From contig JACQII010000009.1 in assembly GCA_016198585.1 (NCBI GenBank), forward strand, positions 1-50,721: DNA of 50,721 bases. Direction: 5' to 3'. Below, in pieces: positions 1 through 50,721 of the stretch. This stretch comes from Candidatus Aenigmatarchaeota archaeon. Lineage in GTDB: Archaea > Aenigmatarchaeota > Aenigmatarchaeia > QMZP01. Within the stretch, counting starts at the first letter, position 1. Every line of letters begins with the position of its first letter. The position numbers and the translations under genes were made by a program. The notes beneath the pieces were generated by a model. That model was not told the origin of the DNA. It searched no databases and worked only from the letters and a program-made list of their open reading frames with translations.

Positions 1-78
1 GCACTGGTCGTAGCTGGCACGAACGCCGACGACACCCGTGAACTTGCTGCGCTGGTGATGGGCGGAACTCTGTCATAA
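1..78 (+). CDS. 3' end of a protein with an S-layer-like C terminus (partial)
   Basis: Only the last 25 codons are present, in frame 1, ending in TAA at 76-78. The residues LVVAGTNADDTRELA follow the pattern hydrophobic-VAG-x5-TR-x-A. That pattern is common at the C terminus of archaeal S-layer-type proteins and also appears in the regulator at 1030-1953 (LLLAGKRFPGTRSAV). A T-rich tract follows at once, as expected for a gene end. The family call is inference from a very short stretch. Confidence 0.4.
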   Translation, partial: ALVVAGTNADDTRELAALVMGGTLS

Positions 79-103
79 GAAGTGTAAGACACTCGTGAAA
101 GGG

Positions 104-142
104 ATTTCATTTTTCCCCTTTTTTCTCTTTTTTATTCTGTCC
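104..142 (+). terminator. T-rich archaeal terminator
   Basis: Several T runs interrupted by C (TTTTT, TTTTTT, TTTTTT) lie 26 bases after the stop at 78. Archaeal RNA polymerase terminates on such oligo-T tracts without needing a hairpin. No other gene uses this stretch. Confidence 0.55.
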
Positions 143-192
143 TACCCGAAGGGCCGTCGGCCTCAGAGCCTTGAAGCAGAAGGAACCGAGAT

Positions 193-246
193 AAGACAAC
201 AGTCTTGAAAATTCACTTGTGATGTGTTTTAAGACAGGGGTCTTAA
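193..246. repeat. Two similar palindromes (AAGAC-N4-GTCTT)
   Basis: AAGACAACAGTCTT (193-206) and TTAAGACAGGGGTCTTAA (229-246) share the same half-site, with centres 38 bp apart. They lie between two convergent gene ends (stop at 78 on plus, stop at 290 on minus). They could be transcript-end hairpins or binding sites for a regulator. No T tract follows either one. Confidence 0.55.
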
Positions 247-289
247 CGCAGTACAGGACGATCGAGAGACTCCAAAAAGGAGGTAAACC

Positions 290-607
290 TCATACCCGCA
301 CGGCCACCTTCTGCCTGTCGGCGGCCATCTTGATCAACTGTTTCTCCAGGTTGAGCAGCTCCTTCACCAAGGGACTCCCGCGGTTGAGCTGGTAGAGTTT
401 CGCCTTTCCAAATGTCCGGGAAACCCTCACCACGGCAAAGCCTTCGAGCCGGTCCCAGTGCTTGTAAAAGGTCGCCTTGCTCATTCCCGTCTCCTCGATG
501 ATCTCCTTCTTGCTGAAGTCGAAGAGCTTGTTGTCCAGGAAGAAATCAACAATCCTCATCTCCGGGGAGTTCCCCAGGACTTCCACAAGCAGGGAAGTCT
601 CAGACAT
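290..607 (-). CDS. Small winged-helix transcriptional regulator
   Basis: A 105-residue protein with a single predicted winged helix. Residues 30-60 carry the helix-turn-helix (KKEIIEETGMSKATFYKHWDRL), followed by a basic wing (VVRVSRTFGKAKLYQL) and a C-terminal helix that may dimerise. The N-terminal sequence (LLVEVLGNSPEMRIVDFFLDN) is typical of small archaeal MarR/ArsR-like regulators. The start is ATG 607, with GGGAGCGGAG just upstream as a possible ribosome site. It is divergent from a second small winged-helix gene at 700, and the region between holds repeated GGTAT half-sites. The ligand and targets are unknown. Confidence 0.75.
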   Translation of the reverse strand: MSETSLLVEVLGNSPEMRIVDFFLDNKLFDFSKKEIIEETGMSKATFYKHWDRLEGFAVVRVSRTFGKAKLYQLNRGSPLVKELLNLEKQLIKMAADRQKVAVRV

Positions 608-650
608 CTCCGCTCCCTTCCTCGATCATGCGCACCAGGACCACCATGGA

Positions 651-702
651 CATACCTATTATGGGAGATGAAGGTATTTAAACATGCCCTTACAAAGGTA
701 TG
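651..702. promoter_or_regulatory. Divergent regulator promoter with repeated ATACCT/AGGTAT half-sites
   Basis: A TATA-like TATTTAAA at 674-681 lies about 23 bp before ATG 700. CATACCT (651-657) is inverted relative to AGGTAT (672-677) and AGGTATG (696-702). The half-sites bracket the TATA box between two winged-helix genes, the layout expected for an operator controlling one or both. Confidence 0.5.
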
Positions 703-993
703 ATAAGTGAACTTCCTATGGGGAAGAGAGACCTCACCGACCGACAGATCGAAGCCACGATCTTTGACAAGCTGGCGAGGAAGGGTATGTGGGGTAACGT
801 CTACCGGCCTGCCGAGAGCATGGACAAATGGATCACCAACAGGATCACGAGGAACGGCAGGCGGGTGGAGGGGATCATGCGCGACCTGGAAAAACGAGGT
901 TTTCTCCTCTTCAAAAAATCCGACAAGGTCGTCTCACTCAACCCCAAGAGAAAGGAAGAGATTTTCAGGATCATTGAGGAAGAACTCTATTGA
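700..993 (+). CDS. Small winged-helix protein
   Basis: A 97-residue basic protein. Residues 12-60 look helical, and the segment RVEGIMRDLEKRGFLLFKKSDKVVSL reads as a recognition helix followed by a wing. The C terminus is an acidic/basic helix (KRKEEIFRIIEEELY). ATG 700 is chosen because a TATA box at 674-681 places the transcript start almost on it, so the mRNA is probably leaderless. A DNA-binding role is likely from fold pattern and from the divergent regulator neighbour. No specific family is recognised. Confidence 0.65.
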   Translation: MISELPMGKRDLTDRQIEATIFDKLARKGMWGNVYRPAESMDKWITNRITRNGRRVEGIMRDLEKRGFLLFKKSDKVVSLNPKRKEEIFRIIEEELY

Positions 994-1029
994 GACAAAA
1001 GAACGTCCACGCGCCGCACGATGTGACTC

Positions 1030-1953
1030 CTATTCCAGTAGCTCTGCAGAGTCCACGATCCCGTCGCCGTCGATATCGTAGCCTTTCACGACCCGCGAAA
1101 CCAGGGAAGGGTCGAACTTGTTCCCGGCCAGGACCTTGTCGGTGTTGTTGATGAAGCCCAGGACCGCCGACCTAGTTCCTGGGAAGCGCTTCCCGGCCAG
1201 CAAGAGGACCTTGCCCGTGGGGTCGAACGGGTTCTCGGTCACCGAGATGATGCCGTTCTCGTCGTCCGCGTACTCCCGCCGCGACAGCCGGGAGATGATC
1301 TTGATCTCGCCCTTCAGGTCGAACAGGATCGGCAGGGAGTCGTTGATGCGCTGGGTGATCATGTTGACGGTCGGGCCGCCGATCACGATGAGGTTGCCCT
1401 TCACGTCCCGTTCCCGGAGCTCGACGTCCAGCCGGTAGTTCGGCAGGCTCTTCCCGTCGGTGAGGCTCCCCAGGAACAGGGCCAGGTCGATCGCGCAGCA
1501 CGCGTCCGAGGCCCGGGCCTTGAACGGGCCGTGCGGATCAGGGGAGCCGACGACGATGCGGGCATTCAGCCGGCCGTCCTTGATGAAGGGGTCAAGGGCC
1601 CTGATCCGGCCCGGGGAGGACAGTCGGATTTCCGTCCCCTCTCCTGGGCCGACCCGGACGCCGAAGACCGAGTCCCGGACCTGGTAGAACCGCGCCACCG
1701 TTCCGTGGCGCTGCTCCTTGCCGACCTCCTTCAGGAGGTTGGCTGCCTTGAATTTCTTGATGTAGTAGTAGACCTTTTGCTCGTGGATGCCCAGCTGCTT
1801 GGCCACGTCCATGGGGCAGTTCGGCCCGGAAAAGGACGTGAGGACCTTCCAGCCGAGCGGGGAGGAGAAGAGCTTGATCACCGCGGGGTCGTCGAAGAGC
1901 TTGATCGGCGTGGCCAGGGCCTGGTCACCCGATGAGAGCAGGTAGTAGTCCAT
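1030..1953 (-). CDS. Winged-helix regulator fused to an S-layer-like region and an EF-hand
   Basis: A 307-residue protein with no signal peptide, so probably cytoplasmic. Residues 25-80 form a winged helix (MDVAKQLGIHEQKVYYYIKK). The centre (about 185-285) resembles archaeal S-layer protein modules: GNLIVIGGPTVNMIT, then ENPFDPTGKVLLLAGK, then FPGTRSAV. Residues 294-305 (DIDGDGIVDSAE) fit the EF-hand/dockerin calcium loop, with acidic positions 1, 3, 5, 9 and 12. ATG 1953 is used because the long upstream extension is antisense to glmS and lacks any of these features. A palindrome at 1967-1976 lies over the predicted transcription start, suggesting autoregulation. Sensing of envelope or calcium state is inference. 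Confidence 0.75.
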   Translation of the reverse strand: MDYYLLSSGDQALATPIKLFDDPAVIKLFSSPLGWKVLTSFSGPNCPMDVAKQLGIHEQKVYYYIKKFKAANLLKEVGKEQRHGTVARFYQVRDSVFGVRVGPGEGTEIRLSSPGRIRALDPFIKDGRLNARIVVGSPDPHGPFKARASDACCAIDLALFLGSLTDGKSLPNYRLDVELRERDVKGNLIVIGGPTVNMITQRINDSLPILFDLKGEIKIISRLSRREYADDENGIISVTENPFDPTGKVLLLAGKRFPGTRSAVLGFINNTDKVLAGNKFDPSLVSRVVKGYDIDGDGIVDSAELLE

Positions 1954-1963
1954 ACAAGATCCT

Positions 1964-2003
1964 TTCGTAATATTACAAGTAATCTTTGGATAAGGTTTAA
2001 AAG
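1964..2003 (-). promoter_or_regulatory. Promoter and palindrome of the winged-helix/S-layer-like regulator
   Basis: A TATA-like CTTTTAAAC (minus strand, 1995-2003) predicts transcription start near 1973. The perfect 10-bp palindrome GTAATATTAC (1967-1976) covers that point, about 14 bp before the start codon. A protein bound here would block initiation. Confidence 0.45.
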
Positions 2004-2060
2004 CCTTTCCCCAGTTCGCGCTTCCAGGCCAGAGAAGTTTGACCAAACCTTCAGCAAACC

Positions 2061-2069
2061 GTTTAAAGG
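2061..2069 (+). promoter_or_regulatory. TATA box of glmS
   Basis: GTTTAAAGG predicts initiation near 2090, leaving about 50 nt of 5' leader before ATG 2140. This is longer than for most genes here. No glmS-ribozyme-like sequence is recognisable in the leader. Confidence 0.5.
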
Positions 2070-2139
2070 AGGCGGTCCAAGTGTTGACTACGCTCTGTTC
2101 AGGCACTCGTGGCGGCCGGGAGCGGAAGACAGGAAACCT

Positions 2140-3903
2140 ATGTGCGGCATTGTTGGTGTGTGCGGGCAGGGCAACGGCGTCCCCAAGGTCGTGGCAGGCC
2201 TGGAGAAGAGCCTCTACCGGGGCTACGACTCCGTGGGCATAGCCGTCCTCACCCCGTCGGGGATCGAGGTCCGGAAGGACGTGGGAAAGGTCCAGGACGT
2301 CGAGCAGAAGGCCGGCCTCTCTGCCCTGGAAGGGAACGTGGCCATCGGCCACAACCGTTGGGCCACCACCGGCAAGGTCAGCAAGGAGAACGCCCATCCC
2401 CACCTGGATTGCACCGGGAAGATCGCGGTCGTCCACAACGGCATCATTGAGAACTTTGAAACCCTGAAGGCCGCCCTGATCGCCGAGGGCCACACCTTCG
2501 CCAGCGAGACCGACACCGAGGTCATCGCCCATCTCATCGAGAAGCACGCAGCAGCAGGGTTCACGGGGGCTTGCCGCGCCGCGTTCGCGCTCCTCACCGG
2601 CAGGAATGCGTTCGTGGCCCTGCACGCAGGCTCGCCGATCCTGGTCGGCGCGCGGAGGGGATCCCCGCTTATCGTCGGGATCGGCCACGGGGAGACGTTC
2701 ATCGCCTCGGATGTGCCCGCCTTCCTGGAGCAGACGCGGGACGTCATGTACCTGGACGACGACGAGATGGTCGTGATCGGTGACCGTCCAGTCTTCTCCA
2801 CCCCCGACGGCCGGCCGGTCGAGAAGCGCGTCGTGACGATCGACATCGATCCTGCCCAGGCCGAGAAGGGGAGTTACCCTTACTTCCTGATCAAGGAGAT
2901 TATGGAGCAGAAAGATACCATCAGCCGCGCGATCAACCAGCCGGACCAGGAGCTGCTGGCGATCGCCGACCGCATCAACCGCGCCTACGGGACGTTCTTC
3001 ACCGGCTGCGGGACCGCGGGCAAGGTCTGCATGGCGGCTGAATACTTGTTCAGCGCGATCGCCAAGAAGCACGTCAACTACGTCGTCTCTTCCGAGTTCC
3101 CGAGCTACCGGGAGTTCCTCACGCCGAAAACCCTGGTCGTCGCGATCTCCCAGTCTGGGGAAACGGCAGACCTCCTCGACGCGGTCGAGGCCGCCAAGAA
3201 GCAGGGAGCAGCCATTTTCTCCCTGGTCAACGTGGAAGGCTCTTCCCTCAACCGGCTCTCAGACTGGTCGTTCCTGATCAACGCCGGCCCGGAGAAAGCG
3301 GTCGCGTCGACGAAGGCGACGACGTCGCAGCTCGCCCTGGTCACGCTGCTGGCCTACGCCTGCGCCGGCCGGTTGGCTGAGGGGAAGCGGCTGCTGCTGG
3401 ACGTGGAGGAGCAGATCAACGACCTGCTCAATCCCCGCTACGAGGCCCACATCAAGAAGCTCGCCATCCAGCTGAAGACGGCGAAGAGCATCTACCTCAT
3501 CGGCCGCGGTGCCAACTACCCCGTTGCCCTCGAGGGAGCGATCAAGATCATGGAGGTCGCCCGGATCCACGCGCAGGGCTTTGCCGGCGGCGAGCTCAAG
3601 CACGGGCCGCTCGCGCTGATCTTCGACCGGACCCCGTGCATCGTCTTCGTCGCGAACGATGCCACCCGCGACCACATCCTCAGCAACGCGATGGAGGTCA
3701 AGGCCCGTGGCGGCCGGATCATCGGCGTCTCCCCCCAGAACAACCCGGTCTTCGACGACTGGATCCGGGTGCCCGATGCAGGAGACGCGTCGCCCATAGT
3801 CAACATCATCCCGATCCAGCTGCTCGCCTACTACTTGGGCATCCTCCAGGGTTTCGACCCCGACTACTGCGCGAACCTGAGCAAGTCCATCACGGTGAGA
3901 TAG
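2140..3903 (+). CDS. glmS: Glutamine-fructose-6-phosphate aminotransferase
   Basis: Converts fructose-6-phosphate and glutamine to glucosamine-6-phosphate, the first committed step to UDP-GlcNAc. The 587 residues have a class II glutamine amidotransferase domain (1-215). Its catalytic cysteine directly follows Met (MCGIVGV), which fixes the start at 2140, and HNRWATTG lies near residue 70. Two SIS sugar-isomerase domains follow (about 285-400 and 445-570), with FTGCGTAGK and VASTKATTSQ, and the C terminus ends in the conserved NLSKSITV. The length is close to the usual 600. The next gene starts one base after the stop, so glmS-glmU form an operon. The product probably supplies N-glycans for the surface proteins at the right of the window (inference). 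Confidence 0.96.
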   Translation: MCGIVGVCGQGNGVPKVVAGLEKSLYRGYDSVGIAVLTPSGIEVRKDVGKVQDVEQKAGLSALEGNVAIGHNRWATTGKVSKENAHPHLDCTGKIAVVHNGIIENFETLKAALIAEGHTFASETDTEVIAHLIEKHAAAGFTGACRAAFALLTGRNAFVALHAGSPILVGARRGSPLIVGIGHGETFIASDVPAFLEQTRDVMYLDDDEMVVIGDRPVFSTPDGRPVEKRVVTIDIDPAQAEKGSYPYFLIKEIMEQKDTISRAINQPDQELLAIADRINRAYGTFFTGCGTAGKVCMAAEYLFSAIAKKHVNYVVSSEFPSYREFLTPKTLVVAISQSGETADLLDAVEAAKKQGAAIFSLVNVEGSSLNRLSDWSFLINAGPEKAVASTKATTSQLALVTLLAYACAGRLAEGKRLLLDVEEQINDLLNPRYEAHIKKLAIQLKTAKSIYLIGRGANYPVALEGAIKIMEVARIHAQGFAGGELKHGPLALIFDRTPCIVFVANDATRDHILSNAMEVKARGGRIIGVSPQNNPVFDDWIRVPDAGDASPIVNIIPIQLLAYYLGILQGFDPDYCANLSKSITVR

Positions 3904-3904
3904 C

Positions 3905-5035
3905 ATGCAAGCCGTCATCCTCGCTGCCGGGAAGGGAACCAGGATGGCCCCGCTCACGACACCGAAGCCGCTCCTCAAGGTGGCCGGGAGACCGGTCGTC
4001 GCGCACACGATGGACGCGCTCGACGGGTTCGAGGTCATCGCCGTAGTCGGTCATGGAGCTGACCAGGTGAAGGCCGCTTTCGGCCCAACGGTCAGGATCG
4101 TCGAGCAGCCGCGGCAGGCAGGGACGTTCGACGCGCTCCTCGCTGCCCGCGACCTGCTGGACGACCGCTTCCTCGTCCTGAACGGCGACGACCTCTACGC
4201 GCGGGAGGACATCCGGGCGTGCGCCGCAAAGGACCTGGCCCTCCTCGCGGCTGAAGCGCCCGACGCGTCCCGTTTCGGCGTCGTCGACGTCCAGCAGGGA
4301 AAGCTCACGATCACCGAGAAACCCGCGCGACCAGCAACGAACCTGGTGAACACCGGCCTGTATGTGCTGCCGCGGGAGATCCTCTCCGCGCCCGTCCAGC
4401 CCTCGATCCGCGGCGAGCTGGAGCTGGTCGATGCGGTGAATTGGCTCGCCGCCCGCCACCGGGTAGCGGTCGTGCGCGCCACCCGCTGGCTGCCCATCGG
4501 CTACCCCTGGGACTTGCTCCGGGCGAATGAGGTCGTGCTGCCGCTGCTCAAGCCTGTCCAGGCCGGCGAAGTCGAGCCGGGAGCGACGCTGCACGGTCCG
4601 GTCTCGGTCGGGCCAGGGACGGTCATCCGGGCCGGTGCCTACATCGAAGGGCCGGTCGTGATCGGCAGCGGCTGCGTGATCGGCCCGAACTGTTTCATCC
4701 GGCCGGGGACAGCGATCGGCGACCGCTGCAAGGTCGGCAACGCGGTCGAGATCAAGAACAGCATCATCGGCGACCGGTCCTCGGTCGGGCACCTCTCCTA
4801 CATCGGCGACTCCATCCTCGGGAGCGAGGTCAACATCGGCGGCGGGACCATCACCGCGAACCTCCGCCACGACCAGGCGACCGTCAGCGTCCGGGTCAAC
4901 GGCGTCCTCGTCGACACGAGCAGGCGGAAGTTCGGCGCGGTGATCGGCGACCGCGTGCACACGGGCATCCACACCTCGATCTACCCAGGCCGCCTCCTCG
5001 GGAACGACACCTTCCCCGGCGAGATCGTGAAGTAA
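3905..5035 (+). CDS. glmU: Bifunctional sugar-1-phosphate nucleotidyltransferase/acetyltransferase (GlmU type)
   Basis: Likely acetylates glucosamine-1-phosphate and uridylates the product to UDP-GlcNAc. Residues 1-220 are a nucleotidyltransferase fold beginning AVILAAGKGTRM with the signature lysine in KPLLKVAGRPV. Residues 225-376 are a left-handed beta-helix of hexapeptide repeats (VIGSGCVIGPNCFIRPGTAI). GGGTITANLRHD near residue 318 resembles the acetyltransferase active-site region of archaeal dual-function enzymes. At 376 residues it is shorter than bacterial GlmU and similar to archaeal homologues. It is one base downstream of glmS. Nucleotide preference (UTP or dTTP) cannot be read from sequence alone. 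Confidence 0.88.
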   Translation: MQAVILAAGKGTRMAPLTTPKPLLKVAGRPVVAHTMDALDGFEVIAVVGHGADQVKAAFGPTVRIVEQPRQAGTFDALLAARDLLDDRFLVLNGDDLYAREDIRACAAKDLALLAAEAPDASRFGVVDVQQGKLTITEKPARPATNLVNTGLYVLPREILSAPVQPSIRGELELVDAVNWLAARHRVAVVRATRWLPIGYPWDLLRANEVVLPLLKPVQAGEVEPGATLHGPVSVGPGTVIRAGAYIEGPVVIGSGCVIGPNCFIRPGTAIGDRCKVGNAVEIKNSIIGDRSSVGHLSYIGDSILGSEVNIGGGTITANLRHDQATVSVRVNGVLVDTSRRKFGAVIGDRVHTGIHTSIYPGRLLGNDTFPGEIVK

Positions 5036-5073
5036 CCAGGAGACTGCGGGCTGCGCAGCCCTGCACCGCACCG

Positions 5074-5083
5074 CGCATTTTAA
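5074..5083 (+). promoter_or_regulatory. TATA box of the four-helix membrane protein gene
   Basis: CATTTTAAC-like element centred about 25 bp before ATG 5105, which implies a leaderless mRNA separate from glmS-glmU. Confidence 0.5.
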
Positions 5084-5104
5084 CCCCCGCACCCAAAGAG
5101 AGGT

Positions 5105-5506
5105 ATGGCCTTCCCGAACGACGTGCTCAGCATCGCGACCTCGCAGAACTGGATCGCCGTCGGGTTGCACCTGTTCCTCTCGACCATCATCGGCGGGATC
5201 GTCCTGATCGTCCTCCTGGGGATCGCCAGCCGGGCGTGGGGGGAGTCGGTCAAGGTCGAGAACGCCTTCCTCATGGTTCTGATCGTCCAGGTCATCACCG
5301 TCTTCGGCATCCTGGGCTTCGTCGCTCCCTACCTCCCGATCGGCGGGCCGGTCCTCACGTTCCTGGTCTGGCTCGGCTTCACCAAGGCGTTCTTCTCCCA
5401 GCTGAAGTGGATCCATGCGCTGGTGATCGGGGTCATCGGCTTCGCCCTGACGTTCTTCGTGGTCCCGACCCTCACTTCCATCGCCCTCGGCTTTATCCCG
5501 GTCTAA
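5105..5506 (+). CDS. Four-helix membrane protein of unknown function
   Basis: A 133-residue, very hydrophobic protein with about four transmembrane helices (residues 18-40, 52-75, 80-95 and 102-130). It has few charged residues, apart from short linkers containing SRAWGESVKVEN and KAFFSQLKW. A TATA box places transcription start at the ATG. The 3' end is convergent with the L10e gene. I do not recognise a family, and nothing around it fixes a role. Confidence 0.7.
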   Translation: MAFPNDVLSIATSQNWIAVGLHLFLSTIIGGIVLIVLLGIASRAWGESVKVENAFLMVLIVQVITVFGILGFVAPYLPIGGPVLTFLVWLGFTKAFFSQLKWIHALVIGVIGFALTFFVVPTLTSIALGFIPV

Positions 5507-5564
5507 GGGGAGCACAGGACACAGAAGTCCCCACGACAGGGAACGTCAATGCAGGCAAATGCCC

Positions 5565-6080
5565 TCAGGACTGCACAATGTGGCAGGTGACGGGCAGCTT
5601 GTAGCTCGCGGTCTTCAGCGCGCGGCGTGCGATCGCTTCCCTGCCCGCGTCCACCGAGACGCGCAGGATGGCCTGCCGCTTCTTGACCTGGGCGGCCGAG
5701 CCGATCGGCTTGCCGAATGACTGCCGCATCCCGGACTGGTACCGGTCTGCTCCTGCGCCGGTCGCGAGGGGGTTTTCCCGGAGCACGTGGAACGGGTAGA
5801 GCGGAACCTTCAGGAAGTAGCCTTCTTCCCCGGTCTCGTTGATGAGGACTTTCTGGGCCGCGATGCGCGCAGCCTCGAGGGCGTTGTCCCGGATCTGGAC
5901 GTCCCAGTCGGCCACCAGGGAGAAGTGCATGGCGAAAGTCTTGGTCTTGCTGCCGCCGTCAAACCGGTGCATCTTCAGCTCCGGCACGCCCTTCACATAC
6001 CCTTTCTTGGGCTTCCGGAGGCTCTGGCGCGTGTTCGGCCGCTCCATGTTCCGGTAGCACTTGGCTGGTCGCAGTCCCAT
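5565..6080 (-). CDS. rpl10e: 50S ribosomal protein L10e (uL16)
   Basis: A 171-residue large-subunit ribosomal protein, the archaeal/eukaryotic L10e counterpart of bacterial L16. It sits near the peptidyl-transferase and tRNA-binding region. Recognisable segments are the N-terminal GLRPAKCYRNMERPNTRQS, the central FHVLRENPLATGAGADR and the following GMRQSFGKPIGSAAQV. The open frame continues upstream to 6350, but ATG 6080 begins the conserved N terminus. A TATA box (CTTTATAAGC, minus strand, about 6104-6113) places transcription start at that ATG. The length matches the family. It stands alone rather than in a ribosomal operon. Confidence 0.95.
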   Translation of the reverse strand: MGLRPAKCYRNMERPNTRQSLRKPKKGYVKGVPELKMHRFDGGSKTKTFAMHFSLVADWDVQIRDNALEAARIAAQKVLINETGEEGYFLKVPLYPFHVLRENPLATGAGADRYQSGMRQSFGKPIGSAAQVKKRQAILRVSVDAGREAIARRALKTASYKLPVTCHIVQS

Positions 6081-6127
6081 GCCGAGGATTAAGGCGGGAA
6101 TGCTTATAAAGGCTTCCAGCCAGCCAG

Positions 6128-6697
6128 CTACGGGCTGGGCCGGGCGTCCTCGTGGATCTTGCTCTGGGAGATCGTGTCCTGGTGGAGGTACTTGGGGTTC
6201 TTCTTCTTGTTGTACGGGACCTGGGCAGGTGAGGAGAGCCGGAAGAACACCAGCTTGCAGATCCGCATGCCCGGGTAGAGGGTCACGGGCATCTTCCCGA
6301 GGTTGGAGATCTCCAGGACCAGCCGGCCTTCGAAGCCGGGGTCGATCCATCCGGCGGTGATGTGGGCCGTCACCCCAAGACGGCCGAGGCTCGATCGCCC
6401 GTCAACGTAGGCGGCCAGGTCCGCCGGGATGCGGATCTTCTCCTTGGTGATCCCGAGGATGAACTCGTGGGGGTGGATGGTGAACGGCCGGTCGCCCGCG
6501 TCCACCGATTCCGTGTACTCCCTCGGCTGGCGCGAATCGATGAATGGTTCCTGGGTATGCTTGAAGACCTTGAACTCCCGCCCGAGGCTGAGGTCGACCC
6601 ACGCCGCCTGGATCTGCGTCTCCGGGTCAGTCAGCGGCTCGATGGCGATCGTCCCGGCCTGCAGGGCCGCGCGGATCTCATGATCGGGGAGGATCAT
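6128..6697 (-). CDS. dcd: dCTP deaminase (possibly also dUTP diphosphatase)
   Basis: Deaminates dCTP to dUTP on the way to dTMP. The 189 residues carry the family core RSSLGRLGV followed by TAGWIDPGFEGRLVLEISN, with the catalytic glutamate in EGRL/VLE and the trimer-interface arginine in GRSS. The AGWIDPGF version resembles methanogen enzymes that also hydrolyse dUTP, but bifunctionality is inference. The C-terminal tail (YNKKKNPKYLHQD) is the usual nucleotide-closing segment. The start at 6697 is supported by a TTTTAAAA box at 6717-6724, making the mRNA leaderless. It fits functionally with the thymidylate synthase at 9270-10985. Confidence 0.93.
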   Translation of the reverse strand: MILPDHEIRAALQAGTIAIEPLTDPETQIQAAWVDLSLGREFKVFKHTQEPFIDSRQPREYTESVDAGDRPFTIHPHEFILGITKEKIRIPADLAAYVDGRSSLGRLGVTAHITAGWIDPGFEGRLVLEISNLGKMPVTLYPGMRICKLVFFRLSSPAQVPYNKKKNPKYLHQDTISQSKIHEDARPSP

Positions 6698-6770
6698 GCA
6701 CGGCCTTGGCAGCCGGTTTTAAAAAGCCCGGCGGCCGCAGGAATAAAAAACTTTCCCCCCAGAATGGTCT

Positions 6771-7841
6771 ATGGGTTCGGTCAAGTCCTTGCGCGTCATC
6801 CGCCCGCCCGGGGTCGAGCCGGGCTACGGGATCTGGACGTTCGGGGACCGCTACTCCGTGTTCAACCTCAAACGCATGCCCGACCTCATCCCCGGCGCTG
6901 GCGCAGCTCGCGCGATGATGGGCGCCGCCACCATGGAAATGGTCGAGGCGCGGGGCATCCCGACGACCTACCGCGGGATGGTCGATGGGAACGATGACGA
7001 CTGCCGCGTCGGTTCCCTGCGCGAACCTTCCGCCGAGATGATGATCACCCTGCTCCACGTCCATGAGCCGCCATTCGCCGATGGTCGCTACGACTACGCC
7101 TCCTACGAGCAGGGCCGCGGCACCCTCGACAACTACGTCGTCCCCCTGGAACTGATCTTCCGCAACGGCCTCCCGGCAGGCAGCTCGATCCTGGAGCGGC
7201 TCGAGCAGCTCAAGTCCAGAAGCGACACGGCCGCCGTCACCCGCCTGATGGCCGACCTCGGCCTGGAAAAGTTCCCGGCGCCGGGAACCATGCTCCCGAC
7301 GCCCTACTGCGACATCACCACGAAGTTCGAGGCCGACGACCGCCCGGTGACCAGGGAGGAGGCGCTGCGCATCTCCGGATTGACCGAGCAGGACTTCCGC
7401 CGGGCCGAACAGGTCCGTGACACCGCCAACGAGGTCATCACCGCGCGGTGCAAAGCCCTCGGCTGGACGCACTACGACGGGAAGGCCGAAACCGTGCGGG
7501 TCCGCGGCCAGGTCGCCCTCGGCGACGTCGCCGGGACGCCGGACGAGAACCGGATCTACGTGGACGGCTTCGACCCGACGAAGGAATTCCTCCGGCAACA
7601 CCACCGGCGCCACCAGCCGCGGCTGCTGGAAGCCATCAGGGACGCGAAGGCCGCGGCCAAGATCGCGGGCGCCAAGGATTTCCGCCCCTTCCTGCAGGCC
7701 CAGCCAGAGCCGCTGCCACCGGAGATCCCGCCGCTCGTCGGCGAGGTCTACCAGGCCATGGCGAACGACTACATCGGCCGCCGCGTCTTCGACGTCCGGC
7801 CCCTCGGCGAAGCCATCGAGAGGCTCCAGGAGGCCGATTGA
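6771..7841 (+). CDS. purC: Phosphoribosylaminoimidazole-succinocarboxamide synthase
   Basis: ATP-dependent ligation of aspartate to CAIR in purine synthesis. The 356 residues are longer than the roughly 240 of bacterial PurC and match the long archaeal form. Visible markers are SVFNLKRMPDLIPGAG near the N terminus, VPLELIFRNGLPAGSS (SAICAR synthetase signature region), and IYVDGFDPTKEF. ATG 6771 is preferred over the nearby ATG 6764 because it is in frame and lies about 25 bp from the TATA-like AATAAAAAA at 6742-6750. The next gene, purB, starts 1 base after this stop, so these two consecutive-pathway enzymes are co-transcribed. Confidence 0.9.
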   Translation: MGSVKSLRVIRPPGVEPGYGIWTFGDRYSVFNLKRMPDLIPGAGAARAMMGAATMEMVEARGIPTTYRGMVDGNDDDCRVGSLREPSAEMMITLLHVHEPPFADGRYDYASYEQGRGTLDNYVVPLELIFRNGLPAGSSILERLEQLKSRSDTAAVTRLMADLGLEKFPAPGTMLPTPYCDITTKFEADDRPVTREEALRISGLTEQDFRRAEQVRDTANEVITARCKALGWTHYDGKAETVRVRGQVALGDVAGTPDENRIYVDGFDPTKEFLRQHHRRHQPRLLEAIRDAKAAAKIAGAKDFRPFLQAQPEPLPPEIPPLVGEVYQAMANDYIGRRVFDVRPLGEAIERLQEAD

Positions 7842-7842
7842 C

Positions 7843-9267
7843 GTGAGCGACGTTCTGGAGAAGCGCTACGCCAGCGGCCGGATGCGGGAACTCTGGACGT
7901 CCCCGCGCAAGTACCTGGGCTGGCGTGACGTGTGGATCGCCGTCGCTGAGGCCCAGATGGAGCTCGGCGCGCCAGTCACCCGTGAACAGGTCGACGACCT
8001 GCGGGCCCACCGCGATGACATCGACTACGCGCGCGCCCTGGAGATCGAGCGGCAGACCAAGCACGACGTGGCGGCCCACCGCCGGCACTACGCGGAAGTC
8101 GCGCCGATCGGCGGGAAGGTGCTCATGCTTTCCATGACCAGCGACAACACGACCAGTCCGCAGGAGGCGATGCAGATCCGCGACGCACTGGACCTGGTTC
8201 TTGAGGAAACGGCGGGCGTGGTCCACCATCTGGGCGCCCAGGCCGACCGCTACAAAGACATGGCGTGCTGCGGCTATACCCACTTCCAGCGAGCCCAACC
8301 GACGACGATCGGCAAACGGATCGCCCTCTGGGGGCAAGAGTTCTCGGACGCGCTCGCCTCGCTCGAATATCGCAAAGACCACCTACGATGGGGAGGTATC
8401 CGCGGCGCGACCGGCACCCAGGAAGCTCTCCTGTCGCTCTTCCAGGGCGACGAGCGGAAGATTGCCGAGTTCGAGCGCCGCGTCGGCGAGAAGCTCGGCC
8501 TCGGGAAGGCGTACACGCTCACTGGCCAGACCCCTCCGCGATCAGGAGAATACCACGTCCTCTCCGCCCTTGCCGAAGTGGGCATCGCCGGACAGAAGTT
8601 CGGCGGCGATCTCCGGTTGCTCTGGAGCACGAAGCAGGTCGGCGAGCCGTTCGGAGAAGGGCAGGTCGGTTCGAACGCGATGGCCTACAAACAGAACCCG
8701 TCTCGGGCGGAGCGGATGTGCGGCCTTGCCCGCAAGCTGTACGGATACGCCCATGAAGCGGCGGACATCCCGGGACAGCAGTGGCTTGAGCGGTCACTGG
8801 ATGACTCCGCGCAGCGGCGCATCAATCTCGAGGACGCGTTCCTCTGCACGGACGCGGTCCTGCAGCTCGGCATGTACGTCGCTGAAGGGCTCCGTGTCTA
8901 CCCCGGTCCCGTGGGCAGGGAGCTGCGCGAGCACCTGACCTTCGCTGCCACGGAAAACATCATCACTGCGGCCACGGCGAAGGGCGCATCCCGCGACGCT
9001 GTCCACGAGCGCGTGCGAGTCCACAGTCGGGACGTTCAAGAAGCGTTGCTGACCGATCCGGCAGCGCAGAATGACCTGATCGCGCGGCTCGCACAGGATC
9101 CTGGGGTCGGACTTTCGCAGGACGAGATCGAGGCTGTTCTCGGCGACGGCCGCCGGTTTGTCGGCCGCGCGTCCCGGCAAGTGGATGAGTATGTCAGGGA
9201 CGTGGTGGAACCGATCCGCCAGCGGTACCCGACAGTCGCATCGTTGCATTCAGAAGTCAGCGTGTAG
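7843..9267 (+). CDS. purB: Adenylosuccinate lyase
   Basis: Catalyses fumarate elimination from SAICAR and from adenylosuccinate, the step after PurC and the last step to AMP. The 474 residues contain SMTSDNTTSPQE near the N-terminal third, the TGQTPPRSGEYH region, and the fumarase/lyase superfamily signature GSNAMAYKQNP. The open frame runs upstream inside purC. GTG 7843 is chosen because it sits just after the purC stop, has AGGAGG about 9-15 bases before it, and starts the conserved sequence SDVLEKRYASGRM. This is one of the few Shine-Dalgarno-led starts here, as expected for an internal operon gene. Confidence 0.92.
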   Translation: MSDVLEKRYASGRMRELWTSPRKYLGWRDVWIAVAEAQMELGAPVTREQVDDLRAHRDDIDYARALEIERQTKHDVAAHRRHYAEVAPIGGKVLMLSMTSDNTTSPQEAMQIRDALDLVLEETAGVVHHLGAQADRYKDMACCGYTHFQRAQPTTIGKRIALWGQEFSDALASLEYRKDHLRWGGIRGATGTQEALLSLFQGDERKIAEFERRVGEKLGLGKAYTLTGQTPPRSGEYHVLSALAEVGIAGQKFGGDLRLLWSTKQVGEPFGEGQVGSNAMAYKQNPSRAERMCGLARKLYGYAHEAADIPGQQWLERSLDDSAQRRINLEDAFLCTDAVLQLGMYVAEGLRVYPGPVGRELREHLTFAATENIITAATAKGASRDAVHERVRVHSRDVQEALLTDPAAQNDLIARLAQDPGVGLSQDEIEAVLGDGRRFVGRASRQVDEYVRDVVEPIRQRYPTVASLHSEVSV

Positions 9268-9269
9268 TC

Positions 9270-10985
9270 CTATCCAGGCCGGTGCACGAATGAGTCGATG
9301 CGCGCGGCCCGCAGGATCTTGATGTACTGCATGCGCTGGTTCTCGGTCGGCACGAGGCCTTCCTTGATGACCCGGCCCCCGGGGATGCGGGCAGTGAACC
9401 GGACCGGTGATCGCGGGTTCGCAGGCGCCGCGAGGGCGACTGCAGGGGCGGCGGGGCGCGCCGGGATCTGGTCAGTCCTTTGGGCAGGCACCGGGACCTC
9501 CGGCGGCCGCTGGAGGCCGTGCAGCGCCAGGGGCTGGTCCTGCACGTACGGGAGTCCGGCCTTGAGCGCGACCTCCGCCTTCATGATCTCCAGGCCGAGG
9601 TCGAGGGCGTGGGCCGGCAGCGAGACTGCGTCAGCCCGCACGAGGTGGTCGCGGAGCTCCTCTCCTGATCGGCCGCGGAACTCGCCGATCTTCTCGCCTC
9701 CAGGACCGGTATGCTCGAGCACGATTTCACCGTGGTTGGCAGCGATGAGGAAGTTGCCGCGCGGGTCCAGGCGCTCAAGGTGCCGGCGGTGGAGGTGGTC
9801 CCGGGTCACGTGCTGCGCCCACTCCCAGGTGTCGCGGTAGAGATGTGCAGATTGGGAGAGGATCATCAGCTCGCCAAGAGTGATCGGCCGGCGGAGCCGC
9901 TGCTCCAACTCCTGCCGGATCTCCTCCTGGAGGGTCCGCAGGCCGAACGCATTCTCCGGATAGCCTTCGAACATGTCGTGGGAGCGGAAGATGCACGTCA
10001 TCACCAGCTTGTCGCCGGCGAGCCGGAGCCAGACGTGGTTGAGGCAGGGGCTGCCGCCGATCTCGAGGTCCTTGGTCGGGTCCCAGAGTCCGATCACCAC
10101 CGCCCTGCTGACCGGCTCCCGCGAGAGCTTGTCGACCGCGCGCTTCACCTGGTCAGTCCCGAACCAGGACCGCATCCGGGAACCGTAGGTGTACTCGTTC
10201 TGGTGGATCCCTCCGGGAAGGTCGCGGGTGATGCGCGGGATGTACGCCCGGATCCGGGACGCGTCGCACGGCAGGTAGTCAGGGATGAAGAAGTTGGCCG
10301 GGTCCTCCTCCTCGATGATCGAGAGCAGGTTCAGGATTTCCCGCTGCGGTTCGTCGTAATGCGTCTCGGATTCCCGGCCGAATTTGAGGATTGCATCGAG
10401 GATCTTGAGCCAGGCCTCGGCGACGGTCTTCCCCCGGACGACGTGGCCGGCCTGTTCGCCGACCCTGGCCTGCACCTGCTCGTCGGCCTTCTCGAACACG
10501 CGCTTCTCGCGCGTCGCGGCAGGGAGCTGCAGCCCAGCGAAGTCGAAGGTCGCGATATCCGGGACCCGTACAGCGGCGACCGACGTCCGGAGGGATTCCA
10601 GCGCGTCTGCGGGAATGTCGAGCCCGATGTAGCCCTCGAACTCGCTCTTCACCCGCCAGACCGGTTTCCTGGTGATCTTGGTCTCCCCGCGCTCGAACCC
10701 GTTCCTGAAGAAGTCCAGCAGCACGATTCCGGACTTGGAGAAGTCCACGCCGGTCACCACCAGCCCGCCGATCTGGGGGTTGGCGAGCAGGTTCCTCACC
10801 AGGAGGTCCAGTCCCCGTTCAGCGGAGAAGAGCTGTCCCATCACTGCATACCGGTCAGGCGGGACCTTCTTCGCCATCTCGCTGACCTTCGACCAGAGCG
10901 TCACGATGGCAACGCGGCTCTCCGGGCTGCCCGTCGCGAGCTTGTTCGAGGAAGTTGCATTCTCCTGCAGGATCGAGGCAAACAT
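9270..10985 (-). CDS. thyA: Thymidylate synthase with N-terminal DUF4346/MtrA-like domain
   Basis: Methylates dUMP to dTMP. The 571 residues have an N-terminal domain (about 40-170) resembling DUF4346, related to methyltransferase subunit A without its cofactor, with ERGLDLLVRNLLANPQIGGLVVTG. The thymidylate synthase domain (about 185-430) has the nucleophile in GSPCLNHVW and FRSHDMFEGYPENAFGL in the substrate-binding part, the archaeal/methanogen form. A Pro/Ala-rich linker (about 500-530) and a short C-terminal domain follow. A TATA-like element at 11001-11012 is about 22 bp from ATG 10985. The one-carbon donor (folate or methanopterin type) is not decidable from sequence. The stop lies 2 bases from the end of purB, facing it. 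Confidence 0.83.
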   Translation of the reverse strand: MFASILQENATSSNKLATGSPESRVAIVTLWSKVSEMAKKVPPDRYAVMGQLFSAERGLDLLVRNLLANPQIGGLVVTGVDFSKSGIVLLDFFRNGFERGETKITRKPVWRVKSEFEGYIGLDIPADALESLRTSVAAVRVPDIATFDFAGLQLPAATREKRVFEKADEQVQARVGEQAGHVVRGKTVAEAWLKILDAILKFGRESETHYDEPQREILNLLSIIEEEDPANFFIPDYLPCDASRIRAYIPRITRDLPGGIHQNEYTYGSRMRSWFGTDQVKRAVDKLSREPVSRAVVIGLWDPTKDLEIGGSPCLNHVWLRLAGDKLVMTCIFRSHDMFEGYPENAFGLRTLQEEIRQELEQRLRRPITLGELMILSQSAHLYRDTWEWAQHVTRDHLHRRHLERLDPRGNFLIAANHGEIVLEHTGPGGEKIGEFRGRSGEELRDHLVRADAVSLPAHALDLGLEIMKAEVALKAGLPYVQDQPLALHGLQRPPEVPVPAQRTDQIPARPAAPAVALAAPANPRSPVRFTARIPGGRVIKEGLVPTENQRMQYIKILRAARIDSFVHRPG

Positions 10986-11030
10986 AGGAAGTACTGCGAG
11001 GGAAATAATTTAAGGTGATCAGTCGCTAGG

Positions 11031-13472
11031 CTACTCCGCAGGCGGGAGCTCAACCCCGAGGACCTTGGATTCTCCGCCGTTCATGGTGACGCCGAAGATC
11101 TGGTCCGCCTCGCGGACGAGGGAGTCGTTGTGGGAGATGATCAGGAACTGCGCGTCCTTGGACTGCTTCTTGAGGAGGTTGACGATCTTCTGGGTGTTGA
11201 CCTTGTCGAGGGTTGCGTCGGCCTCGTCGAGGACGTAGAACGGCGCAGGCTTGTGCTTCTGCAGCGCGAACAGGAAGGAGAACGCGGTCAGGGTCTTCTC
11301 CCCGCCGGACATACTGTCGATCTGCAGCAGCCGCTTCCCGGGAGGCGAGGCCTTGAGCAGCAGCCCGGTGTCCAGGTTCTTCGGGTCCTCCAGAATCAGT
11401 TCAGCGTCGCCGCCGGTCAGGTCGCGGTAGACCTGCCTGAAGTTCTTGCCGATCGCCTCCATGGTGTGGTAGAACGTCTCCCTCCGGCGTTCTTCGATCT
11501 TCTCGATCGAGTCGTGGATGGCCCGCCGCTCCTCAGCGATCTTGTCCACCTTTTCCTTGAACTCCTCGAATTCCTCGAGCAGGGAGTCGAACTCCTTCAG
11601 CGACTTGAGGTTGACCGGGCCCAGCTCCCGGAGCCGCGCCTCCACGTCGGCCTCCCGCTGCCGCATCGCCGGCACGCTCAAGGCGACGGTCGTGGTCGGC
11701 GACTTCACCTGGAGCTTGAGGCTGTCGAAACGGGCCTCGAAACGGGCCTTCTGGATGTTGAGTTTGCCGATCTCCTGTTGGAGCCCGAGCCGCAGTTCGT
11801 AGGCCTGCCGGCGCTGGTCGCGCAACTGCTCGAGCCGCTGGTCGATGCCCTGGCGGTCCTTCTCCACGTCGAACGTCCTGGTCTTCTTCTCCTTGTCCGC
11901 GAGCTTGGACAGCTCCTTCGCGAGAACGGCGACCTCATCTTCGACCTTCTCGACCTGGGCGATCAGGTCGTTCTTCTCCTTCAGATAGCCTCGCACGTCG
12001 CCGCCCCCGCCGGCGCGGCGGTAGTAGCCGCCCGTCACCGCGCCCGAAGCCTCAACCAGGTCGCCGTCCAGGCTGACCATGCGGATCCGCTGCCGCTGCA
12101 GGATCTCCTTCGCGGTCTCGATGTCCTTCACCGCGGCTGTCCGGCCGAAGACGAACTCCATGGCCGGCGCGTACTTGGCGTCGAAATGGATCAGGGTCGA
12201 GAGCCAGCCGATGCAGCCCGCGGGCAGGCCCTGGGGGCGGAAGGACTGGATCTTGTCCAGCGGCAGGAAGCGGGCGCGGCCGAGCTTGTTCTTCTTCAGG
12301 TGGTTCACACAGCGGACTGCGGTCTCCATCCGGTCGACCACGATGTCCCGCAGGTGGCCTCCCGCGGCGACGTCGACGGCCGTCCGGTACTGGGCCGGGA
12401 CGACGATCAGCTCCTGGAGAACGCCTTTCACTCCCGGGAGGGTGAGGACGTCCTTCAGGGCGGGATGGATCTTGCTGTCCAGGTGGCTGACCCGGTCGAT
12501 CAGCGAGTCCAGCCGGCCGATCTCCCGCTGCAGCGACTCGACGCGCGCCTTGCGGCCTTCGATGCCCGACTGCAGCTGCGCGATCTGGCGGGAGACTTCG
12601 ATCTGGCCCGAGGCCTGGATCACCTCCTTCGTCAGGGTCGTGAGGGCCTTCTCCTCCTTCTCGAGGGCAGTGTCCAGCCGTGCGATCTCCTTCTCGGCCT
12701 GGGCGAACTCCTTCTCCTTCGCCGCGACCTCCTGACCGACCTTCTCCAGCGCATCTTTCGCGGTGGAGAACTCCTTCAGCACGATCGCGTCCTTGAGCTT
12801 CTCCAGTTCCTCGGTGAGCTTGGTATATTCAACGGCCGCGTCATGCTCTGCCCGGAGCTTCTCCATGACGCTGCCCTTCTCGGCGAGCAGGATCTCCGCC
12901 TCCCGGACCTTCTCCTCGACCTTCTCCAATTCTTTCAAGGCCTTGACCCGCTTCTCATCATACTCCTTGATCCCGGAGATCTCGTCGAGGATCTTCCGGC
13001 GCTGGACCGCGTCCATCTCCACGACGTGGTTGACGTCACCCTGCTGGATGATGTTGTGGCCGTCCGGGTGGATGCCGGCCTGGGCGAGGATGTCCACGAC
13101 CTGCTGGCGGGTGACGACCCGGCCGTTGAGGCGGTAGGTGGAGACGCCCTTCTTGTTGATCCGCCTGCCGACCGAGACCTCCTTCTCCGGGAGCGGGAGG
13201 TGGCCGCTGTTGTTGTCGAGGACGAGGATGACCGACGCGTGGTCGGACGATTCCTTGGACTGGCTGCCGTGGAAGATCAGGTCCTCGGTCTTCTTGGCCC
13301 GCAGCGACCGGCTGGACGACCGGCCGAGCACGAAGGAGATCGCGTCGCCTATATTCGATTTTCCCGATCCGTTCGGGCCGGTGATGGCAGAGAAGCCGGC
13401 CGGCAGCGGAATCGAGGTCTTGCGCTTGAAGGATTTGAACCCCTGCAAAACAAGACGCTGCATCCGCACCAT
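11031..13472 (-). CDS. smc: Chromosome segregation protein SMC, short-armed
   Basis: A structural-maintenance-of-chromosomes ATPase that organises DNA. Walker A is GPNGSGKSN (about residue 32), the hinge is at about 335-490 (LPGVKGVLQELIVVP to GAVTGGYYRRAG), the ABC signature is DSMSGGEKTLTAF, Walker B is FYVLDEADATLD, and the switch is ISHND. The total of 813 residues is well below the usual 1150-1200. The difference lies in both coiled-coil arms (about 150 and 125 residues), while head, hinge and joint (GPVNLKSLKEF) are intact. ATG 13472 (MVRMQRL) is preferred over 13517 because a TATA-like box at about 13495-13505 lies 27 bp upstream of it. No ScpA/B gene is adjacent. Confidence 0.93.
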   Translation of the reverse strand: MVRMQRLVLQGFKSFKRKTSIPLPAGFSAITGPNGSGKSNIGDAISFVLGRSSSRSLRAKKTEDLIFHGSQSKESSDHASVILVLDNNSGHLPLPEKEVSVGRRINKKGVSTYRLNGRVVTRQQVVDILAQAGIHPDGHNIIQQGDVNHVVEMDAVQRRKILDEISGIKEYDEKRVKALKELEKVEEKVREAEILLAEKGSVMEKLRAEHDAAVEYTKLTEELEKLKDAIVLKEFSTAKDALEKVGQEVAAKEKEFAQAEKEIARLDTALEKEEKALTTLTKEVIQASGQIEVSRQIAQLQSGIEGRKARVESLQREIGRLDSLIDRVSHLDSKIHPALKDVLTLPGVKGVLQELIVVPAQYRTAVDVAAGGHLRDIVVDRMETAVRCVNHLKKNKLGRARFLPLDKIQSFRPQGLPAGCIGWLSTLIHFDAKYAPAMEFVFGRTAAVKDIETAKEILQRQRIRMVSLDGDLVEASGAVTGGYYRRAGGGGDVRGYLKEKNDLIAQVEKVEDEVAVLAKELSKLADKEKKTRTFDVEKDRQGIDQRLEQLRDQRRQAYELRLGLQQEIGKLNIQKARFEARFDSLKLQVKSPTTTVALSVPAMRQREADVEARLRELGPVNLKSLKEFDSLLEEFEEFKEKVDKIAEERRAIHDSIEKIEERRRETFYHTMEAIGKNFRQVYRDLTGGDAELILEDPKNLDTGLLLKASPPGKRLLQIDSMSGGEKTLTAFSFLFALQKHKPAPFYVLDEADATLDKVNTQKIVNLLKKQSKDAQFLIISHNDSLVREADQIFGVTMNGGESKVLGVELPPAE

Positions 13473-13593
13473 ACCATACCTATGCCCGCCGCGCGTATTT
13501 ATTTGCCGCAGCCGCAAAGTCAGGGGCGGCGTTTTGCTGAAGGGCCAGCGACGCGCCTCCGGATTTATACCTTCGCGACCGTAATACTACACC

Positions 13594-14343
13594 ATGATCG
13601 AGGCCCTGATCAACCTCCGCGAGATGGAGGAGCGCCCGTACCTGACTTTCGTCTGGGCCTTCCTGATCACCACCGTCGCCATCATCATCACCTCGCAGTT
13701 CCGGTCTGTCCAGGGCATCAGCTTCGGCTTCTTCGCCGTCCTCTTCACCATCATCCCGTCGGTCTACTTCCTGACGGTCCTCATCCGTCGCGAGGAGCGG
13801 CGGGAGGAGAAGGGCGACCGCTTCTGGGAGATCCACGGCCGGGACATCGGGATCCTGCTCCTCTTCTTCTTCGGGATCACCCTGGCCTTCGCGGTCTGGT
13901 CCTTCATCCTGCCCGACGGCAGCTTCAGTACCCAGGTGGACAAGATCCAGGAGATCCGCGGGGCAGTCACCCAGCCCGGCGCCTTCGAAGCCATCCTGGC
14001 CAACAACATCCAGGTCATGGTCGTCTCCTTCATCCTCTCCCTGGTGTTCGGCGCCGGTGCCGTGTTCATCATCGTCTGGAACGCCTCGGTCCTGGGCGTC
14101 TACATCGGCCAGATCTCCCAGGCCCTGGAGCACATACCCCTCGTATCCCTGGGCTTCCTCCCCCACGGCATCCCCGAGATCGGAGGCTACCTGGCGGCTG
14201 CCTTGGCCGGCGGCATCCTCTCGGCCTCGATCCTCCGCCGGCGGGAGGACATCATGGGTCGGATCCTCCTGGACAGCCTGAAGCTCCTGGGGCTGGGCGT
14301 CCTGCTGATCGTGGTCGGCGCCTGGATCGAGGTCTACGTCTAG
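13594..14343 (+). CDS. SpoIIM-family (DUF95) integral membrane protein
   Basis: A 249-residue protein with about six transmembrane helices (20-35, 42-62, 86-108, 140-170, 180-210 and 225-245). The NNIQVMVVSF segment, the small-residue-rich helices after it, and LGFLPHGIPEIGGYLAAALAGG are the conserved features of the SpoIIM/DUF95 family. In bacteria SpoIIM acts in spore-engulfment membrane remodelling. Archaea do not sporulate, and the archaeal role is unknown. The TATA box ATTTATACC (13562-13570) lies about 27 bp before the ATG, so the mRNA is leaderless. Confidence 0.85.
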   Translation: MIEALINLREMEERPYLTFVWAFLITTVAIIITSQFRSVQGISFGFFAVLFTIIPSVYFLTVLIRREERREEKGDRFWEIHGRDIGILLLFFFGITLAFAVWSFILPDGSFSTQVDKIQEIRGAVTQPGAFEAILANNIQVMVVSFILSLVFGAGAVFIIVWNASVLGVYIGQISQALEHIPLVSLGFLPHGIPEIGGYLAAALAGGILSASILRRREDIMGRILLDSLKLLGLGVLLIVVGAWIEVYV

Positions 14344-14470
14344 CCCGGGCCGGCAGGTTCGGAAGGCCTCGGAGTGAGGGGAGACTTGACGAGCAGCGGA
14401 GGGGGGTTCCCATCCGGAAACGGCCTGCGGGACGGGTCGGCCTGCTTTATAAACCTTTCCAAAGAGAACC
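14344..14470. other. GC-rich gene-free stretch
   Basis: Between spoIIM and the promoter at 14471-14480 lies a GC-rich stretch with several short self-complementary segments and a second TATA-like CTTTATAAACC at 14449-14459. I see no convincing ORF and cannot assign it to an RNA family. Confidence 0.3.
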
Positions 14471-14480
14471 TTTAAATATA
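14471..14480 (+). promoter_or_regulatory. TATA box of the leader minicistron and small membrane protein gene
   Basis: TTTAAATATA centred 27 bp before ATG 14503 predicts that the transcript begins at the minicistron start codon rather than at the main gene. Confidence 0.55.
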
Positions 14481-14502
14481 ACCTGTCAGTAACTACATTT
14501 TG

Positions 14503-14544
14503 ATGGGTATGGCAGAACCTGAACACCGCTGTGCCCGTTTATAA
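14503..14544 (+). CDS. Leaderless leader minicistron (13 codons)
   Basis: ATG 14503 opens the reading frame MGMAEPEHRCARL and stops with TAA at 14542-14544. The TATA box at 14471-14480 puts transcription start on this ATG. The following gene has its own Shine-Dalgarno sequence (GGTGGT, 14551-14556). Translation of the tiny ORF probably precedes that of the main ORF and may couple to or regulate it. No peptide evidence is available. Confidence 0.45.
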   Translation: MGMAEPEHRCARL

Positions 14545-14561
14545 AAAAAAGGTGGTAGCTA

Positions 14562-14837
14562 ATGGCACTCTTCGGAGGATTGTGGGATGCAGCCGTCGTG
14601 ATCTTCCTCGTACTCGTCTTTGCCGAGTACATGAAGGTCAGGACCAAGGCAACCAAGCAGTTCAACTGGATCGCCGGTAGCGGATTGCTCGTACTGTTGG
14701 CTGCGGCGTCCTCGTGGATCAGCGTTGCCGGAAACAGTGTTGTTTCAGGGGCAACCACCCTCTTCGGTGTGATCGCCTGGATCATGCTCCTCATCGGGGC
14801 ACTCTGGGGCGCACTGGAGCTCACCAAGGCCAAGTAA
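14562..14837 (+). CDS. Small three-helix membrane protein
   Basis: A 91-residue protein with about three hydrophobic helices (residues 6-22, 38-55 and 66-86), separated by a basic loop (KVRTKATKQFNW) and ending TKAK. The start at 14562 is supported by AGGTGGT five bases upstream, complementary to the archaeal 16S 3' end. An oligo-T terminator follows. Codon use is typical of a well-expressed gene, and the isolated transcription unit with its own leader ORF suggests regulated expression. Family and role are not recognised. Confidence 0.72.
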   Translation: MALFGGLWDAAVVIFLVLVFAEYMKVRTKATKQFNWIAGSGLLVLLAAASSWISVAGNSVVSGATTLFGVIAWIMLLIGALWGALELTKAK

Positions 14838-14843
14838 GTCTTG

Positions 14844-14887
14844 GGGTAAAGGCTTTGTTTTTTTACCCTTTTTCTTTATTTTTCTCC
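14844..14887 (+). terminator. Hairpin plus T-tract terminator
   Basis: GGGTAAA (14844-14850) can pair with TTTACCC (14872-14878), and T runs occur within the loop and immediately after (to 14887). It lies just after the stop at 14837. Confidence 0.6.
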
Positions 14888-15033
14888 TGTTCCTGGCGAA
14901 GCGCGGTTCGCCACCCGCGGGAAGTCCCCGTCAGTGTGCCAGGAACGCTGTCTGGATGAGGGCAGGTCCTCTCCAGGACGGCCGGCCACCCTATTTAAAG
15001 GCGATCGTGCAATCTGTAATACTCGTGGTCGCC

Positions 15034-16248
15034 ATGGGGTATGATGCCATTATCGTCGGCGGCGGTCCCGCGGGATCGATCGCCGCCATGTACTTGAAGC
15101 GGGCAGGGAAGAAGGTCCTGCTCGTGGACAAGGCCAAGTTTCCCCGTGACAAGGTCTGCGGCGACGCCCAGGGGAGGAAGCTGGCCACGGTCATGAAGGA
15201 CCTGGGCATCTACGACGACTACCGGAAGCTGCCCGGCCACCCCATCTTCGGCCTGCGGCTCTCGTCGCCCAACGGCGTCCAGATCGACATGGACCTGATC
15301 GACCGGGCGACCGGGACCCCCGGCTACATCGTCCGCCGGATGGACCTCGACCACTTCCTCTTCAGCAAGGCCAAGAAGTTCGGGGTCCAGACCCTGGAGC
15401 GGACGGCCGTGGAAGAGGTGCTCTTCAGTCCTGAGGGCAGCATCACCGGCCTGCAGTGCCGGCACCTGGACACCAAGCAGGAAACCACCCTCACCGCGAC
15501 GGTCTACCTCGCGGCGGACGGGGCCGACAGCGTCTTCGCCAAGAAGCTCGGCATCAAGAACCCGCCCGAGCACTTCATCGTCGCCCTCCGGGCCTACTAC
15601 AAGAACGTCGAGGGCATGGGCGATCTGATCGAGATCCACCTCCTGAAGAAGATCCTTCCGGGATATTTCTGGATCTTCCCCCTCCCCAACAAGGAGGCCA
15701 ACGTGGGCATCGGCATGGTCATCAAGGACAAGAACGACAAGAACATCAACCTGGTCGACGAACTCAAGGCGGCTATCGCCTCGAATCCGCTCTTCACCGA
15801 GCGGTTCAAAGGGGCAGAGCTCGTCGGCGGGATCAAGGCATGGAACCTACCCGTCGCCTCCTACCGCCGGCCCTGTACTGGACCGAACTACCTGCTCCTG
15901 GGCGATGCGGCCAGCCTGATCGACCCCCTCTCCGGGGAAGGCGTCGGCACGGCAGCGATCTCAGCCAAGCACGCCGCCGCGACAGCACTCCAGGCCATGG
16001 AGAAAGGCCCCTCCCGCGACCTTCTCGCGGCTTACGAACAGGCCCTCTGGGCCGAGATCGGGGAGGAGATCAAGGCCGACTACCGGATCCAGAGGCTCGG
16101 CCACCGGTTCCCCTTCCTTTTGAATAAGCTGATGAGCAAGGCGGCCAAGAACCAGGAGTTCAGGAAGAAGTTCGAGGCCATGCTCCCCTACACTGAGGGA
16201 AAAGAGCGCATCGGGGCCTGGCGCTTCGTCGCCAGCCTGTTCTTCTGA
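15034..16248 (+). CDS. Geranylgeranyl reductase family FAD-dependent oxidoreductase
   Basis: Probably saturates the isoprenoid chains of archaeal ether lipids. The 404 residues start with the FAD-binding Rossmann motif (DAIIVGGGPAGS, then DKAKFPRDKVCGDAQG with the family cysteine). The second flavin motif is LLLGDAASLIDPLSGEGVGTA near residue 290. YFWIFPLPNKEANVGIGMV is the conserved reductase-family segment. The upstream-extended frame has no conserved residues. ATG 15034 begins the fold, though GTG 15025 would be an even better fit to the TATA box at 14992-14999 (29 bp) if leaderless. Geranylgeranyl chains on lipid, quinone or dolichol are all possible substrates. Confidence 0.88.
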   Translation: MGYDAIIVGGGPAGSIAAMYLKRAGKKVLLVDKAKFPRDKVCGDAQGRKLATVMKDLGIYDDYRKLPGHPIFGLRLSSPNGVQIDMDLIDRATGTPGYIVRRMDLDHFLFSKAKKFGVQTLERTAVEEVLFSPEGSITGLQCRHLDTKQETTLTATVYLAADGADSVFAKKLGIKNPPEHFIVALRAYYKNVEGMGDLIEIHLLKKILPGYFWIFPLPNKEANVGIGMVIKDKNDKNINLVDELKAAIASNPLFTERFKGAELVGGIKAWNLPVASYRRPCTGPNYLLLGDAASLIDPLSGEGVGTAAISAKHAAATALQAMEKGPSRDLLAAYEQALWAEIGEEIKADYRIQRLGHRFPFLLNKLMSKAAKNQEFRKKFEAMLPYTEGKERIGAWRFVASLFF

Positions 16249-16278
16249 GCTTTAAGCCCCATCCTCCAAGGAGAGCGT

Positions 16279-16737
16279 ATGGCACTCACCTTCAGGAAGG
16301 CAACGATGAAGGATTGGAGGACGGTTTCCGTTCTCGAGGAGAGCGCCTCAGGCAGCAACACCTACGTCCCCATCACCGCTGAGGCCGAGGTCAAGGGCTA
16401 CGTGAGGAAGAGCCGCATCTTTCTGATCCTCGACGGAAGGAAACCCGTCGGCACCGTGTCCTATGAGGTGAAGGCCCCGGGCCATGCGCATATCGATGGC
16501 TTGACCGTCGCGCCCGGTCACCAACGCCAAGGAATTGCATCGAAAGCCATGGCGTTCCTCATGAAGGAACTGGAACCCTTTCCACGTGTGGACCTCGTCG
16601 TCCATCCGCACAACACGGTCGCGGTCAGGCTCTATCTGAAGTATGGGTTCCACATCGAAGGGTGGAAGGAGAATCACTTCGGGGACGGGGAACCTCGGAT
16701 CGTGTTGGTGAAAGAACAGAAGCCCCGCAAGCGCTAG
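16279..16737 (+). CDS. GNAT-family N-acetyltransferase
   Basis: A 152-residue single-domain GNAT. The acetyl-CoA pyrophosphate loop is visible as VAPGHQRQGIASKAM (Q/RxxGxG/A type, about residues 79-93), preceded by the beta-4 strand IDGLTV and followed by RLYLKYGFHIEGW (motif B). Substrates may be a protein N terminus, an amino acid or a small molecule, and sequence does not say. A TATA-like CTTTAAGCC (16248-16256) lies 27 bp from the ATG, so it is its own leaderless unit. Confidence 0.88.
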   Translation: MALTFRKATMKDWRTVSVLEESASGSNTYVPITAEAEVKGYVRKSRIFLILDGRKPVGTVSYEVKAPGHAHIDGLTVAPGHQRQGIASKAMAFLMKELEPFPRVDLVVHPHNTVAVRLYLKYGFHIEGWKENHFGDGEPRIVLVKEQKPRKR

Positions 16738-16769
16738 CCAGACTTGCCCCTTCCCCAAGGAACGCGAAA

Positions 16770-16888
16770 CTCCCCTTTCTGGCCGCTCTTTTCCTAAAAG
16801 AGTGGGCGGTGGAAGCGTCGCGGAGCGACGATCGCCGGGAGGAGCGGAGCAGCTCCCTTCTTTGGCCGCTTTCTTGGAAAGAAAGTGG
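16770..16888. repeat. Pair of hairpin-forming repeats beside the SRP RNA 3' end
   Basis: Two copies of a 36-bp unit (16770-16805 and 16853-16888) share CTCCC, then a CT/T-rich stretch, GGCCGCT and GTGG. Each contains an inverted repeat (CTCTTTTcctAAAAGAG and CTTTCttggAAAG). Between them lie further palindromes (CGTCGCGGAGCGACG, GGAGCGGAGCAGCTCC). The unit resembles a dispersed REP-like element and lies where the SRP RNA transcript would end. Confidence 0.55.
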
Positions 16889-16891
16889 AAA

Positions 16892-17158
16892 GGGACCGCC
16901 CCCGGTGGCCTGTCGCCTCGGAACGAGGTGAACCGCGCATCCTCCTCCACTTTGCGACCCCACAAGCACCGTCACTACAACTGAGGGCTGCTCGGTTCCC
17001 CGCCTGACCCGGTTCGTCGCACTGCCGATCCTGTGGGACAAAGCTTCTCTGTCGGATGCGTGGGCCTGTCCCGCGACGTGCAGTCGCCCAGGGGCTTCAG
17101 CCTCCCCGTGATGACGGTTTGGGATCACAGGTGACGCCAACCCACCCGGCCTAGTCCC
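16892..17158 (-). ncRNA. Signal recognition particle RNA (archaeal 7S RNA)
   Basis: This RNA targets membrane and secreted proteins with SRP54 and SRP19. On the minus strand the Alu-domain start GGCCGGGUGGGUUGGC is followed by the U-turn motif in CCUGUGAUCCC, as in archaeal and human 7S RNA. Helix 8 is clear: GUCAGG (17008-17003), a GGAA tetraloop closed by CGG/CCG (16999-16996), then AGCAG (16992-16988). The ends can pair (GGGAC at 17158-17154 with GUCCC ending 16892), giving about 267 nt. A TATA box at 17178-17186 predicts initiation at 17158. The 3' end is placed by pairing only and could move by several bases. Confidence 0.9.
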
Positions 17159-17177
17159 ATCCCTGCTTGGCGCGTGT

Positions 17178-17186
17178 CCTTAAAAG
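17178..17186 (-). promoter_or_regulatory. SRP RNA TATA box, overlapping the aroE stop codon
   Basis: CTTTTAAGG on the minus strand, centred 24-25 bp before the RNA start at 17158. The aroE stop TAA (17182-17180) is part of this box, so aroE and the RNA share these bases. Confidence 0.65.
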
Positions 17187-18040
17187 CGTGTCGAGCCTTC
17201 TGCCTTCGGGGGGACGGGGCGGGCAAGCTGGTGTTGGAGCGCGTCGATCAGCGCGCGCTCCAGGACGGTCAGTTCAGGATGCCGGCCGAGCCAGAGGTCG
17301 AACTGCATCCGCGCCTGGTAGGCGAGCATCTTGGTCCCGGGAATCGGAACCGCGTTGGCCGCCGCAGCGGCCCGCAGGAGTTGGGTCTCGAGCGGCGTGA
17401 ACACCACGTCCATCACGATCTGGCCCGGGTGGAAGACAGTCGGGACCGGAGGCGGTTGCTCGGGCTCCCGGAAGCCAACCGAGGTCCCGTTGATCACGAT
17501 CTCAAACTCCTCGACCGACCGGACCTCGCTCAGCGGCAAGAACGCTGCCTGGTGGAGGGTAGCGAGCTTCTCCCCTGCGGCAGGCGAGCGGTTGACGATG
17601 GTAAGCTCCCCACCTTCCTTCACGATGCCGAAGGCGATGGCCCTTGCCGCCCCGCCGGCCCCGATCAGCAGGACAGACTTGCCCTTGATCCGCGTCTCTT
17701 CCTTGAGGGCTTGGACCGCCCCGTACCAATCGGTGTTGTGGCCATGGAACGCGCCGTCGCGCATAACCACGGTATTCACGGCGCCGATCGCCTGGGCGTC
17801 GGGGTCAAGGTGATCCAGCAGCGGGAGGATCGCCTCCTTGTACGGCATGGACACCGCCGCCCCGGAGAACCGCAGGGTCCGCAGCGCCGCGACCATCGCG
17901 GGAAGCTCGGTCGTGCTGAGCGGCAGATACACCGCGTCTTCGTTCAAGCTCTCGAATCCGGCGTTGTAGAGCACGCCCCCGAGGTCGGATGCAGGCGTAG
18001 CAAGGACGCAGAAGAGTTTCGTCTTGGTCGTCGGGCGCAT
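17180..18040 (-). CDS. aroE: Shikimate dehydrogenase
   Basis: Reduces 3-dehydroshikimate to shikimate with NADPH in aromatic amino acid synthesis. The 286 residues have the substrate domain with the catalytic lysine in VSMPYKEAI, the following AIGAVNTVV and HNTDWYGAV, the nucleotide loop LLIGAGGAARAI, NRS as phosphate-binding residues, and INGTSVGF and YQARMQFDLWLG near the end. A longer GTG start at 18055 is possible. ATG 18040 is preferred because TATAAAAG (minus strand, 18061-18068) lies 24 bp upstream of it. The gene ends inside the SRP RNA promoter. Confidence 0.93.
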   Translation of the reverse strand: MRPTTKTKLFCVLATPASDLGGVLYNAGFESLNEDAVYLPLSTTELPAMVAALRTLRFSGAAVSMPYKEAILPLLDHLDPDAQAIGAVNTVVMRDGAFHGHNTDWYGAVQALKEETRIKGKSVLLIGAGGAARAIAFGIVKEGGELTIVNRSPAAGEKLATLHQAAFLPLSEVRSVEEFEIVINGTSVGFREPEQPPPVPTVFHPGQIVMDVVFTPLETQLLRAAAAANAVPIPGTKMLAYQARMQFDLWLGRHPELTVLERALIDALQHQLARPVPPKAEGSTRF

Positions 18041-18081
18041 ACCATAGATGTGCACCGGGCTATAAAAGTGTTCGTCGGGTA

Positions 18082-18861
18082 TCAGACAAAGGCGCTCTTC
18101 AAGGCGTCCTTGCAGAGGCAGGCCCGTTCAGCGGGCAGGCTGGGGATGAGGTCAGCAAGCAGGCCCCGCAGCCGGGTCGCGTTCGCCTTCATCGTGGCGA
18201 GGACGTCGTCGATCGTGACTGCTGTTTCTTTCCAGACGTCCCAGTCGGTAACCGTGGCGATGGGCAGGTAGCAGACCTCTGCTTCGCGCGCCAGGACCGC
18301 TTCAGGGACGAGGGTCATCCCAATCACATCCGCGCCCCAGGACCGGAAGACGCGAGATTCAGCGCGGGTCGAAAAGCGCGGGCCTTGGACGCAGACGTAC
18401 GTCCCGGTCGCGTGGTGGGGGAGGGCGCGGGCCGCGTCGAGCGCGCGGGCCCGGAGGTCAGGACAGACCGGGTCGGCTACGGAAACGTGGCAGACGCGGC
18501 CGCCGTCGTAGAACGTCGCAGGCCGCCCGTGGGTCCGGTCGATGAACTGGTCGACGAACACCAGGTCGCCCGGTCGCTTGGCCTCCTGGAGGCTGCCGAC
18601 CGCGGAGGGGGAGATGATCCGGCCGACGCCCAGGGACTTGAGCGCCCAGATGTTGGCGCGGAAGTTGATCGCGTGGGGCGGGATCGTATGGGTCCGGCCG
18701 TGGCGCGGGAGGAGGGCCAGCTTCCTGCCGCGGAAGCTGCCAAGGGTGATCGTGTCCGAGGGCGGGCCATACGGCGTCTCCACGGCGACAGTCCGGGAGT
18801 CCTCCAGCAGGCCAGGGTCGAACGAGCCGGTCCCGCCGATGATGGCGATCTCCGCGTCCAT
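18082..18861 (-). CDS. mtnP: S-methyl-5'-thioadenosine phosphorylase (or MTI phosphorylase)
   Basis: Phosphorolysis of methylthioadenosine, a by-product of polyamine and SAM chemistry. The 259-residue PNP/MTAP-family protein starts with IAIIGGTGSFD and has the phosphate site LPRHGRTHTIPPHAINFRAN, the substrate motif YVCVQGPRFSTRAES, and VIGMTLVPEAVLAREAE. The TLVP form (Thr after Met) fits MTAP rather than purine nucleoside phosphorylase. Some archaea use a related MTI phosphorylase that cannot be excluded. The TATA box CATTTAAAGC (minus strand, about 18880-18889) is about 24 bp from ATG 18861. Confidence 0.9.
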   Translation of the reverse strand: MDAEIAIIGGTGSFDPGLLEDSRTVAVETPYGPPSDTITLGSFRGRKLALLPRHGRTHTIPPHAINFRANIWALKSLGVGRIISPSAVGSLQEAKRPGDLVFVDQFIDRTHGRPATFYDGGRVCHVSVADPVCPDLRARALDAARALPHHATGTYVCVQGPRFSTRAESRVFRSWGADVIGMTLVPEAVLAREAEVCYLPIATVTDWDVWKETAVTIDDVLATMKANATRLRGLLADLIPSLPAERACLCKDALKSAFV

Positions 18862-18945
18862 GACTGGTCTTTCCGGGAAGCTTTAAATGAGTTCGCGCCG
18901 GAGCGGCTGGGAGAACCATTATAAAGCGGGCAGGAAAGAATGGAG

Positions 18946-19719
18946 ATGCCCGCGACCGCGAAGTCGAGGAAGGAGCCACGGACCCAGAAGCTCCTGGTTC
19001 CGCTCGTCGTAGCGGTGGCACTGGTCGCCTTCCTGCTGGGCGGAGAACTGAATCCAACCATGATCGTGGAGGAGCCGGCTGCGCCGCTCATCCTCTCCCC
19101 GGAAGGGTCGCAGGCGGCCATCGCCGTCCCCGCAGTCAACGAAGCCGGGACCGGTCTGGTGACCACAGTCGAGGTCAGCGTCGAGCCTGGCCAGGGCCGG
19201 ACGCTCACGAACATCGACACCATCTTCTCGCTTGCCGACACCCAGGACTCGATCCTCAAGGCCCGGGAGGTCGCCGAGGACGTGACCGGCTTTGACCTCT
19301 CCGCCCATGACCTGATCTACACCATCACCGCCGACGCGAGCGTGATCGAAGGCCCGTCGGCTGGCGCGGCGATCACGGTCGCGACCATTGCCGCCATCCA
19401 GGAGCAGCAGCCCAACCCCACAGTCATGATCACCGGCACCATTCTGCCTGATGGCCGCATCGGCAAGGTCGGGCAGGTCAAGGAGAAGGCCCTCGCCGCC
19501 CGCGACCACGGGGCCACGATCTTCCTGATCCCCCGCGGCAGCGGCCTCTCCGAAGACACCTATGTGTACGAGCGCGTCCGGACGTGCAGCATCATCGACA
19601 GCGTTGAGGTCTGCGAGACCTCGTACGAGAAGCACCAGAAGAGCGGCCTCGGCATCGAGATCCGTGAAGTCGGGACGATCCATGATGCGCTTCCCTACTT
19701 CTTCGGGGAGGGAGCATGA
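18946..19719 (+). CDS. Membrane-anchored Lon-type (S16) protease without ATPase domain
   Basis: A protease-like domain on the outer face of the membrane. It has an N-terminal transmembrane anchor (about 15-35), then an S16 domain (about 80-250). The catalytic serine lies in IEGPSAGAAITVA and the catalytic lysine in GKVGQVKEKALAA, with FLIPRGSG following. No Walker motifs are present, unlike LonB. ATG 18940 is also possible, but 18946 fits the TATA box (18919-18926) at the usual 24 bp. Its stop overlaps the next ATG (ATGA), so it is coupled to the BFN-domain gene. It probably acts on extracytoplasmic proteins (inference). Confidence 0.85.
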   Translation: MPATAKSRKEPRTQKLLVPLVVAVALVAFLLGGELNPTMIVEEPAAPLILSPEGSQAAIAVPAVNEAGTGLVTTVEVSVEPGQGRTLTNIDTIFSLADTQDSILKAREVAEDVTGFDLSAHDLIYTITADASVIEGPSAGAAITVATIAAIQEQQPNPTVMITGTILPDGRIGKVGQVKEKALAARDHGATIFLIPRGSGLSEDTYVYERVRTCSIIDSVEVCETSYEKHQKSGLGIEIREVGTIHDALPYFFGEGA

Positions 19720-20225
19720 GAACAGCCATCATCGCAGTCGCCGCCATCCTGATCGTCATCGAAGCTGCCCTGTTGCTGTCGCCCGAGGCGGAAGTCACCG
19801 GCCATGCGGTTGGAACGACGCTGCCCGCGTCGCCGCTCTCCCTGAACGGGTACGAGCAGGTCACCGTCTCGGTCAGCCCCTCGATCATCTACCTGACCGC
19901 CGGTTGCCGCCAGCTCGCGATGATCACGACCGACTTCCAGACCTTCTCCATCCAGCACGGCCTGGACAAGACCGTGGACGTGCGGCCGACCTCCCATGAC
20001 GTGATGGCGGACATCATCGACAGTTTCGGCGGTGAGGTCCAGATGGTGCGCATCGACCTGCTCGACGGGTCGACCTACTACAGCAAGCTGGTGATCCGGG
20101 ACAGCGGCCGCATCCTCGCCCTCGACACCCGGCCGAGCGACGGCATCGCCGTCGCGGTCCGCTACGACGCGCCGGTCTACATCCACGAGTCCATCCTGGC
20201 AACCCAGGGGAAGGACGTGTGCTAG
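19716..20225 (+). CDS. Signal-anchored bifunctional-nuclease (BFN/DUF151) domain protein
   Basis: A 169-residue protein. Residues 3-21 are a hydrophobic anchor or signal sequence, and the C-terminal half is a BFN domain: DVMADIIDSFGGEVQMVRIDLLDG, then SGRILALDTRPSDGIAVAVR and DAPVYIHESIL. The RPSDxIAxAxR motif is the family mark. BFN proteins were described as nucleases in plants and bacteria, but a secreted or anchored archaeal version could have another role. The start overlaps the protease stop (ATGA). TatD follows 40 bases later, with its own Shine-Dalgarno. Confidence 0.78.
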   Translation: MRTAIIAVAAILIVIEAALLLSPEAEVTGHAVGTTLPASPLSLNGYEQVTVSVSPSIIYLTAGCRQLAMITTDFQTFSIQHGLDKTVDVRPTSHDVMADIIDSFGGEVQMVRIDLLDGSTYYSKLVIRDSGRILALDTRPSDGIAVAVRYDAPVYIHESILATQGKDVC

Positions 20226-20265
20226 GCCAGCCCGCCCCGATGGCACGCCAAGGAGATCGCCGCCC

Positions 20266-21006
20266 ATGTTCGACATCCATGCCCACCTGTGCTTTGAGGC
20301 CTTCGACCAGGACCGCGAGCAGGTCGTCGCCTCCCTCCGCAGCCGCCTGGCGGGCGTCCTGGTGTCGTCAGCCCGCTACGACGAAGGGCGGCGCGTGCTC
20401 GACCTCGTCCAGAAACACCGGGGCTTTCTCTACGCTTCCCTCGGTCACCATCCGGTCGAGGGCGACCGGTTGGAGGACACGCTCGAGTTGATCACCGCGC
20501 ATGCCGGCCAAGTGACGGCCATCGGCGAGGTCGGCCTGGATTACCACTGGGAGACCGACCCGGCGAAGCACGAAGACCAGAAGCAGCGGTTCGCCCGGTT
20601 CATCGCGCTCGCAGAGCGCCTGCAGAAGCCCTTGGTGATCCACTCGTGGGACGCGGAGCAGGACTGTTTCGAGATGATCCGCGGCCGCCAGGTGCGAGCC
20701 GCGTTCCATTGTTTCACCGGGAAGAGGGATCTGGCCATGGAGATCGCCACGGCTGGGTTCTATATCTCGCTCTCGACCAACGTCTTCTTCTCGAAGGCGA
20801 TCAAGAAGACCGCGGCCTCCTTGCCGCTCGATCGGCTGCTCCTGGAGACGGACTCGCCCTTCCTGGATCCTGACCGCATCCGCAAGCGCAACACCCCCGA
20901 CAATGTCCTGCTCTCGGCGAAGAAGATCGCCGAGCTCCGCGGCATCACGCCTGACGAGGTGGCAAAGGCTGCGTGGGAGAACGCTAAACGGCTGTTTCGG
21001 CTGTGA
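20266..21006 (+). CDS. tatD: TatD family metal-dependent hydrolase/DNase
   Basis: A 246-residue TIM-barrel hydrolase. Metal ligands are visible in HAH (residues 4-6), GEVGLDYHW (Glu), VIHSWD (His), FHCFTG (His) and LLLETDSPFL (Asp), the complete TatD set. Family members are 3'-5' exonucleases or DNases. AAGGAGAT (20250-20257) sits 8 bases before ATG 20266, consistent with an internal gene of the Lon-BFN operon. HCFTG is typical of the YcfH/YjjV side of the family. Confidence 0.92.
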   Translation: MFDIHAHLCFEAFDQDREQVVASLRSRLAGVLVSSARYDEGRRVLDLVQKHRGFLYASLGHHPVEGDRLEDTLELITAHAGQVTAIGEVGLDYHWETDPAKHEDQKQRFARFIALAERLQKPLVIHSWDAEQDCFEMIRGRQVRAAFHCFTGKRDLAMEIATAGFYISLSTNVFFSKAIKKTAASLPLDRLLLETDSPFLDPDRIRKRNTPDNVLLSAKKIAELRGITPDEVAKAAWENAKRLFRL

Positions 21007-21042
21007 CCCAGGCGACCGCGCAGAAAGGCGAAACGATCAGCT

Positions 21043-21789
21043 TCAGTCCTCAGTGACCCGTGGCGCGAGGATGAACGAGAGGTTCATCTTGTCGACCGTC
21101 TTGAAGCTCAGCCGGATCGGGTAATCAGTCCCGAACTCCAGGACCAGGCGCTTGGCCAGCTTGCCCGCCTTGATCATCTTCTTGAGGTAGTCGAGCGGGT
21201 ACTGCGACCGGATGGCCTTGTGGACCTTGACTTCGTGGAGGCCGCTGTCGCCCTTCTGCATGTGCAGTTCAGCCGAAGAGACGTCCCCCTTGGCGTGCAT
21301 CCGGAAACCAGTCTCGTTGGCCTCGAAGATGATGGAGTCGCCGATCACGTCCGCGTCGGCGATGCCCTCCTCGATCACGCCGGTGTCGATCTCGATCCGG
21401 CCGCCGAAGGCGAGCTGGTCGACCGGAGGCTTCTCGGTCTTGGTCTCGATGATGGGGATCTCGAACACGCGCTTTCCGCCGCCGAGCAGGGTGATCCGCA
21501 GCCGGTCGCCTTCCGATTCAAGGATCACCTTGTCCTGGGCCTTCGCTCGTCTCAGGACCGCGGAGAGGTTGGCGAGGTTCAGCCCGAGCGCGACGTCCTT
21601 CTCGATCTTGAACTCCTCAAAAGCGGTCGAGAGCAGCTTGAAGTCCACGACCGAGACCATGGCCCGGTCAGGGGTGAGGAGGCTGACCCCGTTGTGGGTG
21701 ATGTGGAAGACGCCCTCATCGATGATTTCAGCGATGATAGGGATGGAATTCTTGAGCATCTCCGGGTCGGCCAGCACCAGCTTGAACAT
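21043..21789 (-). CDS. pcn: DNA polymerase sliding clamp (PCNA)
   Basis: Homotrimeric processivity clamp for replication and repair. The 248 residues match the family (about 245-250). Markers are the N-terminal MFKLVLADPEMLKN, LLTPDRAMVSVVDF, the DNA-facing basic helix LRRAKAQDKVIL, the interdomain loop around PIIETKTEKPPVD, and the C-terminal PIRLSFKTVDKMNLSFILAPR that forms the PIP-box pocket. TATA-like GCTTAAGAA (minus strand, 21811-21819) lies 26 bp before ATG 21789, within the last codons of the OB-fold gene. The clamp therefore has its own start even though the two are nearly adjacent. Confidence 0.96.
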   Translation of the reverse strand: MFKLVLADPEMLKNSIPIIAEIIDEGVFHITHNGVSLLTPDRAMVSVVDFKLLSTAFEEFKIEKDVALGLNLANLSAVLRRAKAQDKVILESEGDRLRITLLGGGKRVFEIPIIETKTEKPPVDQLAFGGRIEIDTGVIEEGIADADVIGDSIIFEANETGFRMHAKGDVSSAELHMQKGDSGLHEVKVHKAIRSQYPLDYLKKMIKAGKLAKRLVLEFGTDYPIRLSFKTVDKMNLSFILAPRVTED

Positions 21790-21805
21790 AGTATCCTCTT
21801 ACCTG

Positions 21806-22120
21806 TTACATTCTTAAGCTTTTGAGCCGGGTCCACAGCTCCAGATCCAGCAAGCGCATGTCCTGCACGACGTCCCCTTGGAGCTCTGCCCCCTGCTCCA
21901 TCGGGATCACGCGTCCGAACACGCGGACGCGCTGGTTGACCTCGGCCACGAGCGGCTGGTCAGACCGGACCGTGATCTTCCCCGTCCCGTCATCCAGGAC
22001 CATGCTGGTGCCGTCCTTATCGATGACCATCCCGACCAGGGAGACCCGGATGTCTTCCGGGCGGATCGATGCGACCTCCCGCTCCACGGAGGGGAGGCGG
22101 CGCTGGAAGTCCTCGGGCAT
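21806..22120 (-). CDS. OB-fold nucleic-acid-binding protein
   Basis: A short OB-fold protein (104 residues from ATG 22120). The strands read IRVSLVGMVIDKDGTSMVLDDGTGKITVRSD, followed by RVRVFGRVIPMEQG. DDGTGKI is the usual OB turn, similar to RPA32-like or tRNA_anti proteins. It is probably a single-stranded-DNA-binding accessory of replication, since pcn follows it directly. ATG codons at 22138 and 22126 also exist, but the TATA element at 22142-22150 would be too close to them. 22120 is 26 bp away and fits the leaderless pattern here. The substrate is not provable from sequence. Confidence 0.72.
   Translation of the reverse strand: MPEDFQRRLPSVEREVASIRPEDIRVSLVGMVIDKDGTSMVLDDGTGKITVRSDQPLVAEVNQRVRVFGRVIPMEQGAELQGDVVQDMRLLDLELWTRLKSLRM
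21811..21819 (-). promoter_or_regulatory. pcn TATA box inside the end of the upstream OB-fold gene
   Basis: GCTTAAGAA on the minus strand overlaps the last codons (SLR) of the OB-fold gene, whose stop is 21808-21806. It is centred 26 bp from ATG 21789. Confidence 0.55.
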
Positions 22121-22140
22121 AGGCATCTTTTTATTCATGA

Positions 22141-22150
22141 GAATAAATAC
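22141..22150. promoter_or_regulatory. Shared TATA element of the OB-fold gene and aspS
   Basis: GAATAAATAC reads as GTATTTATTC on the minus strand. It is 26 bp from ATG 22120 (minus) and 39 bp from ATG 22184 (plus). No other TATA-like sequence exists in the 63-bp divergent spacer. Confidence 0.5.
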
Positions 22151-22183
22151 TCACCATGTGCGGCGTCGCCGCGCGAGGACCCC

Positions 22184-23482
22184 ATGACCGTGAAAGACCA
22201 GAAGACGTATTCCCGTGACGTCACCCCGGGGACCGACGTCCGGGTGGCGGGCTGGGTCGCCAAGATCCGCGACCTGGGAAACATCAAGTTCTTCCTGCTC
22301 CGCGACCGCGAAGGCATGGTCCAGGTGACGGCGAAGAAGGGCGCAGATGCCATGCTGGACGCCATCCTCGCCCTCGGCCGGGAGGACTACGTCACCGTCT
22401 CCGGGAAGGCTGTCGCCTCCCGCCAGGCGCCGCGCGGCGTCGAGATCGTCCCGTCGGCCATCGAGGTGGTCGCGAAAGCCGCGTCACCGCTGCCCATCGA
22501 CTTCGGCGACAAGATTGAGACCAACCTGGACAAGCGGCTGGACTGGCGCGTCCTCGACCTGCGGAACCCGCGCAACCTCGCCATCTTCAAGGTCCAGGAC
22601 CGCCTGATCGAGGGGATGCAGGCTGCCCTCCGGGAGCGGGGGTTCATGCAGGTCTTCACTCCCGCGCTGATGGGCGTCGCCTCCGAGTCAGGGGCAGACG
22701 TCTTCCCGGTCTTCTACTACAACCGCGAGGTCTACCTCCGGCAGGATCCGCAGCTCCACCGGCAGCTCCTCATCGCAGCGGGCTTCGACCGGCTTTACGA
22801 CCTCGGCCCGTCCTGGCGAGCTGAACCGTCGCACACGAGCCGGCATCTCTGCGAACACCGTGGCCTTGCGCCTGAGATGACGCTCACCGACGAGACCGAC
22901 ACCATGCGCCTGGAGGAGGCCGTGGTCATCGCCGCCCTGCAGAACGTCCAGGCCCACTGCGGCCCTGAACTGGAGACGCTCGGCGTGACCGTGGAGGTCC
23001 CTGAAGCGCCGTTCCCTGTCCTCACCTTCCCGAAGGTCTACGACATCCTCGAAAGCCTCGGGAAGACCGTCGCCCACGGCGAGGATGTCGATCGGGAGGG
23101 CGAGAAGCTGCTGGGCGACTGGGTGAAGAAGAAACACAAGAGCGACTTCTTCTTCATGAACAAGTTCCCCTTCAAGAAGAAACCGTTCTACGTCATGCGG
23201 GACGGGGAGTGGGCCCGCAGCGTCGACCTGATCTACCGGGGACTTGAACTCTCCTCAGGCGGTCAGCGGGAGCACCGCCACGACCGCATCATGCAGCAGA
23301 TCAAGGAGAAGAAGATGGACCCGAAGACCCTGGAGTGGTTCACGGAGCCGTTCCGCTACGGCGTCCCGCCGCACGGCGGCTTCTGCATCGGCATCGAGCG
23401 GCTCACCATGCAAGTCCTGGGGATCGAGAACGTCCGCGAGGCCGCTCTCTTCCCCCGCACGCCGGACCGGTGCCTGCCATGA
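22184..23482 (+). CDS. aspS: Aspartyl-tRNA synthetase (archaeal type)
   Basis: Charges tRNA-Asp and, if non-discriminating, tRNA-Asn. The 432 residues match archaeal AspRS. The N-terminal OB anticodon-binding domain (15-105) begins VRVAGWVAKIRDLGNIKFFLLRD. The class II catalytic domain has motif 1 around LIEGMQAALRERGFMQVFTP, motif 2 SWRAEPSHTSRH, and motif 3 GFCIGIERLTM. The open frame extends upstream to 21878, but ATG 22184 gives the family N terminus. The stop overlaps the next ATG (ATGA at 23479), so a surface-protein gene is co-transcribed. Discrimination cannot be settled from the window. Confidence 0.95.
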   Translation: MTVKDQKTYSRDVTPGTDVRVAGWVAKIRDLGNIKFFLLRDREGMVQVTAKKGADAMLDAILALGREDYVTVSGKAVASRQAPRGVEIVPSAIEVVAKAASPLPIDFGDKIETNLDKRLDWRVLDLRNPRNLAIFKVQDRLIEGMQAALRERGFMQVFTPALMGVASESGADVFPVFYYNREVYLRQDPQLHRQLLIAAGFDRLYDLGPSWRAEPSHTSRHLCEHRGLAPEMTLTDETDTMRLEEAVVIAALQNVQAHCGPELETLGVTVEVPEAPFPVLTFPKVYDILESLGKTVAHGEDVDREGEKLLGDWVKKKHKSDFFFMNKFPFKKKPFYVMRDGEWARSVDLIYRGLELSSGGQREHRHDRIMQQIKEKKMDPKTLEWFTEPFRYGVPPHGGFCIGIERLTMQVLGIENVREAALFPRTPDRCLP

Positions 23483-23856
23483 AAGCGCAGATGTTCATCC
23501 TGACCCTGGTGTTCCTCGCAGGCCTGGTGTTCGTCGTCCAGGCAAGCCTCGCCCAGTACGGGGCAGTCTCCCTCGAGGAGCCGTTCGACCGCCAGGAAGC
23601 CAGCCTGATCGCCGGCGTCGTCCAGGCATTCAACGAGACGCTCTGGTCGTCGCCCACCTGCTCGACCGCCGAGCAGAACGTCGCTTCCCTCGAAACGTTC
23701 GTCGAGGAGAAACTCATCCAAGGGGTCTCGCTCACCGTCGAGACCGGCATGGACTGCGCGTCCTGGGGAACCGGCGGCCCGGTCCTGAACCTGACGGTCC
23801 GGCTGAAATCCGCCACTGTCGACATCGTGGAGCAGGCTTCCCTCCCCGGATCGTGA
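23479..23856 (+). CDS. Small membrane-anchored surface protein, pilin-like
   Basis: A 125-residue protein. Residues 5-24 form one hydrophobic segment (FILTLVFLAGLVFVVQASLA), and the rest is a short ectodomain with two cysteines (CSTAEQN, DCASW) that may form a disulfide. It starts within the aspS stop codon. The N terminus resembles the first gene of pilin-like clusters in DPANN genomes, but no strict class III cleavage site is visible. It is probably displayed on the outer face of the membrane. Function is unknown. Confidence 0.7.
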   Translation: MKAQMFILTLVFLAGLVFVVQASLAQYGAVSLEEPFDRQEASLIAGVVQAFNETLWSSPTCSTAEQNVASLETFVEEKLIQGVSLTVETGMDCASWGTGGPVLNLTVRLKSATVDIVEQASLPGS

Positions 23857-23900
23857 GGTCATGGCAAGGAAACGCGAAGATCGGCGATTGGCTGTTCCGG

Positions 23901-23910
23901 CTTTATATAG
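23901..23910 (+). promoter_or_regulatory. TATA box of the first pilin-like transcription unit
   Basis: CTTTATATAG is centred 26 bp before ATG 23932 and separates this unit from aspS and its follower. Confidence 0.6.
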
Positions 23911-23931
23911 GGTCTCAGCATACTATAATAC

Positions 23932-24561
23932 ATGAGGCGGAAAGGGGACTTCCAGATGAGCCTGGGGTTCATCATTGCCGTAGTCTTCTCGATCGTCCTG
24001 CTCAGCCTGGCCCTGACCTGGCTCAGCGGCCTCATCGGCGGCGTCGTCGGCCTGACTGATGATCTCACCCAGGAAGCCCAGTCCACCCTCCGCGACGCCT
24101 TCCGTGGCGGCACGGCCTCGAGCTTCGCGGTCTGGCCCTCCCAGTACAAGCTTGATGCCGGCAAGAGCCTGAAAATGTCCGCGGGCATCGAGAACGACGC
24201 CATCGACGGGAAGGACCACAAGTTCGTCATCAACGTCCGCCCGGCCATCGCCGACCAGAATGTCCTGCTGGCGAAGTGCGGCGGCGGGGAGACCCTCTGC
24301 CCGGTTCTGGAGGCCGACCTCAAGAAGTGGGTCACCTTTGACTTCGGGGTCGGCACCATCGCCATCAATGAGGTGGGTTTCAAGTTCATCGAGATCCGGC
24401 CGCCCGGCGACGCGGTCAAGGGGACGTACATCTTCAACGTCGTGGCCTGCTACGACGAACTCGGTTCCGGCACGCTCACCTCAGCATCGTGCACGGAAAC
24501 CAGCACGAACCTCTGGGGAGGCAGCGCCCAGCAGGTCATCATCAGCGTCGGCCTGCAGTAG
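23932..24561 (+). CDS. Pilin-like bitopic surface protein
   Basis: A 209-residue protein. A short basic N terminus (MRRKGDFQMSLG) is followed by a hydrophobic helix (about 12-35, FIIAVVFSIVLLSLALTWL), the layout of archaeal pilins. The ectodomain is mostly beta, with cysteines in AKCGGGETLCP, VACYDE and ASCTE. The leaderless start is supported by the TATA box at 23901-23910. The next gene begins three bases after the stop. A prepilin-peptidase substrate is plausible, but a canonical Q-x-S-x-E box is not seen. Confidence 0.72.
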   Translation: MRRKGDFQMSLGFIIAVVFSIVLLSLALTWLSGLIGGVVGLTDDLTQEAQSTLRDAFRGGTASSFAVWPSQYKLDAGKSLKMSAGIENDAIDGKDHKFVINVRPAIADQNVLLAKCGGGETLCPVLEADLKKWVTFDFGVGTIAINEVGFKFIEIRPPGDAVKGTYIFNVVACYDELGSGTLTSASCTETSTNLWGGSAQQVIISVGLQ

Positions 24562-24564
24562 CTT

Positions 24565-25041
24565 ATGAACCGCCCGGTGACAGGGACCGTCGTCGTCCTG
24601 GTGGCGGTCGTGGTGATCTTCCTCTGGCTCAAGGCCCAGGCGCCTGCCGCGGTGACGCATGCGGCCTCGCCGGCCGGTCTGGTAGAGTTCCTCGCCTCGT
24701 CCAGCAACCGCATCGCTATCCGGTCCCCTCCCGACCTTTCCTGGACGACGGGGGAGACGGGCACGTTCCTCCTGGCCGTCAAGAATACCGGCCCCCAAAA
24801 CCAGACCTACGCCATTTCCGTTTCGTTGGAGCAGCTGGACGGGCAGCCGGCTGACCCGGCCACAGCCGCGAGTTGGATCACGCACGACCCCCACCTGATC
24901 GTGGGCGCGGGAAGCGTCGGTCTGGTCACCCTGACGTTTGCGCCGGCTGTTCCCGGAGTGTACCTCTTCCGCACGACAGTCTGCGCCCTGCCCTGCAGCG
25001 TGACCTACGCGACGGCGACATTCTCCTTCTCCAGCGCGTAA
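24565..25041 (+). CDS. Anchored Ig-like beta-sandwich protein
   Basis: A 158-residue protein with an N-terminal membrane segment (about 6-25, TGTVVVLVAVVVIFLWLK), then a single beta-sandwich domain (WTTGETGTFLLAVKNTGPQNQTYAISV, later LVTLTFAPAVPGVYLF). The pattern resembles NEW3/CARDB-type extracellular domains found in archaeal surface proteins. One cysteine pair lies near the C terminus (CALPC). It lies three bases after the preceding pilin-like gene. The stop codon falls in a run of TAAGCG repeats. Confidence 0.7.
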   Translation: MNRPVTGTVVVLVAVVVIFLWLKAQAPAAVTHAASPAGLVEFLASSSNRIAIRSPPDLSWTTGETGTFLLAVKNTGPQNQTYAISVSLEQLDGQPADPATAASWITHDPHLIVGAGSVGLVTLTFAPAVPGVYLFRTTVCALPCSVTYATATFSFSSA

Positions 25042-25064
25042 GCGCCTAAGCGATTAAGCGCTTG
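25039..25064. repeat. TAAGCG octamer-spaced repeat
   Basis: TAAGCG occurs at 25039, 25047 and 25055, each 8 bp apart, and ends in CGCTT. It is related to the GCTTAA repeats at 27.7, 28.0 and 28.3 kb (reverse complement TTAAGC). It covers the stop codon of the preceding gene. Confidence 0.6.
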
Positions 25065-25137
25065 CCGTCGGGCCTGTCTCCCCTGCGAAGCCGCAGTCCG
25101 GGTGCAGCGTTTTAAGCCCGGCCCAGTAATAGAGTGT

Positions 25138-25638
25138 ATGGACACCGGCCTGGTCTTCGCCATCATCTTCACCATCATCGTGGTCGGGGTCGTCGTGGCC
25201 CTCGGCATGGGGCAGATCCAGTCCTTCTTCTGCGTCGGGAGCAACGCACAGACAAACAAGGCCGTTGCGGACATTGAGGACATCGTGGACGAGGTCTTCG
25301 TGTTGGCTAAGGGATCGGCGAAGACCTACCGCCTCGCGCTCCCCAGCGACGGCAAGGTCTGCTTCGTCAACAGCACCTCTCCCGGCGTCCAGCCCTACAC
25401 CGACACGACCCAGACCTGGAACCCTGACCCGCTCATCCTGGAGCACGTCTTCCAGAACCCCGCCTCTCCCGGTTATGGGTCGAACGTGTGGATCCACTAC
25501 TGTGACCGGCCGCTCGGGGAGGGCTACCAGATGAAGTTTTTGGCCCCGTCAAAAAGCTTTTGCGCCGTGTCCGGCCGGACGGTGACGATCGAGAACAAGG
25601 GCAAGACCGTGGATATAAGGCCGGTCTCGCAACAATAG
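25138..25638 (+). CDS. Pilin-like bitopic surface protein
   Basis: A 166-residue protein. Residues 4-25 are hydrophobic (GLVFAIIFTIIVVGVVVALGMG). Then follow a helix (NKAVADIEDIVDEVFVLAKGSA) and a beta domain with YRLALPSDGKVCFVN and two further cysteines (YCDRP, SFCAV). The start at 25138 rather than 25102 follows from TATA-like GTTTTAAGC (25109-25117), centred about 26 bp upstream. It is the first gene of a four-gene operon to 27741. Function is unknown. Confidence 0.74.
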   Translation: MDTGLVFAIIFTIIVVGVVVALGMGQIQSFFCVGSNAQTNKAVADIEDIVDEVFVLAKGSAKTYRLALPSDGKVCFVNSTSPGVQPYTDTTQTWNPDPLILEHVFQNPASPGYGSNVWIHYCDRPLGEGYQMKFLAPSKSFCAVSGRTVTIENKGKTVDIRPVSQQ

Positions 25639-25641
25639 ACC

Positions 25642-26736
25642 ATGCTGTCGGTCTACGAAGCCTTCAAGCTCGTCCTCGGCATCGTCATATCCCTCGTCAT
25701 CCTGACTGTCGTCATCTACTTCACTACCAATTACATTGGGGTCCAGAAAGACGCGAAGCAAGCGGCCACACTCAAGGCGTTCCTCAAGTCGGCTGGCGAC
25801 GTCTACACGACCGGCGACGCGATCGGTTTCGCGGGGTTGGAAGGCCTCATTTCCTTCGATGCCCACCCCCCGGCGGGCATCGTCTCCTCGTTGGGAAAAG
25901 CGCCGGTGACGTTCCCGCTCCTCCTCTTGCCCGCGGACGACCTGTTCATCTCCGCGAACGGCCTGGACCTTGGCTGGTACGATTTCCGGGTTGTTGAGGC
26001 CACGCCGCGCCTTCGCGTGCTCTTCAACCCGGTAGACACGTCAGACCAGACCTGGGACCTCGTCCGCGGGATCGTCGCTGCCTTCCCGTCGACCGAATTC
26101 TTCGATCCGAAGACCACCTTTGGCTTCTGCGACGGCGCGACGGTGATCGAGAACCTCTGCGCCAGCACGGCCTGCGAACAGGATGACTTCCTCTTCGAGC
26201 TGATCAATCCCTCGGGGGTGGCGTTCGCCGACTGCACGGCCACTGTTCCCGAGGGTGCGGTGGTCATCAAGGTCATCCCTACATGCAGCCTGGGGTCGAG
26301 TGACGTCTTCTGCCTGACGCCCCCGAACCAGGTCGGGCTCGGGAACCTCTACATCGGCGGCGAGGGACCGGTCATCTACAAGGACCCGCTCGACGTCGTG
26401 GCCGCCGTCATTGGGGGCGGGAAGAAAGACCTGTACGGGAATTCAGGGGAGACGCTCTTCGAGTACAAGAACCGCGCCATGCGGACTGAGCTGTTGGCCG
26501 CGACCGATGTCCTGAAAACGCGCGTGCTGCTGCTCGGTCCTGCATATCTCCAGCATGCCACCTGCCAGGCCGCTTTCAATGACATTCTCCTGGCCCTGTC
26601 CAACCTTTCCTCGCTCCTCGAAACCAATGAGGACTATTATGCGGACCCGTCGGCCGCGGCTGCCTACGTCGCCGCGCTCACCGACGCGCGCCAGGCCCAT
26701 GAATCGCTCGTGGAAGAGGGGTGTGATTACGCATGA
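25642..26736 (+). CDS. Anchored surface protein with Cys-rich ectodomain
   Basis: A 364-residue protein with an N-terminal helix (residues 8-30, FKLVLGIVISLVILTVVIYFT). A large ectodomain follows. It contains several cysteine pairs (GFCDGA, ENLCASTAC, FADCTA, PTCSLGSSDVFC) and ends in a helical segment (about 285-360, with residues ALTDARQAHESLVEEGC). It starts four bases after the previous stop, and its stop overlaps the next start (ATGA). Order and overlap indicate co-production of the operon proteins in fixed ratio. No family is recognised. Confidence 0.74.
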   Translation: MLSVYEAFKLVLGIVISLVILTVVIYFTTNYIGVQKDAKQAATLKAFLKSAGDVYTTGDAIGFAGLEGLISFDAHPPAGIVSSLGKAPVTFPLLLLPADDLFISANGLDLGWYDFRVVEATPRLRVLFNPVDTSDQTWDLVRGIVAAFPSTEFFDPKTTFGFCDGATVIENLCASTACEQDDFLFELINPSGVAFADCTATVPEGAVVIKVIPTCSLGSSDVFCLTPPNQVGLGNLYIGGEGPVIYKDPLDVVAAVIGGGKKDLYGNSGETLFEYKNRAMRTELLAATDVLKTRVLLLGPAYLQHATCQAAFNDILLALSNLSSLLETNEDYYADPSAAAAYVAALTDARQAHESLVEEGCDYA

Positions 26737-27233
26737 AGGGACAGCTTGGCCTGATGGAGTACATCTTCACGGCGTTTTTCCTGATCATCATCGTGATCGC
26801 CTTGCTCTTCTTCCTGACGGGTTTCCAGATCACCCAGTCCGTCGGGGAGAAGAATCAGGGTTCAATCGATCGGGCGCTGTTGCTGCTTAAGCAGGTCTCC
26901 TCCTCGCCGCTTTTCGTGAAAGAGCAGGGGGTTCTCGATGACGCGAAGCTGACGGCGTGGCTCGCGTCCGATACCTGCGACCAGTTGGAGGAGCTATTCG
27001 GTCCGGACTGGTTCCTGGAAGTCACGGTCCTGGACGGGACGGGCGTGGTCGTCCCGTGCTCCCAGGCAACCTATCCGCAATGCAATCACTGGTCGCTCTG
27101 CACCCAAGAGGCGAACGCGCTAGCCTTCGACCTGCCAGTTAACGTGTATCGCAACGTGAACACCATATTGACCAAGGATGTCATCCCCGCGACCGATCTC
27201 GGCATCCTGAAGGTGGGGGTCTATGTCGAATAA
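26733..27233 (+). CDS. Pilin-like protein with class III-like N terminus
   Basis: A 166-residue protein beginning MKGQLGLMEYIF followed by a hydrophobic helix to residue 30. G-Q after a lysine, with Glu a few residues on, resembles the archaeal class III signal cleaved by the prepilin peptidase, with one residue of extra spacing to Glu. The ectodomain has cysteines in SDTCDQL, VVPCSQ, YPQCNHWSLC. It overlaps the preceding stop (ATGA) and the next start by 11 bases, so translation is coupled. This is the best pilin candidate of the cluster. Confidence 0.76.
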   Translation: MKGQLGLMEYIFTAFFLIIIVIALLFFLTGFQITQSVGEKNQGSIDRALLLLKQVSSSPLFVKEQGVLDDAKLTAWLASDTCDQLEELFGPDWFLEVTVLDGTGVVVPCSQATYPQCNHWSLCTQEANALAFDLPVNVYRNVNTILTKDVIPATDLGILKVGVYVE

Positions 27234-27741
27234 TCGTAATGGACAGGCCACATTGATCATGCTGGTCCTGATCATTGTCATCTTCGTGGGGATGGTCACC
27301 TTCCTGCTCTCGCTTGCGGAGAGCGTTTCGCAGTCAGAATATCTCAACCTGTACGCCCACGGCCTCCTCGCATCCCTGCTGAGAACTGATACGGGGAGCC
27401 TCGATGCGAACTGCAAGACCGTGGGGAACCTGTTGTCCTGTTCATTTCTCTCGCCAGCTTACCTATGCGGCGGCCAGACCTGCGGTTCGCTCGCAGAGGC
27501 GACAGTAAACGATTCCCTGTCGCAGTTTGCCGACATCAAGGAGGGCTTCCGCTATCTGTTGATCGTGGAAAGCGAGGGGTTCAGTGCCGTCGGTCCGGCC
27601 GGCGTCGAACGGCTCGAGATGGGAGACCCCTCACTCTTAGACGCCCCGGAACGGATCGCGGCCACCCAGCACCTCTCCGGAGTCTTCGGTGGCCAAGCGT
27701 ATGTGCTCAACGCCCGCCTCCTCGTCTCGAGGATCGACTAG
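27223..27741 (+). CDS. Pilin-like bitopic surface protein
   Basis: A 172-residue protein with N-terminal MSNNRNGQATLIMLVLIIVIF: basic residues, then G-Q, then a long hydrophobic helix, the class III-like layout shared with the previous gene. Ectodomain cysteines are in DANCKTV, LLSCSF and LCGGQTCGS. It is the last gene of the operon and starts inside the preceding coding region. The stop is followed directly by the GCTTAA repeat cluster. Confidence 0.74.
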   Translation: MSNNRNGQATLIMLVLIIVIFVGMVTFLLSLAESVSQSEYLNLYAHGLLASLLRTDTGSLDANCKTVGNLLSCSFLSPAYLCGGQTCGSLAEATVNDSLSQFADIKEGFRYLLIVESEGFSAVGPAGVERLEMGDPSLLDAPERIAATQHLSGVFGGQAYVLNARLLVSRID

Positions 27742-27742
27742 C

Positions 27743-27791
27743 TGCTTAACCACTGCTTAACTGCTTAATCTATCTGCTTAATAGTGCTTAA
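27743..27791. repeat. GCTTAA repeat cluster 1
   Basis: GCTTAA starts at 27744, 27755, 27763, 27776 and 27786 (spacings 11, 8, 13, 10). The first 28 bases match 28015-28042 with one mismatch. It begins directly after the stop at 27741. Confidence 0.75.
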
Positions 27792-28032
27792 TCGCTCGCA
27801 GGAGACACACCCCAGAGCAAAGCGCTTGAACAGCCAAGAGATCAACCGGGCATCTCTTCTGGACCGTAAAGGCTCATTGTGTGCAGGATGCCGGCAGGTT
27901 CCGTGGAAGAAATCAGATAGAGTAGGCCTGTTCGTTGCGTGTTCCTTGGAGGATGCATACAATCCTCCCTGCGATGGTAGGTCGGTCATACCCATGCCGG
28001 CGTATGTGCTGAAGTGCTTAACAACTGCTTAA
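27784..28032 (+). CDS. Uncertain small ORF between the two repeat clusters
   Basis: An 82-codon frame between the repeats, basic at the N terminus, with a CAGC motif and three further cysteines. Base composition is less GC-rich than the neighbours. A 76-codon frame also exists on the other strand, so coding is doubtful. It may be a remnant of inserted DNA. No promoter-like sequence is evident, and the start falls within the repeat. Confidence 0.25.
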   Translation: MLNRSQETHPRAKRLNSQEINRASLLDRKGSLCAGCRQVPWKKSDRVGLFVACSLEDAYNPPCDGRSVIPMPAYVLKCLTTA

Positions 28033-28042
28033 CTGCTTAATC
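28015..28042. repeat. GCTTAA repeat cluster 2
   Basis: GCTTAA at 28016, 28027 and 28035 (spacings 11 and 8) is a near-exact 28-bp copy of 27743-27770, 272 bp away. It runs into the end of the winged-helix gene (stop at 28037). Confidence 0.75.
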
Positions 28043-28630
28043 ACTTAGCTTCGTGATCGCGAATTCCTTCAAGGTCTTCTCGCTAATCCTCACTTTCGTC
28101 TGTCGGCCGGCGTTCATCTTCTCAAGGGGGATTTTATAGACGTTCACCAGGTCCGCCACGTACCCCCGAATGCAAGAACCGCTTACGGGCGGTGCGCACA
28201 GGGAGCCGATCCCCTCATAAGTCAGCCAGTCTCGCTGCTCGGCAAGGGCTTGGAGCACCTTCAAATGCCGAGGAGTGAGCATCTCGATCTTCTGCTTCGT
28301 CTCGAGGACGACCTCATCGAGACTCTTTGCTGCTTGAGAAGCGCTTAAGCGCTTGCGATCTGACTGCTTAACTGCTTGACTGCTGCTTAACCCCAGGGAG
28401 ATCGCCTCGCGCAGGGGCGCCGTCACGTGCTCTGCCAGCATGCGCGGCAGGAGGTCCTTGTCCGCCATGCGGTTGAGAATCATCTCCCGCGAGCGCGTGA
28501 CTTCAGCAACAATCTTCGAGACGTCGTCCTTGGTGCTGAGCGTCCGCAGGATATCTTTGATGTCGCTCGTGTCGCGCTGTCGCGACGGTCGGCGTTTCCG
28601 CGGCTTCTCGCGGCGGAAAAGTTTGAACAT
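28037..28630 (-). CDS. Winged-helix DNA-binding protein of the surface-protein cluster
   Basis: A 197-residue protein with a very basic N terminus (FRREKPRKRRPSRQR). A helical central part (30-100) follows, then a C-terminal winged helix (about 118-195) with MLTPRHLKVLQALAEQ, LTYEGIGSLC and SGSCIRGYVADLVN, and a basic wing (GRQTKVRISEKTL). ATG 28630 is chosen over 28861 because the TATA element at 28650-28660 lies 25 bp away. It is divergent from the 600-residue pilin-like gene and shares that element. A repeat-rich stretch of its coding sequence (28331-28392) contains GCTTAA-type hexamers. It is a candidate regulator of the cluster (inference). Confidence 0.75.
   Translation of the reverse strand: MFKLFRREKPRKRRPSRQRDTSDIKDILRTLSTKDDVSKIVAEVTRSREMILNRMADKDLLPRMLAEHVTAPLREAISLGLSSSQAVKQSDRKRLSASQAAKSLDEVVLETKQKIEMLTPRHLKVLQALAEQRDWLTYEGIGSLCAPPVSGSCIRGYVADLVNVYKIPLEKMNAGRQTKVRISEKTLKEFAITKLSD
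28331..28391. repeat. GCTTAA/GCTTGA repeat cluster 3, inside a coding region
   Basis: GCTTGA or GCTTAA hexamers occur near 28333, 28343, 28367, 28375 and 28386, with one GCTTGC near 28351. The part with AAGCGCTTAAGCGCTT is palindromic. In the minus-strand gene it encodes the Ser/Ala/Gln-rich link SSSQAVKQSDRKRLSASQAA. Confidence 0.6.
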
Positions 28631-28649
28631 GATGAGTATTGTCGTCCGG

Positions 28650-28660
28650 TTATTTATAAG
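28650..28660. promoter_or_regulatory. Single TATA element for two divergent leaderless genes
   Basis: TTATTTATAAG is centred 25 bp from ATG 28630 (minus) and 28 bp from ATG 28683 (plus). The element is near-palindromic, and there is no second candidate at the right distance for either gene. Confidence 0.65.
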
Positions 28661-28682
28661 CCACGCTGGACAAATAAAGGAT

Positions 28683-30485
28683 ATGCGGACCGGACAGGTA
28701 GAGATCATCGTGGTTCTCGCCATCGTCATCGTAGCTATCATCGCAATCCTGCTGGCGACCGTGCGACCTCCGGCATCGCCGCCGCTCTCCCAGGAAGGCC
28801 AGGCGGCGCGCGCCTCCCTGAGCCACCTCATCACCACCGGGGCGGATGAAGCCCTGCGCACGCTCTCGCTCTATGGCGGCTATGCGTCGCCGACGGGAAC
28901 CGTTGTCTTCCTCGGCGACCTCGTCCCCTATTGGCAAAAGGAAGGAGACGTCGTGATCCCGCCGGTTGAGCAACAGTTCATCTCCTTCACCGAGACATTC
29001 ATCAACGAGAACAAGGAGGCGTTCATTGCCGACGCGAGCGGCCTGGAGGTCGGCGAGGCGAACGTCGTGGCCACCATCCTCCCGAGCAAGATCGACCTCA
29101 CGGTCAGCCTCCCTGCGACTCTCAATGGAGATCCGCTCCCCGCAACCTATGAAGTCTCCATTCCCACCAAGTTCGGCAACATCGTCGAATTCGCCGAGGC
29201 GTTCTCCTACGATGAGATCGATCACCGCTACCTCGAGATGAACACCGTCGCCACCCTCTTCACGTCGCCGATCGAGAGTGGCGAACACGTGACGCCGTTC
29301 TTCGTCGCCTTGACGGACTGCGGCGCATTCTACTTCAAGACCTGGTCTGACCTCAAGCCTGCAGTCGAAGAGCGTGTCCAGGTTGCCCTAGCCCACACGT
29401 ATATGCCCGGCAAGGTCCCGCTCAACGTAGGAGCGGTCACCTCCTATCCGAAGTACTCCCTGCCCAAGCTGAACGGCAAGGACTACGCCGACGTGGAGGT
29501 CAGCTTCCACCTGCCTGACGACTTCGTTCTGACTCCCAACAGCCTGCGCATCGAACCGAACCCGATCGTTGCCACGGCAAAGCCCGTGCCGCTCACCGCG
29601 ATCTGTGTTTCCGACCCGATTTATGTGACTTACTCTCTCCGTTTCCCGGTCATCGTCCGGGCGGAAGACACGCTGACGGGTAACATCTTCCAGTTCGTCC
29701 ACCAGGTCTCAATCGAGGACAACCAGCCTGCGCCATGGTCCACCGTCGAGCAGGGCATTCAGGAGCAGGTCTGCACCAACCAGCTCTGCCAGGCCGACAT
29801 TCAGGCCACCAGCGCCAGCGGCCAAGCCGTGACCGGAGCCGACGTCTTCTTCATGGGCTGCTCCATTGGCCAGACCGGAGCGACAGGCCAGTTGGCAGGA
29901 CCGATCCCCTGCGGCATCGGCAACCTCGAAGTTTACAAGACCGGGTATGCCGTGACCTCGACGGGCACGACCTCGGATGAGCTCGCGGCGGCCGTGCAAG
30001 TCACCGTTCCGAAGATGCTCGCGGCGACCGTCTACGTCTACCAGGTCAACGTCCAGGAGTTCGGCGGGAAGTACACCATCGACGCCATCACGCCGCTCCC
30101 CGCAGGCCGCAAGCTCATGCTCACCATGGACACCCTGAGCGGCGACAGCTACACCATGGTCTTCGGGCCGGTCGGGACACTGAACAGCGTGCCGGCAGGC
30201 GATTTCGGAATCATCGGCAACCTCGTGGATGACACACTTCAGCAGGCGTTCGGCCAGATCGATCTGGTCCACCTGTTCCCCGAGGACACCCCCGAACTCC
30301 ATATCTACGTGCCCAACAATTACCAGTTCTCGCAACTGAACCAGGTCACCGACGGCAGCGCGATCGCGGCAAAGGGCCTGGAGTTGACGAATCTCCTCCA
30401 GCAGTGTGGCCTGCCGCCGATCTCGGCGGCGCCGGCCGATCCCGCGACCATCCTCGGGTGCAGCAAGGGGGTCAATGACGTATGA
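28683..30485 (+). CDS. Large pilin-like surface protein (600 residues)
   Basis: Starts MRTGQVEIIVVLAIVIVAII: a basic residue, G-Q, Glu and then a hydrophobic helix to about residue 25, the class III-like layout. The 570-residue ectodomain is mainly beta. The first half has a region LVPYWQKEGDVVIPPVEQQF, and a second domain (about 360-450) has cysteines (QVCTNQLCQ, FMGCSIG, IPCGIGNL) and a carboxypeptidase-regulatory-like pattern (SGQAVTGADVFFMG then GIGNLEVYKTGY). The start is set by the TATA element at 28650-28660. Its stop overlaps the next start (ATGA at 30482), coupling it to the 1470-residue protein. Confidence 0.8.
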   Translation: MRTGQVEIIVVLAIVIVAIIAILLATVRPPASPPLSQEGQAARASLSHLITTGADEALRTLSLYGGYASPTGTVVFLGDLVPYWQKEGDVVIPPVEQQFISFTETFINENKEAFIADASGLEVGEANVVATILPSKIDLTVSLPATLNGDPLPATYEVSIPTKFGNIVEFAEAFSYDEIDHRYLEMNTVATLFTSPIESGEHVTPFFVALTDCGAFYFKTWSDLKPAVEERVQVALAHTYMPGKVPLNVGAVTSYPKYSLPKLNGKDYADVEVSFHLPDDFVLTPNSLRIEPNPIVATAKPVPLTAICVSDPIYVTYSLRFPVIVRAEDTLTGNIFQFVHQVSIEDNQPAPWSTVEQGIQEQVCTNQLCQADIQATSASGQAVTGADVFFMGCSIGQTGATGQLAGPIPCGIGNLEVYKTGYAVTSTGTTSDELAAAVQVTVPKMLAATVYVYQVNVQEFGGKYTIDAITPLPAGRKLMLTMDTLSGDSYTMVFGPVGTLNSVPAGDFGIIGNLVDDTLQQAFGQIDLVHLFPEDTPELHIYVPNNYQFSQLNQVTDGSAIAAKGLELTNLLQQCGLPPISAAPADPATILGCSKGVNDV

Positions 30486-33400
30486 TCCTGAAACTGGTCG
30501 CCGGGGTGATGGCCTACCTGATCGTGATGCTGCCGGTCTCCTTCGCCACGAACGTCAACATCATCTCAGGGGGGGCGGTCAAGGCCACGACCTCGATTTC
30601 GCCATCCATGGTCGTCAACGAGAAGATCAGTATCGTCCATGAAGCCTCGGACATCACCTGGTCCAAGGTCAAAGTCCTCGTGACGGTGAACTCGGCCAGC
30701 CTTGCCCACTCGATCGAACGCATCCTTGTTTTCAAGTGCAAGCTCCTCGATCCGGCCTCGTGCGCCACGAACGTTGCGCCGATCGATTTCGAGACGTTCG
30801 CCAACACCGAGTTGCTCTGGAGTGACATCTCCCAGAAGGAGGGCCCGAGCACCTACCCCCAGACCGCCCAGCTCATGACCCTGGTCAAGGTGCGCGACAA
30901 TGATGGCCAGGAGAGCTGGGTGGGCATGTGGCACACGGTGGACCGGGCTAACTACAATATCTTTACCCAGTCAAATTTTGAGCTCGACTCCATCGACTTC
31001 CACGTGAAAACAATCGACCTCGTTGACCCGACCAAGAACTTCATCGACAACTTCGCCATGATCCCCTTCAACTGGGCGGAGAAGGTGGTCTTCACCTCGG
31101 CCTCCTCGCTCTTCGCGGCCGGCGGCGACACCGGGGAGATCGATATCCCGCAACTGACCTCTGCCAGCCCGGCAGGCAACCAGATCACCAGCATCAACAA
31201 AGACTTCTTCCTCGTCTTCCCGGTCTCGACCAGCGGCCAGACCAGCGCCATCACCCTGAACCAGAACCCTTCTTTCACCGCCGGTGACGGCATCTGTGAG
31301 GCGAACCTGGGTGAATCCCCAACAAATTCCTGCGTGGACTGCGGCTGCGCGACCGGCCAGTATTGCGACATCCAGAACCCCCCGGTCTGCAAGGCCACGA
31401 GCGGCATCTCCGTCAGCGTCCTCCCTCCGGCCCTGCCGACAGTGACGGACTGCTCGAAGCCGATCCCGATCACCCTGAACGTGCAAGTCCAGAACCCGCC
31501 CGCGACCCTCACCTCGACCTTGACCGGCATCCTCTCCCTGGAAGGGACGCCCCAGGCCGTGGCCTGCTCGGGCGACGGGATCTTCTACACCTGCCCGCTC
31601 CAGGTCCAGCCCGCGGTCAGCTGCGGCGCCACCAGCTTCTCGATCGGACCCAACACCCTCAACCTCTCCCTGGCATTCGAGGACGGTCTGAACACCGCGA
31701 TCCTGCCGGTCTCGGCCACGTTCAGTGATATCCCCGTCAACCTCGCCTGCGGCTGCCCGAGCGGCTTCTTCTGTGAGGCAGGGGAATCTGTCTGCAGCGC
31801 GCTCGGCTCGGTCACCGTCAGCGTCCTGAACGTGACCTCGTTCTTCTCCAACTTCAATCCGGCGGGAGACACGGTCACGCTAACCGCCAAGATCAACAAC
31901 CCAGCAGCTGACTTGGCCGTGACCGGCGTGCAGTACACCCTCGGCACGCTTTTCAAGGACTCTTCACCGGTTTTGAACGCCACGAGCGGCAGCGTCACCT
32001 GCGCCGGTAGTCCTCTAGATCACGTCTATACCTGCTCGATCCCCTTCTCCATCTCCAACTACAACACGGCCTCCGCCTACTTCTTCAAGGGGAACAGCAT
32101 CACCTTCTCGACCGCGTTCTCCGACGCCGGCTCGACCATCACGAAAGACCTCACTTCAGGGTTCGCAGACATCACGATCCCGTCGTTCACCTGCGGTGAC
32201 GGGGTCTGCAACACAGAAGAGACGCAGGCGACATGCTGCACGGACTGCGGCTGCCCCCAGGCCGGGATGTACTGCGACGTCGGCGCCCTGAGCTGCGGAA
32301 CCCTCGACCAGATCGATCTCGCGGTCCTGACCGTCGATCCGGTCGCGGTCACGGACTGCACGCCATCCCAGCCGCACACGATCAGCCTCACCACCCAGGT
32401 GGCCAATCCCCCGACCGACCTGAAGATCGACTTCGTCAGCTACCTCAAGAACAACCAGGTCCAGGCCTTCCCCATCTCCTGTGCGCCCATCAACCCTGGC
32501 GCAAACACTGGACTGTTCTCCTGCGCGCTCGTCCTCCCCTCGGGAATCGAAGGCTGCCAGGACCAGCCCTCGGGCTTCGTGCTCGGCCCGAACAAGCTGA
32601 ACATGACGGTCTCCTTCGCGGACGGGAAGCAGGGCATCGTCACCAAGACCTTGTCCGCAGGATTCAGCGACATCACGATCACCCCCACCTTCACCCAGGG
32701 CGACGGCCTCTGCGAGACCCCCCTGAACGAGACTGGTGCGAACTCCTGCGTGGACTGCGGCTGCGACGAGTTCGGCAGCAGCTTCTTCTGCAACGTCCAG
32801 CTTGACAGCAGCAGCTGCCAGGACAAGGACGACATCCAGCTGGTGATCGATTCGCCGACCGCGCCAGTCCACTTCGACTCGTGCGAGGTCTCCCAGAACG
32901 TTGAGATCAAGGCCCGGATCGTCAACCAACCGACCAACGTGGAGAACATGGTCTTCTCTGCCACGCTCAACGGGACCAACGCCGAACAGTTCTTCTGCGT
33001 GCAGTCGGGCCAGGTGTTCGGGGAGAACCTGACCGCGCCTTTCGAGTGCAGCCTGGGCATCGCGGCCTCGCAGACCTGCTCGAAGGGCAACATTGCCACG
33101 TACGCGAACAACGACATCACCGTGACCCTCGCGTTCCAGTCTGGCCTCGCGGCCACGGAGATCCACAGCGTCACGGCCCCGTTGCCGGACATCGTCATCA
33201 CCCAGCAGATCGTCTCGATATTCGACATCACCCAAGAAGCCATCGCCAAGATGCAGGCCGAGTTGGACAAGACCAAGCAGATCGTGGACGCCATGCTCTC
33301 CCAACTGGAGAATTGCCTCGATGTCGCCCTCTTCCTGGCCATGATGGCAGTCGTGGCGATCATTGCGGGCGGGATCATCGGCGCTAGTGAGGGAGGGAGC

Positions 33401-34894
33401 ACCTGGGCAGAAGGCGTGCAGGCAGGCGCCTCGGCGGGAACGAGCCTGCTGACCGCGTGGTCGACCTACTGCGAGATGCTCAACCTCTACTACAACGCCC
33501 AGATCACCGCCCAGGAGATCCGCCTGAAGTTCGTCCAATCAGAATTTTGCATGGACCTCGTCCAGCACCAGATGGACAGCGGCCAGTGCAAGAACCAGGA
33601 GCTCTCCTGCTTCGACCAGATGACCTCCTGCCTGAACTTCGCCGACATCCACGACGCGATGGATAACCTCGGCAACTTCCTCAGTCAGATCACCTCAAAG
33701 TCCCAGGAGTTCGGGTCAGCCGTCGAGGACTTCGGCGAAGGCCTGGGCGAGTTCGGTGACCTCTTCGAGGACGGCTCGTCCACGGGCGCCTCGCTTAGCA
33801 TACAGCAGAACAACATACCCGGCATCGACCCCTATTGCAACTTCCGCGCGACGAAGAACAAGGTCACCACCTCCTTCGGGACCAAGTGCGCCAACGCCGG
33901 CCCCAACGACGTGGACACCATCACCGCAACAGTATTTAACAAGGAGAACTGGTGCCAGTTCCCCGTGGTGCAGATCAAGACAGGGACCGGAGAGCTTGCC
34001 GCAAACTGCGACGACGGCGAAGACACGTGCAGCACCCTGATCGAGGGCGTCCAGGAGAGCCTCGGGCAGACCTGGACGGCCGCGCTCTACTGCTTCAAGG
34101 ACAGCGGCTCCTACAGCGCGTCAAAGCTCTCTTCCAAGACTCCCACGATCATCCCCTTCACCGTCTACGCCGACACCGACAATGATTGCAGCTGCGAGAT
34201 TGGCGGTGAAGGAGATGGCAGCGCGGTATCGCCTCCTGATGGAGGAGCGGATGAGGGTTCGGTGAGCCTGAAGGCGGATGACAAGGACCAGATAACGATT
34301 GCGTCCGGGACCACGGTGACCTTGGTGGCAAAGGTGGAGAACTTCAACGTCCCCGGCTTCGTCTCCGTCCTCAAGTACCTCTTTGACTTCGGCGATGGCA
34401 CGCCCGTCGACGTGGAATCGCAGTCGGTCAACACGCTCATGTCCTCGGTCAGCCACCAGTACACGGTCACCGGCACCCACACCGCCACGGTCAACGTCCT
34501 GACTCCGGACGACCAGGTGATTGGCCAGGACGACGTCATCATTACCGTGACCGGAAGCGGCACCCCCCCGGCTGGAGGAGGGACCGGCGGAGGCAGCTCA
34601 CCTCCCGGGAACCAAGCGCCGGTGATCACGATCCTCAAGCCGACATCTGGGGAAGCGGTGTCCGGCATCTATGCGATAGAAGGGTCTATCGTGGATCCTG
34701 ATGGAGACCCGGTGACCGCTCAGATCATCATCCTTGGCTCTGATGATAATTATGGCGACCTGACGGAAGGCGACTTCTCCATTCCCTGGGACACCACACT
34801 CCTCCCGGATGGCAGCGTCACTATAGGGATCACGGCAGATGACAGTCACAACCCAGCCGTCACCCAGTTTGTGGTCGTGACTGTAAATAACTAA
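30482..34894 (+). CDS. 1470-residue surface protein with Cys-rich repeats, internal membrane segment and PKD domain
   Basis: An N-terminal signal sequence (residues 3-22) precedes a beta domain to about 260. Cys-rich units follow at about 268, 423, 570 and 739. Three carry GDGxC and DCGC (such as GDGICEANLGES, SCVDCGC), and the one at 423 has CGCPSGFFC only. Most are followed by a roughly 120-residue beta-sandwich with recurring ADVxNPPT/QVQNPPA and IGPNxLNxS motifs. A helix (about 915-950) leads into a Gly/Ala-rich hydrophobic segment (949-975), then a Cys-containing helical region to about 1100. The C terminus has a PKD domain (about 1260-1360, LFDFGDGTPVD), a Gly/Pro linker and a last Ig-like domain (1378-1470). 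Translation is coupled to the previous gene. It may be the main structural or adhesive subunit of the cluster (inference). Confidence 0.8.
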   Translation: MILKLVAGVMAYLIVMLPVSFATNVNIISGGAVKATTSISPSMVVNEKISIVHEASDITWSKVKVLVTVNSASLAHSIERILVFKCKLLDPASCATNVAPIDFETFANTELLWSDISQKEGPSTYPQTAQLMTLVKVRDNDGQESWVGMWHTVDRANYNIFTQSNFELDSIDFHVKTIDLVDPTKNFIDNFAMIPFNWAEKVVFTSASSLFAAGGDTGEIDIPQLTSASPAGNQITSINKDFFLVFPVSTSGQTSAITLNQNPSFTAGDGICEANLGESPTNSCVDCGCATGQYCDIQNPPVCKATSGISVSVLPPALPTVTDCSKPIPITLNVQVQNPPATLTSTLTGILSLEGTPQAVACSGDGIFYTCPLQVQPAVSCGATSFSIGPNTLNLSLAFEDGLNTAILPVSATFSDIPVNLACGCPSGFFCEAGESVCSALGSVTVSVLNVTSFFSNFNPAGDTVTLTAKINNPAADLAVTGVQYTLGTLFKDSSPVLNATSGSVTCAGSPLDHVYTCSIPFSISNYNTASAYFFKGNSITFSTAFSDAGSTITKDLTSGFADITIPSFTCGDGVCNTEETQATCCTDCGCPQAGMYCDVGALSCGTLDQIDLAVLTVDPVAVTDCTPSQPHTISLTTQVANPPTDLKIDFVSYLKNNQVQAFPISCAPINPGANTGLFSCALVLPSGIEGCQDQPSGFVLGPNKLNMTVSFADGKQGIVTKTLSAGFSDITITPTFTQGDGLCETPLNETGANSCVDCGCDEFGSSFFCNVQLDSSSCQDKDDIQLVIDSPTAPVHFDSCEVSQNVEIKARIVNQPTNVENMVFSATLNGTNAEQFFCVQSGQVFGENLTAPFECSLGIAASQTCSKGNIATYANNDITVTLAFQSGLAATEIHSVTAPLPDIVITQQIVSIFDITQEAIAKMQAELDKTKQIVDAMLSQLENCLDVALFLAMMAVVAIIAGGIIGASEGGSTWAEGVQAGASAGTSLLTAWSTYCEMLNLYYNAQITAQEIRLKFVQSEFCMDLVQHQMDSGQCKNQELSCFDQMTSCLNFADIHDAMDNLGNFLSQITSKSQEFGSAVEDFGEGLGEFGDLFEDGSSTGASLSIQQNNIPGIDPYCNFRATKNKVTTSFGTKCANAGPNDVDTITATVFNKENWCQFPVVQIKTGTGELAANCDDGEDTCSTLIEGVQESLGQTWTAALYCFKDSGSYSASKLSSKTPTIIPFTVYADTDNDCSCEIGGEGDGSAVSPPDGGADEGSVSLKADDKDQITIASGTTVTLVAKVENFNVPGFVSVLKYLFDFGDGTPVDVESQSVNTLMSSVSHQYTVTGTHTATVNVLTPDDQVIGQDDVIITVTGSGTPPAGGGTGGGSSPPGNQAPVITILKPTSGEAVSGIYAIEGSIVDPDGDPVTAQIIILGSDDNYGDLTEGDFSIPWDTTLLPDGSVTIGITADDSHNPAVTQFVVVTVNN

Positions 34895-34944
34895 CGCTGG
34901 AGCCCCTGGATCGCGAAAATTCCATCAACTGGAAGCTGCGCAGG

Positions 34945-34953
34945 AATTAATAA
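34945..34953 (+). promoter_or_regulatory. TATA box of the C-terminally anchored surface protein gene
   Basis: ATTAATAAG lies about 26 bp before ATG 34975. The 80-bp spacer after the 1470-residue gene holds nothing else recognisable. Confidence 0.45.
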
Positions 34954-34974
34954 GACGGCGATCAAGGGTATATC

Positions 34975-36318
34975 ATGAGGTTCCTGCCGACCATCATCGC
35001 CCTCCTGTTGCTCCCCTCGGTCCAGGCCCTGCAGATTGCCGACGGCCTCTTCTTCACGCTGCCACCGGAGTCGATCGCGTGCGTCGAGATGACATTGCCT
35101 GACGATGCGGGCATCTTCCTCGCGGGGGCCGCATCCTACAACATCACGTCGGACGCCGTGTGGGGCGACCTGACCCAGCAGTTGGTCACGACCGACGAGA
35201 ACAACACCGTCACGGTCCCGATCTGCTTCTCCTCCTTCGGCGTGGCAGCAGGGGAATGCGCGCCGCCGCACACGATCACGATCCATGCGCCCCAAGCGTC
35301 TAAGAGCTTCTCCGGAGGCGTCTGCGTGAGCCTTTTCGGGGACGTCGACATCTCCCCTGAAGGCGGCGAGCCTGGGGACGTCCTGAACAGCGAGGCTGAC
35401 CTATTCGACATCGGCTTCGCCACGACGACCCTCTACGTGCAGGCAGGACAACCGGCCCAGCTGACCCTGCTTGCGGAAAGCTATGCCAACCTCACCTTGG
35501 AGGTCACCGCCCAAGGCCTGACCCCCGGATTCCAGACCGTCGCGCTCTCGGCCGACCAGCCCTTCGCGTCGCTGAACTTCACCGCCAGCGCTCCCGGGGC
35601 GAAGCTGGTCACTGCCAACGTCGCGGGATGCGCGGCCAGCCTCTGCAGCAAGACGGCGACCGCCGAGGTTATTGCGACTGACGCAGACCCGGTCGGGTTC
35701 ACGGCGACCCTCTTCCCTCTCAGCATCAATGTCAAAGACCCTGGTCCGGTCCAGTACGAGCTCACGATCGAGAACTTCGGCGATCCCCAGGATTTCACCA
35801 TCTCCCTCGTCCTGGAAGACGGTCTGACCTCGGGTTTCCAGTCCCAGGTCGTGACGGTCGCAGGCCAGGAGGCCGTCAGTTTCGAAGTCACCCCCCTTGA
35901 GCCGACCGCATTCTACGAGGTCGTGGTCCTCGTCACTCCCGAGACCGGGAGCGTGAAGAAGAAGGTGGCCTATCTCTCGACTGACGAATTCGTCACCGAC
36001 GCCGAGAACGCGGCTTCCCCTGAACTCCAAAATAAGGTGGATGCCTGGTACGCAACCTATGCGACGACCCCCTACGGCGACGACCTGGAAGAGTACGTGA
36101 GCCTGCAGGATGCGCTTGCAGCCGCAGTCCAGGACGTTCCCCAGGAGACCCCTGCACCCGGGCCGCTTCCACCCCCGCCTCCCGTGGACCAGGGGCAGCC
36201 GTTCCCCATCGGACTGATTGCAGGCGCGGGAGTGGCAGCCGTAGTGGTCGTGCTGGCCGTCCTGGTAATGCGGCGGAGGAAGCCCGCACAGATCGAGTCC
36301 CCTGAACTGGAAAGGTAG
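34975..36318 (+). CDS. Secreted protein with C-terminal membrane anchor
   Basis: A 447-residue protein. A signal peptide (1-18, LPTIIALLLLPSVQA) is followed by a beta-rich ectodomain with two or three Ig/CARDB-like domains (TTLYVQAGQPAQLTLLAESYANLTLEV, later GPVQYELTIENFGDPQDFTISLV). A helical stretch, a Pro-rich linker (PLPPPPPVDQGQP), a C-terminal transmembrane helix (410-432) and a cytoplasmic RRRK tail complete it. Topology is therefore outside with a tail anchor. It is convergent with a gene of the same layout at 36344, suggesting related roles at the envelope. No enzyme motif is seen. Confidence 0.78.
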   Translation: MRFLPTIIALLLLPSVQALQIADGLFFTLPPESIACVEMTLPDDAGIFLAGAASYNITSDAVWGDLTQQLVTTDENNTVTVPICFSSFGVAAGECAPPHTITIHAPQASKSFSGGVCVSLFGDVDISPEGGEPGDVLNSEADLFDIGFATTTLYVQAGQPAQLTLLAESYANLTLEVTAQGLTPGFQTVALSADQPFASLNFTASAPGAKLVTANVAGCAASLCSKTATAEVIATDADPVGFTATLFPLSINVKDPGPVQYELTIENFGDPQDFTISLVLEDGLTSGFQSQVVTVAGQEAVSFEVTPLEPTAFYEVVVLVTPETGSVKKKVAYLSTDEFVTDAENAASPELQNKVDAWYATYATTPYGDDLEEYVSLQDALAAAVQDVPQETPAPGPLPPPPPVDQGQPFPIGLIAGAGVAAVVVVLAVLVMRRRKPAQIESPELER

Positions 36319-36343
36319 TGTTCCCGCAGACGACGAAAGTGCT

Positions 36344-38092
36344 TCAGGACTCGAACTCTTCCTTCAGGTCGTCGTCGAGGCCCTCGTCCTCATCATCCTT
36401 CGGAGCTGTTTTCTTGCGCCGGCGGAGGAAGAAGAGCAGGACGACCGCGACGACAATGACGACGACAATGAGCGGGATCGCGAAGGCGAGGCCGGACCCG
36501 TCTGCGGAAGGTGGCGTGCCTGGAGGGGCGGGCGCAGCGGCCACAACACCGAGGACCGTGATGCTGGCTTTCGCCTCGTTTAGCGACTGTTCAGCCTCGG
36601 CGTAGTCGCCGGTGGTGAAGCTGGATTGGGCGTCGTCGAGGAGAGAACTGACGTCGTCGATGGTCCCCGCGAGCTGGGTGAGTTGCTCGATCGAGAGGCT
36701 GTTCTCGAAGTCTTCGAGGTCCTGCTTGGCTGCGTCGATGTCCCCGGTCACGTCCGCGAAGAACCGCGCATTGACGAGGATCGTCGCCGACCCGCCAGCG
36801 CCAGCCACGGTAACCGTCCCCTCATACGTCCCTGCGGCAGCTGGATCAAGCTCAACCACCAGGCTCCCTGCACCCTTCGACGGCAGGGAAGGCGGGGGCG
36901 TGATCTGGGCGATGCCCGCGATCGTTCCCGAAGTCGAGATGTTGAACCCGCTCGCGGCGCTGTTGCCGTTGTTGCTGAGAGTGAACGTCTTGGAGACCGG
37001 CCCGACCGAGAATTCGCCCGCCCAGGTGCTCGGCGCGACGGCGAGGGACCCTTCACCGCTACAGGTGAGGGCTCCGGTGACGGTCACGGCCGCGAGGACC
37101 GGGATCTCGCCGACGGCGGTCCCGTTGGAAAGCAGGGTGACGATCGTGTTGATGGTCAGGGACTGGTCAATGTTCTTGAGCGTGACCGTGAATGACGTGG
37201 TGTCGTTGGCGTCGAGGGAGGTGGCCTGGAGGGCGACCTCAAGCATGTTCGCGAGGGCCGCGGGGACCGAGGCGGTGATGTTGTTCACCGGTGCGCTGCC
37301 CCCATTCGAGATGAAGTAGCCGGTCTTGGAGAACGGCTTGCCTTTCTCCACGAGGACGCCCGGGATGTTTACCTGGTCGGCGAGGAGGGGGTAGTCGCTC
37401 TCGCTCACGGAACAGACGCCTGCTCCAGTCGCGTCTTGCGGGACCGAGACGCTGACGACGGTCCCGCCGAAATTGCTGGCCGAGGTCGCGGAGAAGACCA
37501 GGTAGTACTCACCGCCCGGGAGCGTCACGTTCCCGATCCACTTGTCGCCGACCACGTCATAGGTGAGCGGCTTGTAGTCCGCCTGGAAGGAGAAGTTCTT
37601 CAGCAGGACGGCGTAGGTGACGCCGGTCGGGAAGTTCCCGGGCGTGGTGATGCTCATGTAGATCGTGCCGTTGACGGGGATCTCCATGTTGGGCTTGGTG
37701 ATCAGGGTCATGCTCCCGACCGGAACTTCAGCGGTCTTGTTGGCTGTCGCGCCCGATGCATCGACCGCGTTCACCAGCATCGTGGCAGGATCGAAGCCGA
37801 CCGTCGCGACCTGGAACGGTGTCGGCCCGCAGAGCGCGGCAGGATCGGCGTTGGAGAAATAGCAGACAAAGAGGTCGCCGACCTTGGAGAACGACCCGAA
37901 GTCCGCTTCTCCGAAGCCGGGAACGGTCCAGGTGACCCGCGTCGGCACGGTAGTCTGGCCCTTGGCGATAACGATGAACGGCGAGGATGCGGAGATCTGC
38001 GCGGGGATGAACGTGAGATCGGGGGTGGTGACTGCCAGGGACGGGGGCGCGAGCAGCAGCAGCGAAAACAGAGCTGCCAGGAGGATCCTCAT
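36344..38092 (-). CDS. Secreted protein with C-terminal membrane anchor
   Basis: A 582-residue protein. The signal peptide (1-20, ILLAALFSLLLLAPPSLA) precedes several beta-sandwich domains with COG1470/CARDB-like patterns (VNNITASVPAALANMLEVALQATSLDANDTTSF, then SKTFTLSNNGNSAASGF). A predicted helical hairpin (about 455-515, AAKQDLEDFENSLSIEQ), a linker, a transmembrane helix (about 535-560) and an acidic cytoplasmic tail (RRRKKTAPKDDEDE) follow. The start at 38092 fits the TATA element at 38109-38120. Its layout matches the facing gene at 34975. Confidence 0.8.
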   Translation of the reverse strand: MRILLAALFSLLLLAPPSLAVTTPDLTFIPAQISASSPFIVIAKGQTTVPTRVTWTVPGFGEADFGSFSKVGDLFVCYFSNADPAALCGPTPFQVATVGFDPATMLVNAVDASGATANKTAEVPVGSMTLITKPNMEIPVNGTIYMSITTPGNFPTGVTYAVLLKNFSFQADYKPLTYDVVGDKWIGNVTLPGGEYYLVFSATSASNFGGTVVSVSVPQDATGAGVCSVSESDYPLLADQVNIPGVLVEKGKPFSKTGYFISNGGSAPVNNITASVPAALANMLEVALQATSLDANDTTSFTVTLKNIDQSLTINTIVTLLSNGTAVGEIPVLAAVTVTGALTCSGEGSLAVAPSTWAGEFSVGPVSKTFTLSNNGNSAASGFNISTSGTIAGIAQITPPPSLPSKGAGSLVVELDPAAAGTYEGTVTVAGAGGSATILVNARFFADVTGDIDAAKQDLEDFENSLSIEQLTQLAGTIDDVSSLLDDAQSSFTTGDYAEAEQSLNEAKASITVLGVVAAAPAPPGTPPSADGSGLAFAIPLIVVVIVVAVVLLFFLRRRKKTAPKDDEDEGLDDDLKEEFES

Positions 38093-38108
38093 GCATATAC
38101 TTCACCGG

Positions 38109-38120
38109 ATTTATATAAAA
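38109..38120. promoter_or_regulatory. Single TATA element for divergent surface-protein and nuclease genes
   Basis: ATTTATATAAAA is centred about 22-24 bp from ATG 38092 (minus) and about 24 bp from ATG 38138 (plus). The 45-bp spacer has room for only one TBP site. Confidence 0.65.
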
Positions 38121-38137
38121 ACGCGCTAAAAGGGAGT

Positions 38138-38782
38138 ATGGACGCGAAGCCGGTCATCATCGTCGACCACCGCGAGCGGGATGTCCTGGCGTCGCTGGAC
38201 GCGGTCATCGAGCAGAAACAGCTCCCGGTGGGTGATTTCGTGCTGTCCGACCGGGTCGGTGTCGAGCGGAAGAGCGTCCAGGATTTCCTCCAGTCGATCA
38301 TCGACCAGCGCATCTTCGGCCAGATGGAAACCCTTGCCGCCACTTTTGAGCGCCCGCTCCTCATCGTCGAAGGCCCTCCGGCCGGCCTCTTCAACGGCGG
38401 GATCCACGCCAACGCCGTCCGCGGAGTCCTGGCGTCGATCGCGATCGACTATAAGATCCCGATTATCTGGACCCAGTCGACGCAGGAGACCGCCAGGCAG
38501 CTGGAGTGGATCGCGCGGCGCGAACAGCTTCTGGAGAAGGGTCCACCGCAGGTCCGCGGCGGCAGGAAACCGCAAACCGTCGCGCAGATGCAGGAGTTCC
38601 TCCTGGCTGGACTCCCGGGCATCAGTGGCACGCGCGCCAAGAAGCTGCTGGCCGAGTTCCGGACCCCGGAAAGGATCTTCCGCGCGACCGAGAAGCGTCT
38701 GCTCAAGGTCGACGGCTTCGGCGAGAAAATGGTCAAGAAGATGAAGGACGTGCTGACGCAGGAGTATGCGACGTCGGGATGA
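38138..38782 (+). CDS. XPF/ERCC4-type structure-specific nuclease
   Basis: A 214-residue nuclease. The ERCC4 domain (5-140) has the metal-binding signature IVDHRERD and GVERKSVQDFLQSI (ERK-x3-D), plus LLIVEGPP and GVLASIAIDYKIPIIW. Residues 155-212 are tandem helix-hairpin-helix units (LAGLPGISGTRAKKLLAEF, LLKVDGFGEKMVKKM). This matches the C-terminal half of Hef/XPF and acts on forked or flapped DNA with PCNA in other archaea. The helicase half is a separate gene at 41408. The last 50 bases overlap the end of the opposite gene (stop at 38733). Confidence 0.93.
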   Translation: MDAKPVIIVDHRERDVLASLDAVIEQKQLPVGDFVLSDRVGVERKSVQDFLQSIIDQRIFGQMETLAATFERPLLIVEGPPAGLFNGGIHANAVRGVLASIAIDYKIPIIWTQSTQETARQLEWIARREQLLEKGPPQVRGGRKPQTVAQMQEFLLAGLPGISGTRAKKLLAEFRTPERIFRATEKRLLKVDGFGEKMVKKMKDVLTQEYATSG

Positions 38783-39611
38783 GCGGTTGTCTGGCGTCTG
38801 CGACTTCCTGGCGGTACTCAGCTTCTTCTCCGGGGGAAAGTGCCTGGCGGGGCAGTTCCCGCTCCTCAGCAACGACAACCCGGTTCTTGCCCCGGCGCTT
38901 CGCCCGGTACACCAGCTCATCAGCGGTCTCCTTGAGGCCCGCGTACGTTCCCTCGCGGGCAGTAACGATGCCGACCGAGAGTGACGTGTTCCTGAGGGCC
39001 TCGGTCGCCTCTGGACCCAGGGTCTCCGGGTCATCAGGACGGTTGCCGTAGAGGTCGAGGAAGAGGTCGCGATACTGGGTGTAGGCGGTGCGGATGCGTT
39101 CGCCGACGATCCGGGATCCCTTGGTGTCGGTTTCCGGCAGCAAGCCGACGAATTCATCGGCGCCGCCGCCTTCGCGGCCATAGACAGATCGGACATCGGT
39201 GTCCCTCAGGTCATCGGCGGCAACCTGCTGGAGGATCCTGCCGACCACCCGCAAGACCGCATCGCCTGCCGCATGGCCGAGCTTGTCATTCACCTGGGTC
39301 TTGAGATTATCGAAATCGACCCGCATGAGGGAGACGTAATCGGGGTGCTGCCGGTTATCAATGAGGTCAGCGCCCCGCTCCTGGAGGTAGGCAGCGCTAC
39401 TCACGCCGGTCAGGGGATCGGTCACGGCTCGCCGGTGGAGACGGCCTGCATACTCCACCGTGTCGGTCTCGAGGAGCTTGACTTGTTCCTCAGGGAAGTG
39501 GTATCCCTGCCGGATTGCCTCCCGTACCAAGTCGGCGAGGTAATTGATATTCTCCACCGTTCCCGTCCAGTCTCCAGTTATGGAGGTTGGTCTTAGAGTC
39601 ATGGTTGTCAC
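38733..39611 (-). CDS. GGDEF-domain protein with modified active-site signature
   Basis: A 292-residue protein with no membrane segment. An N-terminal helical region (1-75) leads into the GGDEF domain (about 78-250): TDPLTGVSSAAYLQERG, metal and substrate residues in RVDFDNLKTQVNDKLGHAAGDAVL, and the signature region GREGGGADEFVGLLPETD. Compared with R-x-GG-D/E-EF, two residues are inserted between GG and DEF, and one residue is added in the DxDxxK...ND loop. An RDTD reminiscent of the I-site lies upstream with altered spacing. It may make a cyclic dinucleotide or only bind one. Start: GTG 39611 fits the TATA box at 39633-39642, with ATG 39602 as alternative. Confidence 0.82.
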   Translation of the reverse strand: MTTMTLRPTSITGDWTGTVENINYLADLVREAIRQGYHFPEEQVKLLETDTVEYAGRLHRRAVTDPLTGVSSAAYLQERGADLIDNRQHPDYVSLMRVDFDNLKTQVNDKLGHAAGDAVLRVVGRILQQVAADDLRDTDVRSVYGREGGGADEFVGLLPETDTKGSRIVGERIRTAYTQYRDLFLDLYGNRPDDPETLGPEATEALRNTSLSVGIVTAREGTYAGLKETADELVYRAKRRGKNRVVVAEERELPRQALSPGEEAEYRQEVADARQPLIPTSHTPASARPSSS

Positions 39612-39677
39612 TTATAACTAGTGAAAATTAGGCTTTATAAAGCTTTCGGCGGTTCACGAGGGAGACTCTCGTCGCGG

Positions 39678-41327
39678 CTAGCGGTGGGAGGGGATGGCAA
39701 CGGGCGCAGCCCGGCGCTCGAGGCAGGCCCTGATGAAGCCGAGGTACAGGGGGTTTGGCTTCAGCGCCTTGGAGGTGAATTCGGGGTGGGCCTGGGTCGC
39801 GACGAAGAACGGATGGTCCGGCAGCTCGATGTACTCCATGAGCTTCCGGTCTGCGGAGACCCCGGAGAAGTTCAGCCCCGCCTTCTCCAGCCGATCGATG
39901 TAGGCCGGGTTGACCTCGTAGCGGTGGCGGTGGCGCTCCTTTGCCACCTGCGTCCCATAGAGCCGGTGAACGAGCGTCCCCGCCTTCAGCGTGGCAGGAT
40001 ATTCCCCCAACCGCATGGTAGCGCCGTAGTTGGATTCCTCGATGTTCTTTCGCTGCTCGGCAAGGATGTCGATCACCGGGTGAGGTGCGTGTTTGTCGAT
40101 CTCGGTCGTGTGGGCGCCTTTCAGCCCGCAGACGTTCCGGGCGAATTCAACGACTGCCATCTGCATGCCGTAGCAGAGGCCGAAGTAGGGGATCCGCTGC
40201 TCCCGGCAATAGGTGATCGCCGCGATCTTGCCCTCCACCCCGGTCGCGCCGAAGCCGCCGGGGACGATGATCCCGTCATACTGAGCCAGTGACGAGAGCG
40301 ACACCGGGTTCTTCTCGAACTCCTTGGCGTTGAGCCACTGGATGCGCGGTTTCGCCTGATGGTGCCAGGCCGCGTGTTTTACGGCCTCGATAACCGAGAG
40401 GTAGGAATCCTCCAGCGTGAAGCTGCCGATGTCGAAGTACTTCCCGACGATCCCGATCTTAACTTCATGATGGGGGGACTTGATCTTCTGGACGAACTGT
40501 TCCCAGGCTCCCAGGCCGTCCTTGGTCGGCAACCCGAAAAAGTCGAGCAGGTTCTTGGTTAGCCCCTGCCGGTGGAAGATGAGCGGCATCTCGTAGACGG
40601 TGTCCGTGTCCGGGTCGGCGATGATGTGGTCAGGCTTGACGTTACAGAAGGTCGAGATCTTCTCCTTCCGGACGTCGTCGATGAAGTCCTCGGACCGGGC
40701 GATGATGAACGTGGGCTGGATCCCGGCCTCGTTCAGCATGCGGACCGAATGCTGCGCGGGCTTGGTCTTCATCTCCCCCAGGTTCTTCGGGACCGGCAGG
40801 TAGACCACGTGCACGAAGGCGATGCGCTCCCCGCGCAGGTGCATGTTCCGGAACGCTTCGAGGAAGAGGATGTTCTCGTAGTCGCCGATCGTCCCGCCGA
40901 CCTCGACGATCACGAAGTCCGCTCCTCCGCCGATCTCCTTCAGGCGGCGCTCGACTTCCATGGGAATGTGGGGAATCACCTGGACGCACTTCCCATCGTA
41001 GTCGAGGTTGCGTTCCCGGCGGATGACGGTCTGGTAGACCTGGCCGGTGGTGATGTTGTTCTTCTTGGAGAAGTCCTTGCCAAGGAAGCGCTCGTAAGTC
41101 CCGATGTCCTGGTCAGTCTCCCCCCCGTCGGCGGTCACGAAGACCTCGCCGTGTTCGGTCGGGCGCATGGTTCCCGCGTCGATGTTGATATAGGGATCGA
41201 TCTTGACCATGGAGACCTGGTAGCCCTGGGCCTGCAGGATGGTGCCGAGAGAAGCGGTGACGACGCCCTTCCCCAGGCCGGAGATCACGCCTCCGGTGAC
41301 CACGACATACTTTGGGGGGGTCGGCAT
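39678..41327 (-). CDS. pyrG: CTP synthase
   Basis: ATP- and glutamine-dependent amination of UTP to CTP. The 549 residues match the family. The amidoligase domain (1-270) begins KYVVVTGGVISGLGKGV, with the KIDPYINIDAGTM and EHGEVFVTADGGETD motifs. The glutamine amidotransferase domain (about 285-540) has the nucleophile in FGLCYGMQMAVVEFA, with the His/Glu pair near the end (THPEF-like TQAHPEFTSK). The promoter on the minus strand (CTTTTTATTG, about 41349-41357) is about 26 bp from ATG 41327. It is divergent from the Hef-type helicase gene. Confidence 0.97.
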   Translation of the reverse strand: MPTPPKYVVVTGGVISGLGKGVVTASLGTILQAQGYQVSMVKIDPYINIDAGTMRPTEHGEVFVTADGGETDQDIGTYERFLGKDFSKKNNITTGQVYQTVIRRERNLDYDGKCVQVIPHIPMEVERRLKEIGGGADFVIVEVGGTIGDYENILFLEAFRNMHLRGERIAFVHVVYLPVPKNLGEMKTKPAQHSVRMLNEAGIQPTFIIARSEDFIDDVRKEKISTFCNVKPDHIIADPDTDTVYEMPLIFHRQGLTKNLLDFFGLPTKDGLGAWEQFVQKIKSPHHEVKIGIVGKYFDIGSFTLEDSYLSVIEAVKHAAWHHQAKPRIQWLNAKEFEKNPVSLSSLAQYDGIIVPGGFGATGVEGKIAAITYCREQRIPYFGLCYGMQMAVVEFARNVCGLKGAHTTEIDKHAPHPVIDILAEQRKNIEESNYGATMRLGEYPATLKAGTLVHRLYGTQVAKERHRHRYEVNPAYIDRLEKAGLNFSGVSADRKLMEYIELPDHPFFVATQAHPEFTSKALKPNPLYLGFIRACLERRAAPVAIPSHR

Positions 41328-41380
41328 ATGTACTTAGGGTTGCGCATCAATAAAAAGGCGCGCCCGCACCAGTCCGCACC

Positions 41381-41389
41381 CTTTAAATC
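41381..41389 (+). promoter_or_regulatory. TATA box of the Hef-type helicase gene
   Basis: CTTTAAATC is centred 23 bp before ATG 41408. The pyrG promoter on the opposite strand is a separate element. Confidence 0.55.
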
Positions 41390-41407
41390 GGGAAGCCAAT
41401 AGGGGAC

Positions 41408-42862
41408 ATGGTCGCGATCCGGGACATGGAAGAGCGCGCCTACCAGACGAGGCTGGCGCAGGTGGCAGAACGAAAGAACACGCTGGTCTGCCTGCCGACG
41501 GGCATGGGCAAGACCAACATTGCCGTTATGGTCGCTGCTGCCCGCCTGGAACACTACCCGGGCTCCCAGGTGTTGGTCCTGGCACCGACCAAGCCGCTCG
41601 CGGCCCAGCACGCTCGGACATTCCAGAAGTTTCTCGACCTCGGAGCTGAACGTTTCCAGGTCGTCACCGGCGAGATTCCGCCCGAGGACCGGGCCGGCTT
41701 CTACAGCCGGACGCTGATCTTCGCCACCCCCCAGACCGTCCAGAAAGACCTGGCGGCAGAGCGCTGGAACCTCCGCAACGTCAGCCTGCTCGTGATCGAT
41801 GAGCTCCACCATGCGGTCGGCCGGTATGCCTATCCATTCATCGCGCAACGTTTCTTGGAGGAGGCACCCCACGCGCGCATCCTCGGCCTGACCGCCTCTC
41901 CCGGAAGCAGCAGGGAGAAGATCGCAGGCATCTGCAGGAACACGGGCATCGAGGCCGTCGAGATCGCTACTGAGGACGATCAGGACGTCCGGCCCTATGT
42001 CCAGGAGAAGGACATCGACTGGATTGAAGTCGAGCTTCCCGAGCGGTTCCGCCGGATCAAAGTCCTCTTGGAGGACGCCTACGCCACGCGCACGAGGCGG
42101 CTCGGCGTCAAGACGCGGCGCGAGCTGCTCTGGCTGCAGAAGAAGCTCCAGCAGACGATCCGGACCGGCAACCGGTCCGCCTTCGGGCTCTCTTCCTTGG
42201 TGGCCCAGGCCATGAAGATCGAGCATGCGCTTGGCCTCCTCGAGACCCAGACGATCCCTGTCCTGTGCCGGTATTTCCAGAAGCTCGAGGAAGATCCCTC
42301 CCGGGCCGCAGCTGCCCTCGCCAAGGACGCGTCCTTTTCCCGGGCAGTCGCCCTCACCGCCGAGCTCTTCCAGGAGGGGAGCCGCCATCCGAAGATGGGC
42401 CGGCTCTGCGCCCTCGTGGCAGCCAGCATGCCTTCCCGCGTCATCGTCTTCGCCAACTACCGGGACACGGTCAGGGAGATAGCCGAGGTCCTCGCGTCGG
42501 TGAAAGGGTGCCTGCCTGCCGTACTGGTCGGGCAGCGCGAAGGCCTCACCCAGAAGGAACAAATCGAGATCATCCGCCGCTACGAGATCGGGGAGGTGAA
42601 CTGCCTGGTCACGACGTCCATCGGCGAGGAGGGTCTGGACATCGAAGCGGCTGACCTCGCGGTCTTCTATGAGACCGTGCCCAGCGAGATCCGCCTCATC
42701 CAGCGCCGCGGCCGCGTCGGCCGGACGCGTGTCGGCAAGGTCAGCATCCTGGTCGCCAAAGGGACCCGGGACGAGGCCTACCGCTGGGCTTCCCTGCACC
42801 GGGAGCAGAAGATGAAGAGGACGCTGCAGGGCATGAAAAGCCCGCAGAAGACCCTCACGTGA
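41408..42862 (+). CDS. Hef/FANCM-type superfamily 2 helicase (no nuclease domain)
   Basis: DNA-dependent ATPase for branched or stalled replication forks. The 484 residues include Walker A PTGMGKTNIAV (about 33-43), motif Ia APTKPLAAQH, motif II IDELHHAVG (DELH in place of DEAH/DECH), motif III LTASPGS, and the helical insert (about 215-320) that Hef and FANCM place between the two RecA folds. The second RecA fold has VIVFANYRDTV, TSIGEEGLDIEAAD and motif VI QRRGRVGRT. It stops where the XPF-like nuclease of Hef would begin. That part is the separate gene at 38138. TFB follows downstream. Confidence 0.93.
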   Translation: MVAIRDMEERAYQTRLAQVAERKNTLVCLPTGMGKTNIAVMVAAARLEHYPGSQVLVLAPTKPLAAQHARTFQKFLDLGAERFQVVTGEIPPEDRAGFYSRTLIFATPQTVQKDLAAERWNLRNVSLLVIDELHHAVGRYAYPFIAQRFLEEAPHARILGLTASPGSSREKIAGICRNTGIEAVEIATEDDQDVRPYVQEKDIDWIEVELPERFRRIKVLLEDAYATRTRRLGVKTRRELLWLQKKLQQTIRTGNRSAFGLSSLVAQAMKIEHALGLLETQTIPVLCRYFQKLEEDPSRAAAALAKDASFSRAVALTAELFQEGSRHPKMGRLCALVAASMPSRVIVFANYRDTVREIAEVLASVKGCLPAVLVGQREGLTQKEQIEIIRRYEIGEVNCLVTTSIGEEGLDIEAADLAVFYETVPSEIRLIQRRGRVGRTRVGKVSILVAKGTRDEAYRWASLHREQKMKRTLQGMKSPQKTLT

Positions 42863-42863
42863 C

Positions 42864-42932
42864 GTATACAATGTATATGTTGCGGAACAGAAAACCTTAT
42901 AAAGGCTACGCGGTATAGTATTATACTTCGCG
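42864..42932 (+). promoter_or_regulatory. tfb promoter with two palindromic elements
   Basis: GTATACAATGTATAT (42864-42878) lies upstream of the TATA box CTTATAAAG (42896-42904). A perfect inverted repeat GTATAGTATTATAC (42913-42926), flanked by CGCG on both sides, covers the expected transcription start near 42927. A repressor bound there could control the tfb gene. Confidence 0.5.
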
Positions 42933-42959
42933 ATGTCAATATTCACTGCTCAGGGGTAA
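42933..42959 (+). CDS. Leader minicistron upstream of tfb (8 codons)
   Basis: ATG 42933 opens MSIFTAQG and stops with TAA at 42957-42959, two bases before the tfb ATG. It begins within a few bases of the predicted transcription start. Its last codons (CAG GGG) supply the purine-rich sequence before the tfb start, so its translation and that of TFB are probably linked. Confidence 0.42.
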   Translation: MSIFTAQG

Positions 42960-42961
42960 AA

Positions 42962-44053
42962 ATGAAACGGGCGAAAAAGAAGGGAACCCACAAGGCACAG
43001 AAACGGAGAGCGAAACAAACGTCCCACCCTCGCAGGGCCGTGAAACAATCCACCAAGGCAGTGGCTCAGCCTGCCGCCTCTTCTCGCCTTCCTGATCAGG
43101 CCCCCCCGCGCCGCGGTCCGGAGGCCTGCCCTGAATGCGGGTCGACCGCCATCACTCACGACCCTGTCCGCGGGGAGAATGTGTGCGGCAGTTGCGGATT
43201 CGTGATTGCCGAGTCCATGATTGACGTCACCCAGGAATGGCGCGCATTCGACGAGGACCAGCGCAGTCGCCGCGTGCGCACGGGCGCGGTCCTCACCCCG
43301 ACGAAGCACGACCAAGGCATCACCACCGAAATCGGGAAAGGCCGAGGCGAGCTTTTCAAGGTGTCGTCCAAGAAGCGCGCGCAATACTACCGCCTCACGA
43401 AATGGCACAAGCGCCTCATCAAGTCCCGTGACCGCAACCTCTCCTTCGCCCTCTCGGAGCTGCAGCGGCTCGTCTCACTCCTCAACCTGTCGAAAGCCGT
43501 CCACGAGAAGGTGGCCAAGCTCTACCAGCAGGCCGTGAACAAGGGTCTCGTGCGTGGCCGCTCGACGGAGTCGATCATCGCCGCTCTCCTGTATACGACC
43601 TGCCGCGAGGAAGGCGCTCCCCGGACGCTGGATGAGATCTCCAAGGCTTCAGGCATCAACAAGAAGGACATCGGCAAGACCTACCGGTACATCGCCCGCA
43701 AGCTCCGGATCCGGATCCTCCCGGCCAAGGCCCAGGACTACGTCCCCCGATTCGGATCGCTGCTCACCCTCTCCGAGCGCGTCCAAGTGCGGGCGGTCGA
43801 TGTTCTGGATGAGGCCGCCAAGTTCGACGTCACCTCAGGCAAGGGCCCGATCGGCGTCGCGGCCGCCGCTCTCTACATCGCAGCCGTCCTCGCCGGCGAG
43901 AAGAAGACCCAACGCGAGGTGGCGGACGTCATTGGCGTGACCGAAGTCACGATCCGCAACCGATACAAAGAAATGGTCGAGAGCCTCGGCATCAAGGACG
44001 AGGTCGAGGAAAAGGTCCGCGAAGAGGAAGAGACAGTCAAGAAGGCGCGCTGA
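42962..44053 (+). CDS. tfb: Transcription initiation factor TFB
   Basis: Bridges TBP on the TATA box and RNA polymerase. The 363 residues have a long Lys/Arg-rich N-terminal extension (1-55). The zinc ribbon (about 57-95, CPECGS and CGSCGF), the B-reader with EWRAFD, and two cyclin folds (about 155-250 and 260-345) follow, with IIAALLYTTCREEGAPRTL and RFGSLLTLSERVQVRAVDVL. The helix-turn-helix that reads the BRE is around TQREVADVIGVTEVTIRNRYKEM. The basic N-terminal extension is unusual compared with the typical 300-320-residue factor. It is the single TFB gene visible and could act on the many TATA boxes in this window. Confidence 0.95.
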   Translation: MKRAKKKGTHKAQKRRAKQTSHPRRAVKQSTKAVAQPAASSRLPDQAPPRRGPEACPECGSTAITHDPVRGENVCGSCGFVIAESMIDVTQEWRAFDEDQRSRRVRTGAVLTPTKHDQGITTEIGKGRGELFKVSSKKRAQYYRLTKWHKRLIKSRDRNLSFALSELQRLVSLLNLSKAVHEKVAKLYQQAVNKGLVRGRSTESIIAALLYTTCREEGAPRTLDEISKASGINKKDIGKTYRYIARKLRIRILPAKAQDYVPRFGSLLTLSERVQVRAVDVLDEAAKFDVTSGKGPIGVAAAALYIAAVLAGEKKTQREVADVIGVTEVTIRNRYKEMVESLGIKDEVEEKVREEEETVKKAR

Positions 44054-44089
44054 CGCCCGCCGACCCCTCATATAACACCGTAATACTCG

Positions 44090-44098
44090 TTTATATCC
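44090..44098 (+). promoter_or_regulatory. TATA box of the leader/winged-helix/giant surface protein operon
   Basis: GTTTATATC is centred 26-27 bp before ATG 44121 of the leader ORF, not before the winged-helix gene. Confidence 0.55.
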
Positions 44099-44120
44099 GG
44101 CCGCCGACAAATCTGTACTC

Positions 44121-44168
44121 ATGGTGGCATCGTCGCCACTAGTGATGGATGGCAGGGTCGGCGAGTAA
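44121..44168 (+). CDS. Leader minicistron (15 codons) overlapping the next start
   Basis: ATG 44121 opens MVASSPLVMDGRVGE, ending in TAA 44166-44168. The final A is the first base of the next start codon (TAATG). The TATA box at 44090-44098 makes it leaderless. No Shine-Dalgarno fits the downstream gene as well as re-initiation after this stop does, so the peptide may control expression of the surface-protein operon. Confidence 0.45.
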   Translation: MVASSPLVMDGRVGE

Positions 44169-44392
44169 TGGACAACTTTAGTGATGAAGTCAAACAGCAC
44201 ATTATTAAGACGATCACCAGCCACCCCGAGGGACTGACCATCCAGGACCTGGCCATGATCGTCGGCGCCCATCGCCAAACCGTCACCAAGTACGTCCTGT
44301 TCCTCGAGGGCGCGGGCATCATCGTCCGGCGCCGGGTCGGCTCCGCGACCCTCCACTACCTCAAGAAGCAGCTCAAGGGGGCGGCGATATGA
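44168..44392 (+). CDS. Small winged-helix regulator
   Basis: A 74-residue protein that is almost entirely a winged helix: EVKQHIIKTITSHPEGLTIQDLAMIVGAHRQTVTKYVLFLEGAG, then a wing with RRRVGSATLHYL. The QTVTKYV recognition helix is typical of small archaeal regulators. It overlaps the leader ORF before it (TAATG) and the giant surface gene after it (ATGA at 44389). It is therefore co-translated and probably controls its own operon (inference). Confidence 0.78.
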   Translation: MDNFSDEVKQHIIKTITSHPEGLTIQDLAMIVGAHRQTVTKYVLFLEGAGIIVRRRVGSATLHYLKKQLKGAAI

Positions 44393-47300
44393 AAGGCCGG
44401 CCCAGTCGCAGGCAAGCGGCTATTGTCGTGGCCGTGCTGGCGATCGTCACCGCAGGACTGGTACTGCAGGACGGTCTGGTCTCCATGAGACCGTTCGCGC
44501 CGGCCGAACCCGCCGTGGCGCTGATAGGAGCGTCCACGACCGACTTCCTCGTGGTGGACGGGACAGAGCACCTCATCGACAGCACGCTGATCGATGGGAT
44601 CGCTGTGACCCGGTCCTCAGAAACCCAGGGCGGCTTCACGAAGGTCACCTATGCCTTCCTGAACACAGGACCGGCCCGCGAGATCCGGTTTGTCTGGCGG
44701 AACCAGCTGGACACGGCCTACGACGCCCTGAATGACCGCCCGCTCGACCAGGATTTCACCATAGGCGATGCGGAGATGCGCCTGTCTTCAGGGGGGACGT
44801 ACAAATACTTCCTGACGTTCGCCGATGTCGCCGCGGCCTTCGGCAGCCTCGCCTCAGTCTATCAGTCATCTTCCCGCACGCTCACCGTCACCTCAGCCCC
44901 GCGGACGCTTGCCCAGGGCGAGGAGCTGGTCATGGACCCTGGAGGCGGCGCTGTGCCAGAGGTCGTCCTCAATGGACTGGCGAACAACTCTGTGCTCGCT
45001 GAAGACGCTGCGGCTTTCCTTAATTTCACCGCCACCGATGATCAAGATCCCCTCCAGGCGGTTCGGGTGTTCGGCTCGCACCTCACCACCCCCAACACCG
45101 AAGATCTGATTTACCAGAACAAGTCGGTTACCAACAACACCCCCCTCGCCTACAACTGGTCGGCAGCTCCCTGGGACGCCGACAACAATACGCTGGTGCT
45201 CTTCCATCTGGATAACCGCAGCGATTTCAACGAAACCCAGATCAGTATCCTCGATTTCTCCGGGCTGGTAACGGGCGATTATTTCAATGGAACCGGTTTC
45301 CAGGCTGCAGGCGGAGCCGTCCCTTCGATAAAGGGCAAGATCGCTGGCGGCTTCGACTTTATCGGTTCCGGGATTCGGAATAGGATCTTTATCGTCGAAA
45401 ATGATGCGAAGCTCCGCCTAACCGGTCCGTTCACGATCGAGGCCTGGGTGTACGACAACTCATCCGCCAGTCAGCGGACGACACGCACGATCACGGTAAA
45501 GGGAAGCGGAACCAACAAGAACTGGAACCTAACGGTTACTGATAATCCTCAAGTGCTCCGCTTCGAGACCTCATCTTCCGGAAGCGCCATTCTTGCAAAT
45601 TCTGCAACCTGGACAAAGGGTGAGTGGGTTCATGTTGCTGCGGTCTATAATGGATCCGCGGGCCTCCTCTATATCAATGGAGCTCTGGTGGCTACAGACA
45701 CCAGTGCCTCGGCTCCGAGCGTGAACCAGAGCAATATCAACATCGGAGATAATGGCATCCAAGGAAGCCTTTGGAATGGCTCGATCGACGAGTTCGTCAT
45801 CCACAACCGCAGCCTCAATGCCAGTGAGATCAAGGACCGGTTCCGCCTCCGGAATGACACCTACTTCTGGTACGTGGAGGCCGACGACGGGACGCTGAAA
45901 GCCAATTCGAGCACGAGCCGGGTCTACATCGGCGTGAAGCCGTCGGTCCCGACGCTGAACACTCCAGCGAATGCGACCAACTTCAGTTCAGTAGGCACGG
46001 GCCTGAACGTCACAGTCACCGACCTTGACGGGACGGCTCCGCTCGTTAGGATCTTCGGCGGGAACAGCAGCACGGGCAACCCGCTCCGCCTGCTCTACCA
46101 GAACACCAGCGTCACCTCGGGAGCGATCTTGCTCTACAATTGGTCAGTCCCGGTCCTGGTCAACGACACGGACGCGCAGGTGATCTACCACTTCGACAAC
46201 CGGTCCGACCTTGGTGAGAACGACAGCAACGTCTATGACTTCACTGGGAAGTACAACGGGACTATCAAGGGCAACCCGATCATCAACATGACCTCCAACC
46301 GCATCCTGGCCGGCCACATCGAGCTCGACGGCACCGGGGATTTCATCCACGTCAACGACTGCGATTTCACCTGCTACAAGGTGAAGAACACCACCTATCT
46401 CTTCTGGCTCAAGTCGACTGACGTCAGCGGCTTCAAGACCGTCGCTGCGGCCTGGGCAGCGGCCTTTACCTTGGGATTCGCGATCTACAGGAATGGGACC
46501 AGTCTAAGTGTCGCTTCTGATAATGCCATCCCCACCATCACGGAGACCGATTTCTTCTCCGCTGACGAGTGGGTCCATCTCGCTGTCGTCGTGTACGGGA
46601 ACAATACCATCGACATCTACCGGAACGGTGAACTCGTCCACAACGCGTCAATCAATGCCGTCACCGATGTTTCCGCGATCGAGAACTTCAAACTGGGAGC
46701 GCTCGTCGACGCGGGGACGAACGCCTGGAACGGCTGGATGGACGAGGTGGGCATCTACAACCGGTCGTTCACGAACCTGCAAGTCAGGGACGCCTACCGG
46801 CTGCGGGACGGGGACTATTACTGGTATGCGGATGCCGGCGACCTGGATGTGAGCAACATGAACCAGACACTCCAGCGCCAGTTTCTGCTGGACGCCGCCG
46901 TCCCCAACGTCACCATACTCTCCCCCGTGAACATCACCTATCCCAACCGCACGGTCAGCTTCAACGCATCCGTCCTGGAGGCTAACCCAGAGACCGGCCT
47001 CGTCCAGGTCAGCAAGGCAGGCAGCTGGGCGACCAACTACACCCTCACCAACTCCTCCGGGGTCTGGGGCTACACCAACACCAGCATGGACGACGGGACC
47101 TACACCGCCCAGTTCATCCTCAACGACACTGCAAGTAACAGGAACAATTCCCAGACCGTGACGTTCACGGTCGACGCCACCGTCCCTACCATCACCCTCA
47201 TCAGCCCGGCGAACAACTCAAATGTGAGCAACTCGCAATCGATCAGTGTCAATGCCACGGTGACCGACAATAATCCGACCCTGTTGGTAAAGATGTTCGG

Positions 47301-50300
47301 GTCAAACATCACCTCACTCAATGCGTCCCACCTTCTCTACTCCAAGCATCATAGTAACAACACCAACGCGACCTATGCCTGGTCTGGACCGCTCCTAGAA
47401 GCCGATAACACCTATCTGCTCCTGCTCCACCTGGACAATAACTCAGCCTTCGGTGAAAACGCCGCAACGGTTCTGGACTTCGCTTCAGGAGGTGGAGTGC
47501 AGAACGGTTCTATCGCCGGTGGGACCGGCGCCAGGTTCAACGTCTCGGGGAAAATAGGCGGTGCCTACGACTCGAACGCAACAGATGGCAACGCCATCGA
47601 CTTTGGCGATCAGGACACCCTCATCGGCTCGAACATCACCTATCTTGCATGGGTCCACCCCAGGACGGTGTCAGGCACGCATGGAATTATCGACAAATCA
47701 ACTAGCCTCCAGATCCCAGGAAAAGGACTCAGCATTGCCCAGCAAGGGAACAAGCTTCTTGTCGACATCAATGAATCGTCTGTTATTAACGTGCCTGGAT
47801 TTTTCGCTGCGAATACCTGGGTTCATATTGCCGTGGTCGTAGGTCCGACCGACATCACCCTGTATAAGAATGGGCTCTTCAACGCCACCGGAACCTACAT
47901 CCGCGTGGATAATAATGATCTTTCACTCTACGTGGGAAATACGCACGTATCTGGCACGACGCAAGAGTTCAACGGGCTCATTGACGAGGTGGCAATCATC
48001 AACCGAACCCTCGACGCAAACCAGGTCATGGATGCCTACCGGCTCCGGGACGGGACCTATTACTGGTACGTCAACGCCTCAGACAACATCTCGACGACCC
48101 AATCCTCAGCCTTCCAGTTCACGCTCGACGGAACTCCGCCCCAGGTCACGACCACCTCTCCGCCTTCGGGGAACATCTCCAACGTCACGGTCAACTTCAA
48201 CGCCTCGGTCCTGGAAGCGAACCCTGCGACCGGCGTCGTCCAGGTCACCCCTGACGGGCAAGGGGCGATCAACTATACCCTCGCGAACAAGTCAGGCGTC
48301 TGGGGTTACACGAACCTGAGCATGCCTGACAACCGATACGTAGTGGCGTTTATGATCAGCGATCAGAACGGAAATATGAATAATACCCAAACCGTGACCT
48401 TCACGGTCGACACCACAGCCCCGCTCATCACGAACATCACCTCGAATGCCAGCGGCATCATCTCCTCTACGGTTATCAACCTGACGGCGAATATCACGGA
48501 TGCCAACCTTCCGATCGTCCCGGCGAATGCCTCGGGGGACGCAGGCGCCACGAACGTGAGCCTGACCAAGAAAGAGGCCAATAAGTTCTCTGCAGAAACG
48601 ACTCCGGCGGCATTGGGCTGTTCATCAGCCGGGACATGCACGGTTACCGTCTATTTCCGTGATGCGGCTGGAAATCTGGGAACAGGCACCGGGACGATAG
48701 TGCTTGACACCTCGGTTCCCAACGTCACCCTCCTCTCTCCCGCCAACCAGTCGTACGAGAATTCCACCGTGAACTTCAACGTTTCGGTCCTGGAAGCCAA
48801 CCCCGCGTCCGGCGTCCTCGAGGTCACCCAGTCGGACGGAGCGAAGACGAACTACACTCTCGTCAACGAGTCAGGCGTCTGGGGCTACACTAACCAGTCC
48901 ATGGCTGAGGGGACATACAATGCCCGCTTCTACGTCAATGACACGGCGGGCAATATGAACGCCTCGGTCAACGTCACCTTCACTCTCGCCATCTTTCCCA
49001 AGGTCACCATCCTCTCCCCCGTCAACACCACCTACACTAACGGCACCGTCAGCTTCAACGTTTCGGTCCTTGAGCAGAATCCAGGATCCGGCCTCGTCCA
49101 GGTCAGCAAGGCAGGTAGCTGGGCGACCAACTACACCCTCACCAACGCCTCAGGAATCTGGGGATACACCAACACCAGCATGGGCGACGGGACCTACACC
49201 GCCCGCTTCTTCATCAACGACACCAACGGCAACATGAACAACACCGAGACTGTCATCTTCACTATCGAGAATCTGAATGTCGTCGCCTGCAAGACCCTCA
49301 CTATCGCCAATGCCACGTACACACTTTCCCAAAACCTCAGCACGGGTCAGATATGCTTCACCGTCCAGGCAAACAACATCACCATCAATCTGAACGGCTA
49401 CAATATCAGCGGAGTCCCTGGGGGAGGATATTCGGGAATATCGATCACCGGCTATAACCGGACAACCATCAAGAACGGGGGCATCATCGACTTCGGTGCC
49501 CATGGCATCTTCGCGGACCGGGCATTCTCCTCGAACTTCACCAACCTCACCATCAACGCAGTTGGCGGGTTGCGTGATGACACCTACGGGGCTTCGGGCA
49601 TCCTCCTCCTGAAGAGCAACTCTTCGACCGTGACGAACACGACCGTCAGCGGGACCAGCGAGTTGCTGGACCTCGACTATATCGGAATCGAGATCGAGTC
49701 CGGCTCCCACATTCTCCTCCAGTTCAACACCCTCCGAAACCTCGTAGCCGACCTCAATGAAGAGGGCATCGCCATCACAGGCGGGAGTGTGAACAACTCC
49801 ATCATTGGCAACCGCCTCGACTCCCATACAGGATGGGGAATCCACCTGGCATCAGCATCATCCAACCGGGTAGAGAACAACACCGTCGGCAACTTTACCA
49901 CAGGGATATTCCTGGATGTTGCCGCCAACAACAATACTGTGTACAATAATACACTCGACTCGAACGATGAGGGACTCGATTTCTTGGCGGGGAAAAACAA
50001 CAACATCACCCTCCTGCGCATCGTGAACTCATCAGGTGGGAGCGCGATCCAAATACGAACGAACATCGTCAACACCAACGCCGACAACAACAGCCTCACG
50101 AGCGTCACTGTCCTGACGACGAATGCAAGCTTCTATGATCTCGATGTGAGCGCTGCCGTCAATGGAACAATATATGTTGATACTTTCCTCGCAAACTACA
50201 CGTTCCAAGGCTCGGGAGGGAAGGCGACGTTCCGTGACACCGGAGAAGGTGAGGTCACGTTCCTCGAGCCGGCCAACGGCTCCGGCTTCAACATCAGCGC

Positions 50301-50721
50301 CGACATAGCTATTGCCAACAACATGGCGTCCATTAATGGCACCAACAATCCCGGCCTCAACAAGTCCGCTAACATCACTCTCTTCAACATGCCCCAGAAC
50401 TTCGTCCAGCCCGAGATCTTCAGGAATGGGGAGGCGTGCCCGGCGACCATCTGCACCAACTTCACCAGCCTGAACGCAGCGATAGTCATATTCAACGTCA
50501 CCATGGCCGGCAACTACACTATCCGCGAGGGCGACACCAATCCCCCGAACGTCACCCTCATCTCCCCCGCCAACCAGTCGTACGACAACTCCACCGTGAA
50601 CTTCAACGCCTCGGTCCTCGAAGCCAACCCCGCGTCCGGCGTCCTGGAAATCACCCAGGCCGCGGACAACGCCAAGACCAACTACACCCTCGCCAACGCC
50701 AGCGGGGTCTGGGGCTACACC
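44389..50721 (+). CDS. Giant LamG/Ig-like/beta-helix surface protein, 3' end beyond window
   Basis: An open frame of more than 2100 residues without a stop in the window. An N-terminal signal-anchor (about 10-28) is followed by three LamG/concanavalin-like domains (about 266-485, 595-805 and 1008-1220), each with HxDN, a W-V-H-x-A-V-V core and an N-G-x-D-E-V-x-I-x-N-R/H-x-x-x segment. Ig-like repeats come next (about 838-1000 and 1248-1626). A right-handed parallel beta-helix follows (about 1630-1950, many N-x-V-x-N-N-T and NNITLL turns), and a further Ig-like repeat from about 2051. N-x-S/T sequons are very dense (about 30 in residues 1250-1650). This points to a heavily N-glycosylated adhesin-type protein. 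It starts inside the regulator stop (ATGA). Confidence 0.9.
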   Translation, partial: MKGRPSRRQAAIVVAVLAIVTAGLVLQDGLVSMRPFAPAEPAVALIGASTTDFLVVDGTEHLIDSTLIDGIAVTRSSETQGGFTKVTYAFLNTGPAREIRFVWRNQLDTAYDALNDRPLDQDFTIGDAEMRLSSGGTYKYFLTFADVAAAFGSLASVYQSSSRTLTVTSAPRTLAQGEELVMDPGGGAVPEVVLNGLANNSVLAEDAAAFLNFTATDDQDPLQAVRVFGSHLTTPNTEDLIYQNKSVTNNTPLAYNWSAAPWDADNNTLVLFHLDNRSDFNETQISILDFSGLVTGDYFNGTGFQAAGGAVPSIKGKIAGGFDFIGSGIRNRIFIVENDAKLRLTGPFTIEAWVYDNSSASQRTTRTITVKGSGTNKNWNLTVTDNPQVLRFETSSSGSAILANSATWTKGEWVHVAAVYNGSAGLLYINGALVATDTSASAPSVNQSNINIGDNGIQGSLWNGSIDEFVIHNRSLNASEIKDRFRLRNDTYFWYVEADDGTLKANSSTSRVYIGVKPSVPTLNTPANATNFSSVGTGLNVTVTDLDGTAPLVRIFGGNSSTGNPLRLLYQNTSVTSGAILLYNWSVPVLVNDTDAQVIYHFDNRSDLGENDSNVYDFTGKYNGTIKGNPIINMTSNRILAGHIELDGTGDFIHVNDCDFTCYKVKNTTYLFWLKSTDVSGFKTVAAAWAAAFTLGFAIYRNGTSLSVASDNAIPTITETDFFSADEWVHLAVVVYGNNTIDIYRNGELVHNASINAVTDVSAIENFKLGALVDAGTNAWNGWMDEVGIYNRSFTNLQVRDAYRLRDGDYYWYADAGDLDVSNMNQTLQRQFLLDAAVPNVTILSPVNITYPNRTVSFNASVLEANPETGLVQVSKAGSWATNYTLTNSSGVWGYTNTSMDDGTYTAQFILNDTASNRNNSQTVTFTVDATVPTITLISPANNSNVSNSQSISVNATVTDNNPTLLVKMFGSNITSLNASHLLYSKHHSNNTNATYAWSGPLLEADNTYLLLLHLDNNSAFGENAATVLDFASGGGVQNGSIAGGTGARFNVSGKIGGAYDSNATDGNAIDFGDQDTLIGSNITYLAWVHPRTVSGTHGIIDKSTSLQIPGKGLSIAQQGNKLLVDINESSVINVPGFFAANTWVHIAVVVGPTDITLYKNGLFNATGTYIRVDNNDLSLYVGNTHVSGTTQEFNGLIDEVAIINRTLDANQVMDAYRLRDGTYYWYVNASDNISTTQSSAFQFTLDGTPPQVTTTSPPSGNISNVTVNFNASVLEANPATGVVQVTPDGQGAINYTLANKSGVWGYTNLSMPDNRYVVAFMISDQNGNMNNTQTVTFTVDTTAPLITNITSNASGIISSTVINLTANITDANLPIVPANASGDAGATNVSLTKKEANKFSAETTPAALGCSSAGTCTVTVYFRDAAGNLGTGTGTIVLDTSVPNVTLLSPANQSYENSTVNFNVSVLEANPASGVLEVTQSDGAKTNYTLVNESGVWGYTNQSMAEGTYNARFYVNDTAGNMNASVNVTFTLAIFPKVTILSPVNTTYTNGTVSFNVSVLEQNPGSGLVQVSKAGSWATNYTLTNASGIWGYTNTSMGDGTYTARFFINDTNGNMNNTETVIFTIENLNVVACKTLTIANATYTLSQNLSTGQICFTVQANNITINLNGYNISGVPGGGYSGISITGYNRTTIKNGGIIDFGAHGIFADRAFSSNFTNLTINAVGGLRDDTYGASGILLLKSNSSTVTNTTVSGTSELLDLDYIGIEIESGSHILLQFNTLRNLVADLNEEGIAITGGSVNNSIIGNRLDSHTGWGIHLASASSNRVENNTVGNFTTGIFLDVAANNNTVYNNTLDSNDEGLDFLAGKNNNITLLRIVNSSGGSAIQIRTNIVNTNADNNSLTSVTVLTTNASFYDLDVSAAVNGTIYVDTFLANYTFQGSGGKATFRDTGEGEVTFLEPANGSGFNISADIAIANNMASINGTNNPGLNKSANITLFNMPQNFVQPEIFRNGEACPATICTNFTSLNAAIVIFNVTMAGNYTIREGDTNPPNVTLISPANQSYDNSTVNFNASVLEANPASGVLEITQAADNAKTNYTLANASGVWGYT
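46906..47130 (+). repeat. Ig-like repeat copy A1 in the giant surface gene
   Basis: Nearly identical at the DNA level to 49000-49225, over 2 kb away. The core beginning at 46999 has long identical runs, including synonymous sites, which indicates recent duplication or gene conversion. Confidence 0.75.
48721..48900 (+). repeat. Ig-like repeat copy B1 in the giant surface gene
   Basis: Highly similar in DNA to 50548-50721 at the window end, including the stretch from the VTLxSPANQSY segment to the VLEANPASG segment. Confidence 0.75.
49000..49225 (+). repeat. Ig-like repeat copy A2 in the giant surface gene
   Basis: Partner of 46906-47130. The beta-helix region begins about 50 bases after it. 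Confidence 0.75.
50548..50721 (+). repeat. Ig-like repeat copy B2, truncated by window end
   Basis: Partner of 48721-48900. It shows that the repeat array resumes after the beta-helix region. Confidence 0.75.

Follow-up and report, generated by a model that had tools for sequence, protein, structure and literature searches.

A conserved cluster of pilin-like and cysteine-rich surface proteins in one order of Aenigmatarchaeota, a candidate tip module of a type IV filament

Gene content of the cluster

The window (the whole stretch of DNA that was analysed, 50,721 nucleotides) is contig C2 of a 0.94-Mb archaeal genome, a 76%-complete MAG of the lineage Ca. Aenigmatarchaeota, and relatives with the same genes have been deposited under the same name. 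The host is a tiny and probably partner-dependent archaeon. Nine genes of the cluster, p1–p9, are all located on the + strand. The gene calls agreed with the list in an earlier note on this DNA, i.e. seven small or mid-sized single-helix proteins accompanied by the 600-aa p8 and the 1470-aa p9. The tight overlaps described there were also found, being 4 bp long at three junctions (aspS/p1, p5/p6 and p8/p9) and 11 bp long at p6/p7. Single N-terminal hydrophobic helices and cysteine-bearing ectodomains, ascribed in that note to nearly all of these proteins, are present in each of p1–p8 (2–8 Cys per protein), while p9 (54 Cys) has a signal-peptide-like start.

The first gene, p1 (125 aa; 23479..23856, +), encodes a protein with a KAQ-type class-III-like leader and one TM helix, and among the loci read it is confined to a single family (f1). 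The next gene, p2 (209 aa; 23932..24561, +), with an RKGDFQ leader (KG-A-F-Q type) and one TM helix, is the first of five core genes. It is followed by its paralogue p3 (158 aa; 24565..25041, +), which was found in some f1 genomes only. The ectodomains of p3 and p2 match with a probability of 100% (E 2.5e-46), a score that is overstated, as the two profiles share overlapping match sets. A second, weaker hydrophobic segment is present in p3 at residues 111–129, together with a weak Ig-like match (Cep192_D1) below the cut-off. The core proteins p4 (166 aa; 25138..25638, +; M-N/D-x-G) and p5 (364 aa; 25642..26736, +; 8 Cys) both have a signal-anchor start without the class-III motif, and the first ectodomain stretch of p5 resembles that of p4. 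The core is completed by p6 (166 aa; 26733..27233, +), with a KGQ...MEY class-III-like start, and p7 (172 aa; 27223..27741, +), with an NGQ/K[GA]Q class-III-like start and 4 Cys.

Beyond a winged-helix-like gene lie p8 (28683..30485, +), which starts with TGQ/KGQ and has one TM helix followed by an alpha/beta domain and beta domains, and p9 (30482..34894, +), with Cys-rich repeats and a PKD domain near the C-terminus. Two further genes, p10 (447 aa; 34975..36318, +) and p11 (582 aa; 36344..38092, -), encode proteins with a signal-peptide-like start and a C-terminal TM segment (in p10 an S-layer-like layout). In relatives, p10 often comes after p9, and p11 lies near the cluster in several of them.

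Searches of Pfam and NCBIfam with p1–p9 and the winged-helix protein gave no useful family, with the exception of PKD in p9; the same was true of PHROGs searches with a subset of these proteins, and PDB sequence profiles of p5–p9 returned nothing credible. Judged by sequence, the p1–p9 families are thus unrecognised by the family libraries searched, PKD excepted. No description of the module was found in the accessible part of the open-access literature on Aenigmatarchaeota and DPANN pili. The word "undescribed", used in the earlier note for the whole assembly, applies to the protein families in these libraries; this kind of arrangement, in which minor-pilin genes and that of a large tip adhesin are clustered away from the motor, is known in bacteria.

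The winged-helix-like gene (197 aa; 28037..28630, -) was regarded in the earlier note as dedicated to the cluster. The gene is real, but it is not dedicated: it is located between p7 and p8 only in the window genome, G001 and G004, its homologues in G016 and G011 are located elsewhere, and it lies outside the conserved module. Its assignment is based on sequence appearance, with no family model of Pfam or NCBIfam matched. The heptamer TGCTTAA occurs 12 times in the window versus 0.83 expected, and 10 of the 13 sites of CTGCTTAA in the whole genome fall at 26.9–28.4 kb. GCTTAA repeats are found inside or just beside both this gene and its homologues, also where pilin genes are not near, which suggests self-binding or autoregulation rather than control of the cluster. 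A role as regulator of the cluster was rejected in view of the distribution of the gene across genomes.

Conservation of the core and leader motifs

Profiles were built and searched against 156 genomes of the class and phylum. The p6 profile matched 36 of the 41 genomes of the order, usually in one copy, among them all 10 with a completeness of 90% or more; beyond the order its matches were weak and mostly confined to its N-terminal part. Gene order was then read in 33 loci, the core being scored as far as each contig reaches. The order and strand of p2-p4-p5-p6-p7 are kept in 32 of 33 genomes, representing five families of one order, and the sole exception is G002, in which p2 lies on the opposite strand. 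Homologues scattered without conserved order, one of two outcomes that the earlier note named as refuting its proposal, were thus not observed; nor, in the models made of p6 and p8, was the other, unrelated domains that lack a common packing of N-terminal helices. In f1 the neighbours of the core are aspS and PCNA; in f4 a predicted nuclease gene and one for a tRNA-modification-like enzyme take their place, and f5 has other genes there. Since its neighbourhood differs from family to family, the set travels as a unit.

The starts of the homologues were read directly around the start region for a class-III-prepilin-like motif, [KR][GA]Q. In the window, the three basic-(x)-G-Q-hydrophobic starts reported earlier are those of p6, p7 and p8, to which the variants in p1 (KAQ) and p2 (RKGDFQ) can be added. 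The motif was present in 11/11 homologues of p1, 25/32 of p2, 24/32 of p6, 28/32 of p7 and 35/39 of p8 (75–100% in these five families), in comparison with 3 of 64 other proteins with an N-terminal TM segment encoded in the loci read. It was absent from the homologues of p4 (0/40), p5 (0/47) and p9 (0/34). On called genes the share was lower for some families (p2 7/15, p6 8/13), probably as a result of start choice, and p4, p5, p9 and p10 gave 0. A basic residue and G/A before the hydrophobic helix, the hallmark of a prepilin leader, thus characterises p1, p2, p6, p7 and p8 and is missing from p4 and p5. The five motif-bearing families have no Glu at +5; counted from Q, a Glu is found at +6 in p6 and at +3 in p8.

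Relation of p6 to type IV pilins, the p8–p9 pair and the filament machinery

Profile-profile comparison with hhalign revealed that p6 is a distant homologue of pilin Q, which is encoded beside a type IV pilus (T4P) ATPase on contig C10 of the same genome. The full-length comparison gave a probability of 95% (E 3.7e-8) and the ectodomain alone 67.5% (E 5e-5), these E-values referring to a single pairwise comparison and not to a database; the other cluster families reached at most 9.4% at full length. The p6 HMM independently matched orthologues of Q in G028 (1e-6) and G036 (0.0017). Pilin Q itself is DUF7287-like, with a weak Pfam match (18.9 bits, cut-off 27), and differs from p6, which sits in the orphan core and has a conserved Cys set of its own. 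Another orphan gene, at G000:C5:78190, does exceed the DUF7287 cut-off. The profiles of p1, p2, p7 and p8 were not significantly similar to those of the T4P-locus pilins tested, and p1–p8 taken as single sequences gave no convincing match to the remaining pilins encoded at the C10 and C13 loci. By sequence, p6 is the only cluster protein tied to a T4P pilin.

The AlphaFold2 model of p6 (pLDDT 84.7) consists of a long helix (residues 2–57) followed by strands, i.e. a predicted pilin-like secondary-structure layout with a long N-terminal helix and a strand-built head. A Foldseek search returned no PDB pilin and no match at E <= 0.001, so the pilin fold of p6 remains putative.

The p8 profile matched 42 of the 156 genomes, 40 of which belong to the order of the window genome. 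In f1 and f5 the genes p8-p9(-p10) follow the core, and in f2, f3 and f4 they are located elsewhere, to the extent that the contigs show it. The pairing of p8 with p9 is recurrent and has been repeatedly duplicated; many genomes carry a second p8-p9 pair, some f1 copies of which adjoin ribosomal protein genes. In the p8 tree, the core-linked copies of f1 and f5 fall into separate groups, and well-supported branches force a minimum of two label changes, which means that the linkage either arose twice or is ancestral and was lost in the other families.

In the p8 model (pLDDT 84.2) a break separates the TM helix from what follows, an alpha/beta domain and several beta domains of Ig-like and transthyretin/CarboxypepD_reg-like type. 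The Foldseek matches of p8 include surface proteins with low TM-scores, among them an ancillary pilin from a streptococcus. Locally p8 matched a small NTE domain well (TMt 0.78), and transthyretin-like domains of carboxypeptidases scored nearly as well; CarboxypepD_reg was seen by Pfam in two p8 homologues. Taken together, these predicted matches point to surface beta domains and to no specific family.

An internal hydrophobic segment is present in p9 at residues 948–966. In its Pfam scan PKD near the C-terminus alone passed the cut-off (a Big_7 match fell below it), and neither a PilY1-type C-terminal domain nor DUF2341 was found. A weak match to the T4SS protein TrwL was rejected (14.4 versus a cut-off of 100). 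Identity per 70-residue block is mostly 25–45% up to residue 1050 and 5–17% beyond, and the C-terminal part varies between genomes. This pattern, constant at the base and variable at the outer end, would fit an adhesin, but relaxed constraint would produce the same pattern.

The T2SSE ATPase and A24 peptidase searches gave no match on the window contig, and neither there nor in the gene maps of the relatives was an ATPase, platform or peptidase gene present in any locus read, in agreement with the earlier statement that the window holds none of them. A complete T4P operon, with ATPase and platform genes in the same locus, was therefore found neither in the window nor beside the cluster in relatives. 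In the rest of the genome, a peptidase, extension ATPases and TadC-type platform proteins were found, all of them off the window contig. Each of two complete T4P loci, on C10 (L025) and C13 (L027), encodes a pair of T2SSF platform proteins and a T2SSE ATPase whose C-terminus is PilB3-like; a third ATPase, with a KaiC-like partner, is encoded on C10, and an A24 prepilin peptidase on C6 (G000:C6:9880-10695). The PF06847 peptidase gave no match in this 76%-complete genome.

Interpretation and comparison with known systems

We suggest, with slightly better than even confidence, that the cluster is an orphan minor-pilin or tip module of a type IV filament, which presents a giant adhesin-like protein. 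This reading is based on the core order, the leader motifs, the p6–Q homology, the layout of p6, the machinery encoded elsewhere and the recurrent pairing and duplication of p8-p9. p1, p2, p6, p7 and p8 would be made as prepilin-like precursors and cleaved by the A24 peptidase encoded on another contig. The N-terminal helices would then bundle the trimmed subunits, p4 and p5 would join them as membrane partners that are not cleaved, and the bundle would prime and cap, presumably at the tip, a filament extended by one or the other of the two TadA/TadC-type T4P machines. p8 may serve as the large modular subunit that holds the secreted p9, and p9 would project outward; its Cys-stapled stalk would be the conserved part, and its distal end, which changes fast, is predicted to bind a partner cell or surface. 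The earlier note had likewise proposed a pilus-like assembly using outside machinery. Of this proposal, the pilus-like character and the outside machinery are well supported (gene order, p6–Q homology, the p6 model and the machinery found elsewhere), whereas the assembly of the proteins into one complex, and the role of p9 as scaffold or tip that the note proposed, are what we infer.

Several observations were counted against the tip module: the machinery is not adjacent, p6 has no PDB pilin match, the profiles of p1, p2, p7 and p8 do not significantly resemble the T4P-locus pilins tested, p4 and p5 are motif-less, p8 is interrupted after its TM helix, p9 has no PilY1 or DUF2341 domain, there is no Glu at +5, and the genome is a 76%-complete MAG. 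Some of these agree with a serious, if in our judgement rather unlikely, rival, in which the proteins form a static membrane-anchored surface complex that needs no ATPase and never polymerises. The helices would then be plain anchors, and p8-p9 (with p10/p11) a fixed spike or host-contact structure. Such a complex would explain why no machinery lies beside the module in any genome read, why p4 and p5 are non-prepilin anchors and why p8 has its break, and it would suit the S-layer-like layout of p10/p11, which are often adjacent. What speaks against this rival is that the prepilin-like motif is strongly enriched in five families and that p6 is homologous to a T4P-locus pilin. A more speculative and doubtful idea is that of a cell-contact apparatus evolved from pilins, near-universal in one order of Aenigmatarchaeota and free of an extension ATPase, with a fixed or self-assembling p2/p4/p5/p6/p7 spike and interchangeable giant Cys-rich p8-p9 heads for host attachment; if true, such an apparatus would stand in a class by itself.

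We consider it improbable that the cluster encodes a short type II-secretion-like pseudopilus pushing p9 or other proteins across the envelope: five pilin-like families with large secreted proteins do resemble minor pseudopilin sets, and a T4P/T2S-type ATPase is encoded elsewhere in the genome, but neither PDB sequence searches nor Foldseek matched pseudopilins, p9 has its own signal-peptide-like start and no ATPase is dedicated to the cluster. Already disfavoured, and very improbable, is the view that unrelated surface proteins are kept together by inherited synteny alone. The restriction of p1 to one family agrees with it, and so does the position of p8-p9 in f2, f3 and f4, where, within the limits of the contigs, the pair is separate from the core. 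Against it stand the core, intact in different neighbourhoods across five families, and the p8 tree, in which copies adjacent to p7 occur in two distinct places.

To our knowledge, the attachment proteins of DPANN archaea are mostly unknown. An order-wide pilin-like module with duplicated giant heads and fast-changing outer ends is a concrete candidate for the contact structure of Aenigmatarchaeota. Every cultivated DPANN archaeon is reported to depend on direct host-cell contact (PMC11291902).

The candidate tip module can be compared with three known systems. Loci for Clade 1 archaeal T4P encode at least five minor pilins along with DUF2341 adhesins, and they also hold the ATPase and two TadC genes (PMC4858521). 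Several proteins with class-III signals, large adhesins predicted at the tip and S-layer-like proteins are common to both; here, in contrast, the ATPase and TadC genes are elsewhere and DUF2341 is absent. The kilLMN genes of the Myxococcus Kil/Tad system form tip clusters for a Tad-type filament; these occur in several paralogous copies and include a large modular pilin (PMC12075869). Their duplicated units recall the p8-p9 pairs, a likeness of arrangement, whereas the giant p9 is secreted and not pilin-like. In bacterial minor-pilin/PilY1 tip complexes, PilHIJK or FimU-PilVWXE together with PilC/PilY1 prime the filament and present a large protein (PMC10191384). The cluster described here is archaeal, far richer in Cys and without a sequence or domain match to PilY1 or bacterial minor pilins, but it likewise encodes several pilin-like proteins with one very large secreted protein. 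By analogy, it would work most like the tip complexes of type IV filaments.

Pilin-like and secretion genes beyond the window

A solitary DUF7287 pilin-like gene lies on contig C5 of the same genome (positions 78190-78645; stretch L168:8169-8654), and resembles (92.6%, hhalign) pilin Q, the gene beside the T4P ATPase on contig C10. The genome's third type II/IV secretion ATPase (C10, stretch L026:8828-11222) is adjoined by a KaiC-like ATPase, with no platform gene adjacent. In the related genome G006, p2, which opens the five-gene core of the pilin cluster, consists of two open frames (contig C32, stretch L069:5682-6320), a split caused by either mutation or sequencing error.

Other genes of the window

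The window also encodes an archaeal SRP RNA (16889-17161, minus strand; Rfam RF01857, 147 bits), two neighbouring secreted or membrane-anchored proteins (18940-20225, plus strand), whose adjacency is kept in the related genome G016 (stretch L015:333-1658), and an ORF of ~2100 codons (44428-50721, plus strand), open at the contig end.

Repeat arrays at the winged-helix-like gene

TGCTTAA arrays (window 26883-28390; 12 copies, 0.83 expected) were observed within and next to the winged-helix-like gene. GCTTAA/GCTTAAGC arrays also occur at its homologues in four relatives, whether or not a pilin cluster is close to the homologue.
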